Assembly: GCA_947475845.1 (NCBI GenBank)
Contig: CANJMO010000001.1
Coordinates: 62,001-126,000, forward strand
Direction: 5' to 3'
From: Caulobacteraceae bacterium
GTDB lineage: Bacteria > Pseudomonadota > Alphaproteobacteria > Caulobacterales > Caulobacteraceae
DNA length: 64,000 bases
The position numbers and the translations under genes are program-made. Shown here piece after piece: positions 1 through 64,000 of the stretch; positions within the stretch are counted from its first letter, which is position 1; the number at the start of each line of letters is the position of its first letter. The notes beneath the pieces were generated by a model. The model made no database searches and was not told the DNA's origin. It saw only the letters and a program-made list of their open reading frames with translations.

Positions 1-1285
1 ACAGCACCTTGACCGGGGCCCCGGTTTCGCGGGCGATCCAGGCGGCCTCGGCCATGTAGTCGTTCTGCAGCCGCCGGCCGAAGCCGCCGCCGCAGCGCAT
101 CATGTGAATCTTCACGTCGGCCGGGGCGACGCCCATCAGCTTGGCGACGATCTCGCGGCCCGGCTGCGGGTTCTGGGTCGGCGCCCAGATCTCGATCTTG
201 CCGTCCTTGACCTCGGCCGTGCAGTTCTGCGGCTCCAGATTGGCGTGCGACAGGAACGGGTAGGAGTAGGAGGCCTCGACCACCTTGGCGGCGCGGCCGA
301 TGGCGGCATCGGCGTCGCCGTCCTTGCGCAGGACCTTCTGGCCCTTCTGCGGCAGCAGCTTCGCGGCGTCGGCTGCGAACTGGACGCTGGAGCGGGCCGC
401 CACGGGACCTTCGTCCCACTCGACCACCAGTTTCTCGCGCGCCTTCTTGGCCCGCCACCAGCTGTCGGCGACGATGGCGACGCCGGCGGCCAGGCCGTTG
501 AACTCGTTATTTCCCTCGACGATGAAGGCCTTCTTGACGCCGGGCATGGCCAGGACCGCGTCGAGCTTGGCCGACTTCACCTTGCCGCCGTAGACCGGGC
601 ATTTGATGAAGGCGGCGTAGAGCATCCCCGGGCGCTGGGTGTCGATGCCGTAGATGGCTTCGCCCTTGACGATGCGCGGGCTGTCGATGCCGCGCACCGA
701 CTGGCCGATGATGGTGAAGTCCTTGGGGTTCTTCAGCGTCACGGTCTTCACGTCCGGCGCCGGGATCGTCGAGGCTTTCTTGGCCAGGGCGCCGTAGGTC
801 AGCTTGCGGCCGGTCGGGGTGTGGGTGACCACGCTCATGTGGGCCGAGCATTCGGCGGCCGGGACCTTCCAGGTGGTGGCGGCGGCCTCGATCAGCATCT
901 GCTTGCCGGCCGCGCCGACGCGGCGCAGCGGATCGTAGTTGACCGGGGTCGCGGTCGAGCCGCCGGCGACCTGTGAGCCGTATTTGGCCGGGTCGCTGAG
1001 GGCCTGCAGGATACGCACCTTCGACCAGTCGGCTTCCAGCTCCTCGGCGATGACCATGGGCAGCATGGTCTTGATGCCCTGGCCGCACTCGGGGTTCTTG
1101 CCGATGATGGTGATGATGCCGTCCGGCTCGATGCTGATGAAGGCGTTGAGGTCGGACGGAGCGGCGGCGGCGGCCACCGCGCCCTTGGCGGTCAGGCCCC
1201 AGCTGATGAAGAAGCCGCCGCCGGCGGCGGCCCCGCTCTTGAGCAGGGAGCGGCGGGTGGGGACGAAGGACGCGTCGTCAGCCAT
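1..1285 (-). CDS. Molybdopterin-binding large subunit of an isoquinoline 1-oxidoreductase-type dehydrogenase (C-terminus outside window)
   Basis: The first 428 residues of a xanthine-oxidase-family catalytic subunit are present, and the gene runs off the left edge. It begins with a twin-arginine-type leader (TRRSLLKSGAAAGG, about residues 10-23), so the protein is probably exported folded by Tat. The N-terminal domain reads like IorB-type aldehyde oxidases (ISIEPDGIITIIGKNPECGQGIKTMLP). Further in are GIDTQRPGMLYAAF and the molybdopterin-domain motif GGGFGRR near residue 405. It would hydroxylate an N-heterocycle or oxidise an aldehyde; the substrate cannot be told. Its start lies 4 nt after the stop of the [2Fe-2S] subunit gene, so the two form an operon. 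Such enzymes use the cytosine-dinucleotide molybdenum cofactor, which links it to the mocA-like gene at 40.7 kb. Confidence 0.93.
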   Translation of the reverse strand, partial: MADDASFVPTRRSLLKSGAAAGGGFFISWGLTAKGAVAAAAAPSDLNAFISIEPDGIITIIGKNPECGQGIKTMLPMVIAEELEADWSKVRILQALSDPAKYGSQVAGGSTATPVNYDPLRRVGAAGKQMLIEAAATTWKVPAAECSAHMSVVTHTPTGRKLTYGALAKKASTIPAPDVKTVTLKNPKDFTIIGQSVRGIDSPRIVKGEAIYGIDTQRPGMLYAAFIKCPVYGGKVKSAKLDAVLAMPGVKKAFIVEGNNEFNGLAAGVAIVADSWWRAKKAREKLVVEWDEGPVAARSSVQFAADAAKLLPQKGQKVLRKDGDADAAIGRAAKVVEASYSYPFLSHANLEPQNCTAEVKDGKIEIWAPTQNPQPGREIVAKLMGVAPADVKIHMMRCGGGFGRRLQNDYMAEAAWIARETGAPVKVL

Positions 1286-1289
1286 GGTC

Positions 1290-1820
1290 TCAGCCCTTCG
1301 CCGGAGTGGATGCAGCCGCGGACGCCAGCACCTGCTGCGGGGCCGGCGCGGCGCCCAGGGGCGTGTCGATGCCGGCGGCCTGGCGGATGGCGGTGCGGAT
1401 GCGCGTGTAGCAGGCGCAGCGGCAGATGTTGCCGGTCATGGCGCTCTCGATCTGCTCGTCGCTGGGCTTGGGCGTCTTGGACAGCAGGGAGGTGGCCGAC
1501 ATGATCTGGCCGGCCTGGCAGTAGCCGCACTGCATGACGTCGTGGTCGATCCAGGCCTTCTGCACCGTGGCCCCGAGGGTGGTCTCGGCCATGCCCTCGA
1601 TGGTGGTGACCGCCTTGGTCCCGACCCGGGAAATCTGCGTCTGGCAGGAGCGCACCGCGACCCCGTCCAGATGCACGGTGCAGGCCCCGCACAGGCCCGC
1701 GCCGCAGCCGAACTTGGTGCCGACCATGCCCAGCGTATCGCGCAGGACCCACAGCAGCGGGGTGTCGGCCTCGACATCCGCCGTATGCGCCTTGCCGTTG
1801 ACCTTGATCGTATAGGCCAT
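1290..1820 (-). CDS. [2Fe-2S] small subunit of the isoquinoline 1-oxidoreductase-type dehydrogenase
   Basis: This 176-residue protein is the electron-transfer partner of the large subunit just downstream. The N-terminal plant-ferredoxin-like domain holds [10 protein letters not shown] (about residues 39-48) plus a fourth Cys in VRSCQ (about residue 59). The C-terminal helical domain holds CGYCQAGQ (about 98-105) and the CRC motif (NICRCAC, about 132-138) of the second cluster. Length and motif order match the IorA/CoxS family. A short Ala/Pro-rich tail follows the second domain. It is the first gene of a two-gene minus-strand operon, with a 212-bp intergenic region upstream. IorA-type subunits pass electrons to an external acceptor such as a cytochrome rather than to NAD. 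Confidence 0.94.
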
Positions 1821-2032
1821 GACGTTTCCTCGGTTTTCGGATCGAACCCTGAAGGCAGTATACAGCGGCAGCGAGCACTGTCACGCCTGTCTCCACTGGA
1901 TGTGAGGTCAAGGCCCAGGTGTTCGTCCAGTATTCGAACCGCTATATTTCATCGGATACGATCTTGATCGAACCCGATGGGCTGGTGCGATCGCGGCTTC
2001 CGCCGCCCGCTGAAGCACGCTAGCTTTTGGCC
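1821..2032. promoter_or_regulatory. Divergent intergenic region with a repeated 10-mer
   Basis: This 212-bp gap separates the divergently transcribed dehydrogenase operon (minus) and a small membrane-anchored protein gene (plus), so it must hold both promoters. The 10-mer GATCGAACCC occurs twice in direct orientation, at 1840-1849 and 1966-1975, flanking most of the gap. A related TTCGAACC lies at 1933-1940. The copies could be operator half-sites, but no regulator gene is adjacent. I see no convincing -35/-10 pair. Confidence 0.3.
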
Positions 2033-2434
2033 ATGGGCGGCATTCAAAAATCTCTCCTGGTGACGGTGGCGGCGATCCTCGGCTTTTGCGCCGTGGCCGG
2101 ATTCGCCATGGGCCTGACCTCGACCTTCTCGCGCAAGGTGGCGACGGGCGACGATGACGAGACCCCGATCGCCGCCAATCTGCCGCCGGGCGTGGTGATC
2201 AAGGACGCTCAGGCCCTCGCGCCGCCTCCGCCGCCGGTTCCCGTCGCGCCCAAACCCAAGGCCGACGCTCTGGCCGTGGCAGCGTCCGACACGCCGCCGT
2301 CCAGCGCCCCCGCGGCCGTCAAGGCGGCGCCGGTCGCCGCGCCGCCGGAATCCGCGCCCGGCGCGCCGGCCAGCCTTGCCCCCGCGCCGATCCGCCCGCC
2401 CGCGCCCCTGCCGACGGACTTGCCGCCGACCTAG
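2033..2434 (+). CDS. Small membrane-anchored Pro/Ala-rich protein of unknown function
   Basis: This 133-residue protein has one hydrophobic segment near the N-terminus (about residues 6-28, rich in Leu, Val, Ala and Gly), followed by a low-complexity tail of Pro, Ala and Lys with a run of five prolines. The layout suggests a single-pass protein with a periplasmic or linker-like tail. I recognise no domain. An in-frame TTG two codons upstream is possible, but the ATG is preferred; there is no clear Shine-Dalgarno for either. The stop codon overlaps the stop of the convergent cupin gene by 4 nt, which argues that both ends are real. Compositional bias makes this less certain than the neighbours. 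Confidence 0.55.
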   Translation: MGGIQKSLLVTVAAILGFCAVAGFAMGLTSTFSRKVATGDDDETPIAANLPPGVVIKDAQALAPPPPPVPVAPKPKADALAVAASDTPPSSAPAAVKAAPVAAPPESAPGAPASLAPAPIRPPAPLPTDLPPT

Positions 2435-2889
2435 TAGGGCGTGCCGTCCTTGTGCGTGTACTGGCGGCTGTGAGCCTCGGCCATCAGATCGATGTCGGGA
2501 TAGTCGGCGCCGTCCTTGCCCGGCATGCGTGAGCCGATCTCCAGCAGCACGGCCTCGGTATCGGTGCGGTTCTGCAGGTGGTGGCCGTCCTGTTCGCCGC
2601 CCTTGAAGCCCGCGCAGTCGCCCGCGCGCAGGATTTCCTCGCCGGCGTCGGTGACCAGCACCACCTCGCCCTCCACCACCCAGACGAACTCGTCCTCGGC
2701 GGTGTGCCAGTGGCGCTGGCTGGTCCATTGGCCGGGCGGCAGGCGCATCAGGTTGACGCCGAACTGGGTCATGCCCGCCGCGTCGCCCAGCTTCCAGCGC
2801 TTGCGATCCTTGCACATGGCGTCGAACGGCGGCGGATAGGCGGTGCCGAAGCGGGTCGGGGCTGCGGCGATATCAATTTTCTTGCCCAT
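2431..2889 (-). CDS. Single-domain cupin protein
   Basis: This 152-residue protein has one cupin barrel. The metal-binding first motif is visible as the HWHTAEDEFVWVVEGE region (about residues 60-75) and the second as AGDCAGFKGGEQDGHHL (about 91-107). The His and Glu residues are those that bind a divalent metal in cupins. The start at 2889 is set by a good AAAGGAG Shine-Dalgarno 7 nt upstream; a longer reading frame beginning at 2922 lacks one. It is divergent from dapE with a 59-bp gap. The catalytic role is unknown; small cupins of this kind include isomerases, dioxygenases and sugar-binding proteins. Confidence 0.85.
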   Translation of the reverse strand: MGKKIDIAAAPTRFGTAYPPPFDAMCKDRKRWKLGDAAGMTQFGVNLMRLPPGQWTSQRHWHTAEDEFVWVVEGEVVLVTDAGEEILRAGDCAGFKGGEQDGHHLQNRTDTEAVLLEIGSRMPGKDGADYPDIDLMAEAHSRQYTHKDGTPY

Positions 2890-2948
2890 CTGGGTCTCCT
2901 TTGTCCCAAGTATTTGCAGCAACCGCCTTCGCGCGCTACTCGCGGTGT

Positions 2949-4097
2949 ATGGCTATCGACGTCCTCGACCTCGCCCGCGACCTGATCCGCCGCCCTTCGG
3001 TGACCCCGGCGGACGCCGGCGCCATGGACACGCTGCAGCGGGCGCTGGAGGGGCTGCGCTTTGCCTGCCGCCGGATGCGCTTCGGCGAGATCGAGAATCT
3101 GTACGCCCGGCGCGGGACCGCCTCGCCCAACCTCTGTTTCGCCGGCCACACCGATGTGGTGCCGGCGGGGGATGAGAGGGCCTGGACCTCCGGCCCTTTC
3201 GAGGCGGCGGTGGCCGATGGCCTGCTGATCGGGCGCGGTGCGGTGGACATGAAGGGCGCCATCGCCGCCTTCGTCGCCGCTGTGGCGGCGCTGGACCCGG
3301 CCAAGCAGACCGGCTCGCTCAGCTTCCTCATCACCGGCGACGAAGAGGGCGTGGCCCACGACGGCACCGGCAAGGTGGTCGCGGCCCTGATGGCCGAAGG
3401 CGAGCAGGTCGATCACTGCATCCTCGGCGAACCGACCTCCGCCCAGCGGTTCGGCGACCAGATCAAGGTCGGCCGCCGCGGCAGCTTCAACGCCCGCATC
3501 ACGGTGGAAGGCAAGCAGGGCCACGTCGCCTATCCCGACAAGGCCGCCAATCCGATCCCGGTGCTGGTGCGCCTGCTGGCCAAGCTAGGTGATCGGGTGC
3601 TGGACGAGGGCTTCCCGCGCTTCCCGGCGTCCAACCTGGAAGTCACCACCATCGACGTGGGCAACCCCACCACCAATCTGATCCCGGCCCGGGCGACGGC
3701 GCGGCTCAACATCCGTTTCAACCCGCACCACACCACCGACAGCCTGACCGCGTGGCTGGCGGGCGAATGCGAGGCGGTGGTGCTGGAGCAGGGCTTCTCC
3801 GGCCAGGTGTCGCTGGACCCCAGCCCCACCGGCAACAGCTTCATGACCGAGCCCGGCGCCTTCGTCGATGTGGTGACGGGCGCGGTGCAGGATGTCACCG
3901 GCCAAACCCCCGAATTGTCGACCACCGGCGGCATCTCCGACGCCCGTTTCATCCGCGCCCTGTGTCCGGTGATCGAGTTCGGACTGGTGGGCGCCACCAT
4001 GCATGCGGTTGACGAGCAGGTCACGGTCGACGAGCTTCGCGCGCTGCAGGCGGTCTACGGCCGTCTGATCGAGCGTTATTTCACCACCTTCGGCTAA
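2949..4097 (+). CDS. dapE: Succinyl-diaminopimelate desuccinylase
   Basis: This 382-residue M20-family zinc peptidase hydrolyses N-succinyl-LL-diaminopimelate in the lysine and peptidoglycan pathway. Visible landmarks are RRPSVTPADAG near the N-terminus, the zinc-binding FAGHTDVVPAGD (about residues 63-74), GRGAVDMKGAIAAF (about 96-109), the catalytic TGDEEG (about 131-136), the lid-domain GRRGSFNARITVEGKQGHVAYP, and STTGGISDARF near the C-terminus. The ATG at 2949 is chosen because family members begin just before the first helix; the frame stays open further upstream without similarity. The partner enzyme dapD lies at 6.6 kb on the other strand, so two succinylase-branch genes sit close together. 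Confidence 0.97.
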   Translation: MAIDVLDLARDLIRRPSVTPADAGAMDTLQRALEGLRFACRRMRFGEIENLYARRGTASPNLCFAGHTDVVPAGDERAWTSGPFEAAVADGLLIGRGAVDMKGAIAAFVAAVAALDPAKQTGSLSFLITGDEEGVAHDGTGKVVAALMAEGEQVDHCILGEPTSAQRFGDQIKVGRRGSFNARITVEGKQGHVAYPDKAANPIPVLVRLLAKLGDRVLDEGFPRFPASNLEVTTIDVGNPTTNLIPARATARLNIRFNPHHTTDSLTAWLAGECEAVVLEQGFSGQVSLDPSPTGNSFMTEPGAFVDVVTGAVQDVTGQTPELSTTGGISDARFIRALCPVIEFGLVGATMHAVDEQVTVDELRALQAVYGRLIERYFTTFG

Positions 4098-4109
4098 CGG
4101 GGAACACGA

Positions 4110-4583
4110 ATGTCCGACTACGGATCGCGCGGCAAACGGCGCATGGACAAGGGCGTGATGGTCGCCCTGGGCGTGGGCGGTCTGGTGATCGTCGGCGTGG
4201 TCGGCTCGATCGCCCTGGCCAGCAAGCGCAATACCGACGCCGGCTACGCGGCGTACGCGCAGAAGTACGGCGTGGGCGGCAAGCCCTGCCCAGAGGTCAA
4301 CCGCGCCGAGATGGCCGCCGACGGCCCCGACCCGACCCATGCGACCGACTACGGCGGCATGCACATCATGCGGGCCTTCGGCGATGTCGAGTGCAACGAG
4401 ATCGTGGTCAAGGGCCGGCTGAAGATCTGCCTGTTCTCTAGCCCAGGGTCGCTGTCGGCCCAGATCGGCGACAAGACGGTGCTGTACCTGCCCGGCCTGG
4501 GCCAGCCGGCTTCGGTGATGGTCGACGAGAAGAACAAGCTGAGCTGCGTCCTGGCCGTCAAGAAGCCGCTCTCGAGTTCCTAG
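4110..4583 (+). CDS. Small membrane-anchored protein of unknown function
   Basis: This 157-residue protein starts 12 nt after dapE and is probably cotranscribed with it. A short basic N-terminus (GKRRMDKG) is followed by one transmembrane helix (about residues 16-37), then a roughly 115-residue extracytoplasmic domain with three cysteines (GKPCPE, VECNE, LKICLF) and a fourth near the end (LSCVL). This suggests disulphides in the periplasm. I recognise no family. The C-terminal stop overlaps the convergent truA stop by 4 nt. Confidence 0.75.
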
Positions 4584-5317
4584 TACTCCACCCGGGTCAG
4601 GTAGAGCCCCTCCGCCGGGGCGACCTGGCCGCAGCGGGCGCGGTCGGCGGCTTCGAGCGCCGCCTGCAGGTCGTCGGCGGTCCAGCGCCCGACGCCGACC
4701 TCCGCCAGGGAGCCGGTCATCGAGCGCACCTGACGGTGCAGGAACGAGCGGGCGGCGAACTCCAGCACGATCTGCTCGCCCTCGCGGCGGACCTGCGCGA
4801 AATCCAGGGTCTTCATCGGCGAGTTGGCCTGGCAGCGGGCGTCGCGGAAGGTGGTGAAGTCGTGCAGGCCCAGCAGCCGCTGGGCGGCGTCGTGCATGGC
4901 CTGGGCGTCCAGCGGCTGCTTCACATGCCAGACGCGGTTCTGCTCCAGGGCCGGGGGGGGGCGCCGGTTGAGGATGCGGTAGATGTAGCGCCGACCGATG
5001 GCCGAGAAGCGGGCGTGGAAGTCACCCACGGCCACCGAGGCCTCGATCACCGCGATCGGTTCGGGCATCAGGTGGGCGTTGACCGCGTCGCGCACGGTGT
5101 CGGGCTTCCACACCTTGTCGACCTCGAAGTGGACGACCTGGCCGGTAGCGTGGACGCCGGAGTCGGTGCGTCCGGCGCAATGCACCCGGGCCGGCTCGCC
5201 GCAGAAGGCCTCTACGGCGCGCTCAAGCGAAGTCTGCACAGAGGGTTGCCCGGCCTGCGCCTGGAAGCCGTTGTACGGGCTGCCGTCATATTCGATCAGG
5301 AGTCTGTAGCGCGGCAT
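4580..5317 (-). CDS. truA: tRNA pseudouridine(38-40) synthase TruA
   Basis: This 245-residue protein isomerises uridines 38-40 in the anticodon arm of tRNAs. The N-terminal [21 protein letters not shown] is the family signature, and the catalytic aspartate lies in [13 protein letters not shown] (about residues 50-62). [11 protein letters not shown] and the VEY-type C-terminus complete a normal-length TruA. Its ATG shares one base with the fmt stop codon (TGATG), so the two genes are translationally coupled, as is common for fmt-truA in alphaproteobacteria. Confidence 0.97.
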
Positions 5318-6243
5318 CAGTCGAGCTTCGCGCCGCGGGTCAGGGGGAAGCCGCGCAGGAAGGTCTCGGCGTCCTGAGCGCCGCGCCCCTCGCGCTGGAC
5401 GGTGAGCAGGCGCACGGCGCCCGAGCCGCAGGCGATCAAGAGGTCGTTGTCGAGGACGGCGCCGGGGGCGCCGGAGCCGTCGTCCAGTTGAGACAGCAGA
5501 GCTTTCACGCGCACCGGGCCCTTGTCGGACGGGGCCTCGAACCAGGCGCCGGGGAAGGGCGACAGGCCCCTGATCTTGCGGTCGACCTCTTCGGCCCGCG
5601 CGCTCCAGTCGATGCGCGCTTCGGCCGGCTTGATCTTCCTGGCGTAGGTCGCGCCTTCCTCGGACTGCGGGGTCAGGGTGACGCCGCCGCGCTCGATGGC
5701 GGCGAGGGCGCGGGGCAGCAGATGGGCGCCGATGGCGGACAGGCGGTCGTGCATGGTCCCGGCGGTGTCGAGCGGGCCGATGCGGACGGTTTCCGACAGG
5801 ACGACAGGGCCTTCGTCGAGACCCTCGGTCATCTTCATCACCTGGGCGGCGGTGACGCTGTCGCCGGCCATCACCGCGCGCTGGATCGGGGCGGCGCCGC
5901 GCCAGCGGGGCAAGAGCGAGGCGTGCAGGTTGAACGAGCCCAGGCGCGGGGCGTCGAGCATGGCGGCGGGCAGGATCTGGCCGTAGGCGACGACGACGGC
6001 GGCGTCGAGGTCGAGCGCCTGGAAGGCGGCGATGGCGTCGGGGTCGCGCATCGAGGCGGGCGTCCTGACCTCCAGGCCCAGGCTCTGGGCGAAGGCCTGC
6101 ACCGGCGACGGACGCACCTCTTGGCCCCGGCCGCGCGGGGCGGGCGGCTGGGCGTAGACCGCCGCGATCTCGTGGCCGGCGGCGGCCAGTTCGGCCAGGG
6201 CGGGCACGGCGAAGTCAGGGGTGCCGAGGAAGGCGATGCGCAT
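5317..6243 (-). CDS. fmt: Methionyl-tRNA formyltransferase
   Basis: This 308-residue protein formylates the initiator Met-tRNA with 10-formyl-THF. It begins [16 protein letters not shown], has the folate-binding and catalytic region [20 protein letters not shown] (about residues 107-126), then MTEGLDEGP, and an OB-like C-terminal domain with [11 protein letters not shown]. It is coupled to truA by a one-base overlap. The peptide deformylase gene def, often directly upstream of fmt, is not here: the next gene upstream is a divergent lipoprotein gene 78 bp away. Confidence 0.97.
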
Positions 6244-6321
6244 GAGGGCGGTTTAGCGGGCGTGGGAACGGCGGTCTACGCCAGCCGTTGTGAGAGCAGC
6301 CCAGATTCCGGAACCCCAGCC

Positions 6322-6645
6322 ATGCGCGCCTCTGCCCTGATCTCCGTTTCCGCCCTGACCCTCGCCGCCTGCGACAAGGGATCGTCCGCCGACCAGCACC
6401 TGAAAGCGGCCGGCGAGAACGCCAAGGCGGCTGTGTCTGACGTGGGCAAGGCGATCGAGGCGTCCGGCGTCGAGGTCAAGCAGGCGGGCGCCAAGATCGG
6501 CGACGGCATCAAGGACGCCGGCGACAAGGCCGCGCCCAGCCTCAAGGCGGCGGGCAACGACATCAAGGAAGCGGCGCACAAGGCCGGCAACGAGATCAAG
6601 GCCTCGGCTCACGACGCCAAGGAAGACCTCAAGTCCAAGGACTAA
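6322..6645 (+). CDS. Small Ala/Lys-rich amphipathic-helix lipoprotein
   Basis: This 107-residue protein has a short lipoprotein signal ending in LTLAAC (Cys17, the lipidation site), so it should be anchored to the inner or outer membrane. The mature part is almost wholly helix-forming, made of loosely repeated 11-residue units of the type GxxIKxAGxxA, such as [24 protein letters not shown] and [11 protein letters not shown]. These resemble the amphipathic repeats of LEA-like or apolipoprotein-like proteins. The frame is open far upstream but only this part is protein-like, and the ATG at 6322 gives the signal peptide. Function is unknown; stress-related membrane or periplasmic binding is a guess. 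Its end overlaps dapD convergently by 4 nt. Confidence 0.8.
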
Positions 6646-7466
6646 TCGCGCAGCAATTCGTTGGGCGAGGTTTTGGACCGCGTCTGGGCATCCACGCGCT
6701 TGACGATCACCGCGCAATAGAGCCCCGGCCCGCCTTTGGGGTCGGGCAGGTTGCCGGGCACCACCACCGAATAGGGCGGCACCTTGCCGATGAAGATCTC
6801 GCCGGTGGCGCGCTCGACGATCTTGGTCGAGGCGCTGATGAACACGCCCATCGACAGCACGCTGCCCTGGCCGACGATGACGCCCTCGACCACTTCGGAG
6901 CGCGCGCCGATGAAGCAGTCGTCCTCGATGATGGTCGGGTTGGCCTGCAGCGGCTCCAGCACCCCGCCGATGCCGACGCCACCGCTAAGGTGCACGTTCT
7001 TGCCGATCTGGGCGCAGGAGCCGACGGTGGCCCAGGTGTCGACCATAGTCCCCTCGCCGACGTAGCCGCCGATGTTGACGAAGGACGGCATCAGGATCGC
7101 ATTGCGGCCGATGAAGGCGCCCTTGCGCACCATGGCGCCCGGCACGGCGCGGAAGCCCGCCGCCTCGAATTCGGCCTGGCCCCAGCCGGTGAACTTGGTG
7201 GCGACCTTGTCGAACCAGGGCCCGGCGCCGCCATTGTCGTCGCCCATGACGCTGTTGGCGTTGAGGCGGAAGGACAGCAGCACGGCCTTCTTCAGCCACT
7301 GGTTGACGATCCATCCGTCCCCGGACGGTTCGGCCACGCGGGCGGCGCCGGCGTCGAGCAAAGCGAGGGCGGCGTCGACCGCATCGCGCACGGCGCCGGT
7401 GGTCTTGGCGTTGACGCCGTCGCGGGCGTCCCAGGCGGCTTCGATAGTGGATTGAAGGTCGCTCAT
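6642..7466 (-). CDS. dapD: 2,3,4,5-tetrahydropyridine-2,6-dicarboxylate N-succinyltransferase
   Basis: This 274-residue enzyme makes N-succinyl-2-amino-6-oxopimelate from tetrahydrodipicolinate and succinyl-CoA in the lysine/DAP pathway. The N-terminal helical part is followed by the left-handed beta-helix, visible as hexapeptide repeats ([27 protein letters not shown] and onward to about residue 235). [15 protein letters not shown] and [16 protein letters not shown] are typical of DapD. Its ATG overlaps the stop of the HAD phosphatase gene by 4 nt (ATGA), forming an argB-HAD-dapD operon. Confidence 0.97.
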
Positions 7467-8143
7467 CGGGCGGTCTCCTGGACGAGTGCGGTGCTGAGGA
7501 AGTCCGCGAGATCGGCGGTCTTGTGGTGGACGAAGGGGTGGTCGGAGGCCAGGGCGTGCGGGCCGACCAAGACGGTGGTCATGCCGAGGTCGTGGGCGGG
7601 GGCCAGGTTGCGGGCGCTGTCTTCGAAGAAGGCGGTGACCTTGGGATCGACGTCGTGCGCCTGCATCATCAGTTCGAAGGTGCGCGGATGCGGCTTGGGG
7701 ATGTAGTCGGCCAGGGCGATGTGGAAGGTCGCCTCGAACAGGTCGTCCAGCTCCAGCTTCCGCAGCACCCGCTCGGCGTGGTTCTTGTCGCCGTTGGTGA
7801 ACACCAGCCGCCGCCCGGGCAAGGCCTTGATGGCCGCGCGCAGCACCGGGTCGGGATGCAGGCTGGCCATGGAGACGTCGTGCACCTCGTCGAGGAAGGC
7901 CTCGGGATTGACCCCATGGTTGGCGATCAGGCCGGCCAGGGTGGTGCCGTGCTCGTTCAGGTACCGCTTCTGCAGGGCATAGGCGTCGGCCCGCGATAGG
8001 CCCGCCTCGCGCGACACGAACTCGGTCATGCGCCCCTCGATCAGGCTCATGAACTCGGCCTCGATCGGGTAGAGGGTGTTGTCGAGGTCGAACAGCCAGA
8101 GGTCGATGTGGCGCAGGTCTGCGCCGGTCCTGGCGGTGGTCAT
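7463..8143 (-). CDS. Pyrimidine 5'-nucleotidase, HAD superfamily
   Basis: This 226-residue HAD phosphatase shows all four motifs: [10 protein letters not shown] (motif I, about residues 18-27), VFTNGDKNH (motif II, about 114-122), the lysine in [11 protein letters not shown] (motif III) and [17 protein letters not shown] (motif IV, about 171-187). DNTLYP together with an alpha-helical cap is typical of the SDT1/PhoE-like pyrimidine 5'-nucleotidase subfamily. It sits between argB and dapD with 4-nt overlaps on both sides, so it is cotranscribed with amino-acid biosynthesis genes. A role in nucleotide housecleaning is likely; the exact substrate is inferred from the subfamily only. Confidence 0.9.
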
Positions 8144-9057
8144 GCGCAGATCAGCGTGCCGGCGCCGGTGTGGGTGAACAGCTCGGCCAGCATGGCGTGC
8201 GGCTGGCGCCCGTCCAGGATGACCACGGCCTCGACCCCGACCTGGACCGCGGCGATGGCGGTCTCCAGCTTGGGGATCATGCCGCCGGTGGCCACGCCGG
8301 TGGCGATGGCCTCGATGGCCTGGGCCACGTTCATGCTGCGGATCAGCTCGCCGTTCTTGTCCAGTACGCCCTTCACGTCGGTCAGCAGCAGCATGCGCTT
8401 GGCTTTCAGCGCCCCGGCCAAGGCGCCGGCCACGGTGTCGGCGTTGATATTATAGGTCTCGCCGGCGTCCGACACGCCGATCGGCGCCACCACCGGCACA
8501 TAGTCCTCGGTGGCGTGGATCAGGGCGTGGATGATCTGCGGGTCGATGTGGCGCGGCTCGCCGACGAAGCCGAGGTCGATGATCTCCTCCAGCCCGGTGT
8601 CGGGGTCGCGCTTGACCTTCTGCGCCTTGTCCACGGTGATCAGCCGGGCGTCCTTGCCCGACAGGCCCACGCCGCGCACGTCGGCCTCGGCGCCGGCCTG
8701 ATTGATGAAGTTGACGATCTCCTTGTTGATCGCCCCCGACAGCACCATTTCGGCTACCTCCATGGTCGGGGCGTCGGTCACGCGCAGGCCGTCGATGAAG
8801 GTCGACTCGACGCCGGCCTTCTTGAGCATGCGGCTGATCTGCGGGCCGCCGCCGTGGACGATCACCGGGTGCACGCCCAGCAGCTTGAGCAGCACGCTGT
8901 CGGCGGCGAACAGGCGCGCGACCTCGTCCTCGCCCATGGCGTGGCCGCCGTACTTGATGACCACGACTTCGCGGTCGTAGCGCTGGATGAAGGGCAGGGC
9001 CTCGGCCAGGGTCTTGGCCGTCGCCCAGCCGCCGTCTTCGCGGGGGGTGTCAGTCAT
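8140..9057 (-). CDS. argB: Acetylglutamate kinase
   Basis: This 305-residue enzyme phosphorylates N-acetyl-L-glutamate in arginine biosynthesis. Visible are [11 protein letters not shown] (about residues 32-42), [14 protein letters not shown] (about 64-77), the NAG-binding FIDGLRVTD, and the C-terminal [14 protein letters not shown]. The length and an N-terminal extension before the first strand fit the arginine-inhibited hexameric type, though feedback inhibition is an inference. It heads a short operon with the HAD phosphatase and dapD; a 63-bp gap separates it from yihA upstream. Confidence 0.97.
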
Positions 9058-9120
9058 GATCGCGGTCTTTCGGCCAGAGCGGGATGCGCGGGCTGGGATT
9101 AGCCGGGACGGGGCGGTTTG

Positions 9121-9810
9121 TCACCCCAAGGGCGCGGGGATGATCTCTACGGCGGCGAGGATCTCGGCGCGCAGTTCGGGCAGGCCGTAGCCCTTTTCCG
9201 CCGAGGTGGCGGCGACGCGGGGGAAGGCGGCGGGGCGGCGGACGATGGCCTTGGCGGTGGCGTCGAGGGTTTCCTGCAGCTCGGCGGCCTTGATCTTGTC
9301 GGCCTTGGTCAGGACGATCTGGTAGGAGACCGCCGCCACATCAAGGGCGTCGAGCGCTTCCTTGTCCACGTCCTTCAGCCCGTGGCGGGCGTCGATCAGC
9401 AGGTAGACCCGCTTGAGGTTCGGCCGTCCGCGCAGGTAGGCGCGGCCGAGGTTCTGGAAGTCCTTGGCGGTGGAACGCGAGACCTTGGCGAAGCCGTAGC
9501 CGGGCAGGTCGACCAGGCGCAGGCGCTCGTCGGCCACGAAGAAGTTGATCTCGCGGGTGCGGCCGGGCTCGTTTGAGGCGCGGGCCAAGCCCTGGCGGCC
9601 CACCAGCCCGTTGATCAGCGACGACTTGCCGACGTTGGAGCGGCCGGCGAAGGCCACCTCGGGCAGGTCCGACGCCGGCAGGCCGGACATGGCCACGGCG
9701 CCCATCAGGAAGCTGACCGGGTGGGCGAAGAACACGCGCGCGGTCTCCAGGGCGTCCGCATCGAAGACGCCGTCTTCCGGCGCTTCCATCCCGCCCCGGT
9801 CGAACCTCAT
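9121..9810 (-). CDS. yihA: Ribosome-biogenesis GTPase YihA/EngB
   Basis: This 229-residue GTPase of the TrmE-Era-EngA-EngB family is needed for assembly of the large ribosomal subunit. The P-loop [14 protein letters not shown] (about residues 53-66), the G2/G3 region EINFF and [13 protein letters not shown], and LTKADK (G4, about 164-169) are all present. The N-terminal extension (about 25 residues before VFFAHPV) is usual for alphaproteobacteria. Its ATG overlaps the yidC stop by 4 nt, so it is translationally coupled to the rpmH-rnpA-yidC group. Confidence 0.96.
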
Positions 9811-11630
9811 GTCGCGGGCGCCGGCTTGCCGGTGAACTTGCGGATGATCTGGTCGATCGGGTTATCGACCTGGAACCGGCGCATGATGATGTACTGCTGG
9901 ATGATCGACAGGACGTTGCTCCACGCCCAGTAGATGACCAGGCCGACGGCCACGCCCGAGATCGAGAACATGAAGATCAGCGGCATGAACTGCATGATCT
10001 TCTGCTGGGTCGGATCGATGCCGGTCTGCGGGCTCATCTGCATGGTGAGCCACATGGTCAGAAGGTAGAGGATCGGCCACAGGCCGATATGCAGCGGGCC
10101 GTCCAGGAACGGGCCGATGAACGGAACCATGGCCGGAGCGAAGGGCAGGGCCCCGAACAGGTTGGTGAATGTGGTCGGATCGCGCGCCGACAGGTCCTGG
10201 ACCCAGCCGTAGAACGGCGCGTGGCGCATCTCGATGGTGACCGACAACACCTTGTAGAGGGCGAAGAACACCGGGATCTGCAGCAGCATCGGGATGCAGC
10301 CCATGAAGGGATTGATCTTCTCCTTCTGGTACAGCTCCATCATGTCCTTCTGCTGCTTGGCGGCGTCGCCGTTGGCGCGCTTCTTGATCGCCTCCAGCTG
10401 CGGCTGGACCTTCTTCATCTTGGTCAGAGACTCGTAGCTCTTGTTGGCCAGGGGGAAGAACACGATCCTCACGGTGACGGTCAGCAGCAGGATGGCGATG
10501 CCGAAGTTGCCGACGTGCTGGTAGAAGAACTCCACCACGGTGAACAGCGGGCGGGTCAGGAACCAGAAGTTGCCCCAGTCGACCGCCTGGTCGAACTCCG
10601 GCACCCCCAGCGACTGCTGGTAGGCCTTGAGCAGCGGCACCGTCTTGGCCCCGGCGTAGAGGTGCACGGTCTGGGCCATGGTCGCGCCCACCGCCGCCGT
10701 TTGCAGAGGTCCGACGTAGTTGGCTTCGAAGATGCTGGCGGTTGGCGAGGGGGTCACGCGGAAGGTGCCCTGGACCTGCTGGGTCTGGTCGGGGACCAGG
10801 GCCGCCATCCAGTATTTGTCGGTGATGCCGAGCCAGCCGCCCTTGGACGGGGTCACCTGGGGCTGCTCGTCCTTCTTCCACTTCGAGTATTTGGAGATCT
10901 TCAGGCGCTCGCCGAGCCAGCCGATGGCGCCTTCGTGGACCACGCCGCTGCGCAGGGCGCCCTGCGGCAGGCAGGGGTCTTTTTCGGTGGCCGGGCACAG
11001 ACGCTGCACCGAGCCGTAAGGCGCCAGGGCCACCGGCGCGGGGCCGGCATTGGCCACTTGGTCGGCGATGGTGAACATCGCCTTGTCATCGACCGACACC
11101 GTGCGGGTGAAGTTGAGGCCCGAGGGCGCGGCGTAGGTCAGCACCACCGGATGGGTCGGGGTCAGGGTTTCGCCGGGCGCGGCGGTCCACAGGGTGTTCT
11201 GGTCGGGCAGGCCGGCGACATTGGCGCCGGTCCAGCCGGTCTGGACGAAATAGGCATGGTCAGCGCCTTCGGGGCGCAGCAGCTGCACCAGGGGCGACTT
11301 GGGATCGATGGTGTCGCGGTAGCCCTTCAGGTCCAGGTCGTCGATGCGGCCGCCGTCCAGGGCGATGGAGCCGGTCAGGGTCGGGGTTTCGATACGCACG
11401 CGCGGCGACGCGGCCAGGGCCTGGTTCAGGGGCAGATAGACAGCTTGCGGCACGCCGCCCGGCGCCAGGGGCACGCCCGGGTTCAGCTTCTGCTGCATCT
11501 CGGCGGCGGCCTTGGCCTGGGCGGCCTTACGCTTTTCCGCCGGACCCATGATGAAGGTCTCGTAGGCGAACAGCAGCGAGAGCGCGCAGACGAAGAAGAT
11601 GATGGTGTTGCGGTTCGACTCTTTTTCCAT
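9807..11630 (-). CDS. yidC: Membrane protein insertase YidC
   Basis: This 607-residue Oxa1-family insertase folds and inserts inner-membrane proteins alone or with SecYEG. It starts with an N-terminal transmembrane helix ([19 protein letters not shown]), then a large periplasmic beta-domain (about residues 60-345), then the five-helix core starting at about residue 355 ([19 protein letters not shown]). The core contains [36 protein letters not shown] and the [20 protein letters not shown] loop. The Arg in TVRIVFFP is the conserved hydrophilic-groove residue. The gene starts 16 nt after rnpA ends; yidD, often found between rnpA and yidC, is absent. Confidence 0.97.
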
Positions 11631-11646
11631 GGGACGCTGCTGCGGC

Positions 11647-12117
11647 TCAGTCGGACGGTGGCGACGGGAGCTTAGGGAAGGGAGAGGGGGTGGATCGGCC
11701 GGCGGCGGACTTGTAACCCGGTCCGGGGGCGCCGTCTTCGGCGGCGAGCCTTATCAGCGCGCTTTTCACATCGTCAAGCAAACGCGGCCACGGCCGCTCG
11801 GCGGTCCCCTGGCGGGCGATGAACACATAGTCGAAGCCGGGGCGGCCCAGATCGGGCAGCAGCTGGCGCGCGGCCTCGCGCAGGCGGCGCTTGCAGCGGT
11901 TGCGCACGACCGCTCCGCCGACCTTGCGGGTGGCGGTAAAGCCGGCGCCCATGCTGGGCTTATTTGGGGGGCGGCGCAGGGGCTGGGCCAGCAGTTGCAC
12001 GACCACGGCGCCGCGGGCGCACGATCCGCCCTTGGCGCATGCCAGGAACTCCTCGCGCCGCTTGAGGCGGGCGATGGCGGCAGGGGATGAGGTGGTGGTT
12101 TGGCTAAGGTCCGTCAG
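11647..12117 (-). CDS. rnpA: Ribonuclease P protein component, with a probable CTG start
   Basis: The protein subunit of RNase P is clear from IARLKRREEFLACAKG near the N-terminus, GFTATRKVGGAVVRNRCKRRLREAAR (the RNR motif that binds RNase P RNA) and DYVFIARQGT. The frame has no ATG, GTG or TTG between the rpmH stop codon (12145-12147, same frame) and the conserved RLKRREEF. The first GTG (12006) would remove that conserved helix. The best candidate is the CTG at 12115-12117, preceded by GAGGG with a 7-nt spacer, giving 156 residues. The C-terminal tail (Gly/Pro/Ser-rich, about 25 residues) is longer than in E. coli. It lies 27 nt downstream of rpmH, in the usual order. Confidence 0.88.
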   Translation of the reverse strand: MTDLSQTTTSSPAAIARLKRREEFLACAKGGSCARGAVVVQLLAQPLRRPPNKPSMGAGFTATRKVGGAVVRNRCKRRLREAARQLLPDLGRPGFDYVFIARQGTAERPWPRLLDDVKSALIRLAAEDGAPGPGYKSAAGRSTPSPFPKLPSPPSD

Positions 12118-12129
12118 GGTCGGACCCTC
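12115..12129 (-). promoter_or_regulatory. Shine-Dalgarno and CTG start context of rnpA
   Basis: On the minus strand GAGGG (12129-12125) stands 7 nt before CTG (12117-12115). This is the only good ribosome-binding site between the rpmH stop and the conserved start of RnpA, so it decides the start. The same stretch can pair locally (GGGTC with GACCC, and GGTCC with GGACC around the CTG), which could mask the site; the pairing is an observation, its effect a guess. Confidence 0.5.
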
Positions 12130-12144
12130 GAAGAGCCGGCTCGG

Positions 12145-12279
12145 TTAGGCCGACAGCTTCTTGCGGCCCTGAGCGCGGCGGCGGTTCAGGATCTTGCGGC
12201 CGTTCTTGGTCGACATACGCAGGCGGAAACCGTGACGGCGGCTGCGCACAAGGCGGCTCGGCTGGAAAGTGCGCTTCAC
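12145..12279 (-). CDS. rpmH: 50S ribosomal protein L34
   Basis: The 44-residue protein reads [18 protein letters not shown], then [15 protein letters not shown] and GRKKLSA at the end, which is a complete L34. It starts with GTG (12277-12279) and ends with TAA. It is the first gene of the conserved rpmH-rnpA-yidC-yihA series. The 97-bp gap upstream to the GST gene should hold its promoter. L34 is a small, very basic protein of the large subunit near the peptide exit region. Confidence 0.97.
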
Positions 12280-12376
12280 GGTCGAAAACTCCGCAGATAA
12301 AAGACGATACGCCGCCCCAGGCGAGAGCCGACGGCGGTGAGGGGCGGTGCATAGACAAACCCCGCCCGTGAGTCAA

Positions 12377-13084
12377 CTAATCCGGCTTCTTGGGGATGTT
12401 GATGGCGCGCTGCACCGCCGGGCGGGTCACGCCGCGCTCCAGCCAGGCCCCGACGCGCGGGAAGTCCTTGAAGCCGACCAGCTCGCCGGCGTCATAGAAG
12501 CCGATCAGGTTGCGCACCCAGCCCAGCATCGAGATGTCGGCGATGGTGTAGTCCTTGCCCATGATCCAGTCGCGGCCGTCCAGGCGCGTCTCCAGCACGC
12601 CCAGCAGGCGCTTGGATTCGGCGACGTAGCGATCGCGCGGGCGCTTGTCCTCGAAGTCCTTGCCGGCGAACTTATGGAAGAAGCCGACCTGGCCGAACAT
12701 CGGGCCGAGGCCGCCCATCTGCCACATGATCCACTGCAAGACCTCGTAGCGGCCGGCGAGATCGGCGGGGATGAACTTGCCGGTCTTCTCGGCCAGGTAC
12801 ATCAGGATGGCGCCGCTCTCGAACAGGGCCAGAGGTTTGCCGCCCGGGCCGTCCGGATCGATGATCGCCGGGATCTTGCCGTTGGGATTGAGCGCCAGGT
12901 ACTCCGGGATCCAGGTCTCGTTGGCCATGATGTTGATGAAGTGCGGCTCGTAGGGGATGCCCAGCTCTTCCAACAGGATCGACACCTTCACGCCGTTGGG
13001 GGTGGGCGCCGAATAGAGCTGCAGGCGGTCGGGATGGGCGGCGGGCCAGCGCTTGGCGATCGGAAAGGCGGAAAGGTCTGACAT
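12377..13084 (-). CDS. Glutathione S-transferase, YfcG/YghU (Nu) class-like
   Basis: This 235-residue protein has an N-terminal thioredoxin-like GST domain (QLYSAPTPNGVKVSILLEELG, about residues 21-41; NPNGKIPAI and LFESGAILMYLAE for glutathione binding) and a C-terminal helical domain with DYTIADISMLGW. The Thr-Pro-Asn in TPNG replaces the usual Tyr/Ser/Cys, as in the disulphide-bond reductases YfcG and YghU, so a glutathione-dependent disulphide reductase role is likely. The start at 13084 is the ATG of MSDLSAF; the frame is open further upstream but unrelated. It is a single gene. Confidence 0.93.
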   Translation of the reverse strand: MSDLSAFPIAKRWPAAHPDRLQLYSAPTPNGVKVSILLEELGIPYEPHFINIMANETWIPEYLALNPNGKIPAIIDPDGPGGKPLALFESGAILMYLAEKTGKFIPADLAGRYEVLQWIMWQMGGLGPMFGQVGFFHKFAGKDFEDKRPRDRYVAESKRLLGVLETRLDGRDWIMGKDYTIADISMLGWVRNLIGFYDAGELVGFKDFPRVGAWLERGVTRPAVQRAINIPKKPD

Positions 13085-13125
13085 CTTCGGGCGTCCTGAA
13101 CGGCGATGGCCCTCAGATAGGGCGC

Positions 13126-14103
13126 CTAGCCCGCATCGGCCAGGGCCGCGGCGGGAGCGCCGACGGTGGCGCCCTTGGCTTTGAGCCGGTCGAGCACCCC
13201 GCCCTGCGGCAGCATCCAGGCCAGATCGATCACCGCCACGGTCTTGCCGGGCTTCTGCAGAGCCTGCCACAGGCGGTCGGTGGCGCGGTCCATTTCCTTG
13301 TCGATGATCTCGCGGGCGCCCGGCGCGCGCAGCAGGCAACGTTGCACCGCCGAGCCGCGATAGCGGGCGTTGACCGCGCGGATGTCGCCGCGCGCCCAGT
13401 CGTCGTCGATGTCGTGCGGGTGGGCGGCCTCGAACTCCAGTTCGTCCAGGGCGTCGTCGAGGCAGCCGAGCTGATCCTGCGGCGACAGGCTGGTGACGAT
13501 CTTGAGCAGCAGGCCCATGCGATAGGAGCCCAGCGGCTCCTGCGCCACCTTCATGTCGCGGGCGCGGGCCTGAACGGTGGAGCCGGGCTTGGCTTCCGAA
13601 AGGCCCACTTCACGGCGCAGGTCCGACAGCAGCAGGAAGCCCGCCACCCCCGGTTTCCAGTGGGCGTAGCGGTCGGGTTTGGTCTTGGCCAGGGCGCGGG
13701 CCTTCTGGAAGCGCTCGCGCAGGGCCGGCGGCAGCGACGGCTCCAGAGCCGACATCTGGCGCACCTTCCACAGCTGGGTGGTGACCAGGCCGACCACTTG
13801 CAGCGGGCCGATGTCGGGACGGGGCGCGGACAACAACAGGTTGGCGCCGGTCAGGGCCGAGGTGATCTGGCGCTCGTCCCACACCAGCCGGTGCGGCACC
13901 GGGCTGACGGCGCCCAGGATCAGCACCTGGGACTCCCCGAGCGTCACCCGCCACATGGCCGGGCCGGGCGGGTGGGCGATCACGACCAGTTCGGACAGGG
14001 CGTCGTCCGGCGCCGGGGCGCTTTGCGGGGCCGCAGTTTGAGCATCAGCCGCCGTCGTCATGAGGAGGCCGGCCAGCAGGGCGGGGATCAGGGCGCGCTT
14101 CAT
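13126..14103 (-). CDS. TraB/GumN family exported protein
   Basis: This 325-residue protein has a cleavable signal peptide (ALIPALLAGLLMTTAADAQ, cleavage after residue 21 or so). The mature domain shows the TraB/GumN layout: MWRVTLGESQVLILGAVSPVPHRL near the start, a paired region in the middle, and the C-terminal GKTVAVIDLAWMLPQGGVLDRLKAKGATV. Some of the metal-binding Tiki-like residues are altered (AVSPVPH in place of the usual GTxHxxP), so protease activity is doubtful. Its role is unknown. The next gene downstream in the same direction is the GST gene, 41 bp away. Confidence 0.85.
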   Translation of the reverse strand: MKRALIPALLAGLLMTTAADAQTAAPQSAPAPDDALSELVVIAHPPGPAMWRVTLGESQVLILGAVSPVPHRLVWDERQITSALTGANLLLSAPRPDIGPLQVVGLVTTQLWKVRQMSALEPSLPPALRERFQKARALAKTKPDRYAHWKPGVAGFLLLSDLRREVGLSEAKPGSTVQARARDMKVAQEPLGSYRMGLLLKIVTSLSPQDQLGCLDDALDELEFEAAHPHDIDDDWARGDIRAVNARYRGSAVQRCLLRAPGAREIIDKEMDRATDRLWQALQKPGKTVAVIDLAWMLPQGGVLDRLKAKGATVGAPAAALADAG

Positions 14104-14107
14104 CGGA

Positions 14108-14479
14108 TCAGATCGCGGGATCGGAGGCGGGCGGGGTGGTCTTCATGAAGGCGTCGCAGTCCGGGTCTGGGCGAGGGCGGGCGCCGCTGAAGGATAGGCC
14201 GATGCCGACCCATTCGCCCTTGTAGCCGTCAGGCACGGGCCAGGGAATGGAACGGATCATGGCGGGCGCTTCGGCGTCGACCTTGGGGCTGCCCGAAGAC
14301 TCCGCGATCACTACGTCGGAAACATGGCTTCGGTCCGCTTCTGTCCAGCGCACGCAGACGCCCACGGCGCCATTGACCATGTCCACGTCCGGCGGGGTGA
14401 ACAGGAAGGGCTCTGCCAGGAGCGGGGCAGGCGGCGGGGCCTCGAGCAGCAGGGCCAGAGCGGCAAACGCCTGGATCAC
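14108..14479 (-). CDS. Small exported protein with a TonB-C-like domain
   Basis: This 123-residue protein starts with GTG, which overlaps the stop of the DUF72 gene by 4 nt (GTGA). A hydrophobic N-terminus (MIQAFAALALLLEAP) looks like a short signal. The body (VCVRWTEADRSHVSDVVIAESSGSPKVDAEAPAMIRSIPWPVP) resembles the C-terminal fold of TonB-family proteins, in which a strand-helix pattern follows a VxxSSGxxxLDxAA motif. No transmembrane anchor typical of true TonB is present. The family assignment is tentative. It is followed 4 nt later by the TraB/GumN gene, so the three form an operon. Confidence 0.7.
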   Translation of the reverse strand: MIQAFAALALLLEAPPPAPLLAEPFLFTPPDVDMVNGAVGVCVRWTEADRSHVSDVVIAESSGSPKVDAEAPAMIRSIPWPVPDGYKGEWVGIGLSFSGARPRPDPDCDAFMKTTPPASDPAI

Positions 14480-15273
14480 TTGATCTTCTCGATCAGGGCC
14501 TTGGCCGCCGCCGGGGCGCGAATCTTGCCCTCATGGATGACATAGGCGAACACGTCGCGCGGCTGCCGGGGCGGCGCGTAGTCGCGCTCGACGCGGGGCA
14601 GGTCGTCCGCCTGACCGCCGGTCGCCCAGGCCTTGAGCCGCCCGGCCCAGGCGTCCAGTTCCTTTTGCGGATAGGCGGTCTCGATCTCATCGGAGCCCTT
14701 CTGCAGGCGGGCGTAGACGAAGTCGGCGGTGACGTCGGCCATCTGCGGATAGGTGAAGTGCTCGGCGTAGACGAGGCCGATGTTGCGCTCGCGCAGCAGG
14801 GCCATGAAGTCCGGCGCGCGGAAGCTGTCGTGGCGCACCTCGACAACATGGCGCAGGCCCCGCCCACCAGCCTTTTCCGGCAGGTGGTCGAGAAAGGCGG
14901 CGAAATCGGCCGGGTCGAACTTCTTGGTCGGGGCGAACTGCCAGAGCAGCGGCCCGAGCCGGTCCTCCAGTTCCAGCACGCCGGACTCGATGAAGCGGGT
15001 GATCGAGTCCCCGGCTTCGGCCAGCACCTTGCGGTTGGTGGTGAAGCGCGAGCCCTTGACCGAGAAGATGAAACCCTCGGGCGTGGCGTCGCGCCACTTG
15101 CGGAAGGTCTCCGGCGACTGGCTGCCGTAGTAGGTGCCGTTGATCTCGATCGAGGTCAGCTGGCGGCTGGCGTATTCCAGCTCCTTGGCCTGGACCAGGC
15201 CCTCGGGATAGAACACCCCGCGCCAGGGCTCGAAGGTCCAGCCCCCGATGCCGATGAAGATGTCGCCGCTCAT
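14476..15273 (-). CDS. DUF72 (YecE-like) protein
   Basis: This 265-residue TIM-barrel-like protein is a clear DUF72 member: IFIGIGGWTFEPWRGVFYPEGL at the start, EINGTYYGSQSPETFRKWRDATPEGFIFSVKG (about residues 41-72), the W-F-A-P block LLWQFAPTKKFD, and the HYPQ-type end (LVYAEHFTYPQMADVTADFVYARLQ). The ATG at 15273 is chosen because the family starts right there; the open frame continues upstream for about 250 codons of unrelated sequence. Biochemical function is not established for this family. It is translationally coupled to the small TonB-C-like gene. Confidence 0.93.
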   Translation of the reverse strand: MSGDIFIGIGGWTFEPWRGVFYPEGLVQAKELEYASRQLTSIEINGTYYGSQSPETFRKWRDATPEGFIFSVKGSRFTTNRKVLAEAGDSITRFIESGVLELEDRLGPLLWQFAPTKKFDPADFAAFLDHLPEKAGGRGLRHVVEVRHDSFRAPDFMALLRERNIGLVYAEHFTYPQMADVTADFVYARLQKGSDEIETAYPQKELDAWAGRLKAWATGGQADDLPRVERDYAPPRQPRDVFAYVIHEGKIRAPAAAKALIEKIK

Positions 15274-15351
15274 GGCCTGTCCAACTCGCCTTCCGATCCG
15301 AGATTTCCATCCTAGAGTGCGCGCACGCCCCCGGTCAGCGGAAAAAGGACC

Positions 15352-15837
15352 ATGAACCTCTACGCCTTGCGCCCCGCCACCCCCGCCGACCTGCCGATGC
15401 TGCGCCGCTGGCTGACCGCGCCGGACGTCGTGCTGTGGTGGGGCGAGCCGGAGGAACAGGCCAGGCTGCTGGAGGAGGACCTCGACAATCCGCTGATGAC
15501 GATGCGCATCGTCAGTTTCGATGGACGCCCGTTCGCCTATGCCCAGGACTATGCGGCGGACAGCTGGCCCCAGGCCCATTTCGCCGGCCTGCCGCCGGGC
15601 GCGAGGGCCATCGACGCCTTCATCGGCAAGCCGGACATGATCGGGCAGGGACACGGCGGAGCCTTCTTGCGCCTGCTGGCGCAACGGCTGCTGGAGGAGG
15701 GCGCGACGGTGGTGGCGATCGATCCGGACGTGGAAAATCTGCGCGCCCGGCGCGCCTATGCCCGCGCCGGGTTTGCCGGCGAGGCGGTCGTGCAGACCGG
15801 CGAGGGCCCGGCTGTGCTGATGACGTTCCAGGGATAG
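15352..15837 (+). CDS. GNAT acetyltransferase resembling aminoglycoside 6'-N-acetyltransferases
   Basis: This 161-residue single-domain GNAT protein aligns over its whole length with the AAC(6') type: LRPATPADLPMLRRWL at the start, the WWG substrate-site motif (VVLWWGEPEE, about residues 27-36), FAYAQDY, the acetyl-CoA loop (IGQGHGGAFLRLLAQRLL, about 102-119), VVAIDPDVENLRARRAYARAGF and the C-terminal GPAVLM. A good AAAGGA site precedes the ATG. I see no integron, insertion sequence or other sign of mobility, so it is probably a native chromosomal gene. Whether it acetylates aminoglycosides cannot be told from sequence alone. Confidence 0.85.
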   Translation: MNLYALRPATPADLPMLRRWLTAPDVVLWWGEPEEQARLLEEDLDNPLMTMRIVSFDGRPFAYAQDYAADSWPQAHFAGLPPGARAIDAFIGKPDMIGQGHGGAFLRLLAQRLLEEGATVVAIDPDVENLRARRAYARAGFAGEAVVQTGEGPAVLMTFQG

Positions 15838-15897
15838 CCGACCCGTGTTATCGAGGAGGCAAGACGCCCACTCAAAAATCGGGCGCGGGAGGAAGCG

Positions 15898-16347
15898 ATG
15901 ACGAACCGGGACCGGCCCCTGGCCGACTATGCGCCCCTTATCATACGGATCGTGCTGGGGGCGCTGTTCATCGCCCACCTGTACTGGAAGATGTTCATCC
16001 GGCCCGGCGGCCTGCCGGTGTGGTGGTCGGACCTGGAGCACAACTACACCGGGTTCGTGCCGCCCTACGTCTTTTCGGTCGAGGTGATCTGCGCCCTGAC
16101 CCTGATCCCGGGCATCTTCACCCGCTATGTCGCGCTCTACGCCATGCCGATGATGGCCGGGGCCGCGCAGTTCTGGCTGGCGCGCAAGGGCTTCTTCTTC
16201 ACCGGCGCGGGCGCCGAGGCGCCGCTGCTGTGGCTGTTCCTGCTGGGTCTGCAGGTGATGCTGGGCGACGGGCCGTTCGCCGTGCTCGCTTCGCCCGATC
16301 CCAAGTGCATCCTGCGCCGTCTGACGGGCAAGCCGGCGGCGGCCTAG
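15898..16347 (+). CDS. DoxX family membrane protein
   Basis: This 149-residue protein has four predicted transmembrane helices: IIRIVLGALFIAHLYWKMF, VEVICALTLIPGIFTRYVALYAM, the ALLAG-like middle helix and LLWLFLLGLQVMLG. The start (LIIRIVLGALFIAHLYWK) and the third-helix pattern are typical of DoxX/DoxD-like proteins. A strong GGGAGGAAG site precedes the ATG. DoxX-like proteins are linked to thiosulphate or redox metabolism in some bacteria, but the role here is unknown. It stands alone between the GNAT gene and the convergent TetR gene. Confidence 0.85.
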   Translation: MTNRDRPLADYAPLIIRIVLGALFIAHLYWKMFIRPGGLPVWWSDLEHNYTGFVPPYVFSVEVICALTLIPGIFTRYVALYAMPMMAGAAQFWLARKGFFFTGAGAEAPLLWLFLLGLQVMLGDGPFAVLASPDPKCILRRLTGKPAAA

Positions 16348-16363
16348 CCGAGCGCGCTGAACC

Positions 16364-16990
16364 TCAGGCCTTGGCGTCTAGGTAGCCCAGCATCGCCCTG
16401 ACGATACGGTCGATCACGGTATCCCAGTCGGTGTCGCCGCGCTCGCCCGCCGCCGACATCAGGGTCTTGGCGATGGCGCCGATGTCCTGGGCGGCGATCT
16501 CGATATTGTCGATGTGGATCCGGTTGCCGTAGCGGCCAAGCAGCCGGATCATCGCCGCGCGCACCGCGATGTGCGACGAGGCCTTGTTGATGTGGCCCTC
16601 CAGGCGCTGGAACTCGTCCTCCAGCAGCTTGACCAGATTGGGCCGGCGCAGATGGCTCACGAGCCCCATCTGCAGCATGAATTTCAGGTCCTCGCCCAGC
16701 GAGTCTCCCGGCGCCCCGTCGATGGCCTCGGCCAAGGTTTCGGAGAACACCGCCAGGCCCTGCTCCATCAGCGCCACCAGGATCGCGTCCTTGGACGGGA
16801 AGTACTGATAGAGCGAGCCGATGCTCACACCCGCCCGCACCGCCACCGCGTTGGTGTTGAAGCCCTTCAGGCCGCGGTCCTCGAGAATGTGAGCCGCAGC
16901 CGACAACACCGCCTCAACCGTCGCTTTAGAGCGGCCCTGCGAGGGTTTTTTCCTAGGCGTCACAACGATTTGTGAAGGAGCAGCAGTCAT
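16364..16990 (-). CDS. TetR family repressor, probable regulator of the RND pump
   Basis: This 208-residue protein has an N-terminal TetR helix-turn-helix (AVLSAAAHILEDRGLKGFNTNAVAVRAGVSIGSLYQYFPSKDAILVALM, about residues 27-75) and a helical ligand-binding C-terminal domain. The ATG at 16990 is chosen over a TTG three codons upstream. It is divergent from the three-gene RND efflux operon, with 122 bp between. A 14-bp palindrome lies between the two genes (17014-17027), and the start codon itself lies in a second small inverted repeat (CATTG-N4-CAATG, 16988-17001). It is most simply a ligand-responsive repressor of the pump and of itself. Confidence 0.93.
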   Translation of the reverse strand: MTAAPSQIVVTPRKKPSQGRSKATVEAVLSAAAHILEDRGLKGFNTNAVAVRAGVSIGSLYQYFPSKDAILVALMEQGLAVFSETLAEAIDGAPGDSLGEDLKFMLQMGLVSHLRRPNLVKLLEDEFQRLEGHINKASSHIAVRAAMIRLLGRYGNRIHIDNIEIAAQDIGAIAKTLMSAAGERGDTDWDTVIDRIVRAMLGYLDAKA

Positions 16991-17013
16991 TGTGGCCAAT
17001 GCGAGTGGAAATG

Positions 17014-17027
17014 TGAGTAATTACTCA
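17014..17027. promoter_or_regulatory. Candidate TetR operator (14-bp perfect palindrome)
   Basis: TGAGTAATTACTCA is a perfect palindrome and one of very few AT-rich stretches in this GC-rich region. It lies 24 bp upstream of the tetR start and 86 bp upstream of the pump operon, between the divergent genes. Position, symmetry and the TGAGT half-site fit TetR-family operators. Assignment to this TetR is by proximity. Confidence 0.6.
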
Positions 17028-17112
17028 TATTCTCTCGTCCGAATGGTGAACGCAAGCGCGGACCCAACCGCGCGCCTCGCCTCTCGGTCAAATAGCATCA
17101 TCCGGTCCCATC

Positions 17113-18666
17113 ATGCCCGCCACGGGTAGACGCATTTTCGACTCCCTATCGACCGGCGCCGGCTCATGGCGCGGGCTGCTCGCGGCTGCCTTGCTGGCGC
17201 CCGTGCTGGCCGCCTGCGCCACCGGCGAGGTGCGCAAGGCCGACGTGCGCCTGCCCGCCGCCTTCGAGGCGCCGCAGCCGGGCCAGACCGTCGAGGCCCA
17301 GGCGCTGGACCAGTGGTGGACCCTCTATAACGACGCCCAGCTCACCGCCCTGGTGCAGCAGGCCCTGGCCAACAGCCCGGACGCGCGCGACGCGGTCGCC
17401 AAGCTGGATCAGGCCCGCGCGGTGCGCCAGGCGGCGCTCTACGCCTACAATCCGCAAGGCGCCCTGACCGCCTCGGGCTCCAAGTCGCAGTACAATCCGC
17501 TCAGTTCCTCGGCCAGCCTGTCGGACTTCGAAAGTCTCGGCGGCGTGGGCGGCGGCATAGGCGGCGTCGGCGCCGGGGGATCGAATGTTTCCTCGTTGCT
17601 GGCCAGCGAGAGCTACAGCCTCGGGTTCAATGTCAGCTGGGAGCTGGATCTGTTCGGCCGCCGCCGCGCCGCGCGCCGTTCGGCCGACGCGGAGCTGCGC
17701 AACGCCGAGTTCGTCTATGACGCCACCCGCTGGAGCCTGGCGGCCAATGTCGCCGACAGCCTGTTCCAGGCCCGCGGCCTGGCCATCCAGCTGGACCAGG
17801 CGCAGGAAACCCAACGCATCGAGCAGCAGCTCTATGACGTGTCCAAGGCCCGGGTCGACCACGGCCTGGCGCCCTCGGCCGATTCCGCCCAGACCCAGGC
17901 CAACCTGCAGATCGCCCAGGCCCAGGCCGAGGGTCTGCGCGCCCAACTGACCGCCGCCCGCCGCACCCTGCTGGTGCTGATCGGCAAGGGCGTCGATCCC
18001 CTGGCCAGCCTGCCGGTCCCCGCCGACGTCGGCGCCCCGCCGCCGGTCCCGGCCACGGCGCCCGGCGAGCTGCTGGTCCGCCGTCCCGACGTGCGCGAGG
18101 CGCAGCAGCGCGTCGAATCCGCCCTCGGCAAGCTGACCCTGAACAAGCGCGCCCTGCTGCCCACCTTCACCTTGCAGCCCGGCGTCGGCATCATCCAGGC
18201 TGGCTCCTCCGCCGCCTCGCGCCTCAGCTTCTGGACGCTAGCCGCCAATGCCGCCCTGCCCGTGCTCGACCGCCCGCGCCTGCTGTCCCTGGTGCGCCAG
18301 CAGCGCGACGTCGCCGAACAGGCCGTGATCGCCTACGAGAAGTCGGTGCAGACCGCCTATGGCGACGCCGAGAACGCGTTCGGCTACTACGACTCCGACA
18401 AGCGCCGGGTCGCGGTGCTGATCGAGGCCGAGAAGAACGCCGGCTTCGCCTATCGGGCCAAACAGACCGGCTACACGCGCGGCCTCAACGACCTGCAGAC
18501 TACGCTGAACGCCGAGGCCCAGTGGCGCCAGGCGCGCCTGACCCTGGCCCAGGCCCAGGTCACCCTGATGCAGCGCTCGGTGCAGCTATTCAAAGCCCTG
18601 GGCGGCGGCTGGTCGCCCAATTCCACCCCTCCGGTGACGGAAGCCCGCAACGGAGCCGCCGGATGA
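17113..18666 (+). CDS. Outer-membrane efflux factor of the RND pump (NodT/OprM type lipoprotein)
   Basis: This 517-residue TolC-family outer-membrane channel has a lipoprotein signal ending in PVLAACATGEV, then two copies of the OEP repeat. The first contains QWWTLYNDAQLTALVQQALANSPD and the second starts at about residue 240 (ARVDHGLAPSADSAQTQANLQIAQAQAEGLRAQLTAARRTLLVLIGKG). LLVRRPDVREAQQRVESALGKL is characteristic of NodT members. A Gly/Ser-rich insertion (about residues 130-160) is longer than usual. Its TGA overlaps the ATG of the membrane-fusion gene (ATGA). It would form the exit duct of the pump made by the next two genes. Confidence 0.95.
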   Translation: MPATGRRIFDSLSTGAGSWRGLLAAALLAPVLAACATGEVRKADVRLPAAFEAPQPGQTVEAQALDQWWTLYNDAQLTALVQQALANSPDARDAVAKLDQARAVRQAALYAYNPQGALTASGSKSQYNPLSSSASLSDFESLGGVGGGIGGVGAGGSNVSSLLASESYSLGFNVSWELDLFGRRRAARRSADAELRNAEFVYDATRWSLAANVADSLFQARGLAIQLDQAQETQRIEQQLYDVSKARVDHGLAPSADSAQTQANLQIAQAQAEGLRAQLTAARRTLLVLIGKGVDPLASLPVPADVGAPPPVPATAPGELLVRRPDVREAQQRVESALGKLTLNKRALLPTFTLQPGVGIIQAGSSAASRLSFWTLAANAALPVLDRPRLLSLVRQQRDVAEQAVIAYEKSVQTAYGDAENAFGYYDSDKRRVAVLIEAEKNAGFAYRAKQTGYTRGLNDLQTTLNAEAQWRQARLTLAQAQVTLMQRSVQLFKALGGGWSPNSTPPVTEARNGAAG

Positions 18667-19784
18667 CGCCTGTCTCAAGGACCCCGATGACTGTTTTCCG
18701 CCCGCGCCGGTTCGTTGTCGCCAGCGCCGCCCTGCTGGCCTGCACAAGCCTCGCCGCCTGCAAGCCCGCGCCCAAGGTCAGCGCCGAGGCGCCGCCGCGC
18801 TCGGTCCGCGTCGCCCATGTGCAGACCCAGTCCCTGGCCAGCGCCCTGACCATCTCGGGCCTGCTGACCCCGCGCGAGGAGGCCGCCGTGACCTCCGAGC
18901 TGGGCGGCTACCGTGTGCTCAAGGTGATGGTCGACCAGGGCGATTGGGTGAAGGAAGGGCAGCCGATCGCTCAGCTGGACGACACCCTGCTGCGCTCGCA
19001 GATCGCTCAGCAGTCGGCGGTGGTGGTGCAGCAGACCCTCGCCGCCGAACGCGCCGAGAGCCAGGCCATGAACGTCGCCGGGCTCGACAATCAGGGCGTG
19101 CTTTCTCAGGAAGACATCGACACCCGCCGCTTCCAGGGCAAGAGCGCGCGCGCCGCCGCCGTGGCCGCCCAGGCCCAGCTCGACGACCTGAAGACCCGCC
19201 AGTCGCGCCTGACCCTGCGCGCGCCGGTGTCCGGCCGCGTCCTCGCCCGCTATGTCCGTCCCGGCGACCTGCCCGCGGGCCAGACCGCCGGCCAGCCCCT
19301 GTTCCGCATCGCCCGCGACGGCCTGATCGAGATCGACGCGGAAGTGCCGGAAGCCGATCTCGGCAAGCTGCATCCCGGCCAGAGGGCCGAGGTGACCCTG
19401 CCCGACGGATCCAAGACCACCGGCCAGGTGCGCCTGATCTCGCCGGAGGTGGACCAGGCGTCCAAGCTCGGCCACGCCCGCATCCTGCTGCCCGTGCGCC
19501 CCGACCTGCGTCCCGGCGGCTACGCCTACGCCCGTCTGCCGACGGTGAAGACCAATGGCCTGGTGGCCCCCGACAAGGCCGTCACCTATGACGCCGAGGG
19601 CGCCTCGGTGTTCGTCGTCGATCAGGCCAACCGGGTGCACCGCGTGACCGTGCGCACCGGCGACCGCGCCGGCGGTTTCGTCGAGATCCTGCAAGGTCCG
19701 CCAGCGGGCTCGCGCCTGCTGATCACCGGCTCCAGCTTCGTGCTGGACGGCGACAAGGTGGCCCCGGTCGAGGGCGCCGGCTGA
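18663..19784 (+). CDS. Membrane fusion (periplasmic adaptor) protein of the RND pump
   Basis: This 373-residue HlyD/AcrA-type adaptor starts at the ATG overlapping the upstream stop; an in-frame ATG at 18687 is an alternative start. A lipoprotein signal ends in LLACTSLAAC. The biotinyl-lipoyl-like halves are visible in EAAVTSELGGYRVLKVMVDQGDWVKEGQPIAQLDD and LRAPVSGRVLARYVRPGDLPAGQ, flanking a helical hairpin, followed by the beta-barrel (IEIDAEVPEADLGKLHPGQRAEVTLPDG). It links the inner-membrane transporter to the outer-membrane factor. Its stop overlaps the transporter start (TGATG). Confidence 0.95.
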   Translation: MTPVSRTPMTVFRPRRFVVASAALLACTSLAACKPAPKVSAEAPPRSVRVAHVQTQSLASALTISGLLTPREEAAVTSELGGYRVLKVMVDQGDWVKEGQPIAQLDDTLLRSQIAQQSAVVVQQTLAAERAESQAMNVAGLDNQGVLSQEDIDTRRFQGKSARAAAVAAQAQLDDLKTRQSRLTLRAPVSGRVLARYVRPGDLPAGQTAGQPLFRIARDGLIEIDAEVPEADLGKLHPGQRAEVTLPDGSKTTGQVRLISPEVDQASKLGHARILLPVRPDLRPGGYAYARLPTVKTNGLVAPDKAVTYDAEGASVFVVDQANRVHRVTVRTGDRAGGFVEILQGPPAGSRLLITGSSFVLDGDKVAPVEGAG

Positions 19785-22700
19785 TGTCTGGCTTCCGCGT
19801 CTCCACCTGGGGGATCAAGAACCCGGTTCCCGTGGCCCTGCTGTTCGTGGCCCTGACCATCGCCGGCATAGCCGGCTACCTGACCATGCCGATCAAGGCC
19901 TTCCCCGAAGTGTCCTTCCCGGTGATGATCGTCCAGGTCACCCAGAGCGGCGCGGCCCCCTCCGAAATCGAGACCCAGATCACCCGCCCGGTGGAGGACG
20001 CCGCGTCGGCCATCTCCGGCGTCAAGCACATCTCCTCCACCGTGACCCTGGGCATGTCCCTGACCCAGGTGGAATTCCAGTTCGGTTCGGACGCCCAGCG
20101 GGCGCTGGACGACATGCGCTCGGCCATCGACCGGGCGCGGGTCAACCTGCCCCCTGGCATCGACCCGCCGACCGTCACGCGCTTGGACATCGACGCCCAG
20201 CCATTGATGTTCTACGCGGTGTCCTCGCCCAAGATGTCGGCGACCGAGCTTAGCTGGTTCATCGACAACACCGCCGCGCGCGCCATCCAGGCGGGCAAGG
20301 GCGTCGGCCAGGTGACCCGCACCGGCGGCCTGGACCGCGAGATCAACGTCATTCTCGATCCGGACCGGATGGCGGCTTTGCACGTCACCGCGCCCCAGGT
20401 CAGCCAGGCGCTGCTGCAGTTCACCAACGACATCGGCGGCGGCCGCGCCCGGGTCGGCGAGCGTGAGCTGACGGTGCGGGTGCTGGGCTCGACCCACAGC
20501 ATCGACCAGCTGCGCGCCCTGCAGATTCCTCTGCCGAACAATCGCTTCACCCGGCTGGACTCCATGGCCTCGGTCGGCGACGGCGCCGGCGAGAAGCGCG
20601 GCTTCGCCATGCTCGACGGCCGTCCGGTGGCCTCGTTCCAGGTGGCCAAGTCCAAGGGCGCCTCCGATGTCGCGGTCGAGAAGGAAGTGCTCAAGGCGAT
20701 CGACAAGCTGAAGAAGGACCACCCCGAGGTGGTCTTCACCCAGATCCTGTCGACCGTGGCCAATACCCGCGAGGCGTTCACCTCGACCGAGCATGTGCTG
20801 CTGGAAGGCATGTTCCTGGCGGTGCTGGTGGTGCTGCTGTTCCTGCGCGAGTGGCGCTCGACGGTGATCTCGGCCATCGCCATGCCCCTGTCGCTGATCC
20901 CGACCTTCGCCGCCATGGCGATCTTCGGTTTCAGTATCAACGTGGTCACCCTGCTGGCCCTGACCCTGGTGGTCGGCATCCTGGTCGATGACGCCATCGT
21001 CGAGATCGAGAACATCCAGAAGCGCATCGAGCGCGGGACGCCGCCGTTCCGCGCGGCCATGGAAGGCGCCGACGCCATCGGCCTGGCGGTCATCGCCACC
21101 ACCTTCACCATCGTGGTGGTGTTCACGCCGGTGTCGATGATGAACAGCTCGGTGGGCCAGTTCTTCCGCGAGTTCGGGGTCACGGTGTCGATGGCGGTGC
21201 TGTTCTCCCTGCTGGTGGCGCGTCTGCTGACGCCGCTGCTGGCCGCCTATTTCATCAAGCCGCATCCGCATCCGACGCCGCCCAAGCCCCTGCCGCGCCG
21301 CTACAGCCAATCGCTTGACTGGGCCCTGGACAACAAGTGGAAGGCCTCGGCGCTCGGCGGCCTGTTCCTGGTGCTGTCGATGGTGGTGGCCAGCCGCCTG
21401 CCGACCGGCTTCCAGCCATCCGGCGATCCCGGCTTCATCTACATGCAGGTGCAGGGCCCCCCCGGCGCCACGCGCCAGGACATGCAGCGCGCCGTGGTCG
21501 AAACCACCCGCCTGTTCAAGGCGCAGGCGGACGTCGGTCAGGTGTTCGGCCAGATCGGCTCCACCGGCGCCGGCGGCGACCTGACCTCGGGCCGTATCAT
21601 CGCCCTGCTCAAGCCCAAGCGCGAGCACACCACGTCTCAGATGAAGCAGCTGATGCGCGACCGGCTGCGCGAGATTCCCGACGCCCGCATCACCTACCAG
21701 GCCGACAACGGCGGCGGCGCCGACGTGGAAGTGATCCTGGCCAGCCAGGACGGCGCGCTGCTGGCCCGTACCCAAGACACTCTGCTGCGCCAGATGCGCG
21801 ACATCGACCTGATCGGCGATCCGCGTCCGACCCCGCCGCCGGCCTCCGCCGAACTGATCATTCGCCCCAAGCCCGCCGAGGCCGCCCGCCTGGGCGTGAC
21901 CGCCGACAGCCTGGGCCAGATCGCCCGCGTCGCCACCATCGGCGACATTGACGCCAACGTCGCCAAGTTCCCCGACGGCGAGCGGCGCATCCCGATCCGC
22001 ACGCGCCTGCCGCAGGAAGCGGTCGCCGACCTCAATGTCATCGGTCGCCTGCAGGTGCCGACCCTGACCGGCAAGCCGACGGATCTGCGCAGCGTCGCCG
22101 ATATCGATTTCGAGGCCGGTCCCGCCCGCATCGTTCGCTACGACCGTGAGCGCCGCGCCTCGGTCGAGGCCGACCTGAAGCCCAAGATCATCATCGGTCA
22201 GGCGCTGAAGGCGGTGCACGCCCTGCCGATCATGAAGAACCTGCCGGCCGGGGTGCGCGAGGCGACATCGGACGACGTGGAGAGCATGAAGGAGCTGTTC
22301 GGCGGCATCGTCGCGGCCATGCTGGCCGGCGTCGCCCTGATCTATGCGGTTATGGTCCTGCTGTTCAAAAGCTTCTTCAAGCCGATCACCATCCTGTCGG
22401 CCCTGCCCCTGTCGCTGGGCGGCGCCTTCATCGCCATGTTCGTCACCGGCAAGGCGTTCGATCTGCCGTCGATGATCGGCATGCTGATGCTGCTGGGTCT
22501 GGCGGCCAAGAACTCGATCCTGCTGGTGGAGTTCGCCATCGAGGCCGAGCGCTCCGGCATGGCCCGTTACGAGGCCCTGCGCACCGCCTGCACCGAACGC
22601 TCGCGTCCCATCGTCATGACCACCGTGGCCATGGTCATGGGCATGTTGCCGACCGCGCTCGGCATCGGCCAGGGCTCGGAATGGCGCGCGCCCATGGCCA

Positions 22701-22903
22701 TCGCCGTGATCGGCGGCCTGATCTCGTCCACCGTCCTCTCCCTGGTGCTGGTGCCGGTGGTCTATGAGATCGTCGACGATTTCGAGCAGTCGCTGAAGCC
22801 GCGCCTGGCCCGGCTGGTGACGCCGTCCGGCGAGGCGCCCAAGCCGAAGGCCAAGGCCGACATCCTCTCTTCCAGCTCCGCGGACGCCGCCGCGGCGGAA
22901 TAA
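19784..22903 (+). CDS. RND efflux transporter (AcrB/HAE1-like)
   Basis: This 1039-residue inner-membrane proton/substrate antiporter has the usual twelve-helix layout with two large periplasmic loops. Visible are the first helix region (PVPVALLFVALTIAGIAGYL), the TM4 proton-relay aspartates (LVVGILVDDAIVEIENIQ, about residue 400), and the second-half helices (IVAAMLAGVALIYAVMVLLF, PSMIGMLMLLGLAAKNSILLVEFA). It resembles the heavier, less specific HAE1-like branch rather than E. coli AcrB in sequence. It is translationally coupled to the adaptor and is the last gene of the operon. The substrate is unknown. Confidence 0.95.
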   Translation: MSGFRVSTWGIKNPVPVALLFVALTIAGIAGYLTMPIKAFPEVSFPVMIVQVTQSGAAPSEIETQITRPVEDAASAISGVKHISSTVTLGMSLTQVEFQFGSDAQRALDDMRSAIDRARVNLPPGIDPPTVTRLDIDAQPLMFYAVSSPKMSATELSWFIDNTAARAIQAGKGVGQVTRTGGLDREINVILDPDRMAALHVTAPQVSQALLQFTNDIGGGRARVGERELTVRVLGSTHSIDQLRALQIPLPNNRFTRLDSMASVGDGAGEKRGFAMLDGRPVASFQVAKSKGASDVAVEKEVLKAIDKLKKDHPEVVFTQILSTVANTREAFTSTEHVLLEGMFLAVLVVLLFLREWRSTVISAIAMPLSLIPTFAAMAIFGFSINVVTLLALTLVVGILVDDAIVEIENIQKRIERGTPPFRAAMEGADAIGLAVIATTFTIVVVFTPVSMMNSSVGQFFREFGVTVSMAVLFSLLVARLLTPLLAAYFIKPHPHPTPPKPLPRRYSQSLDWALDNKWKASALGGLFLVLSMVVASRLPTGFQPSGDPGFIYMQVQGPPGATRQDMQRAVVETTRLFKAQADVGQVFGQIGSTGAGGDLTSGRIIALLKPKREHTTSQMKQLMRDRLREIPDARITYQADNGGGADVEVILASQDGALLARTQDTLLRQMRDIDLIGDPRPTPPPASAELIIRPKPAEAARLGVTADSLGQIARVATIGDIDANVAKFPDGERRIPIRTRLPQEAVADLNVIGRLQVPTLTGKPTDLRSVADIDFEAGPARIVRYDRERRASVEADLKPKIIIGQALKAVHALPIMKNLPAGVREATSDDVESMKELFGGIVAAMLAGVALIYAVMVLLFKSFFKPITILSALPLSLGGAFIAMFVTGKAFDLPSMIGMLMLLGLAAKNSILLVEFAIEAERSGMARYEALRTACTERSRPIVMTTVAMVMGMLPTALGIGQGSEWRAPMAIAVIGGLISSTVLSLVLVPVVYEIVDDFEQSLKPRLARLVTPSGEAPKPKAKADILSSSSADAAAAE

Positions 22904-22975
22904 AACCCGCCGGGGTGGTGGCTGTCTGCGACGCCTGCTATGGCCTGGAAGGGCCGGGATTCGGGAGGCGAATGC

Positions 22976-24427
22976 ATGATCCGCAAGCGGCGTACCCGCA
23001 TTGTCGCGACCCTGGGACCGGCCAGCCGGACTCAGGATAAGGTCGTCGCCCTGGCCCGCGCTGGCGCCGATGTATTCCGCCTGAACTTCAGCCACGGCAC
23101 TCACGACGACCACGCGGCCAACTTCGCCCTGGTGCGCGAGGCGTCCAAGATCGTCGATCGGCCGCTGGGCATCCTGGCCGACCTGCAGGGTCCCAAGCTG
23201 CGCCTGGGCGCCTTCGAGAACGGCTCCATCGACGTTGCGCCCGGCGACAGCATCCGCCTGGATATGGACAAGACCCCAGGGAACAAGACCCGCGTTGGCA
23301 TGCCCCATCCCGAAATCTTCGCCGCCATGGTCCCCGGCGCCCATCTGCTGGTGGACGACGGCAAGGTGCGCCTGGTGGTCAAGAGCTGCGACAAGACCTC
23401 GGCCGTGGTCGAGGTGGTCGACGGGACCAAGCTGATGGACCGCAAGGGCGTGACGCTGAAGGGCGCCCTGCTGCAGATGCCGGCGATGACCGACAAGGAC
23501 CACAAGGACCTCGCCTTCGCCCTGCGCCTCGGCGTCGATTGGGTCGCCCTGTCGTTCGTCCAGCGGCCCGAGGACGTGGCCAATCTGCGCAAGCTGGTGG
23601 AGGGCCGCGCCGCGGTCCTGGCCAAGATCGAGAAGCCCTCGGCTATCGACTACCTGGAAGAGATTCTCGACTTCTGCGACGGCCTGATGGTGGCGCGCGG
23701 CGATCTCGGCGTGGAGATGGACCCCGAGGACGTGCCGGTCGCCCAGAAGACCATCATCCGCGCCGCCCGCCGCCGCGGCGTGCCTGTGATCGTCGCCACC
23801 CAGATGATGGAGTCGATGATCTCCTCGCCGACCCCGACCCGGGCCGAGGCCAGCGACGTGGCCAACGGCGTCTACGAGGGCGCCGACGCCCTGATGCTGT
23901 CGGCCGAGTCCGCCTCCGGCGCCTATCCCATCGAGGCGGTGTCGATGATGAACCGCATCATCGAGCGGGTGGAGCAGGACCCGCACTGGCCCGGCGTCAT
24001 GCTTGCCGAGCACGGTCCGCTGGAGGATGTCGACGCCGATATCCTGGTGGCCGCCGCCCGCCGCGCCGCAGACTCGCGCAACATGAACTGCCTGGTCGCC
24101 TTCACCACCACTGGTGGCACCGCCCGGCGGCTGGCGCGCGAGCGGCCATCGCAGCCGATCCTGACCTTGACCCCGGACCCGTCGGTGGCCCACCGCCTGG
24201 CCCTGGTCTGGGGCGTCGAGGCACGCATCGCCGCGCAGCCCGACAGCGTCGATTCCATGACCGACGAAGCTGTGGACATCGCCGTCAACCTCGGCCTGGT
24301 GCCTCCGGGCGGCCGCCTGCTGATCGTGGCCGGCACGCCGTTCGGAGCGCCGGGCGCGGCCAACCTGCTGCGCATGGCCCACGCCCCGACCCGCTTCCGC
24401 CGCAAGGCCGGCAAATCGCCCGCATAG
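22976..24427 (+). CDS. pyk: Pyruvate kinase
   Basis: This 483-residue enzyme converts PEP and ADP to pyruvate and ATP. The ATG at 22976 follows a strong GGGAGGCG site; the frame is open a little further upstream. Landmarks are RTRIVATLGPASRT, VFRLNFSHGTHDDH (about residues 39-52), ILADLQGPKLRLG, the active-site LAKIEKPSAIDYLEEI with its catalytic Lys (about residue 216), DGLMVARGDLGVEM and the TQMMESMISSPTPTRAEASDVANGVYEGADALMLSAESA block. It is followed 4 nt later by dgoK, so pyruvate formation and sugar-acid breakdown are linked here. Confidence 0.97.
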   Translation: MIRKRRTRIVATLGPASRTQDKVVALARAGADVFRLNFSHGTHDDHAANFALVREASKIVDRPLGILADLQGPKLRLGAFENGSIDVAPGDSIRLDMDKTPGNKTRVGMPHPEIFAAMVPGAHLLVDDGKVRLVVKSCDKTSAVVEVVDGTKLMDRKGVTLKGALLQMPAMTDKDHKDLAFALRLGVDWVALSFVQRPEDVANLRKLVEGRAAVLAKIEKPSAIDYLEEILDFCDGLMVARGDLGVEMDPEDVPVAQKTIIRAARRRGVPVIVATQMMESMISSPTPTRAEASDVANGVYEGADALMLSAESASGAYPIEAVSMMNRIIERVEQDPHWPGVMLAEHGPLEDVDADILVAAARRAADSRNMNCLVAFTTTGGTARRLARERPSQPILTLTPDPSVAHRLALVWGVEARIAAQPDSVDSMTDEAVDIAVNLGLVPPGGRLLIVAGTPFGAPGAANLLRMAHAPTRFRRKAGKSPA

Positions 24428-24431
24428 GCGG

Positions 24432-25340
24432 ATGAGCGGCGCCGACTTCCTCGCCGCCGATTGGGGCACCAGCAACCTGCGCGCCTGGCGTCTCGGCGCC
24501 GACGGGGCGGTCAAGGATTCGCGCCGGTTCCCCTGGGGCGTCGGCGTGCTGCAGCCGGGCGAGGCGGCGCAGAAGCTAAAAGACGAGATTCGCCCGGCCC
24601 TCGGCGCCGAAAACCTGCCCGCCATCCTGTGCGGGATGGTCGGTTCGGCCATGGGCATAGCGGTGGCCGGCTACGCCGATTGTCCGGCCGGCGGCGAGGA
24701 GTTGGCGCGCAATCTGTTCCGCGTCGACGAGCAGACCTGGATTACCCCCGGACTGCGCTGCGTCCGTCCGGACGGCTATCCCGACGTGATCCGCGGCGAG
24801 GAGACCAAGGTGCTGGGCTGGCTGACGCTCGACCCGCGCCGCGCCGCCGGTGACCATGTCCTGTGCCTGCCCGGCACCCACGGCAAGTGGGTGCTGGTGC
24901 GCGATGGCCGCATCCACCATTTCATGACCTGCATGACCGGCGAGCTGTTCGCCGTGCTGAGCGAGCACAGCACGCTGTGCCCCGGGGCAGTCCCGTCCGA
25001 GCCGGCCTCGTTCGCTGAAGGCCTGGCGTTCGGCGCCGCCGAGGGACCGTTGGCCTCGCGCCTGTTCACCGTGCGCGCCCGCATGGTCGGCGAGGGGCTG
25101 GCAGGGGACAAGGCGGCGTCGTTCCTGTCGGGCCTGCTGATCGGCGACGAGGCGTCGCGCCTGCCGCCGCTGCTGGGCCTGAAGCCCGGCGCCACGGTCG
25201 GCTTAATGGGCGAGCCGTCGCTGCTGGGGCTCTATGAACCGGCCCTGCGCGCGCGGGGCCTCGTTGTGGAACAGGCTGACGGCGAGGCGGCGGTGATCGC
25301 CGCCCTCACTCTTCTGCGCAGCGTGGGAGTCCCCGCATGA
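24432..25340 (+). CDS. dgoK: 2-dehydro-3-deoxygalactonokinase
   Basis: This 302-residue enzyme phosphorylates 2-keto-3-deoxy-galactonate at C6. The start FLAADWGTSNLRAWRL is the ATP-binding phosphate-1 motif of the family; LCGMVGSAMGIAVAGYADCPA, DVIRGEETKVLGWL and CLPGTHGKWVLVRDGRIHHFMTCMTGELFAVL are characteristic of DgoK. It begins 4 nt after pyk and overlaps the dgoA start (ATGA). With DgoA it completes the last two steps of the De Ley-Doudoroff galactose/galactonate route to pyruvate and glyceraldehyde 3-phosphate. The galactonate dehydratase is not in this window. Confidence 0.95.
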   Translation: MSGADFLAADWGTSNLRAWRLGADGAVKDSRRFPWGVGVLQPGEAAQKLKDEIRPALGAENLPAILCGMVGSAMGIAVAGYADCPAGGEELARNLFRVDEQTWITPGLRCVRPDGYPDVIRGEETKVLGWLTLDPRRAAGDHVLCLPGTHGKWVLVRDGRIHHFMTCMTGELFAVLSEHSTLCPGAVPSEPASFAEGLAFGAAEGPLASRLFTVRARMVGEGLAGDKAASFLSGLLIGDEASRLPPLLGLKPGATVGLMGEPSLLGLYEPALRARGLVVEQADGEAAVIAALTLLRSVGVPA

Positions 25341-25963
25341 CCCTGGAAGAAGCCCTGGCCGAAAGCGGCATCGTCGCCATCCTGCGCGGCGTCAAACCGG
25401 ACGAAATCCTGGCGGTGGCCGAGGCGCTCTATTCGGCACGCATCCGCGCCATCGAGGTGCCGCTGAATTCCCCCGACCCCTTCGACAGCATAGCCAGACT
25501 TGCCGGTGAGTACCGGGGACGGATCATCTGCGGCGGTGGCACCATGCTGACCACCGCCCATGTCGAGAAGGTCGCCGCGTCGGGCGGACGGCTGGCGGTG
25601 GCGCCCAACACCGATCCGGCGGTGATCCATCGCGCCGTGTCGCTGGGCATGACCCCGTTTCCCGGTTTCGCCACGGCCACGGAGGCCTTCGCGGCCATCG
25701 AGGCGGGCGCCCGTTTCCTCAAGCTGTTCCCGGCTTCGACCTATGGCGTCGACCATCTGAAAGCGCTCAAGGCCGTGCTGCCGCCGGATGTCGCCGTCGC
25801 TCCGGTCGGCGGCGTCGGGCCGGGCGACCTCGCCGCCTGGCGCAAGGCCGGGGCCGCCTGTTTCGGCATTGGCTCGGATATCTACAAGCCCGGCATGGCG
25901 CCGGACGAAATCCATCGCCGCGCCGTCGCCCTGGTCGCGGCGGATAGGGCAGCGTTGACCTGA
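25337..25963 (+). CDS. dgoA: 2-dehydro-3-deoxy-6-phosphogalactonate aldolase
   Basis: This 208-residue class I aldolase of the KDPG/KDPGal family splits 2-keto-3-deoxy-6-phosphogalactonate into pyruvate and glyceraldehyde 3-phosphate. VAILRGVKPDEILAVAEALY (about residues 11-30), IEVPLNSPDPFDSI (about 37-50), GGGTMLTTAHVE and LKLFPASTYGVDHLKALKAVLP (the Schiff-base Lys region, about residue 125) are visible. EVPLNSP rather than EVTLRT-type residues favour the galactonate enzyme over the Entner-Doudoroff Eda. It is the last gene of the pyk-dgoK-dgoA operon. Confidence 0.94.
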   Translation: MTLEEALAESGIVAILRGVKPDEILAVAEALYSARIRAIEVPLNSPDPFDSIARLAGEYRGRIICGGGTMLTTAHVEKVAASGGRLAVAPNTDPAVIHRAVSLGMTPFPGFATATEAFAAIEAGARFLKLFPASTYGVDHLKALKAVLPPDVAVAPVGGVGPGDLAAWRKAGAACFGIGSDIYKPGMAPDEIHRRAVALVAADRAALT

Positions 25964-26006
25964 GCCCGCGCCCGCCCGATGGTCCGGGCATGAGGCCGCA
26001 TCGTCC

Positions 26007-26696
26007 ATGACACTGACGCCTGAGGAATGGCTGGCCCTGGCCACCAGCCTGATGGTGGCCGCGCGGGCGCTGGTGTTCGCCCTGCCGCTGGCGGTCGCGG
26101 TCGCCTGGATGCTGACGCGGCCGCGCCTGCCCGGCCGCTTCATCCTCAACGCCCTGGCCCATGCGCCGCTGGTGCTGCCGCCGGTGGTGGTGGGCTACGC
26201 CCTGCTGCTGCTGTTCGGGATCAGGGGACCGATCGGCCGTATCCTGTTCGAGACCCTGCACATCCGCCTGGCCTTCACCGGCGGCGGCGCGGCCCTGGCG
26301 GCCGGGGTGATGGCTTTTCCGCTGATGTTGCGGGCGCTGAAGCTGTCGTTCGAAGCCATCGATCCTGGCCTGGACATCGCCGCTCGCTCGCTCGGCGCCG
26401 GAGCCCTGGATCGTTTCCTCAACGTCTCCCTGCCGCTGGCCGCGCCCGGGGTGGCGGCGGCGGCCATCGTCGGCTTCGCCGCCTGCCTCGGCGAGTTCGG
26501 CGCGATCATCACCTTCGCCGCCAATGTGCCGGGCGAAACCCAGACCCTGCCCCTGGCCATATACGCAGCCTTGCAGACGCCCGGCGGCGACGCCACGGCG
26601 CTGAAGCTCAGCGTGCTGTCGTTCACCATCGCCATCGTCGCCCTGGCCCTGTCCGAAGTGCTGGCCAGGCGGGCGCAGAAGCTGGCGGGCCGCTGA
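26007..26696 (+). CDS. modB: Molybdate ABC transporter permease ModB
   Basis: This 229-residue inner-membrane permease has about five transmembrane helices and the EAA-type loop that contacts the ATPase (EAIDPGLDIAARSLGAGALDRFLNVSLPLAAPG, about residues 116-148). LPLAVAVAWMLTRP, HAPLVLPPVVVGYALLLLFG and FAACLGEFGAIITFAANVPGETQTLPLAIY are strongly ModB-like. The TGA overlaps the ATG of modC. The usual upstream substrate-binding gene modA is missing: only 43 bp separate modB from dgoA. Confidence 0.95.
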   Translation: MTLTPEEWLALATSLMVAARALVFALPLAVAVAWMLTRPRLPGRFILNALAHAPLVLPPVVVGYALLLLFGIRGPIGRILFETLHIRLAFTGGGAALAAGVMAFPLMLRALKLSFEAIDPGLDIAARSLGAGALDRFLNVSLPLAAPGVAAAAIVGFAACLGEFGAIITFAANVPGETQTLPLAIYAALQTPGGDATALKLSVLSFTIAIVALALSEVLARRAQKLAGR

Positions 26697-27778
26697 TGCT
26701 CAAGGTCCAGTTCAGCAAGAGCCTGGGCGGCTTCAGTCTCGAGGCAGCGTTTTCGGGCGCGGACAAGGGCGTCACGGTCCTGTTCGGACCTTCCGGCGCC
26801 GGCAAGAGCAGCATCCTGGCCTGCGTCGCGGGGGCGTCCCGTCCCGACAGCGGGCGCATCGAACTGGACGGCGAGGCGCTGTTCGACTCTGCCTCGCGCA
26901 TCGACCTGCCCATGGAGCGGCGCCGGATCGGCTGGGTGTTCCAGGATGCGCGCCTGTTCCCGCACCTGTCGGTCGCCGGCAACCTGCGCTTCGGCCTGAA
27001 GCGGGCGCCGGCCGGCGATACGCCGATCCGGTTCGATGAGGTGGTGTCGGTTCTGGGTATCGAGCGTCTGCTGCACCGGCGGCCGCGCGACCTGTCCGGC
27101 GGCGAGCGCCAGCGGGTGGGCCTCGGCCGCGCCCTGCTCAGTCAGCCGCGTTTGCTTCTGATGGACGAACCCCTAGCGTCGCTCGACGCCGCGCGCCGGG
27201 CGGAGATCCTGCCGTTCTTCGAACAGCTGAAGACCCGCTTCGGCGTGCCGGTCCTGTATGTCACCCACAGCCTGGCGGAGGCCGTGCGCCTCGGCGACCG
27301 GATGGCGGTGATCCATGAGGGCCGGGTGACCGCCCAGGGATCGCTGGGCGAGGTCGTCGCCCAGGCCGGCTCGCGCGCCCAGCTCGGCGCGGCGCTCGAC
27401 GGACGGGTGACGCGCCACGACGATCAAATGAGCCTGGTCCAGGTCGGCGCCTGGGATTTCCGCGTGCCGCGCATCGAGCGGTCGGCGGGCGCGTCGCTGC
27501 GCCTGTTCGTCCTGGCCCGCGATGTGATGCTGGCGCTCGATCCGCCCAGCCGCATCTCCGCGCGCAACGTGTTGCCCGGTCAGATCGTCAGCATCGATGA
27601 ACAGGAAGGTCAGGTGCTGGTGCGTCTGACCCACGACGGCCAGACCCTGGTCTGCGCCCTGACCCCCGACGCGGTGGCCGACCTGCAACTGCAACCGGGG
27701 ATGCCGGCCTGGGCGGTGGTCAAGTCAGTGGCTATCGACGGTCTCGGCGGCCGCCTGCTGTCGGCGCTGGAGGCCTAG
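26696..27778 (+). CDS. modC: Molybdate ABC transporter ATP-binding protein ModC
   Basis: This 360-residue ATPase has Walker A FGPSGAGKSSIL (about residues 33-44), the Q-loop VFQDARLFPHLSV, the signature LSGGERQRVGLGRALL, Walker B LLLMDEPLASLD and the switch His in VTHSL. A C-terminal TOBE domain (about residues 295-360) is the molybdate-sensing regulatory module typical of ModC. The start is the ATG sharing bases with the modB stop. It converges with moeA with a 4-nt overlap. With ModB it imports molybdate for the cofactor made by the adjacent moa/moe genes. Confidence 0.95.
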   Translation: MLKVQFSKSLGGFSLEAAFSGADKGVTVLFGPSGAGKSSILACVAGASRPDSGRIELDGEALFDSASRIDLPMERRRIGWVFQDARLFPHLSVAGNLRFGLKRAPAGDTPIRFDEVVSVLGIERLLHRRPRDLSGGERQRVGLGRALLSQPRLLLMDEPLASLDAARRAEILPFFEQLKTRFGVPVLYVTHSLAEAVRLGDRMAVIHEGRVTAQGSLGEVVAQAGSRAQLGAALDGRVTRHDDQMSLVQVGAWDFRVPRIERSAGASLRLFVLARDVMLALDPPSRISARNVLPGQIVSIDEQEGQVLVRLTHDGQTLVCALTPDAVADLQLQPGMPAWAVVKSVAIDGLGGRLLSALEA

Positions 27779-28977
27779 AGGCGGTCCAGCCGCAGCACAT
27801 CCACCAGATCGCCGACGGCGGCGGCGGGAGCGTCCGCCGGGCGGCGCATCAGGCCGTCGGCCTGGGCGTAGACGGTGACCAGGGACGAGTCCTGATCGGC
27901 CATTGGACGCACGGTCAGCGTCCCGTCTTCGCCACAGTCCAGCATCGCCCGCATCAGGTGGGTGCGGGGACCGTTGGCCTTGAGCGGGGCCAGCAGGCGG
28001 GCCTTGAGGAAGCGGGGTTCGGGATCGGCGCCGAGCATGGCGCGGATCACCGGCTTGAGGAACAGCTCGGCGCAGACCATGGCCGAGGCTGGGTTTCCGG
28101 GCAGGCCGACGACCGCGCGCCCGTCGCCAAGGCGGCCGAACCACGTCGGCTTGCCGGGCCGTATATTGATGGTCTGTACGAACAGCTCCAGGCCCAATGG
28201 GCCAAGCGCGGGCTTGACGATGTCGTAGTCGCCGACCGAGGCCCCGCCGACGGTGACGATCAGGTCGGCGTCGATCCCCTGCACCGCCTCGATCACCGCC
28301 GACTGCTCGTCGCGGGCGGCGGCCAGACGTTGTGGTTGCCCGCCCCAGGCCTCGATCAGGGCGCACAGGGCGATGCTGCCGGATTCGTAGATCTGCCAAG
28401 GCCCGGGCTGGGCCGGCGGGCGCACCAGTTCCTCACCGGTGCACAGCACCGCCACGCGCGGACGTCTTGCCACGTTGAGGGTCCCGCATCCGGCCGCGGC
28501 GGCCAGGGACAGTCGCCAGCCATCGAGCCTTTGACCCGTCTGCAACAGCCGGTCCCCGGCGTGGAAGTCGCCGCCGCGCGGGCGGATGTTGTCGTCGCCG
28601 GGCGCGACGGGGCCGAGCCGGACCTTGCCGTCCAACTTCCCGGCGTTTTCCTGGATCACGACGCTGTCGGCGCCGGCGGGGATCGCCGCGCCGGTGAAGA
28701 TGCGCACCGCGTGGCCGGGCTGCAGCGTTCCGCCGTAGCCGTGGCCGGCTGAGGACTCTCCGGCGATGGGCAGTTCCACCTCGGCAGCCGCGTCCGCCAG
28801 CCGGATCGCCCAGCCGTCCATGGCCGACGAGTCGAACGGCGGCTGGTCGCGCACGGCGTCGATGTCCTGGGCCAGCACGCGGCCGTGGGCCTGGTCGATG
28901 GCGATGGTTTCGGCGCCGAGGGACCGGACGTGGCCGAGCATGATCGCCCGGGCGTCCTCGATGGTCAGGTTCTTCAT
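27775..28977 (-). CDS. moeA: Molybdopterin molybdenumtransferase MoeA
   Basis: This 400-residue enzyme inserts molybdate into adenylylated molybdopterin. The order of domains is normal: N-terminal GRVLAQDIDAVRDQPPFDSSAMDGWAIR (about residues 29-56), IFTGAAIPAGADSVVIQENA, the MoCF/MPTb fold with GSIALCALIEAWGG and IVTVGGASVGDYD (about 240-252), FGRLGDGRAVVGLPGNPASAMV, and the C-terminal beta domain. It is the most distal gene of the minus-strand moa series, 4 nt from moaC. Confidence 0.96.
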   Translation of the reverse strand: MKNLTIEDARAIMLGHVRSLGAETIAIDQAHGRVLAQDIDAVRDQPPFDSSAMDGWAIRLADAAAEVELPIAGESSAGHGYGGTLQPGHAVRIFTGAAIPAGADSVVIQENAGKLDGKVRLGPVAPGDDNIRPRGGDFHAGDRLLQTGQRLDGWRLSLAAAAGCGTLNVARRPRVAVLCTGEELVRPPAQPGPWQIYESGSIALCALIEAWGGQPQRLAAARDEQSAVIEAVQGIDADLIVTVGGASVGDYDIVKPALGPLGLELFVQTINIRPGKPTWFGRLGDGRAVVGLPGNPASAMVCAELFLKPVIRAMLGADPEPRFLKARLLAPLKANGPRTHLMRAMLDCGEDGTLTVRPMADQDSSLVTVYAQADGLMRRPADAPAAAVGDLVDVLRLDRL

Positions 28978-28981
28978 CGGA

Positions 28982-29461
28982 TCAGACGTCGCGCCGGAAG
29001 TCGCCGGAAGCGCCGCCGCTCTTCTCGATCAGGCGGACGGCCTCAATGACCATGCCTTTGTCGGCGGCCTTGAGCATGTCGTATAGGGTCAGCAGCGCCA
29101 CCGAGACGGCGGTGAGGGCCTCCATCTCGACGCCGGTGGGGCCGGTGGTCTTGACCCGCGCGGTCGCTTCCAGCCCGGAACCATCCGTAGACGGATCTAT
29201 CTGGACCTTGACCGAAGAGATCGCCAGCGGATGGCACATCGGAATCAAGTCCGAGGTGCGCTTGGCGGCCATGATCCCGGCGATCTGGGCCACGGCCATG
29301 ACCTCGCCCTTCTTGCCGGAGCCTTCGAGGGCCAGCTTGAGGGTTTCGGGCTGCATCAGGATACGGCCCGCCGCCACGGCGACACGGGTCGTCGACGGCT
29401 TGTCCGAGACATCGACCATGCGCGCGCGGCCGTCGTCGTCCAGGTGCGTCAGCTTGCTCAT
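28982..29461 (-). CDS. moaC: Cyclic pyranopterin monophosphate synthase MoaC
   Basis: This 159-residue enzyme converts the MoaA product to cyclic pyranopterin monophosphate. Visible are [55 protein letters not shown] (about residues 55-79, with the catalytic region) and [28 protein letters not shown] (the conserved C-terminal helix with the catalytic Lys). Its ATG overlaps the moaB stop by 4 nt. The C-terminus ([12 protein letters not shown]) matches the family. Confidence 0.97.
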
Positions 29462-30018
29462 GTCTCCAGCAACCGCGGCATCATCTCGACCATGTTGCAG
29501 GGCTTGTGCCGGCTATCGAGCTGCCAGCGGATCACCTTGTCCCAGCCGTCGCGGCAGGCGCCGGGCGAGCCCGGCAGGCAGAACACGAACACGCCCTTGA
29601 CGATGCCGGCCACGGCCCGGCTCTGCAGGGTCGACAGGCCCACGGTCTGATAGCTGACCATGTGGAACACCACCGAAAAGCCGTCGAGCACCTTGTCGAA
29701 CAGGGGCGCCATGGCCTCGGGCGTGACATCGCGGCCGGTGATGCCGGTGCCGCCGGTGGTGACGATGGCGTCGATCTGGCCGGTCGCCACCCACTCCAGC
29801 ACCTTGGCCCGGATCGCCTCGACGTCGTCCAGCACGATCGCATGGCCGGACGGCTCGAACCCGGCCTCGCGGATACGGTCGGTGAGCAGGGGGCCGGTGG
29901 TGTCGGTCTCCTCGTCGCGGGTGTCGGAGATGACCATCACCGCCACGCGCACCGGAATGATCGGTCCGTCGACGAGCTTGCCGCCGGGCGCGGGTAGGGT
30001 GGGCAATTCAGCGGTCAC
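29458..30018 (-). CDS. moaB: Molybdopterin adenylyltransferase-like protein MoaB
   Basis: This 186-residue MogA/MoaB-fold protein would adenylylate molybdopterin before MoeA acts. [31 protein letters not shown] is the start of the fold, and [33 protein letters not shown] (about residues 82-114) is the MPT-binding motif; [14 protein letters not shown] completes it. The start is a GTG whose bases overlap the moaE stop (GTGA), so about 16 residues precede the fold. The frame continues upstream through moaE in another phase and is not real there. Confidence 0.94.
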
Positions 30019-30470
30019 TTGGCGCTCCAGCGTTTCACGTCCTGATAGTCTCCGTCGCGCGGTTCGATCCAGCGTTGTCCGTCCGGCCCGCTCTCCTTTT
30101 TCCAGAAGGGGGCCTCGGTCTTGAGACGGTCCATCAGATAGTCGGCGGCCTCGAACGCCGCGCGGCGGTGTTCGGCGGCGGTGACGACGAAGACGATGGC
30201 CTCCCCCGGCGCGATCGGGCCGTGGCGGTGGACGATCAGCACATCCTGTACGCCGAAGCGGGCGCGGGCCTCGGCCTCCATCGCCTCGATGGCCGGTTCG
30301 GTGAAGCCGGGGTAGGCGTCGAGCTCGAGCGTTGTGACGCCTGCTCCGGCTGTCGTGTCGCGGCATATGCCGGTGAAGCTGACCACGCCGCCCGCCTCGG
30401 CGCGTCCGGCGCTGAACTCCGACAACAGGCGCCCGGCGTCGAACGCTTCGGTCTGCACACGGACGGCCAT
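30015..30470 (-). CDS. moaE: Molybdopterin synthase catalytic subunit MoaE
   Basis: This 151-residue protein is the large subunit of molybdopterin synthase, which puts two sulphurs onto cyclic pyranopterin monophosphate. Visible are GGVVSFTGICRD (about residues 27-38), TLELDAYPGFTEPAIEAME, VLIVHRHGPIAPGEAIVFVVTAAEHRRAAFEAADYLMDRLKTEAPFWKKE (about 84-133, with the catalytic lysines) and a short C-terminus. It follows moaD by one base (TGA-G-ATG) and overlaps moaB, so MoaD, MoaE and MoaB are made together. Confidence 0.97.
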   Translation of the reverse strand: MAVRVQTEAFDAGRLLSEFSAGRAEAGGVVSFTGICRDTTAGAGVTTLELDAYPGFTEPAIEAMEAEARARFGVQDVLIVHRHGPIAPGEAIVFVVTAAEHRRAAFEAADYLMDRLKTEAPFWKKESGPDGQRWIEPRDGDYQDVKRWSAK

Positions 30471-30471
30471 C

Positions 30472-30714
30472 TCAGCCGCCGCTCATCGGCGGCAGGAAGG
30501 CGATCTCGTCGTTGGCGGCTAGAGCCACGTCTTCGCGCATCAGGGTCTTGTTGACGGCAGCTTGCACGCCCTTGCCGGCCAGGGCTTCGCCGAGGGCGGC
30601 GTCCTCGCGGTAAAGCAGATCGCGCAGGGCGGACAGGGTCGCGGGAGCGTCAATGGTTCGTTCGCGCCAGCCGGCAATGTCGCGCAGGCGGCCGAGCAGC
30701 ACGACCTTCATCAT
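30472..30714 (-). CDS. moaD: Molybdopterin synthase sulphur-carrier subunit MoaD
   Basis: This 80-residue ubiquitin-fold protein carries the thiocarboxylate that MoaE transfers to precursor Z. It ends in the required Gly-Gly (PPMSGG). MKVVLLGRLRDIAG and the AAVNKTLMREDVALAANDEIAFLPP end are typical MoaD. It lies 2 nt after moaA and 1 nt before moaE. The MoeB-type enzyme that activates the C-terminal glycine is not in this window. Confidence 0.96.
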   Translation of the reverse strand: MMKVVLLGRLRDIAGWRERTIDAPATLSALRDLLYREDAALGEALAGKGVQAAVNKTLMREDVALAANDEIAFLPPMSGG

Positions 30715-30716
30715 GG

Positions 30717-31751
30717 TCAGCCGCCGGTCGTGGACATGGAGCGGGCGACGGCCGGCGCCGCGCCGCGGCGCTCGATCTTGAAGTCATGGCCCTTGGGCTT
30801 GCGCGTGATCGCCTCGCGGATGGCGGCGGTCAGGGAGGCGTCAGTGGCGTCCTGGCGCAGCGGCGCGCGCAGGTCCGCGCGGTCGTCCTGGCCCAAACAC
30901 ATGTAGAGCTCGCCGGTACAGGTGACCCGCACCCGGTTGCAGCTTTCGCAGAAGGTGTGGCTGAGCGGGGTGATGAAGCCGAGCTTGCCGCCGGTTTCCT
31001 CGACCCGGACATAGCGCGCCGGCCCGGCGGTGCGGTCGGTCAGGGGGGTTAGGGTCCAGAACGATTCCAGATCGGCGCGAACGGCGGCCAGGGATAGGTA
31101 CTGGTCTGTGCGGTCTTCTTCGACCTCGCCCAGCGGCATGGTCTCGATCAGGGTGATGCCGAGGCCGCGGCCGTGCGCCCACTGGATCATGGCCGGCAGG
31201 TCTGCCTGGTTTGAGCCCTTCAGGGCGACGGTGTTGATCTTGACCGCGATGCCCGCCTTTTGCGCGGCGTCGATGCCGGCGATCACCTGATTGAGGTCGC
31301 CGCCGCGGGTGATGCGGCGGAATTCGTCCGGGTTCAGACTATCGAGCGAGACGTTGAGGCGGCGCACGCCGTGTGCGGCCAGCTCGTCGGCGAAGCGGGT
31401 CAGCTGGGTGCCGTTAGTGGTGAGGGTCAGCTCTTCCAGGGCGCCGGAGCGCAGATGCCGCGATAGGCCTTCGACCAACTGCATGAAGCCCCGTCGCCCG
31501 AGCGGTTCGCCGCCGGTCAGGCGCAGCTTGCGCGTGCCCAGGTCGATGAAGGTCGAGCACAGGCGGTCCAGCTCCTCGATGGTGAGGATTTCCGCCTTGG
31601 GCAGGAAGGTCTGGTGCTCCGACATGCAGTAGACGCAGCGCAGATCGCAGCGGTCGGTCACTGAGACGCGAAGATAGTCGATGGTGCGGCCGAACGGATC
31701 GACCAGGGATTGGGGTGTCTGTACGGACGAGCCGAGATCGTAAGGGCTCAT
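30717..31751 (-). CDS. moaA: GTP 3',8-cyclase MoaA
   Basis: This 344-residue radical SAM enzyme starts molybdopterin synthesis from GTP. The N-terminal cluster motif is [10 protein letters not shown] (about residues 33-42, C-x3-C-x2-C). The GTP-site C-terminal cluster shows [21 protein letters not shown] (C-x2-C-x13-C, about residues 268-288), and the peptide ends in Gly-Gly (STTGG) as required for activity. [15 protein letters not shown] holds the SAM-binding glycine motif (GGEPL). The ATG overlaps the fdhD stop by 4 nt. Confidence 0.97.
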
Positions 31752-32575
31752 GCGGCGGCCCCTTCCGCAACCGGATCGAGCACGCGCTCAGCGCCAGTGA
31801 ATATGGCGTGGCCGTCGGCGCGGGCCAGGGCGATCAGGGTCAGGTTGGCGCCCTCGGCCTTGCGGATGGCCATGGCGGTGGGGGCCGAGATCGCCACCAG
31901 GAGTGACACCCCCGCCAGCACGGTCTTCTCGACCATCTCGTAGGAGCAGCGGCTGGTGACGACGACGAAGGCGCGCGTCGGATCGAGACCGGCCTTGAGC
32001 GCGGCGCCGATCAGCTTGTCGAGCGCATTGTGCCGCCCGACGTCCTCGCGGATCAGCAGAACCTTGCCGTCGGTGTCGGCCCAGGCAGCGGCGTGGGTGG
32101 CGCGGGTCGCGGCGCCCAGGCTCTGCAGTGGCTCCATGGCAGTCAGGGCCGCCTGGATCGCCTGACGGCGTACGGCGAGGCCAGAGGGAAGGACGGGCAG
32201 GGCGCGTAGGGCGTCTTCCGGGCTCTGCACCCCGCACAGGCCGCAGGACGAGCGCCCCTCCATATTGCGCCGGCGTCGGGCGGAGGCGGCCTGGGCTCCC
32301 GCGCGCGACAGCAGGACGTCGGCGACGAGGCCCTCGTCATGCTCAGAGACGCGGATGTCGAGGACCTCATCGGCCGCCGCGATCCGCTCGGACACGGTGA
32401 AGCCGAGGGCCAGGTCGGCGACGTCCTGGGGCGTGGCCATCAGCACCGCATAGGGCTCGGAATCGTAGCTGATCCCCACCGCCGTCTCTTCCGGCACGGC
32501 GCGCGTGATCGCCTCGGAGGCGCGGGCCCCGAGGCGCCATTGCAGCGCGGGCTGGATGTGGACGGGCTCGTTCAT
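31748..32575 (-). CDS. fdhD: Formate dehydrogenase sulphurtransferase FdhD
   Basis: This 275-residue protein delivers sulphur to the molybdenum centre of formate dehydrogenase; without it the enzyme is inactive. Visible are [25 protein letters not shown] (about residues 44-68), the catalytic cysteine loop SSCGLCG (about 113-119) and [20 protein letters not shown] with the C-terminal [20 protein letters not shown] (about 180-235). The ATG at 32575 starts the normal domain; the frame is open much further upstream without similarity. It lies between the transporter gene (77 bp away) and moaA (overlapping), tying cofactor synthesis to formate dehydrogenase. Confidence 0.96.
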
Positions 32576-32652
32576 GGTCTCAGGCGATTGCGGTGGAACT
32601 CTTAGATGGGGCTCAAGATAGCATTTTTCACGGTGCACGACGAATTGGACGC

Positions 32653-34254
32653 CTAGTGGAACAGCACCGCCGCCTTGGTGAGCGTGATCCACACACCCCA
32701 GGCCAACGGCAGTACAACGACGGCCCAGGCAGCGGCGGTCATGCCGTCGAAGCGGCCCCGGCCGATGCCGCCGCCGTCCGAGGCGGCGGAGGTGGCGGTG
32801 ACGCTGATCTCCTGATGGGTCATGCGCCAACGCTCGGCCACCGGCTTGACCATTAGGTTGGCAAGGAAGCCCAGCACCAGCAGGCCGGCCAGGATCAGGA
32901 AGATTGGCGGATAGATGCCGGCGCGCGGGGCGCCCGCGGCGATCGCCCGGTCGCGCAGGACGGTGACGATGAACGGTCCCAGCACCCCCGCCGTCGACCA
33001 GGCGGTCAGCAGACGGCCGTGGATGGCGCCGACGAACTGGGTTCCGAACACGTCGGCCAGATAGGCCGGGACGGTGGCGAAGCCGCCGCCGTACATCGAG
33101 GTGGTCACGGCGAAGCTGAGGACGAAGGCGCCGAGGATCGCCGCTGTGGCGGACCAGTGGGCGACCACGCCGAAGATCACCGCGCCCAGCGCCAGCATGA
33201 CGGCGTAGGTGGTCTTGCGGCCCAGCCGGTCGGAGATCGAGGCCCAGAAGAAGCGGCCGCCGATGTTGAACAGGCTGAGCAGGCCGACGAACCCGGCGGC
33301 GACCGCCGCGGCGGCCTTCTTCTGGCTGTCGTCGAAATCGAGGAAGGCGACGGAGGGAGCGTCCACCAGCCGGCCGCCGAAGATCTCCTGGATCATGGGC
33401 GAAGCCACCCCGATGATGCCGATCGAGGCGGAGACGTTGAGCAGCAGCACGGTCCAGATCAGCCAAAATTGGGGGGTCTTGTGCGCGTCCTTCAGGTGGA
33501 CGTTGAAGGTCGAGATCAGGCGGCTGGAAGCGGCCGGGGCGGTCCAGCCTTCCGGCGACCAGCCGGTGGGCGGCACGCGGAAGCTGAGGGCGCCGCCGAT
33601 CATGAACAGGAAGTAGCCCCCCGCCAGGACCAGCAGGGTCTGCCAGACGCCGACTTCGGCGCTGCCGGCGAAACGCTTCATCAGGATGTCGGCCAGGGGC
33701 GAGCCGATCATGGCCCCGCCGCCGAAGCCCATGATCGCCATGCCGGTGGCCATGCCGCGCCGGTCGGGAAACCATTTGATCAGGGTCGAAACCGGCGTGA
33801 TGTAGCCGAGCCCCAGGCCGATACCGCCGAGCAGGCCCGCGCCCAGCCACAAGAGCCACAGCTGGTGGACGTAGACGCCGATGGCGCCAATGGCGATGCC
33901 GCCGGCCCAGCAGAAGGCGGCCACGACCCCGGCCTTGCGCGGCCCGGCTTTCTCGAGCCAGCCGCCCCACAGCGCCGCCGCCGAACCGAGCACGACGAAG
34001 AACAGGCTGTAGGTCCAGGTCAGGTCGCTGACCCGCCAGTCGCAGGTCGAGGTGGTCAGGGCGTCGCCGAGGGTCATGCCGGGACAGGTCAGGGCCTTGC
34101 CGACCCCCAGCGCCCGCGACAGCGGCAGCCAGAACACGCTGAAACCGTAGGCCATGCCGATGCACAGATGGATGGCCAGGGCGCAGGGCGGAATGAGCCA
34201 GCGGTTGAAACCCGGCTTGGCGACGATCGCCTCGCGGTCGAGGAATCCGGTCAT
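32653..34254 (-). CDS. MFS transporter of the oxalate:formate antiporter (OFA) family
   Basis: This 533-residue inner-membrane transporter has twelve or so helices. The start (RWLIPPCALAIHLCIGMAYGFSVFWLPLSRALG) and the paired MFS motifs (GGWLEKAGPRKAGVVAAFCWAGG; DRRGMATGMAIMGFGGGAMIGSPLAD) fit the OFA branch, as does the long central loop (about residues 215-250). A GGGAGG site precedes the ATG at 34254; the frame goes on upstream without one. Lying directly after the formate dehydrogenase genes and before fdhD, it most likely brings in formate or oxalate. Oxalate-degrading genes frc and oxc are not in the window, which favours formate. Confidence 0.9.
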   Translation of the reverse strand: MTGFLDREAIVAKPGFNRWLIPPCALAIHLCIGMAYGFSVFWLPLSRALGVGKALTCPGMTLGDALTTSTCDWRVSDLTWTYSLFFVVLGSAAALWGGWLEKAGPRKAGVVAAFCWAGGIAIGAIGVYVHQLWLLWLGAGLLGGIGLGLGYITPVSTLIKWFPDRRGMATGMAIMGFGGGAMIGSPLADILMKRFAGSAEVGVWQTLLVLAGGYFLFMIGGALSFRVPPTGWSPEGWTAPAASSRLISTFNVHLKDAHKTPQFWLIWTVLLLNVSASIGIIGVASPMIQEIFGGRLVDAPSVAFLDFDDSQKKAAAAVAAGFVGLLSLFNIGGRFFWASISDRLGRKTTYAVMLALGAVIFGVVAHWSATAAILGAFVLSFAVTTSMYGGGFATVPAYLADVFGTQFVGAIHGRLLTAWSTAGVLGPFIVTVLRDRAIAAGAPRAGIYPPIFLILAGLLVLGFLANLMVKPVAERWRMTHQEISVTATSAASDGGGIGRGRFDGMTAAAWAVVVLPLAWGVWITLTKAAVLFH

Positions 34255-34312
34255 GTGCTGCCTCCCGACGCGCCTTCTGCGAGGCGCTGTGCGGCCACCA
34301 TGGCGCCCGCCA

Positions 34313-34564
34313 CTACTTCTGCAAAGAAGCGATGGCTTCGCACGCCAGGGGATCGAGACCCTCGCCGCCGGACTCGACATGGGCGCGGATTTTGGCGCGC
34401 ATGCGCGGATCCCAGAAGTCGGCGATGTGTTTGGCCATGCCCTTGACCGCCTGATCGAGCGGCCGGGCGACGAAGAACTTGCCGATCTGGTTGGCCATGT
34501 AGATCAGCCGCTCATCACTGGTGGTGGTGATGTGCTCTTCATCGTCGAACTGCGAATGGCCCAT
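34313..34564 (-). CDS. fdsD: Formate dehydrogenase delta subunit FdsD
   Basis: This 83-residue protein follows fdsA by 2 nt and matches the small delta subunits: DERLIYMANQIGKFFVA near residue 20 and VKGMAKHIADFWDPRMRAKI near residue 42 are the conserved blocks. FdsD proteins help assemble or stabilise the NAD-dependent formate dehydrogenase and are thought to aid cofactor binding. It is the last gene of the fds operon before the OFA transporter. Confidence 0.93.
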   Translation of the reverse strand: MGHSQFDDEEHITTTSDERLIYMANQIGKFFVARPLDQAVKGMAKHIADFWDPRMRAKIRAHVESGGEGLDPLACEAIASLQK

Positions 34565-34566
34565 GG

Positions 34567-37455
34567 CTATTCCGCCGGCTCGACCGCGACCTTGCGGCTC
34601 TCGCGGGCGAAGATGTCGTAGCGCTCCTGCCATTCGGTCGGGCCGTTGGCCAGGGTCACCTGCACCGCTGTGACCTTGTACTCGGGGCAGTTGGTGGCCC
34701 AGTCGGAGTAGTCGGTGGTGATGACGTTGGCCTGGGTGTCGGGGTGGTGGAAGGTCGTATAGACCACCCCCGGCGCGACTTTTTCGCTGATCTTGGCGTG
34801 CAGGGCGATGGCCCCGGCGCGGCTCTTCAGCTTGATCAGGTCGCCGTCGCGCACGCCGCGGTCCTCGGCGTCCTGCGGGTGAATCTCCAGGACGTCCTTC
34901 TCGTGCCAGGTCGAGTTGGCGGTGCGGCGCGTCTGGGCGCCGACATTGTATTGGCTGAGGATGCGGCCGGTGGTCAGCAGCAGCGGGAAGCGCGGGCCGA
35001 CCCGCTCGTCGGTCGGCACATATTCGGTGAGCATGAAGCGGCCCTTGCCGCGCACGAACTTGTCGATGTGCATGGTCGGGGTGCCTTCCGGCGCCGCGTC
35101 GTTGCACGGCCACTGGACCGAGCCCTTTTCCGCCAGCATGGCGAAGGACACGTTGGCGAAGGTCGGGGTCAGGGCGGCGATCTCGTCCATGATCTGGGAC
35201 GGGTGCTCGTAGTTCCAATCCAGGCCCATCTCGCGCGCCAAAAGCTGGGTCACTTCCCAGTCGCCGTAGCCGTTCTTGGGCGCCATCACCTTACGGATCA
35301 GCTGGATGCGGCGCTCGGCGTTGGTGAAGGTGCCGTCCTTTTCCAGGAACGAGCAGCCCGGCAGGAAGACGTGGGCGAAGGTGGCGGTCTCGTTGAGGAA
35401 CAGGTCCTGAACCACCAGGCATTCCAGGGCGGCGAGGCCGGCGGAGACGTGCACGGTGTCGGGGTCGGACTGGAGGATGTCCTCGCCCTGGACGTACATG
35501 CCCTTGAACACGCCATCGACGGCGGCGTCGAACATGTTGGGGATGCGCAGGCCGGGCTCGGCGTCGAGCTCCACGCCCCACATGTCGCCGAACTGCTTGC
35601 GCACGACATCGTTGGAGATGTGGCGGTAGCCGGCCAGCTCGTGCGGGAACGAGCCCATGTCGCAGGCGCCCTGAACGTTGTTCTGGCCGCGCAGCGGGTT
35701 CACGCCCACGCCCTTGCGGCCGACGTTGCCGGTGGCCATGGCCAGGTTGGCGATGGCGATGACGGCGGTCGAGCCCTGGCTGTGCTCGGTGACCCCCAGG
35801 CCGTAGTAGATCGCGGCCCGGCCGCCGGTGGCGTAGAGGCGCGCGGCGCCGCGCACGTCATCGGCCGACACGCCCAGATATTCGGCGACGGCTTCGGGGC
35901 TGTGGTCGGGGCGGGCGACGAACTCGGCCCAGTCTTGGAACTCGTCCCAGTCGCAGCGCTCGCGGACGAAGTCCTCGTCGACCAGGCCTTCGGTGACGAC
36001 GACGTGGGCCAGGGCGTTGAGCATAGCGACGTTGGTCGACGGCCGCAGGGGCAGGTGGAAGTCGGCCTCGATGTGGGCCGAGCGCACCAAGTCGGTCTTG
36101 CGCGGATCGATCACGATCAGCTTGGCGCCTTCTCGAATGCGCTGCTTCATGCGCGAGGCGAACACGGGGTGGGCGTCGGGCGGATTGGCCCCGATCACCA
36201 GGATCACGTCTGTGTCCTCGACGCTGTCGAAGTCCTGGGTGCCGGCCGAGGTGCCGTAGGTTTGCGACAGGCCGTAGCCGGTCGGCGAGTGGCAGACGCG
36301 GGCGCAGGTATCGACGTTGTTGTTGCCGAAGCCCTGGCGGATCAGCTTCTGGACCAGGAAGCTCTCTTCGTTGGTGCAGCGGCTGGAGGTGATGCCGCCG
36401 ACCGAGCGCTTGCCGTACTTTTCCTGGATCCGCTTGAACTCGCTGGCGGTGTGGCGGATCGCCTCTTCCCAGGAAACCTCACGCCACGGCTCGTGGATGG
36501 TGGCGCGGATCATCGGCTTGGTGATGCGTTCGCGGTGGGTGGCGTAGCCCCAGGCGAAGCGGCCCTTGACGCAGGAGTGGCCGTGGTTGGCCTTGCCGTC
36601 CTTCCACGGGACCATGCGCACCAACTGCTCGCCGCGCATCTCCGCCTTGAAGGTGCAGCCGACGCCGCAGTAGGCGCAGGTGGTGACCGCCGAGTGTTCC
36701 GGCTGGCCGATGTCGATCACGGCCTTCTCGGTCAGGGTGGCGGTGGGGCAGGCCTGGACGCAGGCGCCGCAGGACACGCACTCGGACGACAGGAACGGAT
36801 CGTTCTGGCCGGGCGACACCCGGCTATCCAGGCCCCGGCCCGAGATGGTCAGGGCGAAGGTGCCCTGCACTTCGTCGCAGGCGCGGACGCAGCGGTTGCA
36901 GACGATGCACTTGGACGGGTCGTAGGTGAAATAGGGGTTAGAATCGTCCTTCTTGATGAAGTCCGGGTTGGCCAGGCCATTGGTCTTGGCGAAGACATGG
37001 TTGCGGCCGTCGTAGCCGTAGCGGACCTCGCGCAGGCCGACCGCGCCGGCGGTGTCCTGCAGCTCGCAGTCGCCGTTGGCGGCGCAGGTCAGGCAGTCGA
37101 GCGGGTGGTCGGAGATGTAGAGCTCCATGACCCCGTTGCGCAGGCGCTTGAGCTTGTCGGTCTGGGTATGGACGACGATGCCGTTGGCCGCCGGGGTGGT
37201 GCAGGAGGCGGGCGTGCCGCCGCGGCCTTCGATCTCGATCAGGCACATGCGGCAGGAGCCGAACGCGGCCATGTTGTCGGTGGCGCACAGCTTGGGGATG
37301 GTCGTGCCGATCATCTGCGCCGCGCGCATGATCGACGTGCCTTCCGGCACGGTGACGGTCTGGCCGTCGATGGTCAGGGTGACGGTGGCCAGCTCGACCC
37401 CGTCGGGGACGCGCGGGGCGGGCGTGCCGTAGTCGATCTCTTTGATCAGGGCCAT
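34567..37455 (-). CDS. fdsA: NAD-dependent formate dehydrogenase, molybdenum catalytic subunit
   Basis: This 962-residue enzyme oxidises formate to CO2. In order: a plant-type [2Fe-2S] domain (Cys57, 68, 71, 85), a NuoG-like cluster (CLTCAANGDC, about residues 121-130), two [4Fe-4S] ferredoxin motifs (CIVCNRCVRAC, CVSCGACVQAC, about 183-236), the proximal cluster CAYCGVGC (about 260-267), and the bis-MGD domain with the active-site Cys388-His389 in CARVCHSP. Thus a Cys, not selenocysteine, binds molybdenum. The C-terminal molybdopterin-binding domain ends near PEYKVTAVQVTLANGPTEW. The iron-sulphur domains pass electrons to FdsB. Confidence 0.97.
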   Translation of the reverse strand: MALIKEIDYGTPAPRVPDGVELATVTLTIDGQTVTVPEGTSIMRAAQMIGTTIPKLCATDNMAAFGSCRMCLIEIEGRGGTPASCTTPAANGIVVHTQTDKLKRLRNGVMELYISDHPLDCLTCAANGDCELQDTAGAVGLREVRYGYDGRNHVFAKTNGLANPDFIKKDDSNPYFTYDPSKCIVCNRCVRACDEVQGTFALTISGRGLDSRVSPGQNDPFLSSECVSCGACVQACPTATLTEKAVIDIGQPEHSAVTTCAYCGVGCTFKAEMRGEQLVRMVPWKDGKANHGHSCVKGRFAWGYATHRERITKPMIRATIHEPWREVSWEEAIRHTASEFKRIQEKYGKRSVGGITSSRCTNEESFLVQKLIRQGFGNNNVDTCARVCHSPTGYGLSQTYGTSAGTQDFDSVEDTDVILVIGANPPDAHPVFASRMKQRIREGAKLIVIDPRKTDLVRSAHIEADFHLPLRPSTNVAMLNALAHVVVTEGLVDEDFVRERCDWDEFQDWAEFVARPDHSPEAVAEYLGVSADDVRGAARLYATGGRAAIYYGLGVTEHSQGSTAVIAIANLAMATGNVGRKGVGVNPLRGQNNVQGACDMGSFPHELAGYRHISNDVVRKQFGDMWGVELDAEPGLRIPNMFDAAVDGVFKGMYVQGEDILQSDPDTVHVSAGLAALECLVVQDLFLNETATFAHVFLPGCSFLEKDGTFTNAERRIQLIRKVMAPKNGYGDWEVTQLLAREMGLDWNYEHPSQIMDEIAALTPTFANVSFAMLAEKGSVQWPCNDAAPEGTPTMHIDKFVRGKGRFMLTEYVPTDERVGPRFPLLLTTGRILSQYNVGAQTRRTANSTWHEKDVLEIHPQDAEDRGVRDGDLIKLKSRAGAIALHAKISEKVAPGVVYTTFHHPDTQANVITTDYSDWATNCPEYKVTAVQVTLANGPTEWQERYDIFARESRKVAVEPAE

Positions 37456-37460
37456 GGGTC

Positions 37461-39020
37461 TTACTCCGCCGCCTCAAGCCGTGCTTTGGGCCGGCCGAAA
37501 TCTTCGGGGAAATGGGTTAAGGCGCTCATCACCGGATAGGGGGTGAACCCGCCGAGGGCGCAAAGCGATCCGAACTTCATGGTGTTGCAGAGGTCCTCGA
37601 TCAGCACGAGGTTGTCCTCGCGGTCCTCGCCGGCCGCGATCTTGTCGAGCACCTCGACGCCGCGGGTCGAGCCGATGCGGCAGGGGGTGCACTTCCCGCA
37701 GCTTTCCACGGCGCAGAACTCCATGGCGAAACGGGCCTGCTTGAGCATGTCGGCAGTGTCGTCGAACACTGTGACCCCGGCGTGGCCGATCAGCCCGTCC
37801 TTGGCCGCGAAGGCTTCGTAGTCGAACGGGGTGTCGAACAGGGCCGGGGGAAAGTAGGCGCCCAGCGGCCCGCCGACCTGCACCGCCCGCACCGGGCGGC
37901 CGGAGTCCGTACCGCCGCCGATGACATTGACGATCTCGCCCAGGGTTACGCCGAACGGGGTCTCGTACAACCCACCGTTCTTGATGTTGCCGGCCAGCTG
38001 GATTGGCATGGTCCCGCGCGAACGGCCCATGCCGTAGTCGCGATAGGCGTCGAAGCCCTCGGCCAGGATGTAGGGGACGGCGGCCAAAGAGAGGACGTTG
38101 TTGATCACCGTGGGCTTGCCGAACAGGCCCTTGTGCGCCGGTAGCGGCGGCTTGGCGCGGACCAGGCCGCGCTTGCCTTCCAGGCTCTCCAGCAGGGAGG
38201 TTTCCTCGCCGCAGACATAGGCCCCCGCGCCCACGCGCACGTCCATGTCGAAGTCGTAAGCGCTGCCGCCGACGCCCTTGCCGAGCAGGCCGCGCTTGCG
38301 GGCCGTGACGATGGCGTCGCGCATGGCGGCGACGGCGAAGGGATATTCGGAGCGGATGTAGACGTAGCCGAAGGTGGCGCCGACGGCGATGCCGGCGATG
38401 GCCATGCCCTCGATCAGCTGGAAGGGGTCGCCTTCCATGACCATGCGGTCGGCGAAGGTGCCGCTGTCGCCCTCGTCGGCGTTGCAGACGATGTATTTCG
38501 TCGGGCCCGTCGTTTCAGCGACCGTCTTCCACTTGATGCCGGTGGGGAAGCCCGCCCCGCCGCGCCCGCGAAGGCCGGACTGGAACACTTCCTCGACGAT
38601 CGCCTTGGGACCGAGCTCCAGCGCGCGCGCCAGGCCCTTCATGCCGCCGTGGGCGACGTAGTCGTCGAACGACTGCGGATCGGTGATGCCGTTGCGGGCG
38701 AAGGTCAGGCGGGTCTGGCTCTTGAAGAACGGCAGCTCTTCGGGTTTGCCGACACACAGGGCGTGGGGCGCGCCGTCGAACAGTCCGGCGGCGACCAGGG
38801 CTTTGACGTCCTCGGGAAACACCGGGCCGTAGCCGATCCGGCCATTGGCGGTCTCGATCTCCACCAGAGGCTCGATGCTGAACAGGCCGCGCGAGCCGTT
38901 GCGCACGATCTCGATGGTCATGGAGCGCTTGGCGGCTTCGATGGCCAGGGTGCCGGCCACCTCGTCGGCGCCGAGCGCGACCGAATTCATGTCGCCGGGA
39001 ACGTAGACGTGCAGGCTCAT
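37461..39020 (-). CDS. fdsB: Formate dehydrogenase NADH/FMN subunit FdsB
   Basis: This 519-residue NuoF-like subunit passes electrons from the iron-sulphur chain to NAD+. The NAD site is GLRGRGGAGFPTGIKWK (about residues 164-180), the FMN site NADEGDSGTFADR (about 197-209), and the [4Fe-4S] ligands lie in ESCGKCTPCRIGSTRG (about 436-451). An N-terminal thioredoxin-like extension (about residues 1-120) is fused, as in other soluble FDHs. The ATG at 39020 overlaps the fdsG stop by 4 nt. It lies 5 nt before fdsA. Confidence 0.97.
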   Translation of the reverse strand: MSLHVYVPGDMNSVALGADEVAGTLAIEAAKRSMTIEIVRNGSRGLFSIEPLVEIETANGRIGYGPVFPEDVKALVAAGLFDGAPHALCVGKPEELPFFKSQTRLTFARNGITDPQSFDDYVAHGGMKGLARALELGPKAIVEEVFQSGLRGRGGAGFPTGIKWKTVAETTGPTKYIVCNADEGDSGTFADRMVMEGDPFQLIEGMAIAGIAVGATFGYVYIRSEYPFAVAAMRDAIVTARKRGLLGKGVGGSAYDFDMDVRVGAGAYVCGEETSLLESLEGKRGLVRAKPPLPAHKGLFGKPTVINNVLSLAAVPYILAEGFDAYRDYGMGRSRGTMPIQLAGNIKNGGLYETPFGVTLGEIVNVIGGGTDSGRPVRAVQVGGPLGAYFPPALFDTPFDYEAFAAKDGLIGHAGVTVFDDTADMLKQARFAMEFCAVESCGKCTPCRIGSTRGVEVLDKIAAGEDREDNLVLIEDLCNTMKFGSLCALGGFTPYPVMSALTHFPEDFGRPKARLEAAE

Positions 39021-39493
39021 CGTACGGTCTCCGCCATCAGAGCATCGAAGCGCGCGGGCGTCAGGCGGGCGTGCGGGCGGCCGTCGATCAGGGCGTTGGG
39101 GCCCGAGGCGCAAAGTCCCAGGCAGTAGATCGGCTCCAGCGAGACCTCGCCGCGGCCATGACCGTGGGCGTCGATCTTCATGCCCAAGCGCTGCTCGGCA
39201 TGCTCGGTCAGGGCGCGGCTGCCGCGCGATTGGCAGGCTTCGGCCTGGCACAGCTTGACCACATGGCGCGGCGCTGGGTGGCGGCGGAAGTCATGGTAGA
39301 AGGTCAGCACCCCGTGCACGTCGGCGCGCGACAGGTTGAGGATGCCGGCGATCAGGGGCACGGCCTCGTCGGGCACCCAACCGAAGGTCTCCACCAAAGC
39401 GTGCAGGATGGGCATCAGCGCGCCCTCCTTGTCGGCATGGGCGGCGATCACCTCGACGGCTTTCTCGGGGCTCCAGGCGCTGTAGTCGGACAT
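39017..39493 (-). CDS. fdsG: Formate dehydrogenase gamma subunit FdsG (NuoE-like)
   Basis: This 158-residue thioredoxin-like [2Fe-2S] protein carries the four ligands in LCQAEACQSRG (C-x4-C, about residues 86-91) and YCLGLCASGP (C-x3-C, about 122-126). LVETFGWVPDEAVPLIAGILNLSRADVHGVLTFYHDF matches NuoE. It is the first gene of fdsGBAD and is divergent from xdhC; the 63-bp gap between them must hold both promoters, but I see no clear motif there. Confidence 0.96.
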   Translation of the reverse strand: MSDYSAWSPEKAVEVIAAHADKEGALMPILHALVETFGWVPDEAVPLIAGILNLSRADVHGVLTFYHDFRRHPAPRHVVKLCQAEACQSRGSRALTEHAEQRLGMKIDAHGHGRGEVSLEPIYCLGLCASGPNALIDGRPHARLTPARFDALMAETVR

Positions 39494-39556
39494 GACGTCT
39501 CCACAAACTCAGGCCCACAAAGCGCCAACGGCCGCAATAATCAACGGCGAAACTAT

Positions 39557-40747
39557 ATGCCGCGATCGGATATGACTATCGACGTTGTAATCATTGAGAA
39601 TTTTGAGCCTGAGGCCGGGCTGTCTGACCCCGCGACATGCGTGTATCGTTTGCCGGAGCCACTGACGGGACGCTTGGTGCAAGAGACCGCCGCACAACAG
39701 CTTCTGGACACCGACTGGTCGCTGCCGGCGTGGCCGGTGTTTGGCGTGCAATCGGACGTGCGCCAGGCGTTGGCGCAGGCCGTGGCCGCCGGCCGTCCCG
39801 TGGTGTTGGCGACCTTGCATACCCATGACGGCGCGGCCCCCCTGGGCGAAGGCGCGCAGATCCTATTCGACGGCGGCGCTGTCGCAGGATTTCTATCCGG
39901 CGGCTGCGTCGAGGGCGATGTCGCCATCCATGCTCAGACGGTGCTGTCCGACGGCGCGCCGCGCTGGCTGATCTACGGACGCGGCGGGCCGCCGGATATC
40001 CAGCTGCTGTGCGGATCGCGGATCGAGGTCCTGCTGGAGCGGATCGCTCCTGACGACGAGGCCGCCGGCCGCCTTCTGGCCCTCACCGACGCCCGCCGTC
40101 CGGCGCTGTGGCTCAGCGACGGACGGGCGCACGCCTGCCTGGCCGAGGGAGAGGATGGCGCGGGCCTGACCCCCACCCTCAGCGCGGCGCTGCAGCGCGC
40201 CGCCGAAAAGCCGTCGGTCAGCGGCGCGACGCCCGAGGCTTTGTTTCGCCGCCACACGCCCCGCCGGCGGCTGGTGGTGGTCGGCGGCGACCCGATCACT
40301 CTGGCGGTGGCCAAGCTGGCGTTCGAGGCCGGATTCGAGACCGCGCTGGTGCGGCCCAAGGGGCCTTCCGTTCCGCCGCCTCTGCCAGGGGTGCGCTATT
40401 TCCGGGGCAAGCCGGGCGAAGCCTTCGCCGCACTGGGCATGGACGCCTTCACCGCCGTGGCCATCGCCACCCACGACATCGACATCGACCATGCCGCCTT
40501 GTGCGCGGTCCTGCCGAGCGAGGCGGGATATGTCGGGGCCTTGGGCAGCCGCCGGCGCCTGCCCGAACGGATCGCGCGTCTTCAGACCTCGGGCCTGACA
40601 GAGACGGATATCGCCAAGCTGCACGCTCCTATCGGCCTCAGCATCGGCGCCCGCTCTCCGTGGGAAGTGGCGGTTTCCGTGGTCGCCGAGGTAATCCAGG
40701 CGTTCAAGGCCCAGGACGCCGCGCGGACCTGGCCCGCCGCCGCTTGA
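39557..40747 (+). CDS. xdhC: XdhC family molybdenum-cofactor insertion protein
   Basis: This 396-residue protein has an N-terminal XdhC/CoxI domain with the signature FLSGGCVEGDVAIHAQ (about residues 113-128) and LIYGRGGPPD, and a C-terminal Rossmann domain (RRRLVVVGGDPITLAVAKLAFEAGFETALVRP, about 236-267; YVGALGSRRRLPERIARL, about 324-341). XdhC proteins bind sulphurated cofactor and hand it to xanthine-oxidase-family apoenzymes. The first ATG is used; a second ATG five codons on is possible. Its TGA overlaps the TTG start of the mocA-like gene. Confidence 0.93.
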   Translation: MPRSDMTIDVVIIENFEPEAGLSDPATCVYRLPEPLTGRLVQETAAQQLLDTDWSLPAWPVFGVQSDVRQALAQAVAAGRPVVLATLHTHDGAAPLGEGAQILFDGGAVAGFLSGGCVEGDVAIHAQTVLSDGAPRWLIYGRGGPPDIQLLCGSRIEVLLERIAPDDEAAGRLLALTDARRPALWLSDGRAHACLAEGEDGAGLTPTLSAALQRAAEKPSVSGATPEALFRRHTPRRRLVVVGGDPITLAVAKLAFEAGFETALVRPKGPSVPPPLPGVRYFRGKPGEAFAALGMDAFTAVAIATHDIDIDHAALCAVLPSEAGYVGALGSRRRLPERIARLQTSGLTETDIAKLHAPIGLSIGARSPWEVAVSVVAEVIQAFKAQDAARTWPAAA

Positions 40748-41331
40748 GCGAGTTCCACGCCCTGGTCCTGGCCGCCGGTTTCGGTTCGCGGTTCTCTGTC
40801 GAAAGAACGGGGGGCGGCAAGCTCTTGGCGCCCTGGCGTGGCGGGGCCCTGATCGACGGGGCGCTCGACGCCGCCATGGCCGCCCCGGTGCGCGACGTGA
40901 CGGTGGTGGTCGGCGCCGATCCCGCCGTGCAGGCTCACGCCGCCGCGCGCTGCGACGTGCGCATCGTCCACGCCTCCGATCATGCCCTGGGTCTGTCCGC
41001 CTCGCTCAAGGCCGGCATTGCCTCTCTGCCCCCGACGGCGCAGGGGGCGCTGGTATTTCTCGGCGACATGCCGCTGATCCCGCAGGCCGTGCTGCGTCCC
41101 CTGGTGCAAGCCGTCGTTGACGGGGCGCCGGCCTCGGTTCCGGTGTGGCAAGGCCGCCAGGGCCACCCCGCCTGCCTGTCCGCCGCGCTGTTCGGCCAGA
41201 TCCTGGCGCTGGAGGGCGACCGCGGGGCGCGGTCGGTGCTGGACGCCCTCGGCGACAGGCTGGTCCTGATCGAGGCCCCGGACGACGGAATTCTGCTCGA
41301 TGTCGACCGGCCGCAGGATGTTCCACTTTAG
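40744..41331 (+). CDS. mocA: MocA-like molybdopterin cytidylyltransferase
   Basis: This 195-residue nucleotidyltransferase has the start LVLAAGFGSRF (about residues 6-16) with KLLAPW following, GLSASLKAGI, and the metal-binding LGDMPLI (about 105-111). These features fit MobA-like proteins of the MocA subgroup, which attach CMP to molybdopterin for xanthine-oxidase-family enzymes. The start is a TTG overlapping the xdhC stop (TTGA); no ATG or GTG gives a full N-terminal motif. Cotranscription with xdhC fits the same pathway. Specificity for CTP over GTP is inferred from the neighbour. Confidence 0.87.
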   Translation: MSEFHALVLAAGFGSRFSVERTGGGKLLAPWRGGALIDGALDAAMAAPVRDVTVVVGADPAVQAHAAARCDVRIVHASDHALGLSASLKAGIASLPPTAQGALVFLGDMPLIPQAVLRPLVQAVVDGAPASVPVWQGRQGHPACLSAALFGQILALEGDRGARSVLDALGDRLVLIEAPDDGILLDVDRPQDVPL

Positions 41332-41387
41332 AACCGTCGCCGGTTTCGGCTATCCATGACGGCAGGTTCAAGGAGCGCGTAGGTGGC

Positions 41388-42872
41388 ATGGCGGATCGGA
41401 TGCAGGCAGGCGCGCCCGAGGTCAGCGACGGCCTGGTGCTGTTCGGCGGCAACGGCGATCTGGCCCTGCGCATGCTGTTCCCCTCGCTATGCTTCCTGGA
41501 GGCCGAGGGCCTGCTGCCGCGCGGCATGCCGATCCTCGCGGTGGGGCGCTCGGCCCTGGACGACGACGCCTTCCGCGCTCTGGTTCGCGAGGCGCTGGGC
41601 AAGCGCGCACCCGAGGCGGCGGCAGCCGCCGAAAGCCTGCTCGCCCGCACCCACTACAGCGCCGTCGATGTGACCCACATCAATGAGATCGAACGGATCG
41701 GCGCCCGGATGGGCGAGCTGAACATCATTCGGCCGCTCTACTACCTCTCGGTCTCGCCCAGCCTCTACAGCCCGATCTGCGAGGGCCTGCTGGCCGCGCA
41801 GCTGGCCGGCGAGGGGGCCCGAGTGGTGATGGAGAAGCCGATCGGCAAGGACCTGGCCTCCTCGCGGGTGATCAACGATCAGGTGCAGGCGGCCTTCAGC
41901 GAGGAGCGGATTTTCCGCATCGACCACTACCTCGGCAAGGAGACGGTGCAGAACCTGATCGCCCTGCGCTTCGCCAACACCCTCTTCGAGCCGCTGTGGA
42001 ACAACCTGACCATCGACCACGTCCAGATCACCATCGCCGAGACCCAGGGGGTCGGCGACCGCTGGCCCTACTACGACGAGTACGGGGCCATGGGCGATAT
42101 GGTGCAGAACCACATGATGCAGCTGCTGTGCCTGGTGGCGATGGAGCCACCTTCGGACCTAGCGCCCGACTCCGTGCGCAACGAGAAGGTCAAGGTGCTG
42201 CGCTCCCTGCGCCCGATCGGCCGGGCCGAGGTGGCGCATAACGTCGTGCGGGGCCAGTACACCAAGGGCGTCGTCGGCGGCGAGCAGGTGGCGGGCTACC
42301 TGGAGGAAAAGGGCTCGGACAGCGAGACCGAGACCTTCGTCGCCATCCAGGCCCATATCGACAACTGGCGCTGGGCGGGGGTGCCGTTCTATCTGCGCAC
42401 CGGCAAGCGCCTGCCCGACCGCGACACAGAGATCTTCATCCAGTTCAAGGGCGTGCCGCACTCCATCTTCGCCGGCGAGAGCCGCGAGGATCTGGTTCCG
42501 AACCAGCTCCTGATCCGCCTGCAGCCCGAGGAAGACATCGTGCTGCGACTGATGAACCAGCGCCCGGGCCTGAGCCTCGGCGGCATGCGGCTGGAAAGCC
42601 TGCCGCTCAGTCTCAGCCTGAAGAACGTGCACAAGACGCCCGCCCGCCGCCGCATCGCCTACGAGCGCCTGATCCTGGACGCGCTGAGCGGCGACTCCAC
42701 CCTGTTCGTGCGCCGCGACGAGGTCGAGAAGGCCTGGGAGTGGGTCGACGGGGTCAACGACGCCTGGCGCCGCGCGGGCCAGCCGCCGCGTCCCTATGCG
42801 GCCGGATCGTGGGGGCCGGGGGGCGCCTTCGCCCTGATCGAGCGTGAAGGCCGGGCGTGGCACGAGGATTGA
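41388..42872 (+). CDS. zwf: Glucose-6-phosphate 1-dehydrogenase
   Basis: This 494-residue enzyme makes 6-phosphogluconolactone, feeding the Entner-Doudoroff route. The nucleotide-binding loop is VLFGGNGDLALRM (about residues 16-28), a variant of the usual GASGDLAKRK. Next are YYLSVSP, VVMEKPIGKDLASS (about 147-160), and the catalytic RIDHYLGKETVQN (about 179-191). VPFYLRTGKRL and the FIQFKGVPH region complete it. The ATG at 41388 is used because the family starts just before the loop. The pgl, edd and eda genes that often accompany zwf are not adjacent. Confidence 0.95.
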   Translation: MADRMQAGAPEVSDGLVLFGGNGDLALRMLFPSLCFLEAEGLLPRGMPILAVGRSALDDDAFRALVREALGKRAPEAAAAAESLLARTHYSAVDVTHINEIERIGARMGELNIIRPLYYLSVSPSLYSPICEGLLAAQLAGEGARVVMEKPIGKDLASSRVINDQVQAAFSEERIFRIDHYLGKETVQNLIALRFANTLFEPLWNNLTIDHVQITIAETQGVGDRWPYYDEYGAMGDMVQNHMMQLLCLVAMEPPSDLAPDSVRNEKVKVLRSLRPIGRAEVAHNVVRGQYTKGVVGGEQVAGYLEEKGSDSETETFVAIQAHIDNWRWAGVPFYLRTGKRLPDRDTEIFIQFKGVPHSIFAGESREDLVPNQLLIRLQPEEDIVLRLMNQRPGLSLGGMRLESLPLSLSLKNVHKTPARRRIAYERLILDALSGDSTLFVRRDEVEKAWEWVDGVNDAWRRAGQPPRPYAAGSWGPGGAFALIEREGRAWHED

Positions 42873-42991
42873 TCATGCCGGATTGGAATGTGATCTATTC
42901 CGCTGGCGGTATTGCCGCCTAGGGTTACCGACCGTAATTCCCATCATGCGGAACGGCGACGCTCGATCGCGCCGCCCAGGAGGAAGTCGTC

Positions 42992-43831
42992 ATGGCCCAG
43001 CCTATCAAAGCCCTCGCCATCGCCCTTTGCGCCGCCGGCGCTGTCCTGGCCGGCGCCAGCGCCCGCGCCGCGGACGCCGCGCCCGCCGCCTCGACTCTGC
43101 CGGATTGGGCGGGCGTCTGGATGCCGCGCGAGCGCAATCTGTTCGACGCCTCGGCCCTGCCGGAGAACCAGAAGGCTTCGCCCACCGATCCCCTCAAGTT
43201 CTTCGAAGCCAGCTATCTGCGCGAGTATCCGCCCTACCGGCCAGAATGGGAGGCGCGCTACGTCAAGACCCTGACCGACACCCAGAACGGCATCGGCTCG
43301 GATCCCACCGCCGCCTGCCTGCCCGGCGGCTTCCCGCGGATATTGGGCACCCCCTATCCGGTGGAGTTCATGGTCCAGCCCAAGTTGGTGGTGATGCTGT
43401 TCGAGGCCAACAGCCAGATGCGCCACATCTATACCGACGGCCGTAAGCACCCGGTGGACCTGGAGCCGACCTTCAACGGCCATTCGATCGGCCATTGGGA
43501 GGGCGACACCCTGGTGGTCGACACGACCGGCCTGCGCGGCGACACCATCTTCGACGTTTCCGGCGCCCCGCATTCCGACCAGCTACATGTCAGCGAGCGC
43601 ATCCGCCGCATCCCCGGGGGCGTCATCGAGGACAAGATCGTGGTCGAGGATCCCAAGGCCTTCACCAAGCCGTGGCTGGTGACACGCAGCTTTCAGCTGC
43701 ACCCGGACTGGGATTTGACCGAATACGTCTGCGAGGAAAACCAGCGCAATCCGATCCTGCCGGACGGCACGACCGGGTTCATCGGTCCGCACGAAAAGGT
43801 CACGGACGCTGCCGGCCCGGCAAAGCACTGA
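42992..43831 (+). CDS. Exported protein of an unnamed family (IYTDGRKHP type), paralogue of the protein at 53.8 kb
   Basis: This 279-residue protein has a signal peptide (ALAIALCAAGAVLAGASARA, cleavage near residue 27). The conserved core is RHIYTDGRKHPVDLEPTFNG, then HSIGHWEGDTLVVDTTGL (about residues 147-185), and VSERIRRIPGGVIEDKIVVEDPKAFTKPW. The same blocks occur in the exported protein at 53808-54635, so the two are paralogues within 11 kb. I recognise the family as recurrent in sphingomonads and Caulobacteraceae but know no function. It is followed by a convergent small lipoprotein gene overlapping by 32 nt. Confidence 0.85.
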   Translation: MAQPIKALAIALCAAGAVLAGASARAADAAPAASTLPDWAGVWMPRERNLFDASALPENQKASPTDPLKFFEASYLREYPPYRPEWEARYVKTLTDTQNGIGSDPTAACLPGGFPRILGTPYPVEFMVQPKLVVMLFEANSQMRHIYTDGRKHPVDLEPTFNGHSIGHWEGDTLVVDTTGLRGDTIFDVSGAPHSDQLHVSERIRRIPGGVIEDKIVVEDPKAFTKPWLVTRSFQLHPDWDLTEYVCEENQRNPILPDGTTGFIGPHEKVTDAAGPAKH

Positions 43832-44210
43832 CTTCTTCGGCGGTCAGCCGGCGCAGGGAGACGGCCGGGCAGCTCTGAACCCCGATGTTGTTGGGCGCGA
43901 TCACCTCGACGTCCAGACCCGAGCAGATGAAATCCGAGCCGCGCGAGCGCAGGCCGATCCTCTGGCTGAAGTCGATGTCGCCGCACGGGGCCAGCAGCTT
44001 GATCTGGTAGTAGTCGCGGATGCCGACTTGCAGGTTGACCGTGGTGCGGTCCCCCGCCGCCCAGCTGGTGACGTCGGCGGATCGGAAGCAGGAGCGGCCC
44101 TCGGCTGAGGCAGTCCGGATCTGAGGACCAGCGCCGGAGTCGGCGCAGGCGGCGGCTGCCGCCAATGCGGTCACGGCGAGGACTTTGAAGGGCCAGGTGG
44201 ACAGGCGCAT
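43800..44210 (-). CDS. Small Cys-containing lipoprotein, DUF6491-like
   Basis: This 136-residue protein has a lipoprotein-type signal (VLAVTALAAAAACADSG). The mature domain contains four further cysteines (GRSCFRSADV, LLAPCGDI, DFICSGLD, VQSCPAVSL), probably two disulphides, and the RSCFRSADVTSW start is typical of the DUF6491 family, short periplasmic proteins of unknown function. The C-terminus overlaps the convergent exported-protein gene by 32 nt. Confidence 0.8.
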   Translation of the reverse strand: MRLSTWPFKVLAVTALAAAAACADSGAGPQIRTASAEGRSCFRSADVTSWAAGDRTTVNLQVGIRDYYQIKLLAPCGDIDFSQRIGLRSRGSDFICSGLDVEVIAPNNIGVQSCPAVSLRRLTAEEVSALPGRQRP

Positions 44211-44280
44211 GTCGGTCTCCCGCAGGGACGTTCCGATAGGATCGCGCCACCCTAGCTGAACCAGCGCTGAAGGTATCGTC

Positions 44281-45201
44281 CTAGGCGACTGGTCCGCCCG
44301 GCAAGGGCATGCGGTTGCGGAGGGCCATGGCGGCCTTCAGGGCGCTGGACCGGCGACGGATGGTCAGGCGCTCCACCGGAATGCAGCCGAACGCCTCGAT
44401 GAATTTGGCCCCGCTCGGCCGGAAATAGCTGTCGGAATCGAACATCAGGCCCAGGCGGTGGGCCAGCAGGATGGCTTCCCACAGCAGCAGGCTGGCGGCG
44501 CCCCGCGCCTCGGGCGTGCCGTCCTGGGTCGCGCGAAGATAATAGAGCGTATAGGCGTCCCACACGACTATGGTGGCGGCCACGGTCTTGCCGGTGGCCT
44601 TGTTGGTGGCGGCGATGATGTGGTGCCGCGTGCGCTTGGACAGGGCTTCGTTAAGGCGATGGTACACCGCCCCGTCATGGTGGTTGAAGCGCCCCGCGCG
44701 GCCGAGATTGCGTTCATAGAGGGCGTAGAATTCCATCAAGGGCATGCCCCCACTGATGGTCAGGTTCAACTTGGCTCGGCGCACGCTGTTGCGCGCCTTG
44801 TCCTTCAGTCCGCTCCAGAGATTGTCGATCGAAGTGCGGGCGTCCAGGCGGTAGGTGTAGCGCACGCCGATTTCGAACCCGGCGAGGTTGTAGTCCATGG
44901 CGTGCGGCTTGCCGGGCTCCAGCGCCTGCAGGAAGCCGGACGCGCGCGGCATCTGGGCCAGGCCGGTCTCGATCAGCTTGCGCCTCTGCGACGCCTGCGA
45001 CACGGCCTTGCCTTCGGGCAGGCGGATCACCGGGCCGAGGGTGTGGGTCATCATCGGCGACCCGAGCAGCGAGAAGCCGCACCATTGGCGAAGCATGAAC
45101 GGCTACCACAGATAGGCGTTGTCTCCGTCCCCGGCGGTCACCGAGCTGTAGCGATTGTCCGACACTGCCTCCAGCCACCAGGGCTGTTGGAAGATGGTCA
45201 T
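44281..45201 (-). pseudogene. FemAB/GNAT-fold acyltransferase gene interrupted by an in-frame TAG
   Basis: Two open frames in the same phase join into one protein split by a single TAG at 45103-45105 (codon 33 from the ATG at 45201). Before it is IFQQPWWLEAVSDNRYSSV, the usual start of FemAB-like proteins, and after it PFMLRQWCGFSLLGSPMMTHTLGPVI, then NSVRRAKLNLTISGG and GAASLLLWEAILLAHRLGLMFDSDSYF. Restored, the product is about 306 residues, typical of the FemAB-related BioF2-like acetyltransferase family. The stop may be a true nonsense mutation (for example from TGG or CAG) or a sequencing error. A second start at 45096 could still make a 271-residue protein lacking the first strand. The start codon is uncertain; 45342 is also possible. 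Confidence 0.75.
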
Positions 45202-45493
45202 GTCGGAATCGTTGTCGCCGATTACGGACAGGGGCGTTCGAGGCGTCGCGGAGTCGGCAAGGCTCTCCCCGGCAACCACGGCTACCTGGGCGTCAGCGGT
45301 CTGGCTGCGCCGGGGGGCGCGCGGCATGGTTGAACCATCCATCTCATGGGCAATTCTGACGGGAGGCCACTAACTGTTTGATAACGGGGGTCGTCCAGCC
45401 CCCGGCGGTTGAATTTCCGTCTATTTGGGCCGCGAGGCTAGGGATAAAACGCCGCAGGGCCGCCACAACTCCGCCGTGCACGCAGGCCGCCGG

Positions 45494-45520
45494 TGATCCA
45501 ACTACGGCCAAGCTGCGTAT
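45494..45520 (+). promoter_or_regulatory. Candidate ECF sigma (RpoE/ECF11-like) promoter of chrR
   Basis: TGATCC (45494-45499) and CGTAT (45516-45520) are 16 bp apart. They resemble the -35 TGATCC and -10 CGTA-type elements of promoters used by sigma factors that are controlled by ChrR. The -10 ends 8 bp before the chrR ATG, so a transcript from it would be leaderless or nearly so. Only one copy is seen, and the cognate sigma gene is not nearby; this is inference from motif and position. Confidence 0.5.
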
Positions 45521-45528
45521 CGGGCAGT

Positions 45529-46221
45529 ATGGAAACAGGTGCGAGCACAGGCGGCCCCGGTGAGCAGACGGCGTCCGGCCAGGCCTTGCGCCATCCCACC
45601 GAGGTGGTGCTGGCCGGCTACGCTTCCGGAGCTTTGGGCGACGGGCCGAGCCTGACGGTGTCCGCTCATCTTGACCGCTGTCCGTCTTGCCGCGCCCGTG
45701 TCGGCCTGTTCGAGGCGGTCGGCGGCGCACTTTTGACGGACGTCCCCGAAGCCGGGCTGGAAGAGGGCGCCTTGGCCCGCGCCCTGGCCCGGATCGAGCG
45801 GACACCGGCTTCGCTCCGCGCCAGCGCGCCCGTTCCCCTGCCGCCCGGCGGCATCGTCCTGCCCCGCGCCCTGCGGCGCCGCACATTCGGACCGCGCCGC
45901 TGGGTGGCGCCGGGGCTGTGGGTCGCGCCGGTCCGATCCAACGCCGCCGACGGCTGGCGCACCTATCTTCTGCGCATGCCCAGGGGCGGATCGGTGCCGC
46001 AGCACGGCCACAACGGGCCTGAGTTAACCGTCGTCCTGGAGGGCGCCTTCGTCGAAGACGCAATCGTCCACGCGGCAGGCGATTTCGCCGAGAGCGGCGA
46101 AGGTCACGAACATCATCAGGCGGTTCACGGCGATGAGGCCTGTGTGTGTCTGATCTCAGGCCGGGGCGGCATCAGGGCCAATGGGCTGCTGCGGCTGATC
46201 CAGCCGTTCATCGGGGTTTGA
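45529..46221 (+). CDS. chrR: ChrR-type zinc-binding anti-sigma factor with cupin domain (orphan)
   Basis: This 230-residue protein has an N-terminal ZAS domain with HLDRCPSC (about residues 48-55, the H-x3-C-x2-C zinc motif) and a C-terminal cupin domain (about 120-220) with HGHNGPELTVVLEG and GDFAESGEGHEHHQAVHGDE. This is the ChrR architecture, in which the cupin part is needed for release of the sigma factor after singlet-oxygen damage. The start at the ATG is preferred over GTG 45493 because that GTG overlaps the presumed promoter. The rpoE-like sigma gene that usually precedes chrR is absent; the neighbour upstream is the broken FemAB gene. Confidence 0.85.
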   Translation: METGASTGGPGEQTASGQALRHPTEVVLAGYASGALGDGPSLTVSAHLDRCPSCRARVGLFEAVGGALLTDVPEAGLEEGALARALARIERTPASLRASAPVPLPPGGIVLPRALRRRTFGPRRWVAPGLWVAPVRSNAADGWRTYLLRMPRGGSVPQHGHNGPELTVVLEGAFVEDAIVHAAGDFAESGEGHEHHQAVHGDEACVCLISGRGGIRANGLLRLIQPFIGV

Positions 46222-46259
46222 GCCGGGTTTCGGCTCTGAAGCGGGGTTGTAGCGTGGGG

Positions 46260-47004
46260 ATGCTGCTGAGTTTTCTGATGGCGATGGGGGCTGCGGTGCG
46301 GGCCCGCGCCACGCGTAACCTTGCCTACGGGACACGGCCTGGAGCGAGGCTGGACGTCTATGCGCCGATCGGCGCCGATGGCGAGGCCACCGGTGGTGGT
46401 GTTCGCCGACTTCGGCCGCAGGCCCGGCGCCCGGCGCCATGCGTTCCGCTTCGTCGGCCAGACCCTGGCCATGCGCGGCTTCGTCACCGTGATCCCGAAC
46501 CTACGCGGCGACGCCCGGATGCCATGCACAGACTCGACGGCCGATCTGGCTTTGGCGGCGGCCTGGGCCAAGGCGCATTGCGGGGGCTATGGCGGGGATT
46601 CCGGCCGGATGTTCCTGATGGGCCATGCCGGTGGGGCGCACTGCGCGGCCATGCTGGCGTTGGATCCCGCGGGGCTGGGCGCGGTGGGCATGACCCCTGA
46701 CGATCTGCGCGGGGCCATCGGCATTTCCGGCATCTACGACGCCCAGCCGGCGGGGGCTCCGGCCGATCACGCCGATCCGTCGGCGCCGCCGATGCTGCTG
46801 ATCGCCGGCCAGCGGGACCATGTGAATCCGGGGCACACCAACCGCCTGGCCCGCGCCTTGCGCACGGTCGGCGGTCAGGTGGCCGAAATTCACTATCCCA
46901 AGTTGGGCGACAGATTAGGGCTGACCCGGCAGCTGCGCTACCGGGCCACCGCCCTAGACGAGGTCGAACGGTTCGTTCGCCTCTACAGCCTGACGAGAGG
47001 CTGA
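46260..47004 (+). pseudogene. Alpha/beta hydrolase (esterase-like), frameshifted and missing its nucleophile
   Basis: The N-terminal part (RNLAYGTRPGARLDVYAPIGADGEA) is in one frame and the rest (PPVVVFADFGRRPGARRH to the end) in the next, so one base is missing near 46385-46395. Joined, it is an esterase of the BD-FAE/arylformamidase-like kind, about 245 residues. The usual G-x-S-x-G nucleophile site reads GHAGG, with Ala (46627-46629) for Ser; the HGGG-type oxyanion motif is DFGRR; and the C-terminal His region reads YPKLGDRLGL, with Asp where His is expected. So it is probably dead as an enzyme. Its stop lies 4 bp before the convergent gcrA stop. Confidence 0.7.
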
Positions 47005-47008
47005 GCCT

Positions 47009-47512
47009 CTAGATGTAGCGGCGCAGCGAGCGCGCCAGCTCCGTCGCACCGGTGCGGCCGGCCTTCTTCTGCTGCGGCTGATAAGCTACCCGCGCGTGGT
47101 CCATGCAGTAGGGGCCTTCACGGTCCGAGCGGCGGCCGCAGAAGGTGAAGCCGTCGGACGACGGGTCGCCGATCGGCCACTTGCACATGTGCGCGCCCAG
47201 GGTCAGCACCGTGGCCGAACCCGGCTCTTCGGCGACGTAGGGCTGGATCGGCTGGCTGGAGGCCATCGACGGCTCGATGGTCCGGCGCGGGGCCGGAGCG
47301 GTGGACACCGCGGGGCGCGGCGCGCGCGGGGCCTTGAATACGGTGCGCTGGGGTTGCGAGGGTGTCGCGCGGCCCGACAGGCCCAGGCGGTGCACCTTGC
47401 CGATCACGGCGTTGCGGGTCACCCCGCCTAGCTGTTTGGCGATCTGACTGGCGCTGAGCCCGTCAAGCCACAGCTTCTTCAACGTCTCGACCCGTTCGTC
47501 TGTCCAGCCCAT
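47009..47512 (-). CDS. gcrA: GcrA cell-cycle regulator
   Basis: This 167-residue protein begins GWTDERVETLKKLWLDGLSASQIAKQLGGVTRNAVIGKVHRLGL, the N-terminal DNA-binding domain of GcrA, and ends with the C-terminal sigma-70-binding part (CKWPIGDPSSDGFTFCGRRSDREGPYCMDHARVAYQP) with its conserved cysteines. In Caulobacter GcrA binds sigma-70 and promoters methylated at GANTC. The ATG at 47512 follows a good GGAGGGG site; an upstream frame is open but unrelated. The 161-bp region upstream contains a CtrA-like site. It is the strongest taxonomic marker in the window. Confidence 0.97.
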   Translation of the reverse strand: MGWTDERVETLKKLWLDGLSASQIAKQLGGVTRNAVIGKVHRLGLSGRATPSQPQRTVFKAPRAPRPAVSTAPAPRRTIEPSMASSQPIQPYVAEEPGSATVLTLGAHMCKWPIGDPSSDGFTFCGRRSDREGPYCMDHARVAYQPQQKKAGRTGATELARSLRRYI

Positions 47513-47610
47513 ATCATCCCCTCCAAGACCCCGTTTCGGACGTCGCGTCACCCGAGACGCTAGATGTTGCGTCCTGTGGGCCGCCTCTCGTTGGCCACCC
47601 ACAACATACA

Positions 47611-47625
47611 GTAACAAAAACCTAA
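47611..47625 (-). promoter_or_regulatory. Candidate CtrA box upstream of gcrA
   Basis: On the minus strand TTAG (47625-47622), 7 bp and TTAC (47614-47611) match the CtrA consensus TTAA-N7-TTAA at 6 of 8 positions. It lies about 100 bp upstream of the gcrA ATG. In Caulobacter crescentus gcrA is repressed by CtrA, which fits. The match is short, so it is a candidate only. Confidence 0.4.
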
Positions 47626-47673
47626 CGGCACACAATAGGCGCCCTCTGGTCTGTCCACAGGATCAATATCTAG

Positions 47674-48552
47674 ATGGGGATAGACTTGACCGCGGCGGAC
47701 TTGCGAAACCCCGCGACCGGGCGCACATCACGCATCATGCGCGACGCCGCCGACAGCATCAGCCCGCCTCAGCCGCGGCGTTATCCGGGCCCCAACTGGA
47801 TCGGCCTGAAGGCCCTGTATCTCAAGGAGGTCCGCCGCTTCTGGAAGGTGGGCATGCAGACCGTCGGCGCCCCGGTGCTGTCGAGCCTGCTCTATATGCT
47901 GGTGTTCGCGGTGGCGACGTCCGGCGCCCGGCCGCAGATCGGCGGCGTGCCGTTCGTGGCCTTCGTCGCGCCGGGCCTGATCATGATGACCGTGCTCAAC
48001 AACGCCTTCGCCAACTCGTCCTCGTCCCTGCTGGGGCTGAAGATGCAGGGGCTGACGCAGGACATCCTGACCCCGCCGCTGTCGCCTGGCGAGCTGACCG
48101 CCGGCTTCATCCTCGGGGCCATGACCCGCGGGATCCTGGTGGGTCTGGTGACCTGGGCGGCGGTGATGCCATTCTCGCACCTGGGGGCGCCGCACCTGTG
48201 GGCGATCGCCTACTACGGCGTCGCCGCCTGCGTGGTGATGGCCTCGATGGGGGTGATGGCGGCGTTGTGGGCGGTCAAGTTCGACCACCTGGCCACGGTG
48301 ACCAACTTCGTGGTCCTGCCCCTGACCTTCCTGTCGGGCACCTTTTATTCGGTGGACCGCCTGCCTGAGCCGTTCCGCAGCTTCACCCGCTTCAACCCGT
48401 TCTTCTATCTGATCGACGGCTTCCGATACGGCTTCATCGGCCGCTCTGAGGGCCCGCTGCTGTTCGGCGGCGCCTTCGTCGCGGTGCTGTCTCTGGTGCT
48501 GCTGCTGGTCACCTGGCGGCTGTTCACCACCGGCTATCGGCTGAAGACCTAA
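47674..48552 (+). CDS. ABC-2 type transporter permease (orphan)
   Basis: This 292-residue protein has six transmembrane helices of the ABC-2 fold: VGAPVLSSLLYMLVFAVA, FVAPGLIMMTVLNNAFANSSSS, FILGAMTRGILVGLVTWAAV, YYGVAACVVMASMGVMAALWA, FVVLPLTFLSGTFYSVDRLP and VAVLSLVLLLVTWRLF. FLSGTFYSVDRLPEPFRSFTRFNPFFYLIDGFRYG is a strong family motif of NodJ/YadH-like permeases. No ATPase gene is adjacent, so it must pair with one elsewhere. The start is uncertain: 47674 is the first ATG, 47737 gives a shorter N-terminus. It is divergent from gcrA. Confidence 0.87.
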   Translation: MGIDLTAADLRNPATGRTSRIMRDAADSISPPQPRRYPGPNWIGLKALYLKEVRRFWKVGMQTVGAPVLSSLLYMLVFAVATSGARPQIGGVPFVAFVAPGLIMMTVLNNAFANSSSSLLGLKMQGLTQDILTPPLSPGELTAGFILGAMTRGILVGLVTWAAVMPFSHLGAPHLWAIAYYGVAACVVMASMGVMAALWAVKFDHLATVTNFVVLPLTFLSGTFYSVDRLPEPFRSFTRFNPFFYLIDGFRYGFIGRSEGPLLFGGAFVAVLSLVLLLVTWRLFTTGYRLKT

Positions 48553-48566
48553 CGGGACGCCTGTTC

Positions 48567-48591
48567 GGCGGCCGGACGTCAGTCCGCCGCC
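48567..48591. terminator. GC-rich hairpin between convergent genes
   Basis: GGCGG, a bulged C, CGGAC, a GTCA loop, then GTCCG and CCGCC form a 10-bp stem. It lies between the ABC permease and the convergent outer-membrane factor, whose stop codon is in the loop. No U-run follows, so intrinsic termination is unproven; it could still act as a barrier for both directions. Confidence 0.3.
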
Positions 48592-49997
48592 GTCGCCACA
48601 TAGAGCCGCACCGCATCCGCATAGCGCCGCCCCTGGGCCAGGGCGTAGGCCTGCCGGGTTTCCGAGAGGCGCCGCTGCGACTGGGTGACTTCCATCAGGG
48701 CGCCGCCGCCGTTCTGATAGGCGAACTGGGTATTCTTCAAATCGGCCTCGGCCACGCGGCGCGCCTCATCCTGGGCGGCCAGGGCCTGCTCGTCGCTGGC
48801 CAGGGCCTGCAGGGCGTCGGCCACCTGGGTGAAGGCGGTCAGCACGGTCTGCTGGTAGCGGGCGGCGGAGGCCTTGGCGGCGGCCACGGCTGAGCGCTGC
48901 TGCGCCTTGAGCTGTTTGCGGCCGAGGATCGGCACGCTGACCGAGGGGCCGATGTTCCAGCCGCTGAAATCGTAGTCGAAGATTTTTTCCGGGGTCAGCG
49001 AGGTCTGGGTCAGGCCGGCGTTGAGCTTGATGTCGGGATAGAGCTTGGCCTCCTGCACCCCGATGTTGGCGGTGGCGGCGTGCAGGTCCGCCTCGGCGGC
49101 CAGGATGTCGGGACGGCGGCGGACCAGCTGCGACGGCAGCTCCACCGGAATGGCGGCGGGCAGGCGCAGGGCGGCGAGGTCGAAGTCCGGGGCCGACCAG
49201 TCGGCCGGAGCGTGGCCGACCAGCAAAGCCAGGGCGTGGCGGGCTTCGGACAGGCGGCGATTGAGGTCCGGCAGCAGGGCCTGGTCCTCGACCATCTGGG
49301 CGCGGGCGCTGACCTGGGCGGCCGGCGCGGCGCCGCCGCCCTGCTCCAGCTTGCGCACGAACCCCAGGTTCTTGCGGTCTTCCTCGATCACGCTTTGCAC
49401 CGCCGCGATCTGGGCGCGCAGGGTGGCGATCTGCACCGCCTGCATGGCGACATTGCCGGTCAGGGTCAGGTAGACGGCCTTGGCGCGCCAGGCCTCGGCC
49501 TGGGCCTTGGCTTGGGCGTCCTCCAGCGCGCGGTGGCGGCCGCCGAACAGGTCCAGGTCATAGGAGACCGTGCCGCCGATCGAGTACTGGTTGATGGTCG
49601 GACTGGGGAAGCCCTCGAAGCCAAAGGCGGCGGCGTTGATCTTGGTGCGCTGGCCGAAGGCGTTCAGTTGCGCATCGGGTTGGAGCGCGCCTTTTGCGGC
49701 GCCGGCGGCCTCCATCGCCTGGGTCAGGGCCGCGTCGGCCTGCACCAGGGTCGGGCTGTCGGTCAGGGCCTGGCGCACCACCCGGTCCAGATCGGTCGAG
49801 CCAAACGCCTGCCACCAGCCGCCGGCGTCATCGGCGCTGGCGCTGATCTGCGGGACCTTGGACGCGGCGTCGCCCTGCATGGCGTAGCCGGCCGTGGTCG
49901 GGACGGCGGGGACCTGGAATTCCGGTCCGACCGTGGCGCAGGCAGACAGGGTCAGGGCGGCCAGGGCGGCCGTGGCGAAGAGGCGGGGTCTATTCAT
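48579..49997 (-). CDS. Outer-membrane efflux factor (NodT/OprM type lipoprotein) of the EmrAB pump
   Basis: This 472-residue TolC-family channel has a lipoprotein signal ending in ALTLSACATVG. It has two OEP repeats; the first contains WWQAFGSTDLDRVVRQALTDSPTLVQADAALTQAMEA and the second the NodT-type LVRRRPDILAAEADLHAATANIGVQEAKLYPD. The ATG at 49997 overlaps the MFS stop by 8 nt and is preferred over an upstream TTG. It is the third gene of a minus-strand tripartite pump operon. Confidence 0.94.
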   Translation of the reverse strand: MNRPRLFATAALAALTLSACATVGPEFQVPAVPTTAGYAMQGDAASKVPQISASADDAGGWWQAFGSTDLDRVVRQALTDSPTLVQADAALTQAMEAAGAAKGALQPDAQLNAFGQRTKINAAAFGFEGFPSPTINQYSIGGTVSYDLDLFGGRHRALEDAQAKAQAEAWRAKAVYLTLTGNVAMQAVQIATLRAQIAAVQSVIEEDRKNLGFVRKLEQGGGAAPAAQVSARAQMVEDQALLPDLNRRLSEARHALALLVGHAPADWSAPDFDLAALRLPAAIPVELPSQLVRRRPDILAAEADLHAATANIGVQEAKLYPDIKLNAGLTQTSLTPEKIFDYDFSGWNIGPSVSVPILGRKQLKAQQRSAVAAAKASAARYQQTVLTAFTQVADALQALASDEQALAAQDEARRVAEADLKNTQFAYQNGGGALMEVTQSQRRLSETRQAYALAQGRRYADAVRLYVATAAD

Positions 49998-51531
49998 GGA
50001 CAACATTGGCGGGGTCCGGCTTGGCGGCGGCAGCGCGAGGCGCCTTCATCAGAAACAGCAGGGGCACGACAGCGACGGTGATCAGCACCATCAGCCAGAA
50101 GTCGTCGACATAGGCGACCATCGCCGACTGGCGGGTGATCTCGCCGTTGAGGGCGGCGGCGCCGGCCACGGTCGAGGGATTGAGCGCCGATCCGGCCAGT
50201 TGCATGGCCAGGTTCGGATCGCCGGCGTTGATGTGGCCGACCAGGCCCGAATGGACGGTCTCGACGTTGTTGGTCTGCAGCGCCACCACGATCGAGATGC
50301 CGGCCGACGAGCCGAGGTTGCGCACTAGGGTGAACACCGACGACCCTTCCGCGCGGTAGATCGGGCTGATGGTGGCGAAGGCCAGGGTGGTCAGGGGCAC
50401 GAAGATCAGGCCGGTGCCCAGGCCCTGGATCAGGGCGCTGATGATCAACGGCCCCGCCGTCATGTCCAGCGAGAAGCGGCTCATCATCCACGCCGCCCAG
50501 CCCGACAGGAACAGGCCGAACGCCACCAGCAGGCGCGAGTCCACCCGCCCGACCAGCTGGCCGACGATGAACATGGCGGCGAAAGCGCCCAGGCCCCGGG
50601 GCATCATGACCAGGCCGGTGGTGACCACCGGATAGCCCATCAGCACCTCCAGCATCGAGGGCAACAGGGCCATGCTGGAATAGAGCAATATGCCGAGGAA
50701 GAAGCCGACCACCGTAGCCACCACGAAGCTGCGGTCGCGCGCCAGCGCCCGGTCGAAGAACGGGTTCTTGGCCGTGATCGCGTGGACGGTGAACAGGTAG
50801 AGCGCCAGGCCCGCGACCACCATCTCGGTCCAGATTTCCCTGGAGTTCAGCCAGTCCTGGGTCGGGCCGCGGTCGAGCATCAGCTGAAAGGCGCCGATGA
50901 ACACGGTCAGCATGCCGAAGCCGAAGAAGTCGAACTTCTTGGGGATGTCGTGCTTGTTGTTGGAGATGAACATCCACACGCCGGTGTAGGCCAGAAGGCC
51001 AATCGGCACGTTGATGAAGAACACCCAGCGCCAGGTCAGGTTGTCGGTCAGCCAGCCACCCAGGGCCGGGCCCATGATCGGACCGAGGATGGCACCGGCC
51101 CCCCAGATGGCCATGGCCTGGCCCTGCTTCTCCTTGGGCCAGATATCCAGCAGCACCGCCTGCGACAGCGGGATCAGGGCGGCGCCGAACAGGCCTTGCA
51201 GCAGGCGGAAGCCGACGATCTCGGCCAGGCTGCCGGAGATGCCGCACAGGACCGAGGCCACGGTGAACCCGGCGATAGACACCAGGAACAGGAGCTTCCT
51301 GCCGATCCGCCCCGCCAGCCAGCCGGTCATCGGCGTCATGATGGTGGCGGCGACGATATAGGAGGTCAGCACCCAGGTGATCTGGTCCTGGGACGCCGAG
51401 ACGCTGCCCTGGATGTGCGGCAGGGCGACGTTGGCGATGGTGGTGTCCAGCGAGTTCATCACCGTGGCCAGCATGATGCTGATGGTGATGGCCCACTTGT
51501 TGGGCGCTCCGCTGTCGGCTCGGGCCAGCAT
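49990..51531 (-). CDS. DHA2-family MFS efflux transporter (EmrB-like)
   Basis: This 513-residue inner-membrane proton antiporter has about fourteen helices. The DHA2 signatures are visible: TTIANVALPHIQGSVSASQDQITWVLTSYIVAATIMTPMTGWLAGRIGRK (first three helices) and LLQGLFGAALIPLSQAVLLDIWPKEKQGQAMAIWGAGAILGPIMGPALGGWLTDNLTWRWVFFINVPIG (motif C, about residues 103-170). It starts 4 nt after the adaptor gene and works with that adaptor and the NodT-type channel. Substrates are likely hydrophobic or amphipathic compounds. Confidence 0.95.
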   Translation of the reverse strand: MLARADSGAPNKWAITISIMLATVMNSLDTTIANVALPHIQGSVSASQDQITWVLTSYIVAATIMTPMTGWLAGRIGRKLLFLVSIAGFTVASVLCGISGSLAEIVGFRLLQGLFGAALIPLSQAVLLDIWPKEKQGQAMAIWGAGAILGPIMGPALGGWLTDNLTWRWVFFINVPIGLLAYTGVWMFISNNKHDIPKKFDFFGFGMLTVFIGAFQLMLDRGPTQDWLNSREIWTEMVVAGLALYLFTVHAITAKNPFFDRALARDRSFVVATVVGFFLGILLYSSMALLPSMLEVLMGYPVVTTGLVMMPRGLGAFAAMFIVGQLVGRVDSRLLVAFGLFLSGWAAWMMSRFSLDMTAGPLIISALIQGLGTGLIFVPLTTLAFATISPIYRAEGSSVFTLVRNLGSSAGISIVVALQTNNVETVHSGLVGHINAGDPNLAMQLAGSALNPSTVAGAAALNGEITRQSAMVAYVDDFWLMVLITVAVVPLLFLMKAPRAAAAKPDPANVVHE

Positions 51532-51535
51532 GGCT

Positions 51536-52585
51536 TTAGCCGGCGGCGCCGGCCGCCTGGGTGTCGACCTTGACGGTGGCGCTGAGGCCGGCGTGCGAGG
51601 CCATCTCCGGAGGCGGCTGATCGAACTCGATGCGCACGGGCAGGCGCTGCACCACCTTGACCCAGTTGCCGGTGGCGTTCTGGGCGGGAAGGATCGAGAA
51701 GGTCGAGCCCGCGCCCGGGCTGAAGCTGGCGACGCGGCCCTTCAGCTTGGTCCCCTTGGCGGCGTCGATATCGAGCTCGGCCGGCTGACCGATCTTCATC
51801 TTGGCCAGCTGGTTCTCCTTGAACGCGGCCTCGATGTAGGGGCGGCCCGAGACCAGCCAGAACAGCGGCTGGGCGGCGGTGATGTAGCTGCCGAGCTGGA
51901 TTTGCTCGACCTTGGTCACGACGCCGTCCTGGGGTGCGACGATGGTGGTGTAGCCCATGGCCAGCTGGGCGCGCTGCAAGGTCGCCAGGGCCTGCATCAC
52001 CACCGGCTGAGCGTCGATGGAGGTGTTGTCGGCGCCGGCGGCGGTGTGGGCGGCGACCGCCGCCTGCTGCACGGCCTGCAGATGGGCGCGGGCGGTGTTG
52101 ACGGCATTGGCGGCCAGATCAAGCTGCTGCTGCGAGGCGACGCCGCCGCCGACCAGGACCTTCTGCCGGGCGAGATCGCGCTGGGCGTAGTCGAGCGAGG
52201 CCTGAGCCTCGGTCACCCCGGCGCTCTGCTGGCTGGCGGTGGCGCGCTGGGTGCGCACCTGCAGACGCGCGGTGGCCAATTGCGCTTCGGCCTGGGCCAG
52301 GGAGGCCTTGAAGTCGCGGTCGTCGAGGCGGAACAGCAGCTGCCCTTTCTTGACCTTCTGGTTGTCACGCACGGCCAGCTCGACCACCCGGGCCGAGACA
52401 TTGGCGCTGATCGGGGTGCGCGCCGACATCACATAGGCGTCGTCGGTGACCTGGTAGCGGCCGCCGGTCAAAAGGAAGTAGGCGACGATGGCCAGGACGA
52501 TGACCGGGCCGCCGATCAGCAGCGGCCAACGCACGCGGTCGCCCAAGCTGCGCTCGGTAGATTGGCTCCCCAGCCCTTCGCTCAT
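51536..52585 (-). CDS. HlyD/EmrA-type membrane fusion protein
   Basis: This 349-residue adaptor has one N-terminal transmembrane helix (WPLLIGGPVIVLAIVAYFLL, about residues 20-39), the first lipoyl half (VTDDAYVMSARTPISANVSARVVELAVRDNQKVKKGQLLFRLDDRDF), a long helical hairpin and the second half (TTIVAPQDGVVTKVEQIQLGSYITAAQPLFWLV). It joins EmrB to the outer-membrane factor. The ATG at 52585 is taken; an in-frame ATG at 52639 would add 18 residues. It is divergent from the LysR gene, with the T-N11-A site between them. Confidence 0.93.
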   Translation of the reverse strand: MSEGLGSQSTERSLGDRVRWPLLIGGPVIVLAIVAYFLLTGGRYQVTDDAYVMSARTPISANVSARVVELAVRDNQKVKKGQLLFRLDDRDFKASLAQAEAQLATARLQVRTQRATASQQSAGVTEAQASLDYAQRDLARQKVLVGGGVASQQQLDLAANAVNTARAHLQAVQQAAVAAHTAAGADNTSIDAQPVVMQALATLQRAQLAMGYTTIVAPQDGVVTKVEQIQLGSYITAAQPLFWLVSGRPYIEAAFKENQLAKMKIGQPAELDIDAAKGTKLKGRVASFSPGAGSTFSILPAQNATGNWVKVVQRLPVRIEFDQPPPEMASHAGLSATVKVDTQAAGAAG

Positions 52586-52744
52586 GTGATCGCTCTTGAA
52601 TGCAGAAACGGCCGCCGGCGCGCTCGGCGCCGCGGTCATAGGAGGATGACGGTAGGTCGTCGGGAAAGTGGAAGCGCCGACCTTAAATACGCCAGGCGGC
52701 CGCTTCCGGGGCTGGATGTAGGGTGGGTTGCCCCATGATCCAAA

Positions 52745-52757
52745 TGATATGTTATCA
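52745..52757. promoter_or_regulatory. Candidate LysR-type binding site (T-N11-A palindrome)
   Basis: TGATA-TGT-TATCA is a 13-bp palindrome matching the LysR T-N11-A rule exactly, in an AT-rich patch. It lies 8 bp upstream of the lysR ATG and about 160 bp upstream of the divergent emrA-like gene. It is probably the autoregulatory and pump-control site of the adjacent LysR; the assignment is by position. Confidence 0.5.
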
Positions 52758-52765
52758 CATGCATC

Positions 52766-53728
52766 ATGAGCGAAATTCATTTCAATCAGCTGGACCTCAA
52801 TCTGCTGCGGGTGTTCGACGCCCTGCTCGACGAGCGCAGCGTGACCCGCGCCGGGGACCGCCTGGGCCTCAGCCAGTCGGCGGTCAGCCACGCGCTTGGG
52901 CGCCTGCGCCTGACGCTGGACGACGAGCTGTTCGTGCGCCGGTCGTCGGGCATGGAACCGACCCCGCGCGCGCTTGAAATCGGACCGGCCCTGCACACCG
53001 CCCTGCTGCAGATGCAGGCCGCCTTGGCGCCCGCGGGTTTCGATCCGGCCACCACCGAGCGCCGCTTCACCATCGCCGCCGGTCCCTACGGCTGCGCCGT
53101 GCTGATCCCGCAGGTGGTGCAGTTGCTGCAGGAGCGGGCGCCGGGCTCGACCCTGCACATCGCCGCCTATGGCGAAGGCACGCTGGAGGGCCTGGACGCC
53201 GGTCGTAACGACGCGGCCATCATGGGCATCGGCTCGCCGGGCCGCCGTTTCCGCTTTCTGCCGCTGTTCTCCGAAACCATGATCTGGGTCGTGCGCGCCG
53301 GTCACGACCTGACCCAGGGCGCCCTGACCCTGGAGCGGCTCGCCGAGACGCCGCATATCCTGGTGTCGGGCATGGAGGATCCCTTCGATCCCGGCTCCGG
53401 GGCCGTGGCACCCGGCCTCAAATCCCGTCCCGGCTGGGACCGGCACGAGGCGTCCGAACTGACCCGCCGCCCCGCCGCCCGCAAGGTGGCGGTGGTGACG
53501 CCGGATTCGACCTCCGCCCTGGCCATCGCCAGCCGCTCGGACATGGCCGCCCTGGTCCCCCACCGCCTCGCCCTCGGCGCGGGCGCCGCCGGGCGGGTGG
53601 TGGTCCTGCCGGAGGTGCTGCCTCCCATAGTCCTGGAGATCGGCGCCGTGTTCCGCGACGACCGCCTGGCCGATCCGGCGGTGGCCTGGCTGTCGCGTCT
53701 GCTGATCGAAGCCGCCCGGACTCTTTGA
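52766..53728 (+). CDS. LysR family transcriptional regulator
   Basis: This 320-residue protein has the N-terminal winged helix-turn-helix (LDLNLLRVFDALLDERSVTRAGDRLGLSQSAVSHALGRLRLTLDDELFVRRSSGMEPTPRAL, about residues 9-70) typical of the NodD/LinR/PcpR branch, and a periplasmic-binding-protein-like effector domain. It stands between the EmrAB-NodT operon (divergent) and the aromatic cluster (same direction, next gene 79 bp on). Regulators of this branch often control aromatic-compound genes, so it may control either or both. The effector is unknown. Confidence 0.95.
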   Translation: MSEIHFNQLDLNLLRVFDALLDERSVTRAGDRLGLSQSAVSHALGRLRLTLDDELFVRRSSGMEPTPRALEIGPALHTALLQMQAALAPAGFDPATTERRFTIAAGPYGCAVLIPQVVQLLQERAPGSTLHIAAYGEGTLEGLDAGRNDAAIMGIGSPGRRFRFLPLFSETMIWVVRAGHDLTQGALTLERLAETPHILVSGMEDPFDPGSGAVAPGLKSRPGWDRHEASELTRRPAARKVAVVTPDSTSALAIASRSDMAALVPHRLALGAGAAGRVVVLPEVLPPIVLEIGAVFRDDRLADPAVAWLSRLLIEAARTL

Positions 53729-53807
53729 TCTTTGACGCTTTGAGGCTTGACCGCCGCCCCGGCCCACGGTCAGCCTCCCGTCAACGAAAAGACGGAGGAA
53801 AGCTTTG

Positions 53808-54635
53808 ATGATCCGAAACCGAATGCGCGCGGGGCTGCTCGGCGCTTCGCTGCTGCTGGCTTTCGCGTCGCGACCGGCCGCCTCGCAGGCACCCGCGCCC
53901 GCGCCGGCGGTGAAGCCGGCCGATTACGCGGCCCTGGCCAAGCTGCCCGATTTCCGCGGCACCTGGGTGCCCGACGTCCGTGACCAGAACCGGCGGATCA
54001 AGGACGATCCCACGCCCTGGACCCCAAAGATCGCCGCTGAGATGGCCAATCTGGAAGCCGAAGAAAAGGCCGGCAGGCCGTTCCTGGTGCTGAGCGGCTG
54101 CTTCGCCCACGCCATGCCCAGCTTCATGCTGATCACCCACAACGCCATCGAGGTCATGTTCACCCCCGATCGCGTCACCATCCTCGGCGAAAGCGACGGC
54201 AACCGCCTGCGCCGTATCTATACCGACGGGCGCAAGCACCCCGTGGACGTACAGCCCACCGCCCATGGCCACTCTATCGGCCACTGGGAAGGCCAGACAC
54301 TGGTGGTCGACACCGTCGGCATCTGGCCCCAGGCCTATATCGCCGTCTCCGAAGCGATCGGCGTGCCCAACGATGGCGACATCCATGTGACCGAGCGCAT
54401 CCACCTCGCCGGTCCCGACATCCTGGCGGACGATCTCGAGATCACGGCGCCCAAGGTCCTGACTCGGCCGTGGAAGACCACCCGCCTGTTCAAGCGTCTG
54501 CGCGGCGCCGAGAACGACATCGTCGAGGGCCAGTGCGTCGAAGGCATGCACACCCCCGGCAAGGACAAGAACGGCCACGACGTGTTCATCCCCATCAAGA
54601 CCAACGCGGACGGTTCGATCCGCGCTCAGCCTTAA
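53808..54635 (+). CDS. Exported protein of an unnamed family (IYTDGRKHP type), first gene of the aromatic cluster
   Basis: This 275-residue protein has a signal peptide (LLGASLLLAFASRPAASQ) and starts at ATG 53808, 7 nt after a strong GGAGGAA site. The core blocks RRIYTDGRKHPVDVQPTAHG and HSIGHWEGQTLVVDTVGIW (about residues 135-173) and ITAPKVLTRPWKTTRLF match the paralogue at 42992-43831. The His, Asp and Glu residues in GHSIGHWEG and YTDGRKH look like a ligand or metal site. It is followed 35 nt later by a DUF6152 gene and then the dioxygenase gene. An extracytoplasmic role in taking up or sensing the aromatic substrate is a guess. Confidence 0.85.
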   Translation: MIRNRMRAGLLGASLLLAFASRPAASQAPAPAPAVKPADYAALAKLPDFRGTWVPDVRDQNRRIKDDPTPWTPKIAAEMANLEAEEKAGRPFLVLSGCFAHAMPSFMLITHNAIEVMFTPDRVTILGESDGNRLRRIYTDGRKHPVDVQPTAHGHSIGHWEGQTLVVDTVGIWPQAYIAVSEAIGVPNDGDIHVTERIHLAGPDILADDLEITAPKVLTRPWKTTRLFKRLRGAENDIVEGQCVEGMHTPGKDKNGHDVFIPIKTNADGSIRAQP

Positions 54636-54670
54636 GTCGACTTCATTCAGGTTCGATCAGGACACATCCC

Positions 54671-55048
54671 ATGACCCTCGTTCGCAACGCCGCCATCGTG
54701 GTCGCCATCGCCGCTCTGTCGGCCTCCGCCGCCCACGCCCACCACTCCGGAGCGATGTACGACTCCGGCAAGCTCATGAAGATGACGGGCACGGTGAAGG
54801 CCTTCAATTGGAACAACCCCCACATCAGCATCGACGTCATCGCCAATCCGGGCGAGGCGGTCGACGGCCTGTGGAGCATCGCCGGCTCCAGCCCCGGCGT
54901 GATGGGCCGCAGCGGCTGGACATCGGCCACGCTCAAGCCCGGCGACAAGATCGTCATGGAGTTCAACCCCCTGCGCGACGGCGGCCGGGGCGGCAACATC
55001 AAGAAGGTCATCACCCCCGACGGCAAGGAACTGGGCTGGGGCTTCTGA
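54671..55048 (+). CDS. DUF6152 family exported protein
   Basis: This 125-residue protein has a signal peptide (IAALSASAAHA) and starts at the mature His-His (HHSGAMYDSGKLMKMTGTVKAFNWNNPHISIDV), the hallmark of DUF6152. The fold is a small beta-barrel ending in GGNIKKVITPDGKELGWGF. Its function is unknown; such proteins occur next to TonB receptors and small oxidative enzymes in sphingomonads. The TGA overlaps the ATG of the intradiol dioxygenase gene (TGATG), so exported protein and ring-cleavage enzyme are translationally coupled. Confidence 0.9.
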   Translation: MTLVRNAAIVVAIAALSASAAHAHHSGAMYDSGKLMKMTGTVKAFNWNNPHISIDVIANPGEAVDGLWSIAGSSPGVMGRSGWTSATLKPGDKIVMEFNPLRDGGRGGNIKKVITPDGKELGWGF

Positions 55049-55947
55049 TGGCCGTGATCATCCGCAGTCCTGACGACGTCACCGCGGCGGTGCTGGCGGT
55101 GATGGGCCAGACTCGCGATCCGCGCCTGCGCGAGATCATGACGTCCCTGGCCCGGCGCCTACATGGCTTCGTCCGCGAGGTGAACCTGACCGAAGCGGAG
55201 TACCGCGCCGCCGGCGCCGTCCTCGCCCGCCTCGGCCAGCAGTGCACCGATACGCACAACGAAGTGGTGCTGATGGGCGGATCGCTGGGCCTGTCGCAAC
55301 TGGTCTGCCTGATCAACAACGGCGACATGGGCGCGCACGAAACGACGCAGAACATGCTGGGTCCGTTCTGGCGGCTGAACCAGCCGGTGGCGCAGAACGG
55401 CGGCTCGATCGTGCGCTCGCCGACCCCGGGGCCGGAGCTGTTCGCCACCCTGCGCTTCGTCGACGGCAAGGGCGCGCCGGTGGCCGATGCGGAGGTCGAT
55501 ATCTGGCAGTCCTCGCCGGTCGGTCTCTACGAACAGCAGGATCCCGACCAGGCCGCCATGAACCTGCGCGGCAAGTTCCGCACGGATGCGCAGGGCAAGA
55601 TTTGGTTCCGCTCGGTCACGCCCGGTCCCTATCCGATCCCGACGTCGGGCGTGGTCGGCCAGCTGCTAGAGGCGCAGGGCCGCCATCCGTATCGCCCGGC
55701 GCACATGCACGCCCTGGCCCACAAGGACGGGTTCAAGACGGTGATCTCGCAGATCTATGTGCGCCAGGATCCCTACTACGACACCGACGTGCAGTTCGGC
55801 GCGACCGAGGCGACCACCGGCGACTACGTCCAGCACGATGAGCCGCATCCGGACCATCCCGAGGTCCAGGCGCCGTGGTATTCGCTGGATTACACCCTGG
55901 TCATGGAGCCGGGCGACGCCCGCCTGCCCATCCCGCCGATCAAGTAG
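55048..55947 (+). CDS. Intradiol ring-cleavage dioxygenase (hydroxyquinol/catechol 1,2-dioxygenase family)
   Basis: This 299-residue non-haem Fe(III) dioxygenase has the helical Dioxygenase_N domain (LREIMTSLARRLHGFVREVNLTEAEYRAA, about residues 27-55) and the beta-sandwich catalytic domain. All four iron ligands are present: Tyr161 (GLYEQQD), Tyr195 (PGPYPIP), His219 and His221 (RPAHMHA). The N-terminus and YEQQD/GPYPIP context are closest to the hydroxyquinol and chlorocatechol branch. It is coupled to DUF6152 upstream and is followed 8 nt on by hpaH. The usual downstream enzymes of intradiol cleavage (cycloisomerase, maleylacetate reductase) are not here. Confidence 0.93.
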   Translation: MAVIIRSPDDVTAAVLAVMGQTRDPRLREIMTSLARRLHGFVREVNLTEAEYRAAGAVLARLGQQCTDTHNEVVLMGGSLGLSQLVCLINNGDMGAHETTQNMLGPFWRLNQPVAQNGGSIVRSPTPGPELFATLRFVDGKGAPVADAEVDIWQSSPVGLYEQQDPDQAAMNLRGKFRTDAQGKIWFRSVTPGPYPIPTSGVVGQLLEAQGRHPYRPAHMHALAHKDGFKTVISQIYVRQDPYYDTDVQFGATEATTGDYVQHDEPHPDHPEVQAPWYSLDYTLVMEPGDARLPIPPIK

Positions 55948-55955
55948 GAGTCCGC

Positions 55956-56738
55956 ATGCTGAGCGACCAACAACGGCGGGACGCGGCCCAGGCCCTGCTG
56001 AACGCCGACCGCACCCGCAAGCCGATCAGGCAGCTGAGCCTGACCTATCCCGACATGACCCTGGAGGACGCCTATGCGGTGCAGGGGCTGTGGGCGCAGG
56101 CGCTGATCGACGGCGGCGCCCGCCGCGTCGGCACCAAGATCGGCCTAACCTCGCGCGCCATGCAGATGGCCTCCAACATCACCGAGCCCGACTACGGCTT
56201 CCTGATGGACACCATGATCTACAACGACGGGGCGCAGATCGAGGCCGGCCGCTTCCTGGCTCCGCGCCTGGAGGTCGAGCTGGCCTTCGTCATGGGGGAG
56301 GACCTCGAGGGCCCCGACGCCCGGGTGCACGACGTGATGCGCGCCACCGAGTTCGTGACCCCGGCGCTGGAGATCATCGACTATCGCACCGATGTGCCGC
56401 GCAAGATCGTCGACACCATCGCCGACAACGCCGCCGCCGGGGCCATGGTGGTGGGCGGCCGCACCGTGCGCCCGTTCGACATCGACATCCGCTGGGTCGG
56501 CGCGACCCTGGCCAAGAACGGGGTGATCGAGGAGTCCGGCGTTTCGGCGGCGGTGATGGGCCACCCGGCGGCGGGCATCGCCTGGCTGGTCAACAAGCTG
56601 CATCCGCTGGGCGGCAAGCTGAGGAAGGGCGAGATCGTCCTGGCCGGTTCGTTCACCCGTCCGGTGACCATCGCCCCCGGCGACACCATCGCGGTCGACT
56701 ACGGCCCGCTCGGCTCGATCAATGTCGGCATTGTCTGA
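55956..56738 (+). CDS. hpaH: 2-oxo-hept-4-ene-1,7-dioate hydratase-like protein (HpaH/MhpD family)
   Basis: This 260-residue enzyme of the 2-keto-4-pentenoate hydratase family adds water to a 2-hydroxy-2,4-dienoate. GTKIGLTSRAMQMASNITEPDYGFLMDTMIYNDGAQIEAGRFLAPRLEVELAFVMGEDL (about residues 49-108) holds the metal-binding E-x-E and lysine typical of HpaH. GMPH-like DIRWVGATLAKNG and the VDYGPLGSINVGIV end fit too. A TAGGAG site precedes it and its stop overlaps hpaI (TGATG). The substrate is probably a C6 or C7 dicarboxylic dienol, judged from the HpaH branch rather than MhpD. Confidence 0.92.
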   Translation: MLSDQQRRDAAQALLNADRTRKPIRQLSLTYPDMTLEDAYAVQGLWAQALIDGGARRVGTKIGLTSRAMQMASNITEPDYGFLMDTMIYNDGAQIEAGRFLAPRLEVELAFVMGEDLEGPDARVHDVMRATEFVTPALEIIDYRTDVPRKIVDTIADNAAAGAMVVGGRTVRPFDIDIRWVGATLAKNGVIEESGVSAAVMGHPAAGIAWLVNKLHPLGGKLRKGEIVLAGSFTRPVTIAPGDTIAVDYGPLGSINVGIV

Positions 56739-57502
56739 TGGATATGCCGCGCAATCAGTTCAAGGCGAAGCTGAAGGCCGGGCAGGCGCAGACGGGTCTG
56801 TGGGTTTCCCTGGCAGGCGCCTATGCCGCCGAGATCGTGGCGGGTTCCGGGTTCGACTGGCTGTTGCTCGATACCGAACACTCCCCCGGCGGCGTCGACA
56901 GCGTCCTAGCCCAGCTACAGGCGGTGGCGACCTATCCCGTCTCGCCGGTGGTGCGGCCCGCTGCCAACGACACCGTCCTGATCAAGCGATACCTCGACAT
57001 CGGCGCCCAGACCCTGCTGATCCCCTATGTTCAGACCGCCGATGAAGCCCGCTCGGCAGTGGAGGCCATGCGCTATCCGCCGCGCGGCGTGCGCGGCGTC
57101 GGCGGCACGACCCGCGCCACCCGCTTCGGCCGCGTGGCCGGCTACGCCCAGAAGGCCGAACAGGAGCTGTGCCTGCTGGTCCAGATCGAGACCGGCGAGG
57201 CGCTGGAGCGGCTGGAGGAGATCGCCTGCGTCGACGGCGTCGACGGGGTGTTCATCGGCCCCAACGATCTGGCCGCCAGCCTGGGCCATCTCGGCGAGCT
57301 GAAGCATCCCAAGGTGATCGCGGCCATCGAGGACGCGCTGAACCGGCTGAAGGCGATCGGCAAGCCCGCCGGCATCCTGACGCCGGACCCAGATTTCATC
57401 GCCCGCTGCGCCGCGCTCGGCGCGACCTTCACCGCCGTCGGCAGCGACATCGGCATCCTGGCGCGCGGGACCGAGGCGCTGGCCGCCAAGTACAAGACCT
57501 AG
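56738..57502 (+). CDS. hpaI: 4-hydroxy-2-oxo-dicarboxylate aldolase (HpaI family)
   Basis: This 254-residue class II aldolase splits a 4-hydroxy-2-oxo acid into pyruvate and an aldehyde. Visible are TGLWVSLAGAYAAEIVAGSGFDWLLLDTEHSPG (about residues 19-51, with the catalytic His48), PYVQTADEARSAVEAMRYPPRGVRGVGG, LVQIETGEALERLEEI (metal-binding Glu) and DGVFIGPNDLAASLG. HpaI enzymes act on 4-hydroxy-2-oxoheptanedioate but accept shorter homologues. It is coupled to hpaH and followed 10 nt on by the aldehyde dehydrogenase gene, so the aldehyde is probably oxidised next. Confidence 0.94.
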   Translation: MDMPRNQFKAKLKAGQAQTGLWVSLAGAYAAEIVAGSGFDWLLLDTEHSPGGVDSVLAQLQAVATYPVSPVVRPAANDTVLIKRYLDIGAQTLLIPYVQTADEARSAVEAMRYPPRGVRGVGGTTRATRFGRVAGYAQKAEQELCLLVQIETGEALERLEEIACVDGVDGVFIGPNDLAASLGHLGELKHPKVIAAIEDALNRLKAIGKPAGILTPDPDFIARCAALGATFTAVGSDIGILARGTEALAAKYKT

Positions 57503-57512
57503 GGAGATACCC

Positions 57513-58958
57513 ATGGATATCCAGCTTCTGATTGCCGGCAAGGACGTGGCTGCCTCGGGCGGGGCCACCTTCACGCGCAACAATCCGGTCACCGGCCAGG
57601 TCGCCTCGACCGCCGCCGCCGCCTCTGTTGCCGACGCCAAGGCCGCCGTGGCCGCCGCCGCCGCCGCCTTCCCCAAATGGTCGGCGCTCGGCCCCAACGC
57701 CCGCCGCGCGATCCTGATCAAGGCCGCCGACGCCATCGAGGCGCGCACGCCGGAATTCATCGCCCTGATGGCCGACGAGATCGGCGCCACGGCCGGTTGG
57801 GCCGGGTTCAACTGCTTCCTGGCAGCAGGCATGCTGCGCGAAGCGGCCGCCATGACCACCCAGGTGTCGGGCGAAACCATTCCCTCCGACAAGCCCGGCT
57901 GCATCTCCATCGCCCTGCGCTCGCCCGCCGGTGTGGTGCTGGGCATGGCGCCGTGGAACGCCCCGGTGATCCTCGGCGTGCGCGCCGTCGCCGTGCCGCT
58001 GGCGGTCGGCAACACGGTGGTGCTCAAGGCCTCGGAAATCTGCCCCGGCGTCCATCGCCTGATCGGCCGCGTGCTGCAGGACTCAGGGTTGCCGGACGGC
58101 GCCATCAACGTCATCACCAACGCCCCCGCGGACGCGGCCGAGGTGGTCGCCGCCATGATCGCCGATCCGGCGGTGCGGCGGGTCAATTTCACCGGCTCGA
58201 CCAAGGTCGGCAAGATCGTCGGCGAGCTGTGCGGGCGTCACCTCAAGCCGGCGGTGCTGGAACTGGGCGGCAAGGCGCCGATGCTGGTTTTGGACGACGC
58301 CAACCTCGACGACGCGGTGAAGGGCGCGGCCTTCGGCGCCTTCATGAACCAGGGCCAGATCTGCATGTCCACCGAGCGGCTGGTGGTGGACGACAAGGTC
58401 GCCGACGCCTTCGTCGCCAAGTTCGCGGCCAAGGCCGCCAGCCTGCCGGCGGGCGATCCGCGCGGCGGCAATGTGGTGCTGGGTTCGCTGGTCAGTGTCG
58501 AGGCCGCCGACAAGGTCGAGCGGCTGATCGCCGATGCCGTGGCCAAGGGGGCCAAGCTGGTGGCCGGCGGCAAGCGCGAGGGCTCGATCATGGACGCCGC
58601 CTTGCTCGACCATGTGACGCCGGGCATGGACATCTACTACGAAGAGAGCTTCGGCCCGGTGGTGTCGGTGATCCGCGCCTCGGGCGACGACGCCCTGGTG
58701 GCGATCGCCAACGATACCGAATACGGGCTGTCCTCGGCGGTCTACAGCCAGGACATCAACCGCGCCCTGAGCGTGGCCCAGCGCATCCAGGCCGGCATCT
58801 GCCACATCAACGCCTCGACCGTGGCCGACGAGGCGCAGATGCCGTTCGGCGGGGTCAAGGGCTCCGGCTACGGCCGCTTCGGCGGCCGCTATGGGGTCAA
58901 TGAATTCACCGACGTGAAATGGCTGACCATCGAGAGCCAGCCGCACTATCCGTTCTAG
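57513..58958 (+). CDS. NAD(P)-dependent aldehyde dehydrogenase (salicylaldehyde/vanillin dehydrogenase-like)
   Basis: This 481-residue enzyme has the catalytic Glu250 (LELGGKAPML) and Cys284 (NQGQICMSTER), the cofactor-site FTGSTKVGKIV and the PWNAPV block. The C-terminus (GGVKGSGYGRFGGRYGVNEFTDVKWLTIESQPHYPF) is very close to salicylaldehyde and vanillin dehydrogenases, which oxidise aromatic aldehydes. It could act before ring cleavage on an aromatic aldehyde, or after HpaI on the released semialdehyde; the sequence favours the former. It ends the cluster, converging with the PepSY gene by a 4-nt overlap. Confidence 0.93.
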   Translation: MDIQLLIAGKDVAASGGATFTRNNPVTGQVASTAAAASVADAKAAVAAAAAAFPKWSALGPNARRAILIKAADAIEARTPEFIALMADEIGATAGWAGFNCFLAAGMLREAAAMTTQVSGETIPSDKPGCISIALRSPAGVVLGMAPWNAPVILGVRAVAVPLAVGNTVVLKASEICPGVHRLIGRVLQDSGLPDGAINVITNAPADAAEVVAAMIADPAVRRVNFTGSTKVGKIVGELCGRHLKPAVLELGGKAPMLVLDDANLDDAVKGAAFGAFMNQGQICMSTERLVVDDKVADAFVAKFAAKAASLPAGDPRGGNVVLGSLVSVEAADKVERLIADAVAKGAKLVAGGKREGSIMDAALLDHVTPGMDIYYEESFGPVVSVIRASGDDALVAIANDTEYGLSSAVYSQDINRALSVAQRIQAGICHINASTVADEAQMPFGGVKGSGYGRFGGRYGVNEFTDVKWLTIESQPHYPF

Positions 58959-60085
58959 ACGGGGCGCTTACGTAAAGTCATCGCCAGTCCGGTCAGTGCC
59001 AGGATTGCCGGTGCGAAGCCGGCGATGACGGTGATCCAGCGCCACACCCGCAAGCCGCGGCCGAGCCCGTCGGCGGTATGCAGTTCGCGGATCTTGCTCT
59101 GGATGACATTGCTCAGGCTGGACCGGCGCTCGCCGATCGCCCGCACCGCGCCGGTGTCGTCATTGACGCCCAGCCGCACCGGCGCATGACCGCCGCCGAC
59201 CAGGTCGAATTTCCAGCTGGGCGAGGAGTCGGTCGGCGCCTCCAGGGTCTGCACCTGCGCCCCGTTCTCGCCGGCCAGGGCCAGGGTCGCGGCCTGATCG
59301 GCGTTGAGCCGGCTGGCGAACAGGGTCCGGCCCGGCGGACGCAGGGGCTGCACCGGCGCCACCGTCGAGATCGCCTCGACCGTGGCCCGGGGAAACGACA
59401 GGGCCATTCCGGTCAGGGCCAGGAAGGCCAGGGGCAAGCAGGTCCAGAAGCCGATCACATAGTGCAGGTTGGCCACGGCCTCGCCGCGCCGCCAACGCAA
59501 CCCGAACCAGCATGCGGCCGCCGGCGGCCAGCAAAGGAACAGCCCCGTCAGCGCCTCGATCAACATCAGCAGGCCCATCGCGCCGACGATCTTGCGGCCG
59601 AGGTTGCCCAGGATCAGCCGCTCATGGAATCGGCGGACCTCGGCCATGAACCCCGCGCCGCGTCCGCGCCGGGTCTCGAACGCCAGGACCTTGGCCGAGC
59701 CGGGATCGATCCAGGCGGTCAGACGCCTGGGCGGGCCGCGGTCGATCGGGGCATGCTCGTCCAGCCGCGGGCGCACGCCCCCGTGGGCGACCACGGCGGA
59801 ACCGGGGATCATCACCAGCGAGGTCACCGTCCCGTCTTCGCCGAAGGCCTTATTGGCCGCCTCCATATAGGCGCTGAACGAGGGCGCCGGCGGCGTCTTG
59901 CTGTGCGGGCGGCGCTCGGGGTGGGCGAAATGGTCGATGGTCGGGCTGAGCGCCGACAAGGCCCCCGAGGCGGCCAGGGGGATCAGCAGGACGAAAAGGC
60001 CAAGGCCGATCGCCTTGTGCAGGCGCAGCCACAGCCTGCCGATAGCCGATCTGGGGAACGCGCCGACGGGGGGTCCGGCAGTCAT
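58955..60085 (-). CDS. PepSY-associated transmembrane protein
   Basis: This 376-residue membrane protein has an N-terminal transmembrane helix with a histidine (RLHKAIGLGLFVLLIPLAASGALSAL, about residues 23-48), a periplasmic PepSY-like region, three more helices (KIVGAMGLLMLIEALTGLFLCWPP, NLHYVIGFWTCLPLAFLALTGMALSFP and the C-terminal RVWRWITVIAGFAPAILALTGLAM) and conserved His residues in RLHK, RFHERL and NLHYV. PepSY_TM proteins are often linked to TonB-dependent iron uptake and may carry haem and reduce siderophore-bound iron. No TonB receptor is adjacent here. Confidence 0.88.
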   Translation of the reverse strand: MTAGPPVGAFPRSAIGRLWLRLHKAIGLGLFVLLIPLAASGALSALSPTIDHFAHPERRPHSKTPPAPSFSAYMEAANKAFGEDGTVTSLVMIPGSAVVAHGGVRPRLDEHAPIDRGPPRRLTAWIDPGSAKVLAFETRRGRGAGFMAEVRRFHERLILGNLGRKIVGAMGLLMLIEALTGLFLCWPPAAACWFGLRWRRGEAVANLHYVIGFWTCLPLAFLALTGMALSFPRATVEAISTVAPVQPLRPPGRTLFASRLNADQAATLALAGENGAQVQTLEAPTDSSPSWKFDLVGGGHAPVRLGVNDDTGAVRAIGERRSSLSNVIQSKIRELHTADGLGRGLRVWRWITVIAGFAPAILALTGLAMTLRKRPV

Positions 60086-60191
60086 GGTCGGCGTCTCCGG
60101 TCACTGGACGTCCGCAAAGCAGACGCCAGCCATCGCTAACCATGGCCCGTGACGGCCGGATTTCCAAATCCGTCGGTATGCGGCTTACTTT

Positions 60192-60290
60192 TTGCGCTAC
60201 CGCTTCGCTGCTTTAGCGCGGGGCTTGCGCTACCGCTTCACTGCTTGAGCGCGAGGTTTGCGCTACCGCTTCGCTGCTCGAGCGCCTGCC
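60192..60290. repeat. Three tandem 33-bp repeats with internal inverted arms
   Basis: Units lie at 60192-60224, 60225-60257 and 60258-60290. Each begins TTGCGCTACCGCTTC and ends near AGCGC. Within each, GCGCT(A) pairs with (T)AGCGC to form a hairpin. The units differ mainly at the loop-side positions and the last few bases. They directly follow the stop codon of the small exported-protein gene on the minus strand (60290-60292), so they would be its 3' untranslated region. The 33-bp length equals 11 codons, but no start makes a convincing protein from them. Confidence 0.85.
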
Positions 60291-60634
60291 TAGCGCAGGG
60301 CGATCTTCAGCTGGCCGCCGAGGAAGGTTCCCGCCGGATCGAAGCTGGAGGCCACCCCGCCCCGCTCGTTGGGACCGGGGGCGAGGCCGCACAGATAGCC
60401 CAGCGAGCCGACCGCATCGGGCGAACCGAACTGGCGGTCGATAGAGGTCTTCACCGTGCCTTTGGGAATGGCCGCTTGCTCGTGCACATAGCGCCCGGCG
60501 ATGGACGGGCCCGACAGGTCGAACGCCGGCTTGGCCTGCCACACGATCTTGACCGGCGCCGGGGCGGGCGCTTCAGCGAAGGCGGCGCCCGCGGACAGGG
60601 CGAAGGCGGCGGTCAGGGCCAGAAGGCGGGTCAT
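60290..60634 (-). CDS. Small exported protein of unknown function
   Basis: This 114-residue protein has a signal peptide (LLALTAAFALSAGAAFAEA, cleavage near residue 20). The ATG at 60634 is preferred to one 18 codons upstream because it gives the signal peptide. The mature part contains AKPAFDLSGPSIAGRYVHEQ, a YLCGLAPGPNERGG block and ends in GGQLKIALR. I recognise no family. The stop codon touches the tandem repeats. Confidence 0.7.
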   Translation of the reverse strand: MTRLLALTAAFALSAGAAFAEAPAPAPVKIVWQAKPAFDLSGPSIAGRYVHEQAAIPKGTVKTSIDRQFGSPDAVGSLGYLCGLAPGPNERGGVASSFDPAGTFLGGQLKIALR

Positions 60635-60768
60635 GGGACGCTCCTTGGAACAGGTCGGACTAGACCATTCTTCCTTGTACGTGGCCACAGCAAGGCCGGA
60701 CCACGGGAACAGGGGCGGCCGCGAGGGGTTCTCTAGGCTCTCCCCACAAATTGACGCGAGGTTCCACC

Positions 60769-61188
60769 GTGAAAGTCAGCGAAGCCATGACCGCCCAGGT
60801 CGTGACGGCCAAACCCACCGACAGCGTCCAGTCCGTCGCCAAGATCATGCGTGAAGTCGACACCGGCGCCGTGCCGATCTTCGACGACGGCAAGGTGATC
60901 GGCCTGGTCACCGACCGCGATATCGTCCTGCGCGTGGTGTCCGAGGGCGGCGACCTGAAGGGCCCGATCTCGGCCGCCATGAGCGACCACGTGCAGACCT
61001 GCCGGGATGACGACAACCTGGCCGACGCCGCCGCCCAGATGGCCAACCATCAACTACGCCGCCTGGTGGTCATGAACGAGTCGGGCAAGATGGCCGGCAT
61101 CCTGTCGCTCGGCGACATCGCCGTGGACTACGGCGCCAAGAAGGTCGGCGAGACCCTCGAGGAAATCTCAGCCGACGCCCACGCCTAG
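60769..61188 (+). CDS. Two-CBS-domain protein
   Basis: This 139-residue protein is a pair of CBS domains: VSEAMTAQVVTAKPTDSVQSVAKIMREVDTGAVPIFDDGKVIGLVTDRDIVLRVV (first) and ISAAMSDHVQTCRDDDNLADAAAQMANHQLRRLVVMNESGKMAGILSLGDIA (second). Such stand-alone proteins bind AMP or ATP and signal energy state. The start is GTG at 60769, with GAGG 8 nt upstream; a TTG six codons earlier is also in frame but has no site. The partner is unknown. Confidence 0.92.
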   Translation: MKVSEAMTAQVVTAKPTDSVQSVAKIMREVDTGAVPIFDDGKVIGLVTDRDIVLRVVSEGGDLKGPISAAMSDHVQTCRDDDNLADAAAQMANHQLRRLVVMNESGKMAGILSLGDIAVDYGAKKVGETLEEISADAHA

Positions 61189-61192
61189 CGTC

Positions 61193-62068
61193 CTAACCCG
61201 GCAGTTTGGCCAGCAGGGCGTCGAGAATGCCGTCGAGGTCCTGCTTCAGGTCGACGCCCTGGCCCAGTTCGGCGGCGATGTCCTGGCGTTCGGCGATCGA
61301 GCGGCTCATCAAGGGCTGCACGTGAGCCTCGGAGACGGTGCGCGCAACCTCGCGCATCTCTTCGGCCCGCCGCCGGCCGTGTTGCAGCGATCGGGTGATC
61401 ATGTAGCGGGCGAACACCTCCCAGTCGGGCACCGGCAGGGTCTCGCCCAAGGAGGCCAGCACATCGTCCTCGACGCCCAGGCGCCGGGCGCTGAGCAGGC
61501 TTTCGGTGATCAGCGCCTCCATGCCCTTGATCATCACGCTGCGGCACATCTTCACCGCCGAGGCCTTGCCGATCTCGGTCGAGTAGACCTTGGCGTTGAA
61601 GCCCAGTTCGCTCGCCAGCTCCAGGAAATCGGCGGCGTTGGGCCCGCCCAGCAGCATCGGGCTCTTGATCCGGTGCGGCGGCACGGCGGTCATCACCGCC
61701 GCCTCGACATAGCGTCCTCCCGCGGCGGTCACCGTCTCGGCCGACTGCCGCTTCACGCCGGGCGAAACGGAATTTATATCCACGAAGAAGGCGCCGGGGG
61801 CGATGCCGCCGGCTACCGACTGGGCCGCCTGCAGACCCTGCTCGGCGGTCACCGAACAGATGACCAGCTGCGCCCCGCGCACGGCGTCGGACGCGTCGGC
61901 GGCCGGGCGATAGGGGCCGACGGCGGCCAGGGCGGGGATGCTGTCCGGCTGGACCAGCTTGGGATCGAACACGCCGGCGACCTCGCAGCCCGCCGCGACC
62001 AAATCCTGGGCCAGAATCTGCCCGACCTCGCCGAAGCCGATGATGGCGAACCTGGGGGTATTCTTCAT
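61193..62068 (-). CDS. NAD(P)-dependent dehydrogenase, 6-phosphogluconate-dehydrogenase-like with DUF1932 domain
   Basis: This 291-residue protein has an N-terminal Rossmann domain (FAIIGFGEVGQILAQDLVAAGCEVAGVFDP, about residues 7-36; VICSVTAEQ; FFVDINSVSPGVK) like 3-hydroxyisobutyrate and 6-phosphogluconate dehydrogenases. The C-terminal DUF1932 domain contains GKASAVKMCRSVMIKGMEALITESLLSARRLG (about 171-202), with the likely catalytic Lys. The substrate is unknown; relatives occur in aromatic or hydroxyacid catabolism. It converges with the CBS gene and stands 4 bp from it. Confidence 0.87.
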   Translation of the reverse strand: MKNTPRFAIIGFGEVGQILAQDLVAAGCEVAGVFDPKLVQPDSIPALAAVGPYRPAADASDAVRGAQLVICSVTAEQGLQAAQSVAGGIAPGAFFVDINSVSPGVKRQSAETVTAAGGRYVEAAVMTAVPPHRIKSPMLLGGPNAADFLELASELGFNAKVYSTEIGKASAVKMCRSVMIKGMEALITESLLSARRLGVEDDVLASLGETLPVPDWEVFARYMITRSLQHGRRRAEEMREVARTVSEAHVQPLMSRSIAERQDIAAELGQGVDLKQDLDGILDALLAKLPG

Positions 62069-62246
62069 CTTGTGCTCTCGCGCTCGAAACGGCCGGACCC
62101 TAGTCGGGGAGGGGCCTCAGCGACAATATGCCTTGGCAGTGCGCCTACATCTGCGGCGGCGATCACTTTTCACCCCTGAGGCGAAGAATCCGGTCCGCCG
62201 CCAGCCCCACGGGTGTAGGGTCCCACCTGGGCTTTGGAGGTTTGCA

Positions 62247-62540
62247 ATGACTTCGAACCGCTCTTTCGCGCCGCCCGATGAAGCGGGCGAGGCCGCCCCG
62301 CACCCGTTTCCGATGTGGCCGTTCGCCTTCACCGCCTATGCCGAGCACTGCTCGCGCGACTATGGCGGCTACCTCGAACGGCTGGCCAAGGCCGACGACG
62401 CCCTGGCCGTGATCCGCGCCGAGGAAGCGCTGGGCCTCGACCTGCTGAGCGATATCAACCAAGCCTTCTACGCCATGGTCTGGGCGCCCTTCGGCGCGGT
62501 GATGAAGGCGGGAACCGAGCCGGCGCCGCCCACCGCATAA
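62247..62540 (+). CDS. Small helical protein of unknown function
   Basis: This 97-residue protein starts at an ATG 6 nt after a strong TTGGAGG site. It has no signal peptide. PFPMWPFAFTAYAEHCSRDYGGYLERLAKADDALAVIRAEEALGLDLLSDINQAFYAMVWAPF is mostly helical and amphipathic, reminiscent of short phasin-like proteins, but the similarity is not firm. It stands alone, 176 bp upstream of the PEP carboxykinase gene. Confidence 0.75.
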   Translation: MTSNRSFAPPDEAGEAAPHPFPMWPFAFTAYAEHCSRDYGGYLERLAKADDALAVIRAEEALGLDLLSDINQAFYAMVWAPFGAVMKAGTEPAPPTA

Positions 62541-62716
62541 ATCGGCGTTCGGACGTTTCGAATTGATCCATCCACTTGAGGAAGCGGATTAAAAGCGGCC
62601 CTGATCGGGCTTGCTTGAGCGGTCACCAGTGTCTACCAGAAGAGTCAAAGCACCGCTGACGGGACCGATTCCGGCGCCTTTGCGCCCTCGAATCCCGTCG
62701 TTTGGGAGAGACGCCC

Positions 62717-64000
62717 GTGATCGACGCCGCCACCGCCATTCCTGGCTTGGACAAGGCTCCGACCAAACATAAGAAACTGGTCCAGTGGGTGCGCGACATC
62801 GCGGCCCTGACACAGCCTGACCGCGTCTATTGGTGCGACGGTTCGGACGCGGAGTGGGAGCGTCTGACCGCCGAGCTGGTCAAGTCCGGCACCCTGAAGC
62901 CGCTCAACCCCAAGACCCGTCCCAACTCGTTCTCGGCCAACTCCGACCCGCGCGACGTCGCCCGCGTCGAGAGCCGCACCTACATCTGCTGGCAGAACGA
63001 AGCCGACGCCGGCCCGACCAACAACTGGATGGCGCCCGACGAGATGCGCGCCACCCTCAAGCCGCTGTTCACCGGCTCGATGCGCGGCCGCACCATGTAT
63101 GTGGTGCCGTTCTCGATGGGCCCGATCGGCTCGAAGATCTCCGCCCTCGGCGTCGAGATCACCGACAGCGCCTATGTCGCCATCTCGATGCGGGTCATGA
63201 CCCGGATGGGCAAGGCGGCGCTGGACGCCATGGGCGAGGACGGCTTCTTCGTTCCGGCCGTGCACACCCTGGGCGCGCCCCTGGCCCCCGGCCAGGCCGA
63301 CGTCGCCTGGCCCTGCAACGACACCAAGTACATAGTCCACTATCCCGAGAGCCGCGAGATCTGGTCCTACGGATCGGGTTATGGCGGCAACGCCCTGCTC
63401 GGCAAGAAGTGCTACGCCCTGCGCATCGCCTCGGTGATGGCCCGCGACGAGGGGTGGCTGGCCGAGCACATGCTGATCCTCAAGCTGACCTCGCCCGAGG
63501 GTAAGTCGCACTACATCGCCGCCGCCTTCCCCAGCGCTTGCGGCAAGACCAACATGGCCATGCTGCAGCCGACCATTCCCGGCTGGAAGGCCGAGACCAT
63601 CGGCGACGACATTTGCTGGATGCGCCCGGGCGAGGACGGCCGCCTGTACGCCATCAACCCCGAATACGGCTTCTTCGGCGTGGCTCCCGGCACCGGCATC
63701 CACACCAACAAGAACGCCATCGACACCCTCTACGCCAACACCGTCTACACCAACGTGGCGACGACCCCGGATGGCGACGTCTGGTGGGAAGGCCTAACCG
63801 AGGACAAGCCGGCGCACCTGACCGACTGGAAGGGCCGTCCGTGGACCCCCGACTCGTCGGAGCCCGCCGCCCACCCCAACGCCCGCTTCGCGGTGCCCGC
63901 GGGCCAGTGCCCGACCATCGCGCCGGAATGGGAAGACCCCAAGGGCGTGCCGATCTCCGCCATCCTGTTCGGCGGCCGCCGCGCCACCGCGGTGCCGCTG
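62717..64000 (+). CDS. pckG: GTP-dependent phosphoenolpyruvate carboxykinase (C-terminus outside window)
   Basis: The first 428 residues are present; the gene runs off the right edge. PEPCK-GTP converts oxaloacetate and GTP to PEP in gluconeogenesis. Landmarks are [11 protein letters not shown] (about residues 37-47), [20 protein letters not shown] (about 120-139, containing the substrate-binding Arg), the Mn-site and kinase-1a P-loop [12 protein letters not shown] (about 273-284), and [30 protein letters not shown] (about 300-330). This is the GTP-type rather than the ATP-type enzyme. The start is a GTG, 8 nt after GGGAG. The sequence stays open to 64000 without a stop. Confidence 0.95.

Follow-up and report, generated by a model that had tools for sequence, protein, structure and literature searches.

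The sigma factor RpoE and its anti-sigma factor ChrR are a model for the sensing of singlet oxygen by bacteria. Sigma factor and anti-sigma factor are normally produced from one mRNA, and therefore the ratio between the two is fixed. According to a review of RpoE-ChrR systems, the core regulon consists of the rpoE-chrR operon and the genes for the synthesis of furan fatty acids (PMC6852236). Another report (PMC3818230) mentions that Rhizobium etli CIAT 652 has a homologue of chrR but no rpoE with it. The locus described here lies in a stretch of 64,000 nucleotides (the window) from a Caulobacteraceae bacterium, the assembly of which comprises 2.65 Mb in 101 contigs with a completeness of 98.7%; local errors may be present in this assembly.

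The orphan chrR (45529 to 46221, plus strand) is an intact reading frame, which begins with the ATG at 45529 and whose stop codon ends at 46221. Profile and structure matches identified its product as a zinc anti-sigma factor with a cupin-like C-terminal domain. The whole protein obtained 147.5 bits with the NCBIfam model TIGR02451 (curated cut-off 124.5 bits) and thus belongs to the ChrR anti-sigma family (AS11, the partner of ECF11); ChrR of R. sphaeroides (PDB 2Z2S) was matched with an E value of 9e-27, and the C-terminal domain scored 44.2 bits with Pfam Cupin_7. The cut-off of the equivalog model for Caulobacter ChrR (NF051881, 300 bits) was not reached by the orphan protein (146.3 bits); the score of a second ChrR from the same genome, encoded on contig C4 (see below), was likewise low (155.9 bits). 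The N-terminal zinc site H-x24-H-x3-C-x2-C is kept, with H22, H47, C51 and C54 aligning to H6, H31, C35 and C38 of R. sphaeroides ChrR. Also conserved are the cupin metal ligands H159, H161, E165 and H195 and the C-terminal cysteines C205 and C207. The roles as ligands of the zinc site and of the cupin site are those of the corresponding residues in the structure of R. sphaeroides ChrR. Owing to its conserved anti-sigma core, the orphan ChrR would be expected to bind and inhibit an ECF11 sigma factor. No sigma gene adjoins chrR at the window locus; a chrR without its adjacent sigma gene had been reported in the initial annotation, and both the identity of the gene, by TIGR02451 and 2Z2S, and the missing sigma neighbour were confirmed.

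Upstream of chrR, a FemAB/GNAT-type gene on the minus strand (44281 to 45327) contains one in-frame nonsense codon (TAG, 45103-45105) and is open in the sister species G025; this is the broken neighbour on the other strand which had been noticed before. Downstream, an alpha/beta hydrolase gene (BD-FAE-like; 46258 to 47004, plus strand) has a net +1 frameshift near 46388 and is read in two frames, 46254-46388 and 46390-47001. The hydrolase gene, which follows chrR in the operon of G025, is open there, and it is absent from the operon on contig C4.

The genus was sampled with three genomes. In G025, the only chrR is part of an operon rpoE-chrR-hydrolase-DUF1295-CFA, which is divergent from a FAD oxidase/DUF1365 pair and is located about 6 kb upstream of gcrA. 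Profile matches and synteny place gcrA in the window at 47009 to 47512 (minus strand), and with this landmark the window locus is the same as that of the G025 rpoE operon. Positions 29597-45234 of the window match contig C116 of G025 at 50000-66579 in the same order, 45592-46992 (chrR and hydrolase) match 69768-71156, and 47009-51186 (gcrA onward) match 77017-81185. Missing from the window are the blocks of G025 which contain FAD oxidase/DUF1365 and rpoE (66784 to about 69750) and DUF1295/CFA (71163-74741).

All the missing blocks are present on contig C4 of the assembly, of which positions 40180-47329 match G025 66784-74741 minus the hydrolase, with a chrR of its own. Contig C4 carries a complete operon (rpoE, chrR, DUF1295 and CFA-like methyltransferases) with the FAD oxidase/DUF1365 pair divergent from it; we read the CFA-like and neighbouring genes as corresponding to the known furan fatty acid genes of the core regulon. 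The search for an ECF11-type sigma gene elsewhere in the genome, as suggested in the initial annotation, was thus successful. The C4 chrR stands directly behind the ECF sigma gene, and its product is 65% identical to the orphan ChrR. Since this rpoE already possesses an adjacent chrR, the chrR in the window is an extra paralogue. A second ECF11 sigma factor as partner of the orphan was considered and rejected, because the C4 sigma factor was the single match in the genome at E ≤ 1e-30; the genome also has further ECF-type matches. Contamination as the source of contig C4 was rejected also, since the DNA that flanks its operon can be aligned with the genome of G025 at 77-88%. These flanks correspond to another contig of G025, which at that place is without the operon.

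Judged by synteny, what is left at the window locus derives from a second operon copy, since the chrR-hydrolase pair occupies the position of the G025 operon near gcrA; the rpoE promoter, chrR and the frameshifted hydrolase were kept. The alignments show the loss of rpoE, of the divergent FAD oxidase/DUF1365 pair and of the distal genes from the copy on the gcrA side. By this comparison, one operon has become two copies, each of which lost different parts, while chrR was retained in both. Acquisition of the orphan chrR from outside was rejected, because the locus is syntenic with G025 on both sides and the gene is closest to the chrR of G025. In a tree of ChrR sequences, built without row L019, the C4 and G025 proteins grouped together with the orphan outside (95/89); since alternatives were not rejected (AU p ~0.08), a clean order of the duplication and the species split was not taken from this tree. 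A protein-based search of the genome contigs returned no close relatives.

The promoter before the orphan chrR (45494 to 45520, plus strand) is of the RpoE (ECF11) type, TGATCC-N16-CGTAT, and is homologous to the rpoE promoter of G025. TGATCC (45494-45499) is followed by a 16-nt spacer (45500-45515), CGTAT (45516-45520), 8 nt and the ATG at 45529. This motif, with its -10 element 8 bp before the ATG, had been described in the initial annotation, and its coordinates (45494-45529) proved to be correct; the resemblance to promoters of ChrR-controlled sigma factors was also substantiated, as the same motif is found before rpoE on C4, in G025 and in the family. A segment of 33 nt including the motif is identical to the G025 rpoE promoter in 27 of 33 nt. 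Specific reading of a 16-nt spacer by the sigma factor is not expected. The spacers of the window and of G025 are identical in 11 of 16 positions (shuffle p 6e-4), and the highest spacer score for rpoE promoters of other genera in the set was ≤10.

A genome-wide search for TGATCY-N16-CGTA, which had also been proposed, yielded 11 sites in the 2.65 Mb genome and none with the reversed control. Genes of the ECF11 regulon lie just downstream of four of the 11 sites, namely the orphan chrR, rpoE, the FAD oxidase gene and a DNA photolyase gene. If all 11 sites were random, one of them would fall in the 100 nt before a given gene with a chance of about 2e-4, and at the spacing of 7-8 nt with a chance of about 4e-6. 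The distance from motif to ATG is 7 nt for rpoE on C4, about 27 nt for the FAD oxidase and 8 nt for the photolyase. At the DNA photolyase locus (L075; G000:C20:19814-19839), TGATCC-N16-CGTAT is located exactly 8 nt before the ATG, which is the spacing at the orphan chrR. An exact TGATCC-N16-CGTA at G000:C60:5655-5680 (L078) precedes by about 26 nt an open reading frame of 360 amino acids starting with MNQILPGTLHDATAEQLKK, which is a possible member of the regulon.

In 87 of 90 other distinct loci of the family, rpoE is directly upstream of chrR, and in this the orphan locus differs from them. The three exceptions (G168, G028 and the second copy in G193) had no rpoE-type promoter within 900 nt. 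Family chrR genes without adjacent rpoE and without an rpoE-type promoter are those at L084 9742-10410, L121 1601-2281 and L140 1610-2158. A lone chrR is not unique; a lone chrR with an rpoE promoter was seen only here among the inspected family loci. Of 20 operons inspected across the family, 16 have TGATCY-N16-CGTA ending 7-8 nt before the in-frame ATG of rpoE. An automated count of 87 rpoE-chrR pairs, which is approximate because the first ATG or GTG triplet after the motif was taken, gave the exact motif before 62 of the pairs, and for 45 of these the distance was 7 or 8 nt. This spacing suggests a leaderless rpoE mRNA conserved across most genera of the family. Because of the distance found in the inspected operons, the promoter of the orphan chrR is, by its architecture, inherited from rpoE. 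Since the orphan gene shares the arrangement of the rpoE promoter, its ATG stands at the position of the former rpoE ATG and is probably the former start codon of rpoE.

From this ATG onward, a new N-terminal stretch of about 20 codons (45529 to 45591, plus strand) lies between the promoter and the conserved ChrR body, at the site where rpoE was lost. No alignment with G025 was obtained from the promoter segment to position 45592, and the 63 nt from the ATG to the conserved ChrR body had no convincing match to the start or the end of rpoE. A Shine-Dalgarno sequence is not evident upstream of the orphan ATG; this and the spacing of 8 nt are both compatible with a leaderless mRNA, and the mRNA of the orphan chrR would be leaderless or nearly so. 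Such mRNAs are common in C. crescentus, where 375 were found (9.6% of the coding sequences; PMC4117421). The leaderless transcript proposed in the initial annotation is thus plausible from the spacing, but it is not peculiar to the orphan: short distances between promoter and rpoE ATG are widespread in the family, and therefore this feature appears to be the normal design of rpoE.

The codon substitutions in the orphan chrR look constrained. In comparison with the chrR of G025, differences at the three codon positions were 0.19/0.15/0.43 and the dN/dS ratio (NG86) was about 0.22; for the C4 and G025 genes a ratio of 0.32 was obtained. The purifying signal may be older than the loss of rpoE. 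Since both neighbouring genes carry a disabling change, the locus could be decaying, and rpoE and the distal genes are already gone; the orphan chrR might then be a gene recently freed from constraint and without present role, whose promoter survives by chance. When neutral change was simulated in a simple way, 55% of the runs at 0.05 substitutions per site ended without a stop codon in the frame, and thus a recent release, at 0.05 or less per site, is possible; at 0.25 substitutions per site, however, only 7% of the runs kept such a frame. Considering also that the intact chrR still encodes all ligands, that its substitutions are constrained, and that the promoter has survived losses on either side, we regard a mere decaying remnant as unlikely. 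The orphan and C4 proteins are 84% identical in the anti-sigma core and 63% in the cupin domain, and it could be supposed that the second ChrR binds RpoE via its conserved anti-sigma domain and answers another signal with a changed cupin-like domain, which would result in two brakes for one sigma factor. This appears quite improbable: the cupin ligands and C-terminal cysteines are unchanged, and lower conservation is a general property of the cupin domain (72% identity between C4 and G025), so that none of the differences in particular indicates a new signal.

The initial annotation had proposed a single feedback loop split over two loci, in which a lone chrR and a lone distant sigma factor control each other. 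Part of this proposal has stood, since the type of promoter fits and an ECF11-type sigma gene is present on another contig, which makes control from a distance plausible. As a single loop it can hardly be upheld, because the sigma gene on C4 is directly followed by its own chrR and this contig, as its flanks indicate, is not foreign. We consider it likely, with some confidence, that the chrR in the window is a remnant of an operon copy, from which the RpoE of C4 drives the production of a second anti-sigma factor and so adds to the negative feedback; the final step, the feedback through an RpoE-driven second ChrR, is one that we infer.

If a remnant of the operon indeed supplies a second ChrR, RpoE made from C4 would transcribe the orphan chrR in trans, in addition to the operon that encodes it. 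The position and architecture of the promoter are evident from the alignment; the former rpoE promoter should read straight into chrR, with transcription presumably starting at the old rpoE ATG or no more than a few bases away. If ChrR behaves here as in R. sphaeroides and C. crescentus, it would be inactivated by singlet oxygen or organic peroxides. Each activation of RpoE would add ChrR and no sigma factor, so that the negative arm would become stronger and the balance would tip in favour of shut-off; the response should then peak at a lower level, return faster or have a higher threshold. RpoE would thus probably switch on two brakes on itself and not one. More tentatively, it is conceivable that deletion of the sigma gene behind an autoregulated promoter converted a positive-feedback copy of the operon into a stand-alone, sigma-induced brake, which was kept by selection; reciprocal loss could then have reversed the sign of one feedback arm. 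A second ChrR which is apparently made from an rpoE promoter without the sigma factor represents a natural experiment on the effect of the ratio, and with G025, where an intact operon occupies this position, the question of the ratio between sigma factor and anti-sigma factor becomes testable.

In comparison with the RpoE(sigmaE)-ChrR systems (ECF11) of R. sphaeroides and C. crescentus (PMC6852236), the anti-sigma family, the zinc ligands and the two domains are the same. The ECF11-type promoter upstream of rpoE is shared as well, and so are core regulon genes (furan fatty acid/CFA-like methyltransferase, DUF1295, FAD oxidase), which are found in the operons of C4 and G025, with the photolyase gene elsewhere. 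In those species chrR is downstream of rpoE in one operon, whereas here one of two chrR genes is found alone behind an rpoE-type promoter. With the chrR of R. etli CIAT 652, the orphan shares the lack of an adjacent rpoE; the passage in PMC3818230 which mentions that gene does not report a promoter or a paralogue. RsiA2 of S. meliloti (PMC6180224) is likewise an orphan anti-sigma paralogue, acting on RpoE2 and encoded away from the sigma gene, which has its own anti-sigma factor. RsiA1 and RsiA2 belong to the general stress response (ECF15) and are released by partner switching, whereas ChrR is a direct sensor with zinc and cupin sites. In contrast to RsiA2, the origin of the orphan chrR can be traced here, to the loss of the sigma gene from a copy of the operon.
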